A DNA stretch of 33,752 bases from IMG/VR virus record IMGVR_UViG_3300046010_011471, positions 1 through 33,752 of that record; one strand, 5' to 3'. Under the pieces are notes generated by a model that did not search any database, was not told where the DNA came from, and saw only the letters and a list, made by a program, of their open reading frames with translations. A program made the translations under genes and the position numbers. Positions 1 through 33,752 of this stretch are shown piece by piece. Position 1 is the stretch's first letter, and each line of letters opens with the position of its first letter. This stretch comes from a virus.

Positions 1-857
1 AAAATCACAAACTTATGCCATGCATGAGTTACATCTTTTCCTGGCAACAAGATATCGCAATATTGATACAGTCTATCAATATAGTAATTGGCGATTTCTG
101 TTCTACGCCGTTGCCAAGCATCAAAATGATTTAGTTTGACTAACATTTGAGCGCAGTCTGCTTCGCTCATTTTACTATTAGTTCCGGGAGTGTCGTGAAT
201 TATTTTTCCATTGTCTCTGAGATTTCTACAACGGTCATACAAGTAAAAGTCATCTGTTAAAATCATTCCACCTGATCCATAATTGTTTAAATTTTTAGTT
301 GGATCAAAACTTAATATACTGATATCACCCATCTTGCCGCTAGGTATATTTTTATATGCAGCCCCAAAACTTTGTGCAGCATCTTCTATAATAACTAAAT
401 CTTCGTTGAAAAATTTAGTTTGCATTTGAAATCTATCCCAATCAATGCAGTTACCAAATAAATTAACAAACATTACAGCACCAACACTGGCATCTAGTTT
501 GTATTCAAATGAATCAAGATCAATTAAGCCCTTATGATCAATATCACAAAACACTGGAGTAAAGTCGTTCATTAATACGCTATTAATTGTAGCAACAAAA
601 CTCACAGTGGGTATCAAAATAGAATATGGAGGGCGATTCATTGCTGCATATTGAGCAAATATAAGTGCTTGAGTGCCCGAGTTAACAGCTAGTGCATAAT
701 CTCTATGACATAACCGTGCGATTCTATTTTCAAATTCTGTAGTGTAAGCGCCATCTAAAACCTTGCCTGTTGAATATACTCTATCGGTGACATCTAGGAT
801 TTCTTCACGTAGATTTTTATATTGTCTATCTACGCCAAAGAAAGGAATTACTTGCAT
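1..857 (-). CDS. DegT/DnrJ/EryC1-family PLP aminotransferase, C-terminus off the left edge
   Basis: The minus-strand frame opens at an ATG at 857 and stays open to the edge of the window, giving at least 285 residues of a family that is usually about 370-400 residues long. Family members transaminate keto-sugars bound to nucleotides. Visible landmarks are VNSGTQALIFA near residues 59-69 (cofactor phosphate region), the aspartate of VIIEDAAQSFG near residue 159, and the PLP lysine in LSFDPTKNL, about residue 188. An HAWHKFVI segment near the edge matches the family's substrate-binding C-terminal half. Its start overlaps the end of the epimerase gene by 10 bases, so the pair probably acts in one nucleotide-sugar pathway. 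The substrate is unknown. Confidence 0.85.
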   Translation of the reverse strand, partial: MQVIPFFGVDRQYKNLREEILDVTDRVYSTGKVLDGAYTTEFENRIARLCHRDYALAVNSGTQALIFAQYAAMNRPPYSILIPTVSFVATINSVLMNDFTPVFCDIDHKGLIDLDSFEYKLDASVGAVMFVNLFGNCIDWDRFQMQTKFFNEDLVIIEDAAQSFGAAYKNIPSGKMGDISILSFDPTKNLNNYGSGGMILTDDFYLYDRCRNLRDNGKIIHDTPGTNSKMSEADCAQMLVKLNHFDAWQRRRTEIANYYIDRLYQYCDILLPGKDVTHAWHKFVI

Positions 858-1822
858 AATTTTTGTTGCCAGTAACTTGAAGACTGGAACCAATTGTAAT
901 ATTTGAAAAATCCTTCTTCAACATTAACTGTTGGTTTATAATTGAAATCTTTAACGGCTCGATCGATGTTTAGCCGACCACGTTTTGGAAAACTTAAATC
1001 TCGATCTTGTATTTCTAAACTACCCTTGCCGGCAATAGAAATTGCTAACTCTGCTGCTTCTTTAAGAGTATACTGTCTTTCTGCACTACGTGTAATATTG
1101 TAAATTTGATTTGCGGCATTTTTGTTTAAAGTCGCTTGAACTATACCTCGGGCCGCATCTTCAACGTAGGTAAAGTCTAGTACCTCATTAGCGCCTTTGA
1201 CCTTTAAAACTTCACCTCGCATGGCACCTAACATAAATTTAGATACAACACGATCCTCAACATCAAGTTCACCGTACACAGCACTTGGTCGAATAATAAC
1301 ATATTCAAACCCATATTGTCGAGCATAATCCTCGACTAGTTTTTCGCCCATGTACTTCATAATACCGTATTGACCAATTGGACTACAAACAGCATCTTCA
1401 GTGACGTCTGATTCAAAGTCACCATAAACCATACTTGAACTTATGTATACAAAACGTTTGATTGTATGAAAACGAGCAGCTTCCAAAAGATTAATTAGAC
1501 CAGTGGCCATAACTTCACTTGCTACAACAGGATTTTGACTAACTACCTTTTGTCTTGGAAAACTGGCCAAATGAACAATTGTGTCACAATTAAAAATTTT
1601 CACTCTACTTTTAATATCATCTTTGCTCCTGATATCGGCCACTAAAGGTGTAGATCTAAATCTTTTAAGTCTTTCTTGTAACAAATAATCCAACTCATCT
1701 TGCGGAACAAACCCATATGTAGTTCTGTTGTCTATTCCAAAACATTCAATACCCTGTTGTTCAAGGAGTTTAACAACATTGTGTCCAATAAAGCCAGCAG
1801 CGCCTGTGATAAAAATTCTCAT
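848..1822 (-). CDS. NAD-dependent epimerase/dehydratase (extended SDR)
   Basis: This 324-residue protein has the size of extended short-chain dehydrogenases acting on nucleotide sugars. The N-terminal Rossmann motif GAAGFIGH is at residues 7-14. A catalytic serine lies in YISSSMVYG near residues 127-134, and the YxxxK pair is Y152 and K156 in QYGIMKYMGE. The gene is directly upstream of, and overlaps, the aminotransferase gene, which suggests sequential oxidation/epimerisation and amination of a sugar. The upstream neighbour's stop overlaps its start. It is related in type to the GalE-like protein at 22517-23482 but is not a close copy. The exact reaction (4-epimerase, 4,6-dehydratase or reductase) cannot be told. 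Confidence 0.85.
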   Translation of the reverse strand: MRIFITGAAGFIGHNVVKLLEQQGIECFGIDNRTTYGFVPQDELDYLLQERLKRFRSTPLVADIRSKDDIKSRVKIFNCDTIVHLASFPRQKVVSQNPVVASEVMATGLINLLEAARFHTIKRFVYISSSMVYGDFESDVTEDAVCSPIGQYGIMKYMGEKLVEDYARQYGFEYVIIRPSAVYGELDVEDRVVSKFMLGAMRGEVLKVKGANEVLDFTYVEDAARGIVQATLNKNAANQIYNITRSAERQYTLKEAAELAISIAGKGSLEIQDRDLSFPKRGRLNIDRAVKDFNYKPTVNVEEGFFKYYNWFQSSSYWQQKLCK

Positions 1823-2046
1823 CGATATTTTAATGTAAAGTAAGTAGAGTCTTCTTCTGATAATTCGCCATATATGGTTACTTTATAACCAAAGCTATTT
1901 TGGTCTACCATAATTCTATAGGTAGGTGATGCACAATGTTGCATTACCCATTGTCCTATTTCTGTCTTTTGCCATTCAGATAATGGTCCAGCTGCACAGA
2001 TTGTCGGATCTTCTACATCTCCTAACGTAAGTTCATGAAAGATCAT
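1819..2046 (-). CDS. small hypothetical protein, 75 aa
   Basis: I do not recognise this protein. It is mildly acidic, with no membrane segment and no obvious motif. Two aromatic-rich stretches (NSFGYKVTIYG and STYFTLKYR) suggest a small beta-rich fold. It overlaps both neighbours by four bases, coupled in the ATGA manner to the radical SAM gene upstream and the epimerase gene downstream. Its reading frame is therefore very likely translated as part of the sugar/radical-SAM operon. Function unknown. Confidence 0.6.
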   Translation of the reverse strand: MIFHELTLGDVEDPTICAAGPLSEWQKTEIGQWVMQHCASPTYRIMVDQNSFGYKVTIYGELSEEDSTYFTLKYR

Positions 2047-3260
2047 TTTTTAAATATTTCATTAAAGTTTGTTTTCCTTATACTGTCTAAAAGTTTCAAA
2101 TATTCAAAGAAAATTGGTCTATGCTCACTATCAAATTGATATTCTTTGTCTATTAATTTAATAACGGCTTTTATGACTTCAATATAATTTTCTTTGAATG
2201 GGTGATCGTCTAATAAAATTCTATTCTCTAAGTCTGTTAATTCATTTTTCCAAGAGTGCATTTCTTCGGGCGTAAGCGTGTTTATCCTCATATGCCTGTA
2301 CCCATTGTTTACGCTAAAGTGTAATTTTAAATTGTGCTGATAAACAAATTCTATAATATTTTTTAACGTATAGAAAGATGTATGCTGAATTACTGTTGCA
2401 ACTGCAATGTTAAATTTTTTGTCGAGAGTGTTTTTTAAATCAAAAATATTTTGTTGTAAAATGTTCCAATCGCTACCAAATCTAACATAGTCATTTTGCG
2501 ATCCTATTCCGTCAATACTAATCACTATACTCACATGTTTAAATTTATTAAACAAATCTATCCATTTTTTATTAATCAAAGTTCCATTTGTAGTTAATGT
2601 CAACACTTTATTTTGAGGAAATTGTATTGAATTTAAAGTATCGTACGCTTCCGGAGTCATTAAAGGTTCGCCTCCGGTGAGATAAATGTTATCTGCCTTG
2701 GCAAATTTTTCTGCAAGAAAATCTAAGTAAGTTTGCTGTTTATAAAATAACGATGAAAAATTTTTATCTATCTCATGATTATGCGATGGTCCAAATTTTT
2801 CATGATAAAAGTTAAGATATTGTTTAGAATATAATTTATATTCGGCCTCAATTGAGGAACTAGATTGCGAATTACACATTACACATTTAAGATTACACAT
2901 GTTACCAAAGTGTGCATGCACATACTTACTATCAAACAAATCTTTATCATCAACACAGCCAATTTTGTCATAGACATCGCTATAGAGTTTGTTTAAATGA
3001 GTACGTAAACTTGCACTGTTTATATCATCTTTTTGCCAACAGTGAGAGCATCCTTGATGTCTGATGTTGTTTGCAAGATCTACACGTAAGTTGGTTAATA
3101 GATTATTCTTCCAATGTTCATAATTAGTAAAATCAACCTCGGGTTCGTTTTCATCAGGAACGTATTCACAACATACCTGTAGCTTGCCTGTTGTGTTTAC
3201 TTCAACAGCAATATAAGGAGCAACACACTTAGTATCAAAAATAGGAATAAATTTATCCAT
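2043..3260 (-). CDS. radical SAM protein with N-terminal extra cysteine cluster
   Basis: The 405-residue protein has the radical SAM [4Fe-4S] motif C122-x3-C126-x2-C129 (CNLKCVMC), followed by the SAM-binding LTGGEPL motif near residue 195. Before the core it carries C12, C30-C31, C71 and C74, an arrangement like the auxiliary-cluster-binding twitch/SPASM cysteines, but here N-terminal. The protein at 26411-27625 has the same layout. Such enzymes use a 5'-deoxyadenosyl radical to modify peptides, proteins or small molecules; the substrate here is unknown. The gene sits between thyA (its start touches the thyA stop) and the sugar-modifying genes. An earlier start is unlikely because the thyA stop abuts this ATG. 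Confidence 0.85.
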   Translation of the reverse strand: MDKFIPIFDTKCVAPYIAVEVNTTGKLQVCCEYVPDENEPEVDFTNYEHWKNNLLTNLRVDLANNIRHQGCSHCWQKDDINSASLRTHLNKLYSDVYDKIGCVDDKDLFDSKYVHAHFGNMCNLKCVMCNSQSSSSIEAEYKLYSKQYLNFYHEKFGPSHNHEIDKNFSSLFYKQQTYLDFLAEKFAKADNIYLTGGEPLMTPEAYDTLNSIQFPQNKVLTLTTNGTLINKKWIDLFNKFKHVSIVISIDGIGSQNDYVRFGSDWNILQQNIFDLKNTLDKKFNIAVATVIQHTSFYTLKNIIEFVYQHNLKLHFSVNNGYRHMRINTLTPEEMHSWKNELTDLENRILLDDHPFKENYIEVIKAVIKLIDKEYQFDSEHRPIFFEYLKLLDSIRKTNFNEIFKK

Positions 3261-4177
3261 TAAACAGCCATTTTAGCCTTAATCACACCATGTGATTGAT
3301 AATCGTGTAATACTATGTCGCGCATAGTAAACTGGGTTATATCTTTAATGTCGGGATTAAGCCATAGTCGTGGAGCAGGTAATGGTTCACGCTTTAGCTG
3401 TTCTTTTACCTGTTCTTGATGATCCAGATATATATGTGCATCGCCGAGTACGTGAACAAACTCGCCTACCTGCAGACCACACACATGAGCTATCATGTGT
3501 GTTAGTAAACTATAGCTCGCGATGTTAAAGGGAACACCCAAAAACATATCGCAGGATCGCTGATACATCTGGCACGACAATCTTCCATCTGCTACATAAA
3601 ACTGTGCAAAGCAATGACATGGTGGTAACGCCATTTGATCCAACTCTCCTGGGTTCCAAGCTGTTAATATATGACGTCTACCGTAGGGATCTGTTCGTAT
3701 ACCTTCTATTAAGATTTTCAGTTGATCTATTTCTCGAACTTCGACATCATTACCTTGTCTTCGATATGTAACACCAAAATCATCCTTAAAACTACCGCCA
3801 GCTGCTCGAGGTTTAATAGCACGCCAATGGCGCCATTGTACACCGTATACTCGGCCTAGATCGCCTTCGTACTTGGCTTTGGGTTTCCAATACGGTGCTA
3901 GAGCGTTTGGTGTCCATATAGTCACTACACCATCTTTAGTACCGTGTGTTATTTCTGCTAATCTACGTTCATCTCCGGATCCTTCAATCATCCAGAGAAG
4001 TTCGCCTACTATACTATTCCACGCCAACTTTTTTGTAGTAACAGCTGGAAATCCTTGGCTGAGATCATAACGTTGCTGCATACCAAATCGTGATATGGTA
4101 CCTACACCCGTACGATCATCTCTGCGTGTACCTGTTTCTAAAACATCACGCAATGCATTTAAGTACTGTTGTTCCAT
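3260..4177 (-). CDS. thyA: thymidylate synthase
   Basis: Converts dUMP to dTMP using methylene-tetrahydrofolate, supplying dTTP for phage replication. The 305-residue length is normal for ThyA with a small insertion. The catalytic cysteine is C187 in LPPCHCFAQFYV, and the phosphate-binding region is QRSCDMFLGVPFN. N218 in VPFNIASY is the residue that selects dUMP; phage dCMP hydroxymethylases have aspartate there, so this should be a true thymidylate synthase. The DHFR gene ends immediately before this start with no gap. The order DHFR then thymidylate synthase is the same as frd-td of T4. No intron interrupts it, unlike T4 td. Confidence 0.97.
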   Translation of the reverse strand: MEQQYLNALRDVLETGTRRDDRTGVGTISRFGMQQRYDLSQGFPAVTTKKLAWNSIVGELLWMIEGSGDERRLAEITHGTKDGVVTIWTPNALAPYWKPKAKYEGDLGRVYGVQWRHWRAIKPRAAGGSFKDDFGVTYRRQGNDVEVREIDQLKILIEGIRTDPYGRRHILTAWNPGELDQMALPPCHCFAQFYVADGRLSCQMYQRSCDMFLGVPFNIASYSLLTHMIAHVCGLQVGEFVHVLGDAHIYLDHQEQVKEQLKREPLPAPRLWLNPDIKDITQFTMRDIVLHDYQSHGVIKAKMAV

Positions 4178-4684
4178 TTATAAAGGTCTAAAAATATCTA
4201 CATTTTTGTAGATACTAAAGTTTAACATTTTATCTGCGCTAGGTCTACTGCTTGTAATTCTCATGCCAGTCATAAATGCACGAAGATCAATTCTTACGTC
4301 AGAAAAGGCAGCTCCTTTTCTATGTGTAATGTAAGCATAATCTATTAGATCTTTACAATCCATTATAATGCTCGGACCACCAATTATAAAAATGTTTTTT
4401 TGTGGATATAATACTTGTAACTCTTTAATTTGTTTTTTATAATCTCCGGATAATCTTCTAACTGTAGGAAAATTCAATGGATGATTTGAAATAACACAAT
4501 TAATTCGATCTGGTAATGGTTTTTTCAGTTTAGGATCATCCCAAGTATTTCTTCCCATTACAACCACTTGATTAACTGTATGTTCTCTAAACCAATCCAT
4601 GTCTTCTCGATCGATTGGCCAAGGCAACGTGCCACGGTTGCCAAATGTTCCCATTTGGTCAGTAGAAAAAATTGTACAAATCAT
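4178..4684 (-). CDS. folA: dihydrofolate reductase
   Basis: Regenerates tetrahydrofolate from the dihydrofolate produced by thymidylate synthase, using NADPH. The 168-residue protein has the usual DHFR landmarks: LPWPIDREDMDWF near residues 20-32 with the acidic folate-binding residue, VVMGRNTWDD (NADPH-binding region), and NIFIIGGPSII near residues 115-125. It abuts the thyA start, forming a two-gene folate/dTMP unit equivalent to frd-td of T4. Its start overlaps the end of the small gene upstream by four bases. Confidence 0.95.
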   Translation of the reverse strand: MICTIFSTDQMGTFGNRGTLPWPIDREDMDWFREHTVNQVVVMGRNTWDDPKLKKPLPDRINCVISNHPLNFPTVRRLSGDYKKQIKELQVLYPQKNIFIIGGPSIIMDCKDLIDYAYITHRKGAAFSDVRIDLRAFMTGMRITSSRPSADKMLNFSIYKNVDIFRPL

Positions 4685-5019
4685 AAGTTCTTTAAGATTT
4701 CATCAGTAGCCGGTTGTACTATTTTTTGTACTGCCGAAACACTGATGTAAAAATCTATGTCCGTGATAATATGATCTAAAGCTTTTAGTTTTTGTTTTAT
4801 TGTGACCTCAAGTTCGTCGGGGTCATTACCTTCGTCTAAGAGTTCTTTGATATTAATGTCAACAACACTGCCGTCTTTTAAATTAACTGACAAACTGTTT
4901 AACATTTGTATCGGAACTTCTTTTTTTTCTACGCTTTTTAAAATTGATTCCCATTGGGACTTGGTATTTAAGTTAAGCCGTTTGCTTTTTGGACGTGGTT
5001 TTTTTGGTTGTTCCGACAT
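4681..5019 (-). CDS. hypothetical protein, 112 aa
   Basis: I do not recognise this protein. It starts with a short basic, proline-rich tail (residues 1-15) and continues with an acidic, probably helical region (SVNLKDGSVVDINIKELLDEG and onward). There are no membrane segments. The first 47 bases overlap the end of the upstream gene in another frame, an unusually long overlap for this window. Its last four bases overlap the DHFR start (ATGA). Confidence 0.65.
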   Translation of the reverse strand: MSEQPKKPRPKSKRLNLNTKSQWESILKSVEKKEVPIQMLNSLSVNLKDGSVVDINIKELLDEGNDPDELEVTIKQKLKALDHIITDIDFYISVSAVQKIVQPATDEILKNL

Positions 5020-5650
5020 CTTTTACCTTTGGACTTAGAGTTTCTGCTTCTTGTTTTAGTCTAGCTGCTTCAGCTAAAAGTTGTTGAGCAGTTGCTTCCA
5101 TTTTTTGTGCCTGTTCTACTCTCTGTGCTGCTAAATCAGAATCATTTAACATACCAGCTAACATTGCTGCTGCACTTGTGTTACCTTGAGCTTCACGTGT
5201 TTTCTTTTCGCCTAGCTCTTGAATTTCTGCCTTACGTGGCTGTGTTTTACCAGATATGCCACGATTAGCATCCAAATCTTGTAAACGCTTGAGTGCCTCT
5301 TCGCCCTTGGCCATTTCGTCTAGGATGTCGTTGAGTTCGTCTAATCGTACACTTGAAGTTGTTGTTGGAGTAACTAACACTTGATTAGTTGGAACCTTTT
5401 TCATTAGTCCATTGACATGTAAACTTTCTAAACAATTTTTACCATCTGCCATAATGGTTCTAAAAAGCACGTCACTAATTTCTGTTGCAGCTTGTCCTTG
5501 TGGACTTTCGACTGCTCGCATAACTTCGTCGTGCACCATTCTTGGCAGTAAATCGCTGTAAACAATTAATGCCATGTGCTCTAACTCCGGAATCTTTCTA
5601 AATATAATAACGCATCTTTTATCGTTATGTTTTCCTACATGTTTTAACAT
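4973..5650 (-). CDS. hypothetical coiled-coil protein, 225 aa
   Basis: I chose the start at 5650 because AAGGAG lies about 7 bases upstream of it; an in-frame ATG at 5698 would extend into the upstream gene and lacks such a site. The N-terminal half (about residues 1-90) looks globular, with a conserved-looking KHNDKRCVIIFRKIPE segment. The C-terminal half is alanine-, glutamine- and glutamate-rich and probably a coiled coil (QRVEQAQKMEATAQQLLAEA), ending in a lysine/threonine tail. I cannot name a family. It sits in a run of small phage genes upstream of the folate genes. Confidence 0.7.
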   Translation of the reverse strand: MLKHVGKHNDKRCVIIFRKIPELEHMALIVYSDLLPRMVHDEVMRAVESPQGQAATEISDVLFRTIMADGKNCLESLHVNGLMKKVPTNQVLVTPTTTSSVRLDELNDILDEMAKGEEALKRLQDLDANRGISGKTQPRKAEIQELGEKKTREAQGNTSAAAMLAGMLNDSDLAAQRVEQAQKMEATAQQLLAEAARLKQEAETLSPKVKDVGTTKKTTSKKQTA

Positions 5651-5663
5651 AAATTCTCCTTGA

Positions 5664-5888
5664 TTAATTCGCTTCTTTAGATTCTTCAGAAATAGCACCT
5701 GATGCTTTTAAGAAAGAAAAGAGTTTTTGATAAACTGCACCAACTGCTGACATTTCGTCAACTTTGATTGCTCCGCGTTCAGCAACCATTCTGATTAGAT
5801 TTAAAACCAAAACTAAATCTTGTAATGAAATGCTTGGCTGTTCGGGTTGAGCCTCGGGTACAGGATTTGATTCAACTTCTTGATCCAT
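5664..5888 (-). CDS. small hypothetical protein, 74 aa
   Basis: Not recognised. It has an acidic, proline-rich N-terminus (about 20 residues), then a probable helical segment (SLQDLVLVLNLIRMVAERG) that is too polar at its end for a clear membrane span. A good Shine-Dalgarno, AAGGAGAAACT, precedes the ATG. It lies just upstream of the coiled-coil protein gene with a 13-base gap and may share its transcript. Confidence 0.65.
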   Translation of the reverse strand: MDQEVESNPVPEAQPEQPSISLQDLVLVLNLIRMVAERGAIKVDEMSAVGAVYQKLFSFLKASGAISEESKEAN

Positions 5889-5923
5889 AGTTTCTCCTTT
5901 GTTATTGTTTATTTAACGGAAAA

Positions 5924-5929
5924 ATTATA
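5924..5929 (-). promoter_or_regulatory. possible -10 element upstream of the 74-aa gene
   Basis: On the minus strand the hexamer TATAAT lies in the short AT-rich gap before the gene at 5664-5888, about 35 bases from its ATG. No convincing -35 box is seen at 16-18 bases, so this could be a weak or activator-dependent promoter, or a chance match in AT-rich DNA. Confidence 0.3.
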
Positions 5930-5941
5930 GATAAATTTTTT

Positions 5942-6235
5942 TTAGAAAGTTGAATTTGAATGATTTTGAATTTGATCCAAACAAAGCGAAAACATACTGG
6001 CTTCGCCTGGTAGTTCAAATGCAGCACATGCTGTCATTGCTATAGATCCAGATTCAGTGGGATAGTAGATGTCTCCTAGCCAAAAACGACCTTCTAGATT
6101 TTCCCATATCCAGTCCGAAATTTGTTTGTATGAATATCTTAATTCAAATTTGACTTGAATAAAATGTGGCGGACAACGTTCTAATTCTCTTAGTCCGTGT
6201 ACAGTAAGAGGATTAGCTTCTAAGTTACGTAACAT
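5942..6235 (-). CDS. small hypothetical protein, 97 aa
   Basis: Not recognised. It is tryptophan- and tyrosine-rich (KQISDWIWENLEGRFWLGD) and appears to be a small soluble domain with no membrane segment. No strong ribosome binding site precedes the ATG, but the start overlaps the end of the upstream gene by 11 bases, so translation may be coupled. Confidence 0.55.
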   Translation of the reverse strand: MLRNLEANPLTVHGLRELERCPPHFIQVKFELRYSYKQISDWIWENLEGRFWLGDIYYPTESGSIAMTACAAFELPGEASMFSLCLDQIQNHSNSTF

Positions 6236-6512
6236 TTTTATTGTTATTAGTTTCGTCGGTTACTACAAGAATCTTTTGTTGATCAGCAGAAACACTAGTA
6301 TCCGGGCGGACAATTCTATTCTTTAGAAATTCGTTAGATTGTTCAATCCAAGTACTTAGGATTTCTCGTTGTCCGGTTACTTCTACAATCTCAGCAGCAC
6401 GAGTGATATCTTCTAACACGTCTTCAGTTAAAAGTAAACGTTCTTGTAAATCTGCAATAAGTTTTTTAACCTTTTTACTTGCCTTAATTTCTTCAAAGTT
6501 GATTGGATCCAT
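6225..6512 (-). CDS. small hypothetical protein, 95 aa
   Basis: Not recognised. The start at 6512 is preferred over one at 6542 because AAGGAC lies upstream of it and the longer form would overlap the preceding gene. The protein is mostly charged and probably helical (KASKKVKKLIADLQERLLLTE), with a threonine- and asparagine-rich tail. It lies downstream of the VWA gene cluster. Confidence 0.6.
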   Translation of the reverse strand: MDPINFEEIKASKKVKKLIADLQERLLLTEDVLEDITRAAEIVEVTGQREILSTWIEQSNEFLKNRIVRPDTSVSADQQKILVVTDETNNNKNVT

Positions 6513-6523
6513 GTTTGTCCTTG

Positions 6524-6742
6524 TTAAATTTCTCGTTGCCAATTGAAGCCAATGTAATATTCCATTAGCTTCTCCATTGCTGCTTTATATTCTTTATTAG
6601 CTGAAAGATCCTCTTGTTTATATGCAGGTAATTCTTTGGCAGATTCGAGGTTATCTATATCGCTACAAAGATTCTTATAGTCTTGAATAAGAATATTCTT
6701 AAGAATGTTATCTACAGCATCGTTGTTTAGTTCAATTATCAT
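6524..6742 (-). CDS. small hypothetical protein, 72 aa
   Basis: Not recognised. The start at 6742 is supported by AAGGA about 6 bases upstream and by an ATGA overlap with the stop of the VWA protein gene. An in-frame ATG at 6799 would lie deep in that gene. The protein is helical and acidic (NILKNILIQDYKNLCSDIDN). Tight coupling to the VWA gene hints at a shared process, but nothing in the sequence shows which. Confidence 0.6.
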   Translation of the reverse strand: MIIELNNDAVDNILKNILIQDYKNLCSDIDNLESAKELPAYKQEDLSANKEYKAAMEKLMEYYIGFNWQREI

Positions 6743-7989
6743 CGCGATCCTTTTGCTGCTTCTTCGTAGTGTGCCCAAATGCCCCATGGTGGTTCGCATC
6801 CAGGATTGCCTTTAATAATCCATACAGTTTCGCAGTATTGTTCATCGCCCCAAGAATCATACGGCATGCCATCAGTAAACATAATGAACTTTTTAGGTTC
6901 AATGTTTTCTTGTTTCATGAACTGCCAATTGACTTCAAAGTCTGTACCGCCACCGCCTGCAGGTTCGTAATTCTCGATGTCTTCGATATTGTCCGAAGTA
7001 TAAGTCTTTACATTATAAATTTCAGTATCAAAGCACCATAGCGTGATCTTGTACTCGTCAAATGCTTCCATGATACCTTTAATCTCACCCAAGAACGCTT
7101 TACTATCTTCTTCACTGATGGATCCAGACTGGTCCATTGCAATACAGATATCAATCATCTCTCCGGGCTTGAGGCCAGGCATGACTGCCTCTATGTGCCA
7201 ACCTCTGCGACTGGGTCTAGCCCAAGTATAATCGTTCTTAATAACCGCCGTAATTTGCTGTTGTAGCAGTTCCTTCCACCCAATTACTGGTGCTGTAATG
7301 TCCTTTAGTAGACGCTTTACACCCATCGGCAAGTTACCTGCACCCGCAGCCTGTGCAGCACTAATCACAGCGCCTTTGATCTCATCGCGGATAGCCTGCG
7401 CTTCCTCTTTACTTAGTCGAGGTTTGCCCGAACCATCTTCGCTGTCGCCGTCACCATCTTCTTCAAGGTGGTCGTCCAACAACATTTTTTCTAACTGACT
7501 GATATCTATCTTGTCTGAATTCTCATACAAATAGTCATATACTTCTTCGTAACTCCAACCACGGAACTTGTTATCAAACAAGATTGGCACTACACTTATC
7601 TTTTCGCCAATACGCTGTTCTACTAGGTCTTGGTTAACACAGTAGTCGGCAGCGATGTTACTGAGTCGCGGCATACGGTCACCTCGCCGACCCATGTGGT
7701 CATAAACCGCATGCAAGATCTCGTGTCCGACCAGGAACTCGAGCTGTTTTAGCGGCATCTTGTTAACAAACTCACTGTTGTAATAAAATTTGCGTCCGTC
7801 AGTTGCAGCGGTTCCGCACCACTCGTCCGCATTGGTCAGAGTCATACGGGTAGCTAGCTGTCCAAAGAACGGCGCCTTTAGTAGCAAGCCAATACGAGCA
7901 GTAGTAAGTTTTTCACGAGCCGCAGCATCTGTGCGCGGATCCGTTACTGTTACTGCTTTTTGCTTGTCAATCACTGTAGATTCTGCCAT
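6739..7989 (-). CDS. VWA/metallopeptidase-like protein, partner of MoxR ATPase
   Basis: 416 residues with the layout of the DUF2201 family: an N-terminal putative metallopeptidase-like domain with VGHEILHAVYDH (HEILH at residues 89-93), an acidic linker (about 172-190), and a C-terminal von Willebrand A-type domain with the metal-ion site D286-x-S288-x-S290 and a later GGGGTD. In bacteria, such proteins work with MoxR-type AAA+ ATPases (for example RavA-ViaA) as a chaperone pair acting on target complexes. The MoxR-type gene is the next gene upstream. AAGGAGTAGCA precedes the ATG, and a strong promoter lies just upstream, so it can be expressed separately from the ATPase. The target is unknown. 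The HExxH motif may or may not be catalytic. Confidence 0.85.
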   Translation of the reverse strand: MAESTVIDKQKAVTVTDPRTDAAAREKLTTARIGLLLKAPFFGQLATRMTLTNADEWCGTAATDGRKFYYNSEFVNKMPLKQLEFLVGHEILHAVYDHMGRRGDRMPRLSNIAADYCVNQDLVEQRIGEKISVVPILFDNKFRGWSYEEVYDYLYENSDKIDISQLEKMLLDDHLEEDGDGDSEDGSGKPRLSKEEAQAIRDEIKGAVISAAQAAGAGNLPMGVKRLLKDITAPVIGWKELLQQQITAVIKNDYTWARPSRRGWHIEAVMPGLKPGEMIDICIAMDQSGSISEEDSKAFLGEIKGIMEAFDEYKITLWCFDTEIYNVKTYTSDNIEDIENYEPAGGGGTDFEVNWQFMKQENIEPKKFIMFTDGMPYDSWGDEQYCETVWIIKGNPGCEPPWGIWAHYEEAAKGSR

Positions 7990-8012
7990 TGCTACTCCTT
8001 ATTGTGTAATAC

Positions 8013-8041
8013 ATTATAGCGAATTCTGTATTTACAGTCAA
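8013..8041 (-). promoter_or_regulatory. sigma70-type early promoter for the VWA gene
   Basis: On the minus strand TTGACT (8036-8041) and TATAAT (8013-8018) are separated by exactly 17 bases. Transcription would begin near 8006, giving a leader of about 17 bases that holds the AAGGAG ribosome site of the VWA gene. The boxes match the host housekeeping sigma consensus in 11 of 12 positions. It lies directly downstream of a terminator. Confidence 0.85.
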
Positions 8042-8044
8042 TGT

Positions 8045-8081
8045 AAAAAAGGAGGACTTACGGACTTGGATCCAACCTCCT
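8045..8081 (-). terminator. intrinsic terminator after the MoxR gene
   Basis: Read on the minus strand, AGGAGG (8076-8081) can pair with CCTCCT (8050-8055), followed at once by a run of T (8045-8049). The 20-base loop contains a perfect 10-base palindrome, TTGGATCCAA, at 8066-8075, which could form an inner stem. It ends transcription of the ATPase gene just before the next promoter begins. Confidence 0.7.
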
Positions 8082-8100
8082 GCCTCACACGCGATAAAAC

Positions 8101-9204
8101 TTATTTAGAAGAACCCGCAGCGGCTAACACATACTTGCCGTAACGCTGGTGGAACTCGTCGAAGCTCGGCATCTTGCCTGGCACCAATGGAAGGTTATAT
8201 GTCGTAAGAGCCACTCGAGCACCCATAACAGTAACTTCGGTTGTAAAGTTGTCCATCATAAACCGCAAGAAGTTGTCGGCCATTTTATGGAACTCGGGCA
8301 CTTTGTCTTTGTTCTTAGTGTAATAGTCTTGCAACTCATAACACATAGACGTAGTAAGCGAATACATAGCCGAAACTTCTTTGGTCTTGAGTTCTTTAAC
8401 TTTACCTGCCAAGATGTCTTCGGGCTTGGGTAGTGAACCGGCTACTTTGCGATGAGCCATAAACTTGTGTGCAATACCCTCGCCTACGCAGCCTGCAACA
8501 AGATCCGTTAGTTCACTTGCCGGCATGTCTGTGTCTTTACAAAAGTCACTAGCAAAGGTCCACGAACGTGGTGTAGCAAAGCTACGACTATTGCTACGTG
8601 GATCAAAGTCAAACATGTCACTCTTAGCGAACGACAAGTAACCAACAACATCCGCATGGATCTTGTTCTTAACAGCCCATGTCTGCCACGACTCAAAATC
8701 TGGACGGACCTCCAGGTGTACAAAGCGATTAGCAAGCGGACTAGGCATACGATATGTAACACCCTTGTCCGAATCTCTATTACCTGCCGCCACCATAACT
8801 ACATTGTCTGGCAAATGATACTTGCCAATTCGACGATTCAAAATCAACTGATATGCTGCGGCTTGTACTGCCGGCGCAGCCGAGTTCATCTCATCCAGTA
8901 GCAATACTACAATTGGATACTGAGCTGCTAGTTCTTCATCGGGCAAGTCAATGGGCGGTGCCCAATCCATAAGACCCTTGTCTTTGTTGTAGAATGGAAT
9001 GCCACGCATATCTGTTGGCTCCATCTGCGAAAGACGAAGGTCAATCATGTGACCACCTAGCTCACTAGTAATGTCGGCAATCACTTCACTTTTGCCGACG
9101 CCCGGTGGTCCCCATAGGAACATGGGTCGCTTGTGTTTAAACGACCTAAGGATACGACTACGTGCCTCCTCGGGCGTAACCGTACGGGTTTCTGTAACTG
9201 CCAT
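8101..9204 (-). CDS. MoxR-type AAA+ ATPase
   Basis: 367 residues. Walker A is GPPGVGKSE at residues 32-40. Walker B is VVLLLDEMNSA with D104-E105. The sensor region is NVVMVAAGNRDSD, followed by the PSPLANRF arginine-finger region. The protein matches the MoxR branch of AAA+ ATPases, which act as hexameric chaperones with VWA-domain partners. Here the partner candidate is encoded immediately downstream. The ATG is preceded by AGGAGATTGTAA. A terminator-like hairpin and a possible promoter sit upstream of it. Such pairs have been seen in T4-like phages, but their role in infection is not known to me. Confidence 0.9.
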   Translation of the reverse strand: MAVTETRTVTPEEARSRILRSFKHKRPMFLWGPPGVGKSEVIADITSELGGHMIDLRLSQMEPTDMRGIPFYNKDKGLMDWAPPIDLPDEELAAQYPIVVLLLDEMNSAAPAVQAAAYQLILNRRIGKYHLPDNVVMVAAGNRDSDKGVTYRMPSPLANRFVHLEVRPDFESWQTWAVKNKIHADVVGYLSFAKSDMFDFDPRSNSRSFATPRSWTFASDFCKDTDMPASELTDLVAGCVGEGIAHKFMAHRKVAGSLPKPEDILAGKVKELKTKEVSAMYSLTTSMCYELQDYYTKNKDKVPEFHKMADNFLRFMMDNFTTEVTVMGARVALTTYNLPLVPGKMPSFDEFHQRYGKYVLAAAGSSK

Positions 9205-9235
9205 TTACAATCTCCTATCTAACGTGTGAAACATT

Positions 9236-9264
9236 ATTATAATGTATAACAGAATAAGCGTCTG
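9236..9264 (-). promoter_or_regulatory. possible promoter for the MoxR gene
   Basis: TATAAT (9236-9241) on the minus strand lies about 30 bases before the ATG. The box 17 bases further upstream, CAGACG (9259-9264), keeps only the central GAC of the -35 consensus and lies inside the hairpin stem at 9257-9286. It could be a weak promoter whose -35 is occluded when the hairpin forms in RNA only, not in DNA. Confidence is limited by the poor -35. Confidence 0.45.
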
Positions 9265-9286
9265 TGGCTTTTACACAACAGACGCT
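9257..9286 (-). terminator. hairpin between the 150-aa gene and the MoxR gene
   Basis: A 9-base perfect inverted repeat (AGCGTCTGT at 9257-9265 and ACAGACGCT at 9278-9286) with a 12-base loop begins 8 bases after the upstream gene's end. It is placed like a terminator, but the T run after it is interrupted (TATTCTGTT), so it may be a weak terminator or an RNA-stabilising 3' end. Confidence 0.5.
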
Positions 9287-9293
9287 CATTTAA

Positions 9294-9746
9294 TTACGCT
9301 TGAGCCTTGGCTGCAACATTTGACTCGCACTTGGCAAAGAATGCTGCTACCTTGGCTGCATCACGCTTGTATTGTGCAAACGAAATAACCGGCATGTCAT
9401 TGGCCTTGCGCTCGCCCATAGCCTCAGCATAGGCTTCACGCAAACCATCTTCGGAACCAGTAGTCTTGTTTTTTGCAGAAGAAACTTTAACAGTCTTTGC
9501 CGCCTTAACTTTAACAGCCGCCGACTTAGGCTTGGTGCCGCGAGCTGGCTTGATTGCAGTCATACCCACCTCAGCCAAGTATGCAATAGCAGCATCCTTG
9601 TCCATTGCCTTGGGTAATGCAATAATGTTAATCTCAGTGCAACCAAAACGCTCAAGTGCCTTGGCACGATTTGCATCGTTAGCAAATTTGTAAACAACAG
9701 CACCGTTTTCTACGCAAGTACCAGCAAAAGTAAAAGTTTTAGACAT
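9294..9746 (-). CDS. hypothetical protein with basic central linker, 150 aa
   Basis: Not recognised. Residues 1-65 look like a small globular domain (a beta-rich start, TFTFAGTCVENGAVVYKFAND). A lysine/alanine/threonine-rich linker follows (about 70-95, including KVKAAKTVKVSSAKN), which could contact nucleic acid. Then comes a helical C-terminal part (REAYAEAMGERKANDMPVIS). AAGGAGCATAT precedes the ATG, and a promoter at 9793-9821 drives it, so it is probably an early gene of its own. Confidence 0.7.
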   Translation of the reverse strand: MSKTFTFAGTCVENGAVVYKFANDANRAKALERFGCTEINIIALPKAMDKDAAIAYLAEVGMTAIKPARGTKPKSAAVKVKAAKTVKVSSAKNKTTGSEDGLREAYAEAMGERKANDMPVISFAQYKRDAAKVAAFFAKCESNVAAKAQA

Positions 9747-9792
9747 ATATGCTCCTTTAAATTACGGGTTGAATTAACTACACAACACCATT

Positions 9793-9821
9793 AGTATAGC
9801 AAAATGGGTATTTTGAGTCTA
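9793..9821 (-). promoter_or_regulatory. sigma70-type early promoter for the 150-aa gene
   Basis: TAGACT (9816-9821) and TATACT (9793-9798) on the minus strand are separated by 17 bases. The predicted start near 9786 gives a leader of about 40 bases. The -35 box overlaps the stop codon of the upstream gene. Both boxes are a good but imperfect consensus match. Confidence 0.65.
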
Positions 9822-10154
9822 CCGTTTTTTTCGTTGCTTTTTAGCAACATTTTTAGGTGTTGCTAAAGGTGCAACTTTGGTTGCATTTTTGAGACGATGA
9901 AACAAATCTGTTGCTTTTTTAAAATCAAAATTTGGATGCTTGTACATATAGTCTATTTTACGCTCTAAAACTTGCAAAACTTCTAACAAGTCCATTTTTG
10001 TTGCAAAATCGCTATCCATTAGTATTTTGTTAACATCATGCTTGTCTAACATATACTCTACCCATTTTGTAGTAGCGGGTATTTTGTAATATTGGACTAT
10101 TGCTTTATTGCTATTACGAGTTGCATATTTGCTAATGTAAGTACGTGCTAACAT
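9819..10154 (-). CDS. small basic hypothetical protein, 111 aa
   Basis: Not recognised. The start at 10154 has an excellent ribosome site (AAAGGAGG) 5 bases upstream; an in-frame ATG at 10208 would place the promoter's -35 box inside the coding sequence. The protein is basic at both ends, with a C-terminal KNVAKKQRKKR tail suggesting binding to nucleic acid or acidic partners, and a helical centre. Driven by its own strong promoter, it looks like an early host-takeover-type gene; that is inference. Confidence 0.7.
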   Translation of the reverse strand: MLARTYISKYATRNSNKAIVQYYKIPATTKWVEYMLDKHDVNKILMDSDFATKMDLLEVLQVLERKIDYMYKHPNFDFKKATDLFHRLKNATKVAPLATPKNVAKKQRKKR

Positions 10155-10179
10155 ATAGCCTCCTTTAACGAAGACTACT

Positions 10180-10208
10180 ATTATATGCAAAACACGATTT
10201 ATGTGCAA
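10180..10208 (-). promoter_or_regulatory. sigma70-type early promoter for the 111-aa gene
   Basis: TTGCAC (10203-10208) and a perfect TATAAT (10180-10185) on the minus strand are exactly 17 bases apart. Transcription would begin near 10173, leaving a short leader with the AAAGGAGG site. It has the same spacing as the promoters at 8013, 9793 and 33184. Confidence 0.8.
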
Positions 10209-10214
10209 CGGTTG

Positions 10215-10577
10215 TTAAAGTTGCAAGTTGTCAAGATATTGTTGTAAGTTATCTGCATGTAATTTTAATAATACAGATTCTTCTTCACCAAGTAAGTAAA
10301 CTAAATCCAATTTCTTTATGAAATATGGACAAGTAAGCAGTCGACTCATTTGAATTAGAGTTCGATTTCGTAGTGGTTCTGTTAGCTGTATGTCGTAACA
10401 AGTAATTTTACTGTCGTTGACAAATTTGAAACCATTTTTGCTTAATCTTAAGTTACGTGGATCTTTATAGTTCCACCACCAATCCTTGTGATATCTATTG
10501 AGATTAGTTATGTCTAGTTTGGCATGTGCCACAAACAGACGAGTATAGTCAATTTGATTATGGGTAGATTTGGTCAC
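10215..10577 (-). CDS. hypothetical protein, 120 aa
   Basis: Not recognised. It is rich in aromatic and basic residues near the N-terminus (NRYHKDWWWNYKDPRNLRL), then contains a short predicted strand/helix region ending in a leucine-rich helix (HADNLQQYLDNLQL). No membrane segment or known motif was found. Its start overlaps the end of the upstream gene by 20 bases. Confidence 0.65.
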   Translation of the reverse strand: MTKSTHNQIDYTRLFVAHAKLDITNLNRYHKDWWWNYKDPRNLRLSKNGFKFVNDSKITCYDIQLTEPLRNRTLIQMSRLLTCPYFIKKLDLVYLLGEEESVLLKLHADNLQQYLDNLQL

Positions 10578-10845
10578 CTTGTTTCATTAAGACAACGGTG
10601 AATTTGTCGGTTTTAAAAAGAGTGTTAAGTTTTTTGCAAAGATTTATAGCATGGCCCGAATTTGAAAAACTAACTTTTTTGTATTTTGGACCAGGGTAAG
10701 CAATTAATATGTTATGTGTTTTTAGGTTAATAGGTTTGTTGTCATAGAAAACTGCCCAAATTCCTTCGCTACTTAAAACTTGATCGCTTTTGTAGTTGGT
10801 TTTGTTAACATATTCTAATAAAACTGTAGGTTTAGGTCTACTCAT
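10558..10845 (-). CDS. small hypothetical protein, 95 aa
   Basis: Not recognised. A compact alpha/beta-looking domain (EGIWAVFYDNKPINL, NILIAYPGPKYKKVSF) with a basic C-terminal half. AGGAT lies about 9 bases upstream of the ATG. The region upstream contains GATAAATA on the minus strand (10866-10873), one base off the T4 late-promoter consensus, which I treat as unproven. Confidence 0.6.
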   Translation of the reverse strand: MSRPKPTVLLEYVNKTNYKSDQVLSSEGIWAVFYDNKPINLKTHNILIAYPGPKYKKVSFSNSGHAINLCKKLNTLFKTDKFTVVLMKQGDQIYP

Positions 10846-10892
10846 AGTTGAAATCCTGTACTATATATTTATCTTAAAATCTGGGTAGTTTA

Positions 10893-11108
10893 TTAGAAAG
10901 CGCCGCCATCTAAGCTGATAGAACTAGCTGATTTTTCAGTGTTATTTTGTGCAGTGGCTATTTCCGAGATATTGTTCAGTAAAGCAAAAATATCAGAATG
11001 TAAATTTCTAGCTTCTTCCGCCGACAGAACCAATTGTCGACTGTTAGTCTGATTCATTTGTTTTACTCGGTCGTTAAAGTTTCTTATAGATAAACTAATT
11101 GCTTGCAT
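10893..11108 (-). CDS. small hypothetical protein, 71 aa
   Basis: Not recognised. It is probably all-helical (NFNDRVKQMNQTNSRQLVLS, EEARNLHSDIFALLNNISEI) with a serine-rich tail. AAAGGAT precedes the ATG. It overlaps the end of the 158-aa gene by 14 bases. Confidence 0.6.
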   Translation of the reverse strand: MQAISLSIRNFNDRVKQMNQTNSRQLVLSAEEARNLHSDIFALLNNISEIATAQNNTEKSASSISLDGGAF

Positions 11109-11571
11109 TTTTTATCCTTTGTAATTGTTCCTCGGCCTCTAATTGTGTTTTAAAAGGTCCGTGAAATTTGTAACGATTTAATGTTATATTTTTTGGACAA
11201 AATGACAAAGTCCAAGTATCGTTTAAAAAAACTAGATAATAACCGGCACAATAAAGACTTTTACTTTTTAAATTTTTACTATAAATTGGAAGTTTTCGAA
11301 TTATATCAAATACTTCGTTATAGAATTTTCCTTTTACTGGAAATCCGTATACCAAATTGTTTTCCTTAGATTTTTTAACAACTACATTTGAAAACTTTAT
11401 GTTTAATTGTTTGGTTAATTGTTTTGTAGTTGAAAAGTACTCTCGTATTTCATCGTGTACGTAAACAAAGCCACCGTTATCTCTAGCCTGTATAGTGGCT
11501 ATTTTTTGTCCGTGATCTTCAACGACCCAAAATTTATTTTTAATAACTGGTTTAGCGATTGGTTGATTCAT
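11095..11571 (-). CDS. hypothetical protein, 158 aa
   Basis: Not recognised. It is a soluble protein of mixed strands and helices. The C-terminal stretch YKFHGPFKTQLEAEEQLQRI resembles the small nucleic-acid- or peptide-binding end domain often seen in phage hypothetical proteins, but no named family can be claimed. Its start overlaps the preceding gene by 20 bases, and its ATG follows an A-run without a clear Shine-Dalgarno. Confidence 0.6.
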   Translation of the reverse strand: MNQPIAKPVIKNKFWVVEDHGQKIATIQARDNGGFVYVHDEIREYFSTTKQLTKQLNIKFSNVVVKKSKENNLVYGFPVKGKFYNEVFDIIRKLPIYSKNLKSKSLYCAGYYLVFLNDTWTLSFCPKNITLNRYKFHGPFKTQLEAEEQLQRIKNASN

Positions 11572-11821
11572 TTTTTTGCATAATATGATGTGTTATAATT
11601 TTTCCAATTTCTTGACCCAAGTCTTGATCGATGCCAATGATATAGAGGTCATTGTCTTTCATTGAATTATCAATTTCAACGATATATCCTCCGTGCGCCT
11701 CGTGTATACCCAACGAAATTTTTTTATTTGGGAACTTTCTATTATGATAAGGTCCGCCTAATTCTATTGTACTAATATCTAATGCTCCTATAGGTGATCC
11801 GGTTATACTGTAATTACTCAT
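11552..11821 (-). CDS. small hypothetical protein, paralogue of its upstream neighbour
   Basis: 89 residues, not recognised. Residues 40-80 (HEAHGGYIVEIDN followed by DLYIIGIDQDLGQEIGKIIT) align with the neighbouring 89-aa protein at 11818-12087 (RAVGGHVLETRIYN and TLYMIHEDQDFATQVAQAIM). The two are therefore likely tandem-duplicated genes that diverged in their N-termini. Start and stop overlap in ATGA fashion. Confidence 0.65.
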   Translation of the reverse strand: MSNYSITGSPIGALDISTIELGGPYHNRKFPNKKISLGIHEAHGGYIVEIDNSMKDNDLYIIGIDQDLGQEIGKIITHHIMQKNESTNR

Positions 11822-12087
11822 AGTTTCATTTGCTCCAACATAATTGCCTGTGCTACCTGCGTGGCAAAGTCTTGATCTTCGTGGATCATGTACAATGTAC
11901 CTTCATGCCGATCAGTTTTAGAATTGTAAATTCTTGTTTCAAGAACATGACCACCTACTGCTCGATACAGACAGAAGTTTAACCCATCTTGTCTAGGAGT
12001 ATCTCTGTTTGAAACCACTGTTTCTTTTAGCATTACAGGTTCTTCTTGCATTAACCAATTGCGTATAGTTCGTCGTAACCAATTCAT
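11818..12087 (-). CDS. small hypothetical protein, paralogue of its downstream neighbour
   Basis: 89 residues. The first 20 residues are tryptophan- and arginine-rich (MNWLRRTIRNWLMQEEP), possibly an amphipathic helix. The rest aligns with the protein at 11552-11821 over the GG-(Y/H)-(I/V)-(V/L)-E core and the LYxIxxDQD motif. AAGGATTTATTA precedes the ATG. Function unknown. Confidence 0.65.
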   Translation of the reverse strand: MNWLRRTIRNWLMQEEPVMLKETVVSNRDTPRQDGLNFCLYRAVGGHVLETRIYNSKTDRHEGTLYMIHEDQDFATQVAQAIMLEQMKL

Positions 12088-12097
12088 TAATAAATCC

Positions 12098-12472
12098 TTA
12101 AATAAAATCTGTAGTTAAAAATGCAACTGTAAAACCAATAATCAAGTATATCATTGCATGTAGGAATTGGTCTATACCAATCCAAATCCAAAAAGCATTA
12201 GAATCTACACTCAGTTTAACTGTAGCTCTGCGATGCATAAAATCAAAAATATAGTGCATAACTGAGTCAAACAAAGCAATTATTATGCAAGCCTGTATAT
12301 TCAAAAAATGCATTAGGATCACATAGGTTAACACACCATGTAATCCTGCATGTTGTATGCCACCAAGTCTACCAAGGTGACCTTTGTCTTTGATCATTCT
12401 ATCACTTTGCCAGCAGAAGTCTGCCAGAAAGTGTTTAAAAAACAGTAAGGCCAATATCAGCCATGTGATCAT
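12098..12472 (-). CDS. DUF3307-like membrane protein
   Basis: 124 residues with three or four hydrophobic segments (about 2-18, 43-70 and 100-122) and polar residues typical of the DUF3307 family: KHFLADFCWQSDRM near residues 13-26 and HAGLHG near residues 40-45. DUF3307 proteins are small membrane proteins, common in phages and bacteria, of unknown function. The gene is coupled by an ATGA overlap to the nuclease gene upstream. Family assignment is from motif memory. Confidence 0.7.
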   Translation of the reverse strand: MITWLILALLFFKHFLADFCWQSDRMIKDKGHLGRLGGIQHAGLHGVLTYVILMHFLNIQACIIIALFDSVMHYIFDFMHRRATVKLSVDSNAFWIWIGIDQFLHAMIYLIIGFTVAFLTTDFI

Positions 12473-13458
12473 TCAGGATACTCCGCTCCTAGGAACTCCG
12501 AAAAACTTTGACTTTGCTCACTCAATCTATTCAATTCATACTTGCCGCAGAACTTTAAAAATTGTGCACCTACCATTGGGCGACCTTTTCTAACAGCACC
12601 TGTTTTAATTGTGGCTGTAATTTTGGCCTTAATTTCCTCAGGTTGTGCTGTAAGGTCCACTAACACACGATTGCGTTCATAATCTTCAAGTACTCGATGT
12701 TCTACACCGTTATGATCTGTCCATCGTTGAAGCATGAGATTGTTCCAATTGAAACCTTTTTTGTCACGATCACTGTATGCTTCTAGTAGTCCAATTTTGT
12801 TCTTGCTTCCCTTGGTTCTAACACCCGGATAGGCGGAAAAGATGTTATCTGTCGGATCTCCACGCATACACTTCTCAAACAAGATCCACTGCGGGTCGGG
12901 TATGACTTTGGGTAGTTTGGTCTTTTTATCAATTACCAACTTGCCTTTCTTGTCAAGTATGCCCTCTAATGTATGTAGTTCGTCGGCAACACCATTATAT
13001 TGCTGTACATTCGGCGCCAGTAACTGATAGAAATCGGTATCCGAGGAAATAATAACGTGATTGTCATTGGGGTGTTCGTGTATGAATCCTGCAATGAGAT
13101 CATCTGCTTCAAGTTCTGGATGTTGAAGAACTGTGCAATTAGTCTTGTCCTGCAAGAATGTCTTAAGGTTATCAAACGCTTCCCAGAATAGTCGATCCTC
13201 TTCCTGTTCCGACTCGGTGAGTGCTGCACGAGCAACTGCACGATTCTTTTTGTACGGCTCGTAGTAATCTTTTCGCCAGCTTCGTCCCTCCAAACAGAAT
13301 ACCACATGATCGGCTTTCTGATCCCGCCAAGCCTTATTAACCGAACCGAGGGTAACATGGATAGCAAATCCTAATCTATCCCACGTATCCGATTGGCGGC
13401 TGGCTGAATGGCGAGCACGAAAGAATGTGTTTGCGGTGTCTACAATAAGATATCTCAT
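12469..13458 (-). CDS. FEN/RNase H-type 5' nuclease
   Basis: 329 residues of the 5'-3' exonuclease/flap endonuclease family, which in T4 (Rnh, 305 residues) removes RNA primers from lagging-strand fragments. Acidic metal ligands are visible at D7 (YLIVDTAN), E115-D120 (ELEADDLIAG) and D140/D142 (SSDTDFYQLL). A helix-three-turn-helix-like MRGDPTDNI...YPGV segment for DNA binding lies near residues 195-210. No Shine-Dalgarno precedes the ATG, and promoter-like boxes run right up to it, so translation may be leaderless or start on a very short leader. It is likely needed for phage replication. Confidence 0.85.
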   Translation of the reverse strand: MRYLIVDTANTFFRARHSASRQSDTWDRLGFAIHVTLGSVNKAWRDQKADHVVFCLEGRSWRKDYYEPYKKNRAVARAALTESEQEEDRLFWEAFDNLKTFLQDKTNCTVLQHPELEADDLIAGFIHEHPNDNHVIISSDTDFYQLLAPNVQQYNGVADELHTLEGILDKKGKLVIDKKTKLPKVIPDPQWILFEKCMRGDPTDNIFSAYPGVRTKGSKNKIGLLEAYSDRDKKGFNWNNLMLQRWTDHNGVEHRVLEDYERNRVLVDLTAQPEEIKAKITATIKTGAVRKGRPMVGAQFLKFCGKYELNRLSEQSQSFSEFLGAEYPE

Positions 13459-13464
13459 GCATTA

Positions 13465-13493
13465 ATAATAGCATATTATAACAACCTGGTCAA
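13465..13493 (-). promoter_or_regulatory. possible promoter for the 5' nuclease gene
   Basis: On the minus strand TTGACC (13488-13493) and TATTAT (13465-13470) are 17 bases apart, which would put the transcription start at or next to the ATG at 13458. An alternative -10, TATAAT (13475-13480), gives a 10-base leader but has a poor -35. Either way the mRNA leader would be extremely short. Confidence 0.45.
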
Positions 13494-14219
13494 CCATGGA
13501 AGTAAAAATTCTGCCCATTTCCTATGTGCATCCGGACCAAAATGATAACATTTAGTAGGATCATGTCCTTGTTTAATTAAGTATTCACCATAACTAAAAG
13601 TTAATGAATATGGGTGTATGTAATTAAATCCCCAATCTTTGACTATGCTATCAGGATATTTACGGATACCACGCAAGGAAAGATGACAATTAAAAAACAA
13701 ATGTGGAATATTTTTATTTTTTAAATCTTGATGCAAGGCCCAAATTTTTTCGTGCGCTTCTTTAATTTTTTTTGGCCAATCTATATTAATTACAAAGTTT
13801 TTGTAACGATCTTTCCATTTTGCGGGAACATGATCGGTACCAGATGCATTTACTTGATACCAAGTATTGTTTTCTTCGTTATACCATTCCTCTCGTTCCC
13901 AAGTACTCCAACCTATTATGATTAAATCAGGTGTAAAGTTTTCTAAATATTCTCTAGTAGTTCTTATTATTCTATCATTGGAACCTGCTGCCCTGGCATG
14001 ACAGTGTAGTTCTGCTCCTAACTTATCAGCAACTATTTTGCCGTAAGAAACATTTATGTTTTCCGGAGTAGGAGCACATTTAATTTCATCTCGCCATATT
14101 GCTAATAAAGTTGGATCAATATTTTTACTGTAATGTGGCCAATTATCTTCTAAAAAACAATCAGGGGACATAGCTTCGCAACCACCGCTATGACTATCGC
14201 CATTTACGTACAGAATCAT
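13476..14219 (-). CDS. SGNH-hydrolase-like protein, 247 aa
   Basis: The N-terminus has a GDSHS block (residues 7-11, candidate nucleophile S9), a GSND block (79-82) and a C-terminal D230-x-H232 (GPDAHRKW). These are placed like blocks I, III and V of SGNH/GDSL esterases, which remove acyl groups from sugars or lipids. Between them is LIIIGWSTWEREEWYN. The overall similarity is weak, and the fold assignment rests on these blocks. A second protein with the same block plan lies at 23479-24255. The substrate is unknown; in phages such enzymes may trim host surface glycans or virion decorations. Confidence 0.6.
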   Translation of the reverse strand: MILYVNGDSHSGGCEAMSPDCFLEDNWPHYSKNIDPTLLAIWRDEIKCAPTPENINVSYGKIVADKLGAELHCHARAAGSNDRIIRTTREYLENFTPDLIIIGWSTWEREEWYNEENNTWYQVNASGTDHVPAKWKDRYKNFVINIDWPKKIKEAHEKIWALHQDLKNKNIPHLFFNCHLSLRGIRKYPDSIVKDWGFNYIHPYSLTFSYGEYLIKQGHDPTKCYHFGPDAHRKWAEFLLPWLTRLL

Positions 14220-14220
14220 T

Positions 14221-14619
14221 TTAACTTATTTCCGTTCTACCATTACCTAAATCATTCTTATCTACTCTACGCGGTCTAGAATCAATTGGCTGATTGGCTT
14301 CCCACTGCTCAAAATTTTCATTCAAAATATTTCTGCAGATACTTTGAAACCATCTATCTACTATTTCTGCATCTGTGTCGGTTTTCTTTATCATATAACC
14401 AGACTTGACTAATTTTGCAATAAAAATTTCGTTCCAATCTAATTCAAATGCCCCGTTGCCTATATCATCTGGATCAAGTTCAACCGCAATCACACTAACA
14501 TAAGGCTCGCCTGCTTCAGTAGACAGTTCTTTTGGTGTTTTTGGCTTTGCTCTAGATTTTTGACTTTCTGGTTTAGATTCTGTCTTTACTTCTGGTTTCT
14601 TTTTGAACCAATCAAACAT
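14221..14619 (-). CDS. hypothetical protein with lysine-rich N-terminus, 132 aa
   Basis: Not recognised. I prefer the start at 14619, which overlaps the QueE stop as TAATG; an in-frame ATG at 14631 is also possible. A short FDWFKKKPE start is followed by a lysine/proline/serine-rich linker (about residues 8-35) and a folded domain with a GNGAFELDWNEIF segment. The arginine-rich PIDSRPRRVDKND sequence is near the C-terminus. Translation is probably coupled to queE, but no functional link is shown. Confidence 0.6.
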   Translation of the reverse strand: MFDWFKKKPEVKTESKPESQKSRAKPKTPKELSTEAGEPYVSVIAVELDPDDIGNGAFELDWNEIFIAKLVKSGYMIKKTDTDAEIVDRWFQSICRNILNENFEQWEANQPIDSRPRRVDKNDLGNGRTEIS

Positions 14620-15464
14620 TATGTGCCCCATTCATTTTTAAACAAAGGTACTTGTAATCTATCACTATATCTTAACCCATGTTTCATTGCTAGATCTGCT
14701 ACACGTCGATTGTTAAGAGTATAAACACTCTCCACACCTCCCACTGGCATGAGATAGATAGGACCTTTGAAACCTTTATTTCTATATTGATCTCGAGCTT
14801 TCAGTGCGTCCTCGACATCTTCTTCTGTTGCAACAACAAACTTAAGGTAAGTGTAGCCAACTTCTTCATATTCGCAAACAACATCCGGGCAAATTGCTTC
14901 CTCCCAATTTTCGCCGCTTGCTGGCAATTTAGCACTTACACTAAAAGTAATATCATCTTTATTGCGATTACCGCTTGACCAATTATTCAAGTATTCTTTA
15001 AATACTGGATCCAGTTTTTGTGTACCGTTAGTTTCAAAAGTAATTTCTTTCAGCCGTTGCATACGTGGATGATTAAGCAAATCTGGATAAGCACGTTGCC
15101 ATCCTAACAAAGGCTCACCGCCGGTAATTACCAAGTGTTCGTCTTTCCATTTACCATATGGAAGAATTTGCATAATACGTTCTACAATAGCTTCTGTGGT
15201 AAGCATAGGACTTAGATCTTTAAATCTTGGATCCCAGCTTGCATAACTATCACATCCTGTACTTACTAATGGAAGTTCTTCGTATTTTATATATTTGGCA
15301 GGATCGACATTATTGGCCTCTTCGCTTAGTTGCCCTCTAGGCATACCAAAGCCTGCACACTTAAAGTTACAACCAAATGTTCGAAGGAATACACTAGGTA
15401 CACCCATGTATCGACCTTCGCCTTGAATGCTGTAAAACAGCTCTGCTATCTTGATTTTTGACAT
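14619..15464 (-). CDS. queE: QueE-like 7-carboxy-7-deazaguanine synthase (radical SAM)
   Basis: QueE converts 6-carboxytetrahydropterin to 7-carboxy-7-deazaguanine (CDG), the third step from GTP. The 281-residue protein begins with the family-typical IAELFYSIQGEGRYMGVPSVF and has radical SAM cysteines C32-x3-C36. The third cysteine appears to be C71 in STGCDSYASWD, giving C-x3-C-x34-C instead of the usual C-x3-C-x2-C. This resembles the expanded cluster loop known from some QueE proteins and, as far as I recall, marine T4-like phage versions. LVITGGEPLLGW follows. FolE, QueD and DpdA are encoded elsewhere in the window, supporting a DNA-modification role. Confidence 0.88.
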   Translation of the reverse strand: MSKIKIAELFYSIQGEGRYMGVPSVFLRTFGCNFKCAGFGMPRGQLSEEANNVDPAKYIKYEELPLVSTGCDSYASWDPRFKDLSPMLTTEAIVERIMQILPYGKWKDEHLVITGGEPLLGWQRAYPDLLNHPRMQRLKEITFETNGTQKLDPVFKEYLNNWSSGNRNKDDITFSVSAKLPASGENWEEAICPDVVCEYEEVGYTYLKFVVATEEDVEDALKARDQYRNKGFKGPIYLMPVGGVESVYTLNNRRVADLAMKHGLRYSDRLQVPLFKNEWGT

Positions 15465-15477
15465 AATAATATTGTAC

Positions 15478-15485
15478 TATAAATA
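15478..15485 (+). promoter_or_regulatory. T4-type late promoter
   Basis: TATAAATA on the plus strand matches the T4 late -10 consensus exactly and lies 8 bases before the ATG of the only plus-strand gene. T4 late promoters have no -35 box and are read by the phage late sigma (gp55) with gp33 and the gp45 clamp. The leader would be only about 1-3 bases, which is unusually short. Confidence 0.6.
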
Positions 15486-15493
15486 TTTAGATA

Positions 15494-16207
15494 ATGCAAA
15501 CAATCCTCGAAAATTTCTTTACCGAGCATCAAAATAAAAATTATCAAACGAAAATAAACAAAGAAGCTACTGCAGATTGGATTTTAAATAACAGTAGTAT
15601 ACCCTATTTACCTTTAAATTTAGAGTCAGTGCCATACAAAGAAATATTAACCGAAGCACAGGCACTTGACCATTTGTATGTGCTTCACAGATCCAATGAT
15701 AGTAAAGGATGGGCTAGTTTATGCATTCATGGCATTTCTAGTCAACACACTGATCATTACGCAGTTTATCCTGAATACGCAAATTTAACCAATGACCAAG
15801 TTCCTTACAACTGGACGGAAATTCAAGACCGATGTCCTGTAACAGTAAACTTTTTTAAAAGTATCTTTCCGTTTGATGTTTATCATCGTATACGATTTAT
15901 GAGATTAGATCCTGGTGGGTTTATTTTGCCGCATTCTGATAGTCCAGATTTAAGTTTAAGAGCTGTAAATATTAGTCTCAACAATCCTGATGGCTGTAAT
16001 TTTGTTTTTGAAAATATAGGAACAGTACCATTTAGTAATACTGGTAGTATATTTATAGTAGCCAACGGATACAAACATAGTGTATGGAATCGTAGCAATG
16101 AAACTAGATATCATATAATTGTTCATGGTTATGCAACAACACATTATTATTATGATTTAATTAGCAAAAGTTATAATACCCTGATACCAAGTGTCCTCGA
16201 CATCTAA
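15494..16207 (+). CDS. 2-oxoglutarate/Fe(II) oxygenase-like, aspartyl/asparaginyl hydroxylase type
   Basis: 237 residues. The iron triad is visible as H147-x-D149 (ILPHSDSPD) and H195 (NGYKHSVWN), with R205 (ETRYHIIVHG) placed for 2-oxoglutarate binding. The RAVNISLNNPDGCNFVF strand matches the aspartyl/asparaginyl beta-hydroxylase-like fold. The target could be a protein, nucleobase or small molecule. It is the only gene on the plus strand, divergent from queE (29-base gap), with a late-promoter TATAAATA just upstream and no Shine-Dalgarno. Its last 51 bases overlap the end of the converging gene at 16157, so the two transcripts are partly antisense. Confidence 0.75.
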   Translation: MQTILENFFTEHQNKNYQTKINKEATADWILNNSSIPYLPLNLESVPYKEILTEAQALDHLYVLHRSNDSKGWASLCIHGISSQHTDHYAVYPEYANLTNDQVPYNWTEIQDRCPVTVNFFKSIFPFDVYHRIRFMRLDPGGFILPHSDSPDLSLRAVNISLNNPDGCNFVFENIGTVPFSNTGSIFIVANGYKHSVWNRSNETRYHIIVHGYATTHYYYDLISKSYNTLIPSVLDI

Positions 16208-17503
16208 ATACACTTTACTATTTGTTCGTTGCAGTTCCATAAACAAATTATCTCTAAATTCTTTTAATTGGTCTTTACCAAACATAACTAGACTATATTC
16301 CATCCAAAAAGCATTACTGATCCACAAATAGTTGTTATTGTGCTTTTGTATTAACTTTGCTAGATTTTTTTGATCCTGCTTGTTGTATAAATTAAGCTCA
16401 ATAAATTCTATAGATAACTTTTTAAATTGTTTCCAATGCACTTGGAGTATTTCCGCACTACAATCAATTTGCTCGATTAAGTAATCAAGATTTTCTTGAT
16501 ATGTTCCCCTAGGTTGGCATACAAATGAATCTGTCTCATTTTTTGTAAAATTGGTACAAACATTTTCATAGGTAGATATATTTCCATCCCAATTTTCTAT
16601 TACGTATTTTTGAAAATTAATTGCTGTCTGACTAAAATCAAAATAGGTAATAGATGTATTTTCATCAAATCCATTTTTTACCGCAGTGGCAAATAATTTT
16701 AAACCTGCTGCTACACCACTATAGTGATCAATTTTTTCATTTACTTCTGGACGTTGCAAAGGTTCGGTATTAAGAACATAGTATTGACTTTTTACTTGTT
16801 TTTGTAAGTTTGTAATTAATTCAGAGTACTGTTTTTGTTCGTGTACTGACCCAGTATAGTTTTTTCCTTGGAGAAAATTGTAAAAATTTTCCCATTGTTG
16901 ATCTGGATATAGGTGAAATTTATTTCTGCGGATATGCTCTGGTACATTAGTAATGGTGAGACCCATTTCAACAAATTCTCTAATTACCTGTGCACCTACT
17001 TGCATCTCTTCGACAGCATATTCTTGTAAATGTCCTTTATTTCTTATCCAGTAAGGTGTATAATCGTCATGAAAAGTTTCGACACTAGATTCTATAGCAT
17101 TAGCAATAAAGTGTTCTGCTTCTCCCGAATACTCCCATGATGGCCATCCCGCTGACACCCATGTTTTATAATTAAAAGCAAACAATTGAGGATGTATATG
17201 AGGATACTGATCTTTAAAATTTAAAACATGTCCAATCATTGGACTGTTAGATTTAAGTGCTTCCACAATTAGTTTATCATAGATATTTCTATCATGAGAA
17301 CAGTGCCCTGCTGAAACTACAACTACCCAATCTGTAGATGGATCCAATGATGCTAATGCAAAGTCTAATTCTGTTACGTAATAAACTTGAAAGTCACTGT
17401 CAAAAGGCGTTTGCTGATAAAAATCACCAAGGTTCATTACACGGTGCTGGTAGTCAGCTGGCAAATGCGTAATGTTATTATATTTTAATAATACTTTGTT
17501 CAT
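16157..17503 (-). CDS. large protein, possibly glycosyltransferase-like plus methyltransferase-like
   Basis: 448 residues, not firmly recognised. Residues 35-130 contain a DWVVVVSAGHCSHD start and GHVLNFKDQYPHIHPQLFAF, a pattern I associate with glycosyltransferase-like proteins in marine phages and bacteria. Around residue 270, LFATAVKNGFDENTSITYFDFS resembles the SAM-binding edge of a methyltransferase-like fold. Both assignments are weak. It overlaps by four bases with the 274-aa gene upstream, in a run that begins with queD. The 3' end converges on the oxygenase gene with a 51-base overlap. Confidence 0.5.
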   Translation of the reverse strand: MNKVLLKYNNITHLPADYQHRVMNLGDFYQQTPFDSDFQVYYVTELDFALASLDPSTDWVVVVSAGHCSHDRNIYDKLIVEALKSNSPMIGHVLNFKDQYPHIHPQLFAFNYKTWVSAGWPSWEYSGEAEHFIANAIESSVETFHDDYTPYWIRNKGHLQEYAVEEMQVGAQVIREFVEMGLTITNVPEHIRRNKFHLYPDQQWENFYNFLQGKNYTGSVHEQKQYSELITNLQKQVKSQYYVLNTEPLQRPEVNEKIDHYSGVAAGLKLFATAVKNGFDENTSITYFDFSQTAINFQKYVIENWDGNISTYENVCTNFTKNETDSFVCQPRGTYQENLDYLIEQIDCSAEILQVHWKQFKKLSIEFIELNLYNKQDQKNLAKLIQKHNNNYLWISNAFWMEYSLVMFGKDQLKEFRDNLFMELQRTNSKVYLDVEDTWYQGIITFAN

Positions 17504-18324
17504 TGTGAAATAAACGCACGAACTATGTAATCAAATCGTCTATCAATCGTGCTATAATCATCACAGCCAGTAGCAATAATAATACGGCCAAAACATAACC
17601 TAGGATCGTCATTTGTCTCAATCCCCCATTGTTGTTGAAAAAAATCTTGGTGCTTACTCACCCAATCTTTAAATCCTTTTACGTCATTGAATATATGACT
17701 ATCGTCTGGTAAAAACCATTTGATTCCAGATCCAACTTTGTGTTGTATTACACAACTTGTATGTAAACTTGTATCATCTTGATACAAATAGCTATTATGC
17801 GGACTTCGTCCTACATGACTAAAATCATCTTGGATGAAGTTGATACATGGTTCGGTTGTAAATTCTTTATAATCATCTAGGGTCATATCTATCATTAACC
17901 CAGGAGGAACCCATTGGATTTTTTTAAAAACCACTTCAGTGGCCCCTTGCCATATACTTTCTAAATAATGAATATCATTATGTAATCGTAAATGTAAGTT
18001 GGCTTGATCTTTATGCTGTTCGATGAATCTATGTACAGTATTAACTAAATTTTGATCTATAAAATTTGAATCAATTTCAGAGGTTTCGAGGAATTTTTGA
18101 ATATCTGGATCTTGACGAACAGCTAATGCAATCCTGTCTTGATAGACACTTGGGTCTCGTTTGTAGAATTTAGGGTATCCGTAATAGCTGGGAACTTTAT
18201 CCTGCACACTTTTAATGCATTCGACCCACTTGTCAGAATAAGAACCCGGCCGGATATCGAATTCTAAATCTATGAATTCTTTACCGTCGGGTTTTTTAGC
18301 ACATCTGATTACAAATTTACGCAA
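17500..18324 (-). CDS. hypothetical protein, 274 aa
   Basis: Not recognised. It is a soluble protein rich in tryptophan, aspartate and histidine (NLHLRLHNDIHYLESIWQGA; SHVGRSPHNSYLYQDD; DPRLCFGRIIIATGCDDYS). Short conserved-looking motifs suggest an enzyme or binding protein rather than a structural coil. It sits between queD (8-base overlap) and the 448-aa protein (4-base overlap), so it is co-expressed with both. A role in the deazaguanine pathway is possible but not shown. Confidence 0.6.
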   Translation of the reverse strand: MRKFVIRCAKKPDGKEFIDLEFDIRPGSYSDKWVECIKSVQDKVPSYYGYPKFYKRDPSVYQDRIALAVRQDPDIQKFLETSEIDSNFIDQNLVNTVHRFIEQHKDQANLHLRLHNDIHYLESIWQGATEVVFKKIQWVPPGLMIDMTLDDYKEFTTEPCINFIQDDFSHVGRSPHNSYLYQDDTSLHTSCVIQHKVGSGIKWFLPDDSHIFNDVKGFKDWVSKHQDFFQQQWGIETNDDPRLCFGRIIIATGCDDYSTIDRRFDYIVRAFISQ

Positions 18325-18832
18325 ACAGATCCTCGTTCCATTCGCGATGACCTTCTCTGAATGCCATATTACTTTGTGTTTCTCTTACTTCGACTCTGTA
18401 ACACCAAAGTCTTTCTGCTTCACTAGGTCCCCACATATCGGGAATATATACACCATTCACATATTTGTATAGCATATCAGCTAGGCCTTCGCAACCAAGT
18501 CTTGGCAAGATAGTTAGTTTGGCTAACTTTTTTTCTTGTAGTAAATGAAAAGTTTCAATTTCGGGATCGTCTTGTGCAACAAGTAGAGTATGATCAAATT
18601 GATCTTCTAGTATAGATTTAAGTTCTTTGAGACCACCGTAGTCAGCTGCCCAGTTACGAACATCTAAATGATCTGTACCAAAATAAAATTTCATTGAGAA
18701 ACTGTAACCATGAATTAGATTGCAGTGACTGTCAGCACGCCATTGACGATACGCACAAGGAAATGCGTCGTGATATTCTTTGGTACTAGTGTATTTGTAA
18801 ACTCTAGATGGATATACTTCGTTTAAAAACAT
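18317..18832 (-). CDS. queD: QueD-like 6-carboxytetrahydropterin synthase
   Basis: QueD turns dihydroneopterin triphosphate, the product of FolE, into 6-carboxytetrahydropterin. The 171-residue protein matches the 6-pyruvoyl-tetrahydropterin synthase/QueD T-fold: SHCNLIHGYSFSMKFYF (catalytic cysteine C37, zinc ligand H41), QFDHTLLVAQDDPE (D80-H81 pair) and a late acidic residue in EVRETQSN. Two of the usual zinc histidines look replaced by tyrosine: Y28 in PCAYRQW and Y43 in HGYSF. This may be a phage subfamily trait or may change metal binding. AGGAG precedes the ATG. Confidence 0.8.
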   Translation of the reverse strand: MFLNEVYPSRVYKYTSTKEYHDAFPCAYRQWRADSHCNLIHGYSFSMKFYFGTDHLDVRNWAADYGGLKELKSILEDQFDHTLLVAQDDPEIETFHLLQEKKLAKLTILPRLGCEGLADMLYKYVNGVYIPDMWGPSEAERLWCYRVEVRETQSNMAFREGHREWNEDLFA

Positions 18833-18879
18833 TTGATTCTCCTATATTATATTTTAACATAGGCTTGCAGAATTTGTAA

Positions 18880-18910
18880 AGCGGGAATGAAAGCCAGAAA
18901 GGCCGCTGTG
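18880..18910 (-). terminator. weak hairpin between the phosphoribosyltransferase and queD genes
   Basis: The 97-base gap contains GCC-AGAAA-GGC nested in AGCG/CGCT pairs with an unpaired bulge. On the minus strand it is followed by CTTT and AT-rich sequence rather than a clean T run. A TATAAT hexamer with no clear -35 lies between it and queD. It could be a weak terminator followed by a weak promoter. No open reading frame fills the gap. Confidence 0.3.
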
Positions 18911-18929
18911 TAGAATTGTATTTATGTTG

Positions 18930-19460
18930 TTAATTTTCCCACCAATTTTCCCATGGGAATACTACCCAACAGGGATCATCTAGTTTATTAATATTACGAC
19001 CCGAATAATCTACATGCTCATAATTACTTGATTCGTTATTAATTAATGCAGCGAATCTAACATTTTTATTCCATATAGCTTGCCAGGCAGGGTGTCCTGA
19101 TAAACATGAAGATTGCCAATCCACTCGAATCCATTCCATAGTAGATCCGGTATCGTTGATATCATCTACAACAAGAATTTTTTTACGATATGCTGGATCA
19201 GTTTCTGTTCCACTGTCACCGCGATCTTCTATTGGTACATACCCGAAGGCATCTTCGGCCATCCAGCAATTGCTTTCAGACCTTGGTTTGAGAGTTTCCA
19301 TTGGAACATCAAAATAATGACTAATCATTGTAGCAGCAGTAAGACCACCACGAGTAAGTCCTACCACATAGTCAGGTCGCCAATCACTGTTAGCAATATC
19401 TCTACAAAGTTTATGAACAAGACTTTTAAACTCTGTGTCTGAAATAACTAATTGTTTCAT
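18930..19460 (-). CDS. phosphoribosyltransferase
   Basis: The 176-residue protein has a typical type I phosphoribosyltransferase PRPP loop, KILVVDDINDTGST at about residues 94-107 (acidic pair D99-D100), and the upstream YVVGLTRGGLTAA loop near residues 31-43. The sequence between (SESNCWMAEDAFGY) is unusual. The closest general resemblance is to xanthine/hypoxanthine/guanine phosphoribosyltransferases, so it may salvage purines. In this phage it could also act on a 7-deazaguanine base, but that is speculation. Its ATG overlaps the upstream stop (TAATG). Confidence 0.85.
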   Translation of the reverse strand: MKQLVISDTEFKSLVHKLCRDIANSDWRPDYVVGLTRGGLTAATMISHYFDVPMETLKPRSESNCWMAEDAFGYVPIEDRGDSGTETDPAYRKKILVVDDINDTGSTMEWIRVDWQSSCLSGHPAWQAIWNKNVRFAALINNESSNYEHVDYSGRNINKLDDPCWVVFPWENWWEN

Positions 19461-19648
19461 TAGTCTCGCTCCATAACAGCCGCTTCTTTAATTAAACTGA
19501 TTAATTCATCAATGTCTTTGCAAAGAATTTTAGCAGTAACCCAATCATTATTATCGTCGCGTCCGCCGATTTCTAACATAAAGCCATTGTCATACATGTT
19601 TATAGAAAAGCTATCGTTTACTTTAGCAAGTTTTTCGTTGAGTTTCAT
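19460..19648 (-). CDS. small hypothetical protein, 62 aa
   Basis: Not recognised. A small alpha/beta protein (SFSINMYDNGFMLEIGGRDD then a helix CKDIDELISLIKEAAVMERD). AAGGAAG precedes the ATG, and the stop overlaps the phosphoribosyltransferase start, so the two are translationally coupled. Confidence 0.6.
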   Translation of the reverse strand: MKLNEKLAKVNDSFSINMYDNGFMLEIGGRDDNNDWVTAKILCKDIDELISLIKEAAVMERD

Positions 19649-19663
19649 ATGATTTACTTCCTT

Positions 19664-20179
19664 TCAGTTATTTGGAAAAGGCCAATCAGTTAAATTTGAT
19701 TGTGTTGTTTGTGTAGTTGAATTGGTGTTGCTAGTGTCGGGTTCTTCTCCCCTAATAGTTTCGCCGGTATCTTGGTTTTTGATTTCTAACGGGCCAAATA
19801 ACCATGCTTCGTTCTCGTCATTGGACCAACCGGCTTCTTCAAGAGCAGTAAAAGAATCTTCTTCCCAAAGAGCCATTAGTTCTTCTTGTTCCTCTTCTGA
19901 AAATTCATCAGAGTCAAAGTCAAAGTCATTGTACCAGCCATCATCCATCATTTCCAGTTGAGCACCATTATCTACGTTGTCGCTGGAATATTCGTACATG
20001 TTTATTCCGTTAGGATTTTTAGGATCAATCCCTAGCGGCGGTTGATTGTCGTTGGTTTCAATTGAAAACGTTCCCCACCGAAAGCCGTCAATGATTTTAA
20101 AACTACGATTGTCTTTGGTCCAAATCATATGTTCTTCACATGATTTTTTATGCATATTTGATACGGTCCAAATCGCCAT
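19664..20179 (-). CDS. acidic hypothetical protein, 171 aa
   Basis: Not recognised. The N-terminus (WTVSNMHKKSCEEHMIWTKD) is basic/aromatic. The middle is strongly acidic (residues about 75-110, FDFDSDEFSEEEQEELMALW), and the C-terminus is serine/threonine/asparagine-rich and probably disordered. The acidic part could mimic DNA, a trait of some phage anti-restriction proteins, but nothing specific supports that here. The start overlaps the stop of a 47-aa membrane protein gene (TAATG). Confidence 0.6.
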   Translation of the reverse strand: MAIWTVSNMHKKSCEEHMIWTKDNRSFKIIDGFRWGTFSIETNDNQPPLGIDPKNPNGINMYEYSSDNVDNGAQLEMMDDGWYNDFDFDSDEFSEEEQEELMALWEEDSFTALEEAGWSNDENEAWLFGPLEIKNQDTGETIRGEEPDTSNTNSTTQTTQSNLTDWPFPNN

Positions 20180-20322
20180 TAATTATCTCCATCAAGTTGT
20201 TCAGCTAAGTCGTATAAAATTAAAAAAAGTACACCTAGTATTAGAATAGCAGAAATACTGCCAAGACGCAAGGCCATGGTCATTGAAATGAGAAAAAAAC
20301 CAAAAATAGTAATTTTTCTCAT
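20179..20322 (-). CDS. small membrane protein, 47 aa
   Basis: A short frame that is easy to miss. The ATG at 20322 overlaps the stop of the lysine-rich gene upstream (ATGA), AAAGGAG sits 5 bases ahead of it, and its TAA overlaps the ATG of the acidic protein gene (TAATG). The product begins MRKITIFGFFLISMTMAL. Two hydrophobic stretches (about residues 4-17 and 21-37) probably form one or two membrane segments, followed by an acidic tail. The coupling on both sides makes translation likely. Function unknown; small phage membrane proteins sometimes affect host membranes or lysis. Confidence 0.65.
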   Translation of the reverse strand: MRKITIFGFFLISMTMALRLGSISAILILGVLFLILYDLAEQLDGDN

Positions 20323-20552
20323 TTGACTCCTTTTTTCTTTTTGTCTTCTGCTATTCCTTGTGCTATCATTTTTTTAAAGATAAGCATTACTCGCATTTTT
20401 TCTTTTTCAGTTAAGTATTTTACCAACATCAATTTGTCATCGTAGCTTTTTGCACCTTCCAAAAAGTCTTCTGGAACTGTTATTTTAGGTTTTTTTGGTT
20501 TAAATTTTTTTAAATTATTTTTTACGTCATTGTTATTATTATTGTCAGACAT
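20319..20552 (-). CDS. small lysine-rich hypothetical protein, 77 aa
   Basis: Not recognised. An asparagine-rich start is followed by a basic NNLKKFKPKKPKITVPEDFL segment and a helical C-terminus (YLTEKEKMRVMLIFKKMIAQ) with a lysine tail. Net basic charge suggests binding to nucleic acid or membrane. AGGAAAG precedes the ATG; its stop is coupled to the 47-aa membrane protein gene. Confidence 0.6.
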   Translation of the reverse strand: MSDNNNNNDVKNNLKKFKPKKPKITVPEDFLEGAKSYDDKLMLVKYLTEKEKMRVMLIFKKMIAQGIAEDKKKKGVK

Positions 20553-20558
20553 TAGTGT

Positions 20559-21236
20559 TTATTCTTTCCTATCTCCAAACAAGTGAAGTAAACTTAGAAA
20601 CAAATTAATGAAATCCAAGTAAAGGGTAAGAGCTCCCATGACTTCAATTGCAGGACCGTCTGATTCCATTAATTGCTCTCTAATCTTTTGAGTATCATAT
20701 GCTGTTAGGCCTAAGAAAATAACAACTGCTGCGGCACTAATTATGGTTTGAAGTAGACTTGATCCTATAAAGATATTTACGATGCTTGTGATAATAATAG
20801 CGATTAAAGCCACAATCAAGTACTTTCCTACGCTATCTAAACTTTGTTTTGTAAAATACCCATACCCACTCATAGTCACAAATAAAATTGCTGCACCGAA
20901 AAACGCACCGGCAATACTAGCGGCTGTATAAATTACAAAAATGGTTGCAAAGCTCAATCCCATTAGAGCTGCAAAACCATGTAAACAAAGTATAGCAGTG
21001 GACTTACTTGGATTATTACCAAGTACGTAACCTACAGCAAAGATTGCAGCCAATGGTGCAAATACCACAATCCATTTCACTATACCTGTAAATAAAAATG
21101 CCATCAAGGCAGCATTTGAAGATACCAATGCACTTACAATCATGCTGGTCACAACAGCCAATGCCATGTTGTTATAAACACGAATCATGCTGCTGTTAAT
21201 TTCTGCTGGTGTTTTATAAGTTAAAGCATATTCCAT
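20559..21236 (-). CDS. Bax inhibitor-1 family membrane protein
   Basis: 225 residues with about seven hydrophobic segments, matching the BI-1/YccA/YbhL (TMBIM) family of inner-membrane proteins. The family signatures are clear: GLTAYDTQKI near residue 180 and ALTLYLDFINLFLSLLHLFG near the C-terminus. In E. coli, YccA inhibits the membrane protease FtsH, and other members leak calcium in a pH-dependent way. The start at 21236 has AAGGAGACC; an in-frame upstream ATG at 21326 lies inside the FolE gene. A phage copy may keep host proteolysis or membrane integrity under control during infection; this is inference. Confidence 0.85.
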   Translation of the reverse strand: MEYALTYKTPAEINSSMIRVYNNMALAVVTSMIVSALVSSNAALMAFLFTGIVKWIVVFAPLAAIFAVGYVLGNNPSKSTAILCLHGFAALMGLSFATIFVIYTAASIAGAFFGAAILFVTMSGYGYFTKQSLDSVGKYLIVALIAIIITSIVNIFIGSSLLQTIISAAAVVIFLGLTAYDTQKIREQLMESDGPAIEVMGALTLYLDFINLFLSLLHLFGDRKE

Positions 21237-21246
21237 TATGGTCTCC

Positions 21247-21942
21247 TTATCTAGGTGCAAATTCTTGTTGAAGCTTGATGTTATCAAAAAATTCTTTCTT
21301 GGTACTTTGATCATCTTTAAAAGCACCTCTTAACACTGTGGTCTGGGTGAGACTGCTGTGTGCCATAATGCCTCTATTCTCGCAGCATCCATGTGTGGCC
21401 TGTATGTATACAGCCACATCCTTGCTTCCAGTTGCAAATTCAATTTCTCGTGCAATATCCATGCAAAGCTCTTCCTGTAGCGTTCCGCGACGAGCGCACC
21501 ATTGAGCAATGCGGGTGTATTTAGAAAGCCCGATGAGTTTTGGTCCAGCAATAATACCAATATATGCCACGCCTGTAACAGGTTGGTGATGATGACTGCA
21601 AACACTCTTAAGCTCAGAACGGACGACGAGCATGCCGTCATAGGCTCCTTCAGTGTCATTTGGAAACGCAGTTGCGTTAGGTGTCGGATCATATCTACCT
21701 GCCATTAATTCATTGTAATACATTTTAGCAAGACGACGAGCTGTACCTTGGCTATTAGGATCTGTTGCTCTATCAATCAACAGTGTGTCTAGCACTTGTT
21801 CAAATGCTTCTGTGGCTTCGTCAATCAGCTGATCCTTGTCTTCATCCGTTACATAACTGCTGATATTGTCTCCGGCCCAGTACCTTTTACCGTCGGCCTG
21901 CATTTGTTCTCTAATTCTATCACTTACTCGTGTGTATTTCAT
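21247..21942 (-). CDS. folE: GTP cyclohydrolase I
   Basis: Converts GTP to dihydroneopterin triphosphate, the entry to both folate and 7-deazaguanine pathways. The 231-residue protein has zinc ligands in CSHHHQPVTG (C115, H118) and THGCCENRG (C186), plus the GLSKYTRIAQWCARR substrate region and the ATGSKDVAVYI strand. The usual HLCM/HYCV element is HGCC here. With QueD, QueE and DpdA in the same window, the likely role is to feed deazaguanine synthesis for DNA modification, with folate as an alternative. GGAG lies upstream of the ATG. Confidence 0.93.
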   Translation of the reverse strand: MKYTRVSDRIREQMQADGKRYWAGDNISSYVTDEDKDQLIDEATEAFEQVLDTLLIDRATDPNSQGTARRLAKMYYNELMAGRYDPTPNATAFPNDTEGAYDGMLVVRSELKSVCSHHHQPVTGVAYIGIIAGPKLIGLSKYTRIAQWCARRGTLQEELCMDIAREIEFATGSKDVAVYIQATHGCCENRGIMAHSSLTQTTVLRGAFKDDQSTKKEFFDNIKLQQEFAPR

Positions 21943-22527
21943 TTATTCTCCGATGATTGTAATATCTCTAAGATCTGGATATTCGTGATATTTAGGCGGT
22001 TCATTTACAAAATATAATTTTTCTAAACCAATTCGTGCATCTTCGATAGTGGGCCTATAATGGTAACCAATCTTGAAAACACGTTGTTCTTGCCATGGCG
22101 AGACGGATAAGTCCCTACCATCGTATCTTTGCTGTAATAAAAAGCCATATGCTTCCTTGTCGTCTAATAGTATAGCACCACCGTGACCTATTTGTAAAGG
22201 CTTGTTATGACCAAAACTTAAACATTGCATCATTCCGGGTCTATACATTCCTTCTTCTAATCTTCTTGCACTATCCCAAATATCCGTTCCATAAAATCTA
22301 TATTCGCCCGTCCATTTTTCAGGAACAAGTTCGTATTCAATGCCCAACTTGTGCATAGTCATGGGTATAGATAGATAGGTATATGCGCTAAACTGTACTC
22401 GTTTTACTTTTTTATAACGCAAACATAATTCAATTGCATGAGTACAACAATCTGTCATGATTGCGTATGGTGCGCCAGTTTTCTTTGCTAGTAATTTTTC
22501 GAATTGTGCTATTTCTTCAAACGCCAC
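21943..22527 (-). CDS. short DegT-type PLP aminotransferase-like protein, 194 aa
   Basis: Resembles the N-terminal half of DegT/DnrJ/EryC1 aminotransferases: TGAPYAIMTDCCTHAIELCL, an acidic residue in DIWDSARRL (D85), and the PLP lysine K109 in SFGHNKPLQIGHGGAILL. The usual C-terminal 150-200 residues are absent, and the protein ends soon after IEDARIGLEKLYF. Translation appears to start at a GTG (22527) inside the end of the GalE-like gene, because the family N-terminus begins there. Whether the short form is active is unclear; it keeps the lysine. It follows GalE, so it probably belongs to the same sugar pathway. Confidence 0.75.
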   Translation of the reverse strand: MAFEEIAQFEKLLAKKTGAPYAIMTDCCTHAIELCLRYKKVKRVQFSAYTYLSIPMTMHKLGIEYELVPEKWTGEYRFYGTDIWDSARRLEEGMYRPGMMQCLSFGHNKPLQIGHGGAILLDDKEAYGFLLQQRYDGRDLSVSPWQEQRVFKIGYHYRPTIEDARIGLEKLYFVNEPPKYHEYPDLRDITIIGE

Positions 22528-23482
22528 GGGTATACCATTTGTAAGCAGAATCGATAATTTGATTTATTGTAGAATAATTTGGTTTCCATTTTAAAACAGA
22601 CTGTGCTAGTGTTGCATCGGCAATCAATTGTCCAGGATCGCCAGGTCTACGTTCTCCTACTATTAACTTGAGTGGACCGTATTTTAAATTAATATAATCA
22701 ACAATTTGTTGATTGCTTATGCCGCTGTTAGTACCTAAGTTAAACACTGCAAATTGCTTGTTAGTGTTCCATTGTATCGCTCTATAATGTGCGTCTGCTA
22801 GATCCCAAACATGAATGTAATCTCTTATACATGTTCTGTCTGGAGTATCAAAATCTACCCCATTTAATGTAAAAAACTCATTATTAAGTTTAGATTCTAG
22901 AAGCCGAGCTATAATATGTCCTGCACCTGGTGCTTGACCTAGATCATAATTGTTCGGTTCAGCACCAGCTGCGTTAAAGTATCTAAAACATACCGCGGGT
23001 AATTCATATGCTTGATTGTAGTTTAACAATACTTGTTCAATGATATCCTTGGTATGACCATACGGGCTAATAGGTTTTATCCGGTCTGTCTCAACCAATG
23101 GAACATGATCAGGGTTGCCGTACACACTAGCACTAGAACTAAAAAGAACAAGCGGTTTCTTTTTATAATCCTTAACATGATTTAAAAATGTAATTGTCTT
23201 TGCAACATTGTTATCATAATATTTTGCAGGATCTTCGACACTCTCTCTGACACTAATATCTCCTGCACAATGCACAATGACATCAGGTTGTATTTCGTCT
23301 AACCATAATAAACTTTGGCGTGATACATAATCTGTATGTAAAAAACCATCAATGTTTTTTAATGTATGATCTCTACGTTCTTGGTCAATTATATAGACAG
23401 CAATATTTTCTTTTGTATGTTTTAAGTAACGAGCAATATGACTACCAATATAGCCACATCCTCCTGTAATTACTACTTTCAT
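22517..23482 (-). CDS. galE: GalE-like UDP-glucose 4-epimerase
   Basis: 321 residues of the extended SDR family. NAD-binding GGCGYIGS lies at residues 7-14, HCAGDISVRESVEDP matches the GalE HxAG...VxES segment, the catalytic serine is in FSSSASVYG (117-119), and YxxxK is Y141-K145 (YGHTK). RYFNAAGAEP and DYIHVWDLADAH near residues 168 and 222 are GalE hallmarks. It interconverts UDP-glucose and UDP-galactose or their N-acetyl forms. The next genes, an aminotransferase-like one downstream and a glycosyltransferase upstream, suggest a nucleotide-sugar pathway feeding a glycosylation step. Confidence 0.88.
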   Translation of the reverse strand: MKVVITGGCGYIGSHIARYLKHTKENIAVYIIDQERRDHTLKNIDGFLHTDYVSRQSLLWLDEIQPDVIVHCAGDISVRESVEDPAKYYDNNVAKTITFLNHVKDYKKKPLVLFSSSASVYGNPDHVPLVETDRIKPISPYGHTKDIIEQVLLNYNQAYELPAVCFRYFNAAGAEPNNYDLGQAPGAGHIIARLLESKLNNEFFTLNGVDFDTPDRTCIRDYIHVWDLADAHYRAIQWNTNKQFAVFNLGTNSGISNQQIVDYINLKYGPLKLIVGERRPGDPGQLIADATLAQSVLKWKPNYSTINQIIDSAYKWYTRGV

Positions 23483-24255
23483 TGTATGTATTTTTTCTCT
23501 TTTAAGAATGGCATTACAACTTGATCAACAAAAGCTTTATGTGAATCAGCAGTTGGGTGCCCTTGGTTGTCGGCAAAAGTTAACCCGTTATTTTTTACCC
23601 ACTCGTATTCACCGTCGACCGGTATAAAATGATCAAAATCAATTTCTTCGTACAAATGACGCATTGAATTTTTGCCTTGCATATTTTCAAAAATATTTTT
23701 TATTGTAGTCATAAAGTATTTTATTTTATGCAATTTTAACAACCACTGCACTCTCAGAATATGTTCAAGTGCAATTATTTGTGATTGTTCATGATTATAA
23801 AAATTCCTAACATACATTTCTCCCAACGGTTCGTCATGTCTAAGTATTCCCCATCCTGCGTGACTACAATTTGTTAAATCCCAGGTATAAGGATTATAAA
23901 ATTTCATTGATTTATAGAAAGTATTATCATTATGTAGAACTGGTTGACCATAATTAAAATCTAAATCATTTCTTTGGTCAAATCGTACTAGAGTAGAGTG
24001 TCGAGACTCGCTGCTCCACATAATTCCTACTAATATATCACTTGCATCATAATTTTTTAATAATGAACTCAGTTTCCATACTATTTGTCTAGATATCAAA
24101 TCGTTACCTTGACCACCCACTGCGTCACTATAGTGTTTTTCTATCTTTAATGATTCTTGTAAAAATAATGGCCATGTGTAATCACTTTTTGACTTAGAAT
24201 TGGTTCCTGTTTTTATTTGAGAAAAACTACAGCCCCCAGTTAGCAATATTTTCAT
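23479..24255 (-). CDS. SGNH-hydrolase-like protein, 258 aa
   Basis: Shows SGNH-type blocks: GGCSFS near residues 7-12 (candidate S10), GGQGND (48-52) and a C-terminal D237-x-H239 in GHPTADSH. The first 20 residues are mildly hydrophobic but do not form a clear signal peptide. It shares this block plan with the protein at 13476-14219, though overall similarity looks low. It lies between GalE and a glycosyltransferase, so it may remove or add acyl groups on a glycan. Its ends overlap both neighbours by four bases. Confidence 0.6.
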   Translation of the reverse strand: MKILLTGGCSFSQIKTGTNSKSKSDYTWPLFLQESLKIEKHYSDAVGGQGNDLISRQIVWKLSSLLKNYDASDILVGIMWSSESRHSTLVRFDQRNDLDFNYGQPVLHNDNTFYKSMKFYNPYTWDLTNCSHAGWGILRHDEPLGEMYVRNFYNHEQSQIIALEHILRVQWLLKLHKIKYFMTTIKNIFENMQGKNSMRHLYEEIDFDHFIPVDGEYEWVKNNGLTFADNQGHPTADSHKAFVDQVVMPFLKEKKYIQ

Positions 24256-25448
24256 TGATACTTGCTTTCGTGTGTATGTTTTCTATAATCTGTACTCATA
24301 CGCAACCACCTTTCTCCGTTACCTTCGAGAATATCGCAGATGCGATCAATTGTTCCGTCGTTCCACGCACTAAATCGACCCATGTTGTTGTGCGGATGTT
24401 GTAAGAGGGGTACAAGTTTTTGTACTGCATCTCTAAGCGACCACGGCACATAAAGTCTCTCGCTATCATTTGCAAAAGCTTCGGGGAAACTTCTGTATGC
24501 GGGGTATAAGATATTAGCCCCAAGAGCGTCAGCCTCACTTGCTGTGTTCGAAACCCAATCCTGAAGAGCACAATTAAACAATACTCGCGTATCATTAAGT
24601 AGAGCATAATAATCATTCTTTTCGAGGTCTTCGTATACAGTTAACTTGCCTTCTGCTTGTAGTCTGCGTGTACGCTCCATATACGAGCTATTGTTTGAAC
24701 GCAACTTACTGCCACTGAACACACAGAATTCAACTCGAGGCCACGCATTGTATGGCAATGCTTGTAATCTGTGATACTCTTCAATAAGATCCATGTAGAA
24801 GTCCGGTTGCTTCTCTTGATCCCATCTAGCAGCAAAACCTACACGGTAAGCTCTATCTTCGAATTTCTTTAGCTCACCAGGTACACGACCACGCACTTCT
24901 TCTTTACCAAACGCTAGTCCACTGATATTGTACAGTCTACCTCGCCATCCTGCAACCTTCATGTGCATGACCATTTCTTCGTTAGTGGCAAGAATGATGT
25001 CTGCAAATGAATCTACCATCTTTTCGTAATGCCCCATCCATTCCTGCATGCCCCAGACATGAACAAAGTCATCCGGGTCAATAGTTTGTGCAAGACAACG
25101 AACGGCAATACGAGGACGCATGTTAGCAGGCACTTGATCAAGAATGTAAGGTAAGCTCTCGATGCCGGGTTGAAACATGTCTTCAAAGTAGATAATGTCT
25201 TCACTGTTAACTTCTCCTGCTTTCATTTTACGAACTAGATTCATCAATTGGCTCATGCCAAAGTATGTTCGACCGTGTGCGTCTAACACTTGACCAGTAA
25301 CAATTGCCTGATCATTGCTTAGTGTTTCGCCGGGCACGATTTCATAATCAATACCTCGTCGTTCAAATACACTACGGTTCCATTCTTGCAGTTGTAGTGT
25401 ATATCTTGCTTTATAGGGTTCAAGACCCATGTACCATAATTTACGCAT
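24252..25448 (-). CDS. glycosyltransferase-like protein (GT-B type)
   Basis: 398 residues from the start at 25448, chosen because GGAGG lies 9 bases upstream and the ATG overlaps the upstream stop (TAATG); a start at 25499 would lie inside the neighbouring gene. The C-terminal half has GT-B/GT4-like features: RVGFAARWDQEKQPDFYMDL, VEFCVFSGSK, and LFNCALQDWVSNTASEADAL, where the conserved acidic residues bind the nucleotide sugar. It is coupled to GalE and SGNH-like genes. The acceptor could be a glycan, virion protein or modified DNA; the sequence does not say. T4 glucosylates its DNA with GT-B enzymes, but similarity to those is not evident. Confidence 0.75.
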   Translation of the reverse strand: MRKLWYMGLEPYKARYTLQLQEWNRSVFERRGIDYEIVPGETLSNDQAIVTGQVLDAHGRTYFGMSQLMNLVRKMKAGEVNSEDIIYFEDMFQPGIESLPYILDQVPANMRPRIAVRCLAQTIDPDDFVHVWGMQEWMGHYEKMVDSFADIILATNEEMVMHMKVAGWRGRLYNISGLAFGKEEVRGRVPGELKKFEDRAYRVGFAARWDQEKQPDFYMDLIEEYHRLQALPYNAWPRVEFCVFSGSKLRSNNSSYMERTRRLQAEGKLTVYEDLEKNDYYALLNDTRVLFNCALQDWVSNTASEADALGANILYPAYRSFPEAFANDSERLYVPWSLRDAVQKLVPLLQHPHNNMGRFSAWNDGTIDRICDILEGNGERWLRMSTDYRKHTHESKYQ

Positions 25449-25711
25449 TATAACCATCCTCCGGCACGGGCAATACCGACAATTCCAACTAGAATCCAAA
25501 ATCCGTTAAGCAATGTGTAAGCTCTATCTTGTTTTAGAATTGCACAGTAAGTTAATAGTATAGCATCTAAGGTATTAACTATCCAAACTAGCATAAACGG
25601 ACTAGCAGGACCTAACCAAGATACTAATGTAAAACAAAAAATACGCATAACTACTCCTGCCATTTCCATAGCAGGAATATTGTTTTTAATAAAATCTGTT
25701 ATCGATTTCAT
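25448..25711 (-). CDS. small membrane protein, 87 aa
   Basis: Three probable membrane segments (about residues 15-33, 38-57 and 66-85), with GPASPFMLVWIVNTLDAILL in the middle. Not recognised by family. It overlaps the glycosyltransferase start (TAATG) and the upstream gene stop (ATGA). Possible roles include anchoring a glycosyltransferase complex, but there is no direct evidence. Confidence 0.6.
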   Translation of the reverse strand: MKSITDFIKNNIPAMEMAGVVMRIFCFTLVSWLGPASPFMLVWIVNTLDAILLTYCAILKQDRAYTLLNGFWILVGIVGIARAGGWL

Positions 25712-25926
25712 TGGCGTTCTTTTTTAACGTACCACATGTTTCTAGGTTCACGACCTTTTAGACCACGTTGAAAGTCGCCCCATGGCGATTTTTCGTTATA
25801 CAAATGGCGTTCATCAAATGGATGTCCATATTGTACACAAAATTCACGATAACGATCAAGATCGTCAAAGATGGTTGATACTTCTGGTTTCATTACCAGA
25901 TATTTTTTGAGCCATTTAGCGGCCAT
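25708..25926 (-). CDS. small hypothetical protein, 72 aa
   Basis: Not recognised. It is basic and aromatic (YREFCVQYGHPFDERHLYNE; SPWGDFQRGLKGREPRNMW), with a KKYLVMKPEVSTIFDDL helix near the N-terminus. AAGGAGAACAAA precedes the ATG. Confidence 0.6.
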   Translation of the reverse strand: MAAKWLKKYLVMKPEVSTIFDDLDRYREFCVQYGHPFDERHLYNEKSPWGDFQRGLKGREPRNMWYVKKERQ

Positions 25927-25936
25927 TTTGTTCTCC

Positions 25937-26386
25937 TTAAATTTTTATTGATAGAGAGGGTTGATGAGTCGCGTAAGTAATTGTGCAACCGTTTTCGTTG
26001 TCTTCACTTACACTTATTGTAACATTACGATCAGGATATCTGTTAGCAATTTGAACATACAAGTCGTCTGCAATCATTTCGCATGATTTGTAGTCCAATC
26101 GCAAACAATTCGTTTCCCTTGAATACAGTGATTCCAACCACCGTTTAAATTGGATGAACTCGATATCACGGTCATTGTGATATACGTCGATCGACACCCG
26201 GAAATGGAAAATGTGACGATGAGGATGAGCCAAAAACGAAACATCATAATAATCTCCGGAGGCTAGTTGTGGATCCGTACTAGCAGCCGGATAACAATGA
26301 ATACCTTCACGTTGGAAGGTTACCCAAATCTGTCTTGCTGCACGTTCTAGGATTCTTTCTGTGATTTCTCTTTGTTCTTGATTCAT
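25937..26386 (-). CDS. possible T-fold (QueD-like) protein, 149 aa
   Basis: I do not recognise a named family, but the layout suggests the tetrahydropterin-binding T-fold: an HPHRHIFHFRVSIDVYH strand with four histidines (H54, H56, H58, H61), IEFIQFKRWLESLY, then LDYKSCEMIADDLYVQIANR (C102-E103), and finally strand NVTISVSEDNENGCTITY. The SCExxA...L and final V-x-V-x-E pattern resembles the end of QueD/PTPS enzymes. The gene lacks a Shine-Dalgarno, and TATAAT lies within 12 bases of its ATG. Next to dpdA's radical SAM neighbours, a second pterin/deazaguanine-type enzyme would be meaningful, but this is inference. Confidence 0.5.
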   Translation of the reverse strand: MNQEQREITERILERAARQIWVTFQREGIHCYPAASTDPQLASGDYYDVSFLAHPHRHIFHFRVSIDVYHNDRDIEFIQFKRWLESLYSRETNCLRLDYKSCEMIADDLYVQIANRYPDRNVTISVSEDNENGCTITYATHQPSLSIKI

Positions 26387-26410
26387 AATTTATTATAACA
26401 AATTGTAAAA

Positions 26411-27625
26411 TTAATTCCTATACTCATATATTTCAGGAAATATAGGTTGGCTTTGTAAATTTCTCATATTATCAAATCGTTCAAAAGATTTGAACACTGA
26501 GTAAGTTAATGATTGATCATAAGGAAGTTTAAGTATATTTTCTATATGACGAATTTGTTGATTTAAATTAGGAGAATTATAGGTTTTCGATTCGATAATT
26601 TTAATCACTTCTTCTAAATACTTTTTTGGTAGTCCACGAGGATCCCACGCATCAGTGATACCATGTCCGTTATTAATATAACGTACACTAACATGATCTT
26701 CTTTAAATCCCTTATCTAATAAAAAATCTATACATTCAAATATTGTTTTTGAATTTAACGAACAATAAACCATACTAAATGCAATTTTGTCTGCAGATAC
26801 AAGCTCTTTTAGTTTATAGAGATTGCTTAAAAAAATTTCCCAATTTCCTTTAAAACGTATGTAGTTAAATCTTTCGTGCATATCATCTACACTGACAGTC
26901 CAAAAAGTTTTTTTGAATTTCATAATACTATCGAAAATTTTATTTTCACGTATCAATGATAAGTTAGTATTCACTCTTATTTCGCAGTCTGGATTCACTT
27001 CATACAGTTTTTCTAAAAAATGTATATTTTCTTTGATATATAAAGGTTCTCCGCCGGCAAGATATAATATTTCTAATTCATGTGCATGATTATCAAAAAA
27101 TTTATAAACAGAATCTATTTTATTTGGATTTATTTTGATAATTGGTTTGTTAACTTCTTCATGTGTAATACCGCTCACCACAATTGGCGATCCTATTTCT
27201 TCCATTTCTCTGACAGAACTGAGTGCAGGTCCGCAATAAACACAACCAAAATTACAGGTATTTTTTAATCTTAAGTCAAAATATTTTAATTCGAAGTTTT
27301 CTGACTTATTGTAAAATTCTTTATTGCCATTTTTTAGTATTTTTTTGTACCATTCTTTTAGGGTTACATCATAATTAAATTCTTCTGATGCATGACTTAT
27401 CGGATGACATATTTTACACCCTTCGGGAATAATATCATTGCTCATTTGTTTTTTAATTTCTATATTTCTTGCACCATGTACTGCTTGTTCTATAGAAATA
27501 TCATTGACGTTACCAAGATTATTTTTACTTACGCAACAGCTATCTATTTCGCCATCGGGTTGCAAATAAACAGATTTCCAAGGTAGTGGACAAAATGATT
27601 TGTTATTCCATATGGAATCACTCAC
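26411..27625 (-). CDS. radical SAM protein with N-terminal extra cysteine cluster
   Basis: 404 residues with C124-x3-C128-x2-C131 (CNFGCVYC) and LAGGEPLY near residue 217. Its N-terminal cysteines C12, C30-C31, C70 and C73 match those of the protein at 2043-3260 almost residue for residue, so the two are paralogues with an N-terminal twitch/SPASM-like cluster. The FCPLPWKSVYLQPDGEIDSC segment is typical of this group. The start overlaps the stop of the 171-aa gene by four bases. The gene is in the same run as dpdA and the B12-type radical SAM gene. The substrate is unknown. Confidence 0.85.
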   Translation of the reverse strand: MSDSIWNNKSFCPLPWKSVYLQPDGEIDSCCVSKNNLGNVNDISIEQAVHGARNIEIKKQMSNDIIPEGCKICHPISHASEEFNYDVTLKEWYKKILKNGNKEFYNKSENFELKYFDLRLKNTCNFGCVYCGPALSSVREMEEIGSPIVVSGITHEEVNKPIIKINPNKIDSVYKFFDNHAHELEILYLAGGEPLYIKENIHFLEKLYEVNPDCEIRVNTNLSLIRENKIFDSIMKFKKTFWTVSVDDMHERFNYIRFKGNWEIFLSNLYKLKELVSADKIAFSMVYCSLNSKTIFECIDFLLDKGFKEDHVSVRYINNGHGITDAWDPRGLPKKYLEEVIKIIESKTYNSPNLNQQIRHIENILKLPYDQSLTYSVFKSFERFDNMRNLQSQPIFPEIYEYRN

Positions 27626-28137
27626 CTGATAACCTCATCGTTAGTATATTTTGACCAATCCGTAAAACAGTTTTCTCTACGCATTAATTTATGAACACTG
27701 TGACACCAAACACCTGGATTAGTAGCAGCAAAATCTTTGTCATCTAGCTTAATTGTAGCGTTATATCCTAATTGTTGTATATAGGGCAATTTTACAGACA
27801 GCATGGGAATAAATTTATGGTATTCTGTCAGTCCGGTTTCTAGCAAACCTTCTGCTTCGCTTACATCAATATCTAAAGTGCACCAATATCCACGACCAAT
27901 AAAAGGCATAATCATATTTTCCCATCTAGTCCAATCTGAACTGTCTGCACGACCGTTAGGAAAACTTTGATTGGCACCAAAATAGATATGTGTACATTTA
28001 TGAGCAATAGCTGCTGCCTCAATTAAATCTTTATCTTGAACACCTATAACAAAAAGTGTTTTTTGTCCGTAGGCAGGAGTATACTCTACTTCTAACCCAA
28101 CAAAGAGTTTGGTATTATTGTGATTTGGTCTATTCAT
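27622..28137 (-). CDS. hypothetical protein, 171 aa
   Basis: Not recognised. It is soluble with probable alternating strands and helices (KTLFVIGVQDKDLIEAAAIA; THIYFGANQSFPNGR; GYWCTLDIDVSEAEGLL; MLSVKLPYIQQLGYNATIKL). Near the C-terminus is NPGVWCHSVHKLMRREN. The look is that of a small alpha/beta enzyme domain. It overlaps the upstream gene by one base and the radical SAM gene by four, so it is translated with them. A role in the dpdA-linked pathway is plausible by position only. Confidence 0.65.
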   Translation of the reverse strand: MNRPNHNNTKLFVGLEVEYTPAYGQKTLFVIGVQDKDLIEAAAIAHKCTHIYFGANQSFPNGRADSSDWTRWENMIMPFIGRGYWCTLDIDVSEAEGLLETGLTEYHKFIPMLSVKLPYIQQLGYNATIKLDDKDFAATNPGVWCHSVHKLMRRENCFTDWSKYTNDEVIR

Positions 28138-28514
28138 TATTTTTTCAAAAGATATAAAAGTAAGTTTTGAGAAACTGCTGTTGCATGTACTTTAATTATA
28201 CATGTACCTATCTCATCTAGCCAACCGTAAGTTTTTTTTATTTTACCATTTACAATATAAGAACTAAAGGAATCAAAATAGTTTAACTGAACATTATCTA
28301 TAGAAACCTTGGTAATATGTAGATATGATTCCGATGTTGTTTTCTTTAATAGTGAAACGCATATTTTGTTAACCTCTACATTATTAAAATCTGTACAGTA
28401 AATAAATTCATTATTGAGATTTTTTTCTAAATGTCCTGTAGGAGAAATATCAAATTCAATTTCATCATCACTGGCCTTAAGAAAAATATATAACTTTTTT
28501 TCTGTGTTGATCAT
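28137..28514 (-). CDS. hypothetical protein, 125 aa
   Basis: Not recognised. It is mostly beta-strand-like (KLYIFLKASDDEIEFDIS; ESYLHITKVSIDNVQLNYFD; SSYIVNGKIKKTYGWLDEIG) with a leucine-rich end. Its first 38 bases overlap the end of the B12-type radical SAM gene. There is no membrane segment. Function unknown. Confidence 0.6.
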   Translation of the reverse strand: MINTEKKLYIFLKASDDEIEFDISPTGHLEKNLNNEFIYCTDFNNVEVNKICVSLLKKTTSESYLHITKVSIDNVQLNYFDSFSSYIVNGKIKKTYGWLDEIGTCIIKVHATAVSQNLLLYLLKK

Positions 28515-30015
28515 AAATTTTTTTAAGATCCTCTAATTCTCCAAAATGTTTTTTCATATCCATAGCCCAGAAAAATTTATAATCTAGCTCGTAAGCATAA
28601 TCAACTATTTTCTTAAATCTATTATATCTTGTTTCAAACGTGTTTTGCATATTATTTGCTGTAGTCCAGAAATATCTATAGTGCGAATTTTTATAAAATT
28701 GTGGATCCCATTGAAACTGATCCAAGTATTTCTGTTCTTTCACAAGAGGTACATCATCATTAAGTTGGAATGGAAGAGTAATATTTAATTGTATCATTCC
28801 ATTAGAATTATATTTTTTCTGTCTTTTGAGTAAATCTAAAGTTTGATTAAAATCATCATCAGTTTCTGTTGGATATCCGACCATTAAAAGCCATGCTTGT
28901 ATAATATTATTTTTAAACAACTGATGTGTTCCATAATCTAAATCTTCGTTGCTAAAATTTTTACGCATGTGTTTTCTTACTGATTCACTGCCAGATTCTA
29001 CTCCAATACTCCAACGATAACATCCTGCTAATCCTGCTAATTTGAAGTCATCCTCGGGCATTGACTGTTTGTCTCTAAAAATAGCATATCCACTGTATTT
29101 TATTTTTCTCGGAATACTATTTGCTAATACTTGATTCATTCTTCTAAAATTAGGTACACTTCCATTTATCAAGTTATCGGTAAATTCAAAATTAGTAATT
29201 CCAGTTTTATGATACGTACTAATAATATCAGCTGCTACATTTTCTCCTTTTCGAAATATATAATCAGGCCAATACTTAGAAACATCACAGAAACTACAGT
29301 TTCTTACACATCCTTTACTTGCAGTAATAACCATTGATCTCGGATCATGAAATTTCCTTGTTTCATCTACAGTAACCTCTATTTCCTGCAATTGATTATA
29401 AAAGTCAAAATTATAAAAATTCCAGTCTGGACTTGGTATATTATCTAAATCCTGGCCGGTTTGTTTCTTACTAAAGATTAATCCTGATTTATTATTTTTG
29501 ATTGTGTCTATTACTTCTGTTTCGGCATCGCCTATAATTATGATATCGGCTAATCCGTGATCAAGATATTTTTGATAATGAGGTTTGTTTTCAACATTAC
29601 AATTTGATTCTAAACCGCGTCCTCCTAACATAATTTTAACACCTGGCAGATATTTTCTTATGTAAGGTATTAGAAAATAACTGAAATTAATACTTTCTGT
29701 GGTAAAAATAGATAGACCAATAATACTGGGATTATGCTCTTTTTTAATCTTTAGTAAGTTTCTTTTTAGAAACTTTAACAGATCAACTACCGGTCTAAAG
29801 TAGTTTAGATTTTCGTCAATGGTGCCTACGGCTAGAAATAATTTTAAATTATTCCAGTAAGGCTTGTTTATAAATTCAACTGCAAAGTCAATACTTAGGT
29901 CCAAACCTACAGCTTTTATTCCTGCATTATTCAAACAGGAACTGATTAAAGCCGGAGCCATTGCTGGTACCATTTCTGTATATGGTACACTAACAATAAC
30001 TACGTTTTCATTCAT
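28477..30015 (-). CDS. B12-binding-domain radical SAM protein
   Basis: 512 residues from the start at 30015, which overlaps the end of the DUF465-like gene; an in-frame ATG at 30078 would overlap that gene far more. The N-terminal part (about residues 4-170) has the alternating strand/helix plan of a cobalamin-binding domain (VVIVSVPYTEMVPAMAPALI, SIIGLSIFTTESINFSYFLI, KIMLGGRGLE) but lacks the DxHxxG cobalt ligand. The radical SAM motif C236-x3-C240-x2-C243 is in KGCVRNCSFCDVS. WSIGVESGSESVRKHMRKN is the usual later strand. Such enzymes methylate or rearrange unactivated carbons. It sits three genes from dpdA's end, so action on a deazaguanine derivative is possible. Confidence 0.85.
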   Translation of the reverse strand: MNENVVIVSVPYTEMVPAMAPALISSCLNNAGIKAVGLDLSIDFAVEFINKPYWNNLKLFLAVGTIDENLNYFRPVVDLLKFLKRNLLKIKKEHNPSIIGLSIFTTESINFSYFLIPYIRKYLPGVKIMLGGRGLESNCNVENKPHYQKYLDHGLADIIIIGDAETEVIDTIKNNKSGLIFSKKQTGQDLDNIPSPDWNFYNFDFYNQLQEIEVTVDETRKFHDPRSMVITASKGCVRNCSFCDVSKYWPDYIFRKGENVAADIISTYHKTGITNFEFTDNLINGSVPNFRRMNQVLANSIPRKIKYSGYAIFRDKQSMPEDDFKLAGLAGCYRWSIGVESGSESVRKHMRKNFSNEDLDYGTHQLFKNNIIQAWLLMVGYPTETDDDFNQTLDLLKRQKKYNSNGMIQLNITLPFQLNDDVPLVKEQKYLDQFQWDPQFYKNSHYRYFWTTANNMQNTFETRYNRFKKIVDYAYELDYKFFWAMDMKKHFGELEDLKKIYDQHRKKVIYFS

Positions 30016-30220
30016 CGCCGTAGCCAACTCGTTGAGTTTCTTCTTCCCATTGAAGTTTGCTAAGTCGACTGATTTCATCTTTGAGATGCAATTTTTTCTT
30101 TTTCATTTCTGCAAGATGCACTTCATCTACATGAGGATGATTAACTTGCATTTCGTTTATTTGTTTATCGATTAATCTGTGCATTTCTTCTAAATGTTTA
30201 ATACGTCCTTTGTATGACAT
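30008..30220 (-). CDS. DUF465/YdcH-like small coiled coil, 70 aa
   Basis: A two-helix coiled-coil protein with the pattern of the DUF465 family: RIKHLEEMHRLIDKQINEMQ in the first helix and LAEMKKKKLHLKDEISRL in the second. The biological role of this family is not known. The ATG directly follows the dpdA stop, and the Shine-Dalgarno (GAGGAGGAAAG) lies within the last dpdA codons. Its end overlaps the start of the B12-type radical SAM gene. Confidence 0.75.
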   Translation of the reverse strand: MSYKGRIKHLEEMHRLIDKQINEMQVNHPHVDEVHLAEMKKKKLHLKDEISRLSKLQWEEETQRVGYGDE

Positions 30221-31786
30221 TTAACTTTCCTCCTCAAAAATACTCGGTAACAAAATAGGTTTAGTCTTTTCCTTCTTTACTTTATCAAGTTTAACTGAAC
30301 CTTCAATTTCTAAATGTTGACTGGCCATTGTAAACGAATTAGTTGTTTTTTCTCCTTTGAAACCTCGTGTACCTACAATCTGCTCCCAATATCCTTTTGG
30401 TCTAGCATACTTGTCGGCATTGACAATATCTAATGCTGCTTGTTTTGTAGGAGCAGCAAATATTCTATCAACTATGTCTACAAAATATTCAGCATCGACA
30501 TGATCATGTCGCATCATATACGGATACTCTCCTGCGTCAAAGGCTCGATTAGCACGTTGTACACTTTCAATATGCATCCAAACATTATGACCCATTAATA
30601 GTGCATAACTAAAGCTATCCCAACTAGTTCTACCTTCTTTACCATTTTTATTTAAGTCGCCGGGCTTGTATACACAAATGTCTTTTATTTGACATCGAGC
30701 ACTTATTGGAGACTCATCAAAATGATCGACTAAGTTATCTTGAAGTACGGCATCTCTATAGCCACGTGTATCTGTTGCATATTTTTTGTCATCTACAATT
30801 GGGCTCATTCGATAGCACCATTTGCCTTCATGTGGTAAATCAATATGATGATACACTTGACCGTTTGCGGTTGCCAAGAAAGGACTTGCACAGTCGAAAC
30901 TGATAGTGAAGTTGGGATTGACATACTTGCGTACTGCTCGTTGTATAACTGTGAGTAGTACCGCCCACTCCAGTTTACTAGTACCCAAGAAGTGCATCCA
31001 GTCATGCACACCCTCTTGTAATAAATTATCGTAACGTAAGGTCACCAATCGTTTTAGTATCAGATGAATGTCGCACATGTTTTGTCCACCCATGGCCCAT
31101 CCATCAAAATGTGTATCTGGATATTTTGAAGGGTCGCAGAACTCTTTCATTTCTTGATACCATTCTTCCGCCGATGTGTGATTGTCACCTTGTAACACGT
31201 TTAAAAATTTAGCACCACCATTCTTTTTGCCCCGACGGTGTTGCATAAAATATAAATTATTAAACTTGGTTGCATCAACAGCTTCTTGCAAGGTTGTTAT
31301 ACCACACGCCGCACTGGCTTTTTTGTCGTGTATAACCCAAGTTGGAATATCTAAGATCATACCATAATCAGCAATACCATCTAACCATTTTAACACAAGC
31401 TCGCGTTTCTTTTGCGCCTTGGTACATCCCGAGTTAGCTTTCCAATCACCTTCCCACAATCCTTTGGCAATCTGGAATCCTCCTGAGTCGCCTAACATAA
31501 ATGTACCGGGCTCTCGTTTGCGAACCATGTCTTCGCTAGCGTCTTCCTTGGCTAGATCTAGATTTGCATGTCCGCCCGAGTAGAGACTCCATTGGTAGGG
31601 GAACAAGGCTTTTTGGCTGTTGAGCCAATTGAGTTGCTCCATGTCCTGTAATGCCGCAGGCATACGAGCAGGATCAACATAGTCATTGTTAACACGTTGT
31701 TTGCCTATAAAAGTTGCATAAAAGCCAGATATAGCAGGTAGGAAAATTGCGTAGTCTGATTGCTTTGCAGTAAGGTTATCTTGCAT
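30221..31786 (-). CDS. dpdA: DpdA-type DNA 7-deazaguanine transglycosylase
   Basis: 521 residues related to tRNA-guanine transglycosylases. GDSGGFQ at about 99-105 contains the general-base aspartate D100. Other shared elements are LDIPTW (D146), VLQGDN (the VQGG-like loop), GWAMGGQ (GYAxGG-like) and FDCASPF with D298 in the nucleophile position. The tRNA-enzyme zinc site (CxCxxC) is absent, as in DpdA proteins, which exchange guanine in DNA for a 7-deazaguanine base. FolE, QueD and QueE are in the same window, so the phage probably makes and inserts such a base. No QueC is seen here. A lysine-rich C-terminus (KVKKEKTKP) may contact DNA. Confidence 0.85.
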   Translation of the reverse strand: MQDNLTAKQSDYAIFLPAISGFYATFIGKQRVNNDYVDPARMPAALQDMEQLNWLNSQKALFPYQWSLYSGGHANLDLAKEDASEDMVRKREPGTFMLGDSGGFQIAKGLWEGDWKANSGCTKAQKKRELVLKWLDGIADYGMILDIPTWVIHDKKASAACGITTLQEAVDATKFNNLYFMQHRRGKKNGGAKFLNVLQGDNHTSAEEWYQEMKEFCDPSKYPDTHFDGWAMGGQNMCDIHLILKRLVTLRYDNLLQEGVHDWMHFLGTSKLEWAVLLTVIQRAVRKYVNPNFTISFDCASPFLATANGQVYHHIDLPHEGKWCYRMSPIVDDKKYATDTRGYRDAVLQDNLVDHFDESPISARCQIKDICVYKPGDLNKNGKEGRTSWDSFSYALLMGHNVWMHIESVQRANRAFDAGEYPYMMRHDHVDAEYFVDIVDRIFAAPTKQAALDIVNADKYARPKGYWEQIVGTRGFKGEKTTNSFTMASQHLEIEGSVKLDKVKKEKTKPILLPSIFEEES

Positions 31787-32423
31787 AAAATTGTACTGAG
31801 TTCATTAGTTCGTAGTCTTTTTTATAAAAATCTTGAACTTTGTTGAGATATTTAGATTCAGACAACAAAGGTTCAAATATTTTTTTGAATTTGGATCGCG
31901 TGTCACTGCCTGCTGTTGTGTGCTGATATTCGTAACAGTTATATTTGTTGTCAAAACCTTGTTGTTTTAAGTAGTTACTAAAATCAATTCTATAATTTGT
32001 ATCACAAAGAAAAAAAGTAACATTTTTTAGGCTTAATCCTTCTATAAAAAGATACTGCCTTTCTGTGTGATCATCTAGTGAAATTTGATCCATTATTAAA
32101 TCATAGAAGCTTTTATTAAATTCATCTACATTAATATCAGCATGATATAATGTAAAATATTCGCATATACCACTTAGCCATCTATCAACAGGATCTCTTA
32201 AAACAACTATGGCATGTTTTTTATAAAAGTTATCATAATGGTAATTAAAATCTGCCCAACCTAGATCTTTAACATTAGGTTTAGTCCAAGAACTTGCATT
32301 CTTTGGTATTTGCACATACATCAAATTTTCATCTAATGCAGACATACAAGCACCAAATGTATGTCCTTTGTGATCGAGCCTGTTTAACATTCCTCCATCT
32401 GTAACTTTTATAATTTTAAACAT
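31776..32423 (-). CDS. sulfotransferase-like protein
   Basis: 215 residues with two sulfotransferase PAPS-binding motifs: the 5'-phosphosulfate loop YVQIPKNASSW near residues 36-46 (K41) and the 3'-phosphate motif VVLRDPVDRWLSG near 73-85 (R76, S84). Sulfotransferase family proteins in phages are known but their substrates are not. The gene ends within dpdA's start (11-base overlap). Sulfation of a surface glycan or of another small molecule made by the cassette is possible. The region between the motifs (WTKPNVKDLGWADFNYHYD) is unusual. Confidence 0.78.
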   Translation of the reverse strand: MFKIIKVTDGGMLNRLDHKGHTFGACMSALDENLMYVQIPKNASSWTKPNVKDLGWADFNYHYDNFYKKHAIVVLRDPVDRWLSGICEYFTLYHADINVDEFNKSFYDLIMDQISLDDHTERQYLFIEGLSLKNVTFFLCDTNYRIDFSNYLKQQGFDNKYNCYEYQHTTAGSDTRSKFKKIFEPLLSESKYLNKVQDFYKKDYELMNSVQFYAR

Positions 32424-32428
32424 TTAAA

Positions 32429-33160
32429 TTATTTTTGTTGAGCAGGAAGAATATAATTGTAAAGAGCCAATCCTGAATCAACTGTAATTTGAGCAGCACC
32501 ATCGTCGCTGAAGCGAATAACTTTGTCGCCCGGCAAGCCAAGAATATTAATTACAACAGAAACCGGCCAGTGCCATTGTTTTGATAGCGATCCTGCCACA
32601 TTGTGAGCAAATACAAAATTACCAGCATGACTACTGTGATCACCAAAATAAAACACTAAGTTTTGATTTTCTACCTTGGCAATGAATGAAGTTTCTTCAC
32701 TGTTTGCGCTTGCTTGGAATTTCAATCTTTGTATTGCAGCAACACTTGGCGTAATTTCTACGCCCCAATTGACACCTCTGAATTTTACAGTCTTGAGCTT
32801 ATCGTTGACAACTTCTGCGCTCATGAATCTGTAATCATTTTTAAAGTCGCCGTCTTTATTTTCAAAATGAATACCAGCCGGCACAGTGACATTGTCTTTG
32901 GTATTTGTAATAATGTTCACAGTTGCATCTTCTTTGTATTCTGGAATGTTAAGAATAGTGTTGAGTTTTCCCAAGTTAGGCATTCCGAACACACCAATAA
33001 ATTCTGGAATAGGATTATGGAATTTAGCCTCCAATATTGCAACTCTTTCCTCCGAGACTGCATTTATTACTGTTTCGCTATCTGTTCCTGTAATTTTTAA
33101 TAGATCAATCACACCCAATGAATGAGTGTGTGATACTATGTCAAGTAAATAATCTCGCAT
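32429..33160 (-). CDS. DNA sliding clamp-like protein (gp45 type)
   Basis: 243 residues. Two stretches fit a processivity clamp: EFIGVFGMPNLGKLNTILNI near residue 50, and a C-terminal domain with VAAIQRLKFQASANSEETSF, VSVVINILGLPGDKVIRFSD and the ending DSGLALYNYILPA, which is the Y-x-LPA clamp hallmark. T4 gp45 is 228 residues. In T4 the clamp also activates late transcription. A strong promoter and GGAG Shine-Dalgarno lie upstream. I rate this as likely rather than certain because similarity to gp45 is low. Confidence 0.7.
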   Translation of the reverse strand: MRDYLLDIVSHTHSLGVIDLLKITGTDSETVINAVSEERVAILEAKFHNPIPEFIGVFGMPNLGKLNTILNIPEYKEDATVNIITNTKDNVTVPAGIHFENKDGDFKNDYRFMSAEVVNDKLKTVKFRGVNWGVEITPSVAAIQRLKFQASANSEETSFIAKVENQNLVFYFGDHSSHAGNFVFAHNVAGSLSKQWHWPVSVVINILGLPGDKVIRFSDDGAAQITVDSGLALYNYILPAQQK

Positions 33161-33183
33161 AATTTTCTCCGTAATAATTGTTT

Positions 33184-33212
33184 AATATACAACAAGTAAT
33201 TTAATTTGTCAA
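33184..33212 (-). promoter_or_regulatory. sigma70-type early promoter for the clamp gene
   Basis: On the minus strand a perfect TTGACA (33207-33212) and TATATT (33184-33189) are exactly 17 bases apart. The start would be near 33177, giving a leader of about 17 bases with ACGGAG before the ATG. It is the best -35 box in the window. Confidence 0.85.
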
Positions 33213-33214
33213 AG

Positions 33215-33752
33215 CTAGAAGCTTTTTATTTCGCCAAGTGCTTGGTGAGCCTTAACAGTTTTTAACTCACCTGGTTTCTGAAGTTCTATCCAACTAGTTG
33301 ATGGTTCGAAATCAAAAGTTTTTGTAACTATGTAACCTAAACTTTCTGCCAATGGTACTAACATGCTTTTTGGAACGTATGACATAAAATAGCTATCGCA
33401 TAGTCCTGCACTGGCTGCAAGATCTGCATTATTATATGTAAACATAATTGTGCCTCCGGGACGTAACCATTGCATGCCTTGGACTAGATACTGTTTAATT
33501 GTATCTAAGCCTAAATAATTAAAGTAATTAAAACTAAAGATGAAACCAAATTGATTAGTCGGCAGGCCCTTAATTGCAAACTCATGAATCATATATTTTC
33601 TTAACCTTGCTTGATATGCGGGTAAGAATTGTGAAGAGGTGGTATTTATAAATTCTTCAAACTCATCGGCAATATACAAAGGGTCAAATCCTACCAAATG
33701 TTTTGTCCAACCCCCATCTCTGCAGCCAATCTCTAATGCAGGATACTTCCAT
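33215..33752 (-). CDS. class I SAM methyltransferase, N-terminus off the right edge
   Basis: The open frame runs to the edge. Near the edge is ALEIGCRDGGWTKH, the SAM-binding motif I, followed by VGFDP with the acidic residue after the second strand. Downstream FGFIFSFNYFNYLG and WLRPGGTIMFTYNN match motifs IV-VI of the family. At least 179 residues are in the window. A TTG at 33697 could be misread as a start, but motif I lies upstream, so the true start is beyond 33752. The substrate is unknown. The stop lies just before the clamp promoter. Confidence 0.85.
   Translation of the reverse strand, partial: WKYPALEIGCRDGGWTKHLVGFDPLYIADEFEEFINTTSSQFLPAYQARLRKYMIHEFAIKGLPTNQFGFIFSFNYFNYLGLDTIKQYLVQGMQWLRPGGTIMFTYNNADLAASAGLCDSYFMSYVPKSMLVPLAESLGYIVTKTFDFEPSTSWIELQKPGELKTVKAHQALGEIKSF

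Follow-up and report, generated by a model that had tools for sequence, protein, structure and literature searches.

What does the run of small genes behind dpdA in this viral genome contribute to the modified base that DpdA would place in DNA? The window, that is, the whole stretch of DNA analysed, is 33,752 nucleotides of IMG/VR record IMGVR_UViG_3300046010_011471, and downstream of dpdA (30221–31786) its positions 25937–30220 form a minus-strand unit of overlapping or near-adjacent genes. A first-pass annotation placed six genes here (a DUF465-like coil, a B12-domain radical SAM protein, two unknowns, a twitch-type radical SAM protein and a possible T-fold enzyme), described them as tightly coupled to dpdA, and proposed that the radical SAM enzymes extend the deazaguanine pathway in an undescribed way. 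All six genes are indeed present at these positions, on the minus strand behind dpdA, and the coupling is as tight as described, with overlaps of 1–38 nt, gaps of at most 24 nt and a single coding strand:

32429–33160, minus strand: sliding-clamp-like protein upstream of dpdA, a constant neighbour (79/79 eligible loci)
30221–31786, minus strand: dpdA, putative TGT-like DNA guanine transglycosylase, 521 aa, assigned by TGT motifs and hhalign
30008–30220, minus strand: DUF465 coil protein (PF04325), optional (32/56 eligible dpdA loci)
28477–30078, minus strand: B12-domain radical SAM protein (PF04055), a passenger
28137–28514, minus strand: u125, 125 aa, a companion of the B12 radical SAM gene that occurs only in loci with that gene in the block
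27622–28137, minus strand: u171, conserved 171-aa protein without recognised relatives, a constant partner of dpdA
26411–27625, minus strand: twitch-domain radical SAM protein (NF033640), a passenger from a large paralogous family
25937–26386, minus strand: u149, QueD-like T-fold protein, proposed CDG-processing enzyme (phrog_17812, function unassigned there)

The distribution of these genes across related loci is uneven. Among eligible dpdA loci, u171 is found in 74/74, u149 in 68/68 and a glycosyltransferase (GT) gene just beyond the unit in 57/57, whereas the B12 radical SAM gene is found in 4/42; these counts are drawn from close IMG/VR relatives and partly mirror one phage group. Because u171 and u149 are strictly tied to dpdA, it is fair, and partly supported, to read the operon as extending the 7-deazaguanine pathway; what lacks support is that the radical SAM enzymes make the extension. 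The best candidate for an extending enzyme, the GT, lies outside the interval 25937–30220 and was missed by the first-pass annotation for that reason. We put the probability at roughly 55% that the locus forms the rear half of a phage operon for 7-deazaguanine modification of DNA, one that lacks QueC and whose product is probably glycosylated.

The assignment of DpdA itself comes from profile and motif comparison. Against a bacterial TGT profile, hhalign gives 86% over 217 columns (controls at most 1.0%), and the protein carries DSGGFQ (residues 100–105), LD146, QG, GxAMGG, FLGTS and FDCASP (D298) in TGT register, which includes the TGT catalytic core (DSGGFQ, LD, QG, GxAxGG, FDCxxP) with its catalytic Asp. 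It is 35% identical to its homologue in phage PA5oct. No Pfam family of any kind matches it, including the Pfam TGT family PF01702, which also gave nothing over cut-off in 14 related records, and a PDB profile search returned nothing convincing by sequence. A PF01702 match was not required, as phage DpdA2 was likewise found by HHpred profile comparison and not by PSI-BLAST from the 9g DpdA (Hutinet 2019, PMC6884629). These features argue for a TGT-like enzyme and a putative inserter of 7-deazaguanine into DNA. The junctions behind it are often minimal: dpdA and u171 share an exact 4-bp overlap in 46/156 relatives, and u171 and u149 in 50/148. Upstream, the Phosso homologue of the 32429–33160 protein is annotated as a sliding clamp. 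No tRNA or Rfam match was found anywhere in the window.

The genes for making a base to insert are encoded further along the window:

21247–21942, minus strand: FolE, GTP cyclohydrolase I (PF01227, 134 bits)
18317–18832, minus strand: QueD, CPH4 synthase, separate from u149 (PF01242, 55 bits)
14619–15464, minus strand: QueE, radical SAM CDG synthase (QGEG, GC...C and TGGEP motifs)

The window QueE aligns with the annotated QueE of ACP17 and PA5oct (the alignment row L165:8789-9568, which is not QueE, was excluded from profile comparisons). Together, FolE, QueD and QueE would make 7-carboxy-7-deazaguanine (CDG), the substrate on which we propose that u149 acts. The suggestion of a T-fold for this protein is borne out by its AlphaFold2 model (pLDDT 86), which VIA-align superposes on E. 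coli QueD (4ntk) with Z 11.2 over 110 residues; the top rows of that search are QueD/PTPS, the topology is beta-beta-alpha-alpha-beta-beta as in QueD, and hhalign against a QueD profile gives 89%, while a PDB profile search found nothing convincing by sequence. H30, H56, H58, E103 and E128 are kept in 12 divergent rows, matching in sequence the zinc triad H...HxH and a late catalytic Glu. The protein does not pass as a strict QueD (CPH4 synthase), having no conserved Cys before HxH and no PF01242 match. In the records examined, a full-length QueC match is absent wherever u149 is present, and the full-length-QueC records 2.275.O and PhiXhv-12 lack u149; weak QueC matches in four long relatives and in phage X1 were read as NAD synthetase-type proteins. 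Because the two are mutually exclusive, we suggest that u149 stands in for QueC and processes CDG at the step that QueC usually occupies. The QueC-less gene context is consistent with u149 being the CDG decarboxylase DpdL. DpdA would then exchange guanine in DNA for the u149 product.

The genes that follow u149 on the strand are those of a possible sugar step, and they are accompanied by one further small conserved gene:

25708–25926, minus strand: u72, small conserved protein, its gene lying between those of u149 and the GT (62/62 eligible dpdA loci)
24252–25448, minus strand: GT, GT4-like glycosyltransferase, 398 aa from its conserved start
22517–23482, minus strand: GalE-like UDP-sugar epimerase that may supply the sugar donor (TIGR01179, 284 bits, cut-off 262.3)
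21943–22527, minus strand: short DegT/StrS-type aminotransferase, 194 aa (PF01041, 44.5 bits; 38/47 loci)

The GT has the R...EKxP and (E/D)x7E motifs of the GT-B/GT4 C-terminal domain, with R208, E212-K213, P215 and E323 conserved. GT group 1 enzymes are matched weakly in a PDB profile search, at E 0.0019 for the best of them, and PF13524 scores below cut-off. It would add a sugar to the modified base after insertion, with GalE (a galE-family gene is present in 49/49 eligible dpdA loci) and possibly the short aminotransferase supplying the activated sugar. This region of the window also holds SGNH-like and sulfotransferase-like genes, which together with GalE and DegT might act on a glycan of the virion or the host.

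It is informative to examine the same genes in isolate phages, where the surrounding gene content differs. The orders are QueD-FolE-u171-TGT-GT-u149-QueE in ACP17, DpdA-GT-u149..QueE in PA5oct, FolE..GT-TGT-u149-QueE in X1, QueD-FolE-second GT-TGT-u149-GT in BUCT-ZZ01 and u149-GT..FolE..QueE in Phosso. Across 32 records the genes are nested: u149 occurs in 28, the GT in 23 and u171 in 19, all of the last with both GT and u149. Phages with the same genes infect PAO1 (PA5oct relatives) and S. elongatus PCC 7942 (BUCT-ZZ01). For PA5oct, Callisto, Paride and a PhiXhv phage, no base analysis turned up in the passages found in the published accounts.

A rival reading is that the 7-deazaguanine made by the operon stays undecorated (dDG or dCDG, for example, via a DpdL-type u149), and that the GT, GalE and DegT build glycans of the virion or host surface and happen to share the operon. 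Six isolate phages (phiST, I1_18, Ahp1, Bakedbeans, D479 and Roos) have u149 without the GT, so the base pathway can do without this enzyme, and the cargo of dpdA loci commonly includes sulfotransferase-like, SGNH-like and epimerase genes. The chemistry also speaks for it: if u149 is a decarboxylase, it would yield plain 7-deazaguanine, and a base unsubstituted at C7 has no obvious hydroxyl to accept a sugar. However, a glycan enzyme merely sharing the operon sits poorly with the confinement of the GT family to 7-deazaguanine phages: it occurs in only 20 of 50,697 isolate phage records, and all six GT-bearing lineages examined carry 7-deazaguanine genes. Five distant isolate lineages, which otherwise differ in gene content, also have the GT within two genes of u149, and in PhiXhv-12 a distant member is the second gene after a glutaminase-QueC fusion. 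On balance we regard the undecorated base as rather unlikely, and propose from genome context that the GT acts on the modified DNA base.

The tie of u171 to dpdA holds in the reverse direction as well (78/78), homologues occur in PA5oct-like phages and ACP17, and GTDB species genomes gave one match, in a Flectobacillus MAG, where the contig is 3 kb long. Neither u171 nor u125 matches anything in Pfam, NCBIfam or PHROGs; for u171, a PDB profile search also gave nothing, and a fold search produced no clear relative (best Z 6.8). Since u171 occurs only in phages that also have the GT and u149, it may join a late step. Descent from QueE by truncation looked plausible by eye and by VIA-align, and hhalign against the phage QueE profile gave no support. 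A related idea, compatible with glycosylation, is that u171 is a degenerate QueE-type barrel without the [4Fe-4S] cysteines that carries CDG or hands it to DpdA. The AlphaFold2 model does match B. subtilis QueE (5th5; Z 6.2, 131 residues, 3.6 Å) with the longest cover among the top VIA-align rows, the BFVD matches include a viral QueE, and the 4-bp overlap with dpdA recurs in many relatives. Yet Z values below 8 are common among unrelated alpha/beta folds, the hhalign value is at background (0.1%), and u171 is missing from three phages that do have DpdA or TGT (BUCT-ZZ01, X1 and Phosso), all of which makes the idea improbable.

There remain the two radical SAM genes, from which the first-pass annotation had suggested that the base may be methylated or rearranged further. 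Its family calls were sound: PF04055 matches the B12-domain protein (PF02310 falls below cut-off), NF033640 matches the twitch protein with 232.7 bits against a cut-off of 170, and PF04325 matches the DUF465 coil with 50 bits against 25. Both radical SAM genes run in the direction of the core genes and overlap them, and the B12 protein distantly resembles known methyltransferases, its best NCBIfam family being TIGR04479 (PhpK-type P-methyltransferase) at 105.7 bits against a cut-off of 600. Translation of the B12 protein probably begins at codon 23 (ATG at 30012; compare the L007 homologue), which leaves an overlap of a few nucleotides with DUF465. The twitch gene is found in the dpdA-u149 block in about one-tenth of 148 loci, about twofold commoner per junction than in the flanks by a rough estimate that ignores relatedness; a large enrichment seen with a first profile shrank to this value with an iterated one.

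Distribution across loci and relatives nonetheless leads us to reject the radical SAM enzymes as the core of an extension. Only two of the four loci with the B12 gene have it inside the dpdA block, and in 16 long IMG/VR relatives that were selected without regard to this gene, a related one occurs in four (one match weak), never in the block and about 5 to more than 200 kb away. The twitch protein has 7–16 paralogous matches in 13 of these 16 genomes. The B12 gene is missing from PA5oct, ACP17 and 2.275.O, and for the twitch protein ACP17 and 2.275.O have no match and PA5oct a weak one. Both genes occupy junctions that are 4-bp core-gene overlaps in many relatives and that elsewhere hold FkbM methyltransferase, UDP-glucose dehydrogenase or sulfotransferase-like cargo. 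The two genes are occasional passengers inserted at core-gene junctions, further processing of the base by them is very improbable, and u125 and DUF465 would likewise be optional cargo.

The comparison with known systems places the proposal. The window shares with the DpdA and DpdA2 phage systems (PMC6884629) the presence of FolE, QueD, QueE and a TGT-like DpdA in one phage genome, and differs in having no adjacent QueC, QueF, Gat or ArcS. Instead, it has a QueD-like T-fold protein, a 171-aa protein and a GT4-like GT. Cui reportedly described in 2023 the CDG-derived phage bases dCDG and dDG, made without QueC and with DpdL as the CDG decarboxylase step. In a QueC-less set of this kind, u149 would fit as the additional small protein that acts on CDG, whereas the window adds the GT and u171. 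To our knowledge, the phage 7-deazaguanines described so far carry small groups at position 7, and a literature survey of incomplete coverage turned up no account of DNA with a glycosylated 7-deazaguanine. It is tempting, though tentative and somewhat less likely than the reading of this locus, to suggest that the large phages of a widespread group have glycosylated 7-deazaguanine DNA, with a QueC-less T-fold branch, GT4-like decoration after insertion and, in a subset, a further alteration aided by u171. If so, roles would be gained for the GT family, the QueD-like phrog_17812 and the 171-aa protein, which are unknown to or unlisted in public libraries. Sugars on a TGT-inserted 7-deazaguanine have a precedent in tRNA, in mannosyl- and galactosyl-queuosine; here the carrier would be DNA, and no queuosine cyclopentenediol pathway genes were noticed in the window. 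In phage T4, hydroxymethylcytosine is glucosylated: the base is modified first and a phage glycosyltransferase then adds the sugar. By analogy, the window would follow the same order, but its base would derive from guanine and enter the DNA through base exchange once replication is over, and its GT4-like enzyme occurs only alongside 7-deazaguanine genes. A sugar-bearing 7-deazaguanine, if confirmed, would be the guanine counterpart of T4 glucosylated cytosine.

At 33,752 bases the window is the entire IMG/VR record, and it carries the following genes around dpdA:

14619-15464, minus strand: queE
18317-18832, minus strand: queD
21247-21942, minus strand: folE
24252-25448, minus strand: GT4-like glycosyltransferase (GT)
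25708-25926, minus strand: u72
25937-26386, minus strand: u149, a QueD-like T-fold protein
26411-27625, minus strand: twitch radical SAM gene
27622-28137, minus strand: u171, a 171-residue protein
28137-28514, minus strand: u125
28477-30078, minus strand: B12 radical SAM gene
30008-30220, minus strand: DUF465
30221-31786, minus strand: dpdA, with DUF465 through u149 directly downstream

Every gene that the first-pass annotation had listed beside dpdA is indeed there, on the minus strand. The B12 radical SAM start codon is probably at 30012, leaving a few nucleotides of overlap with the end of DUF465; its homologue in locus L007 begins at the corresponding codon. The dpdA protein has no match among Pfam models. 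A profile built from 128 members of the DpdA family could be aligned to bacterial TGT across 217 columns (86% probability), with DSGGFQ, LD, QG, the GG loop and FDCxxP all in register, and seven unrelated control profiles score at most 1.0%. This profile-level likeness agrees with the description of DpdA2 by Hutinet et al. (PMC6884629). Adjoining queD is a xanthine/hypoxanthine phosphoribosyltransferase-like gene (18930-19460), whose product might salvage guanine freed by DpdA; BUCT-ZZ01 has a similar gene near its queD.

To gauge conservation, the best-matching 80 dpdA loci and 80 u171 loci in IMG/VR were compared, each gene being scored only where the locus had room; because they were chosen as best matches, these loci are close relatives. 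Among eligible dpdA loci, u171 (74/74), u149 (68/68), u72 (62/62), GT (57/57), a galE-family gene (49/49) and the sliding-clamp-like protein constantly upstream of dpdA (32429-33160 in the window; 79/79) are always present, followed by folE (39/48), degT (38/47), DUF465 (32/56), the twitch radical SAM gene (14/47, at low identity), the B12 radical SAM gene (4/42) and u125 (2/42); dpdA is found at 78 of 78 eligible u171 loci. The clamp-like gene lies ahead of DpdA in PA5oct and 2.275.O as well, and in Phosso it stands before u149-GT.

The dpdA and u171 genes overlap by exactly 4 bp in 46 of 156 distinct loci, as do u171 and u149 in 50 of 148. In the window the first junction is filled by DUF465, the B12 radical SAM gene and u125, and the second by the twitch radical SAM gene; elsewhere the same junctions carry other cargo, among it an FkbM methyltransferase and a UDP-glucose dehydrogenase (by Pfam) and genes that on inspection by eye are sulfotransferase-like or SGNH-like. 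At L232 (3248-3832) and 13 similar loci, a gene of 184-194 codons within the u171-u149 junction resembles, on visual inspection, a nuclease of the restriction type and has no Pfam match.

The two radical SAM genes had been put forward as part of a possible extension of the deazaguanine pathway. Twitch radical SAM genes (NF033640, weak matches counted) number 7-16 in 13 of 16 long relatives, some in tandem arrays, and 0 or 1 in the remaining three; they lie inside about one-tenth of blocks, at about twice the per-junction rate of the flanks (relatedness not corrected). Of the 16 long relatives, 4 have a homologue of the B12 gene (one match weak), at a distance of about 5 to more than 200 kb from the dpdA block; copies within the block are confined to the window, L005 and L007. 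On this distribution, the outcome that the first-pass annotation had named as refuting a tie to dpdA is largely what is seen for both. The IMG/VR records behind L125, L130, L137, L037 and others are among the genomes with 7-16 twitch matches, and the window has a second twitch gene (2043-3260), which is not in the dpdA region but close to thyA and an epimerase gene.

The T-fold protein u149, a member of phrog_17812, is present in 28 of 32 records. Its AlphaFold2 model (pLDDT 86) matches E. coli QueD first (VIA-align; Z 11.2, 110 residues, 2.3 Å), then other QueD/PTPS structures, and its diverse profile matches phage QueD at 89% (a narrower profile, 62%; controls, about 1% or less). All 12 divergent members aligned keep three histidines, an SCE motif and a late glutamate, and lack the QueD cysteine. 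We rejected u149 as this pathway's QueD because a separate queD lies in the window. Just two of the 32 records, Vibrio phage 2.275.O and Xanthomonas phage PhiXhv-12, have a full-length QueC, and both lack u149; we infer that u149 occupies the place of QueC and acts on 7-carboxy-7-deazaguanine (CDG). Weaker QueC matches in four long relatives and X1 were read as NAD synthetase-type proteins, and two (records G001 and D479) are partial QueC-like ATPases; among the weak matches, L277-L280 and L282 are NAD synthetase-like genes of large phages. DpdL is reportedly the published candidate for the CDG-acting step (Cui, 2023).

All 19 of the 32 records with u171 also have GT and u149; the gene lies between folE and TGT in ACP17 and about 28 kb from dpdA in PA5oct. 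Its invariant residues include E18, H50, N56 and E73, plus the motif K-x-D-D-x-x-F...NPGVW, and no clear structural relative of its AlphaFold2 model (pLDDT 82) was found. An in-frame join of u171 to an apparent glutamyl-tRNA reductase N-terminus (L166, 1913-2890, on a 3-kb MAG contig) is probably an assembly chimera.

Gene content, conservation, folds and homologies are established, and from them a pathway can be proposed in which u149 would act on CDG, DpdA would insert the product into DNA, GT would add to the inserted base a sugar that GalE/DegT may provide, and u171 may serve a late step. The chief chemical difficulty is the acceptor: a base that has been decarboxylated offers no obvious group for it; hence u149 may do something else, or GT may use another position or another substrate.

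GT has GT4-type motifs and weak profile matches to GT group 1 structures. Two tblastn queries against 50,697 phage records gave homologues in 20: 11 PA5oct-like, Phosso, two ACP17, X1, BUCT-ZZ01 (62% identity to the window GT) and four distant PhiXhv/Ep032. In PA5oct, ACP17, X1, BUCT-ZZ01 and Phosso, GT is at most two genes from u149 and near dpdA/TGT, folE or queE. In BUCT-ZZ01, whose host is a laboratory cyanobacterium, TGT and u149 are flanked by two different glycosyltransferases (L247, 2450-8524), with a purine phosphoribosyltransferase gene near queD. The gene groups in the accessible portion of Hutinet 2019 (PMC6884629) name no such glycosyltransferase, and a full-text literature search, with most subscription papers outside its reach, found no glycosylated 7-deazaguanine in DNA. 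In PhiXhv-12, one of the four distant records, GT comes two genes after a glutaminase-QueC fusion, beside a PIG-L deacetylase; the run (L252, 1564-10821), which also holds Leu/Phe-tRNA transferase-like, GNAT and Gfo/Idh oxidoreductase genes, has the look of a further 7-deazaguanine pathway, one whose product would bear a sugar and possibly an aminoacyl group.
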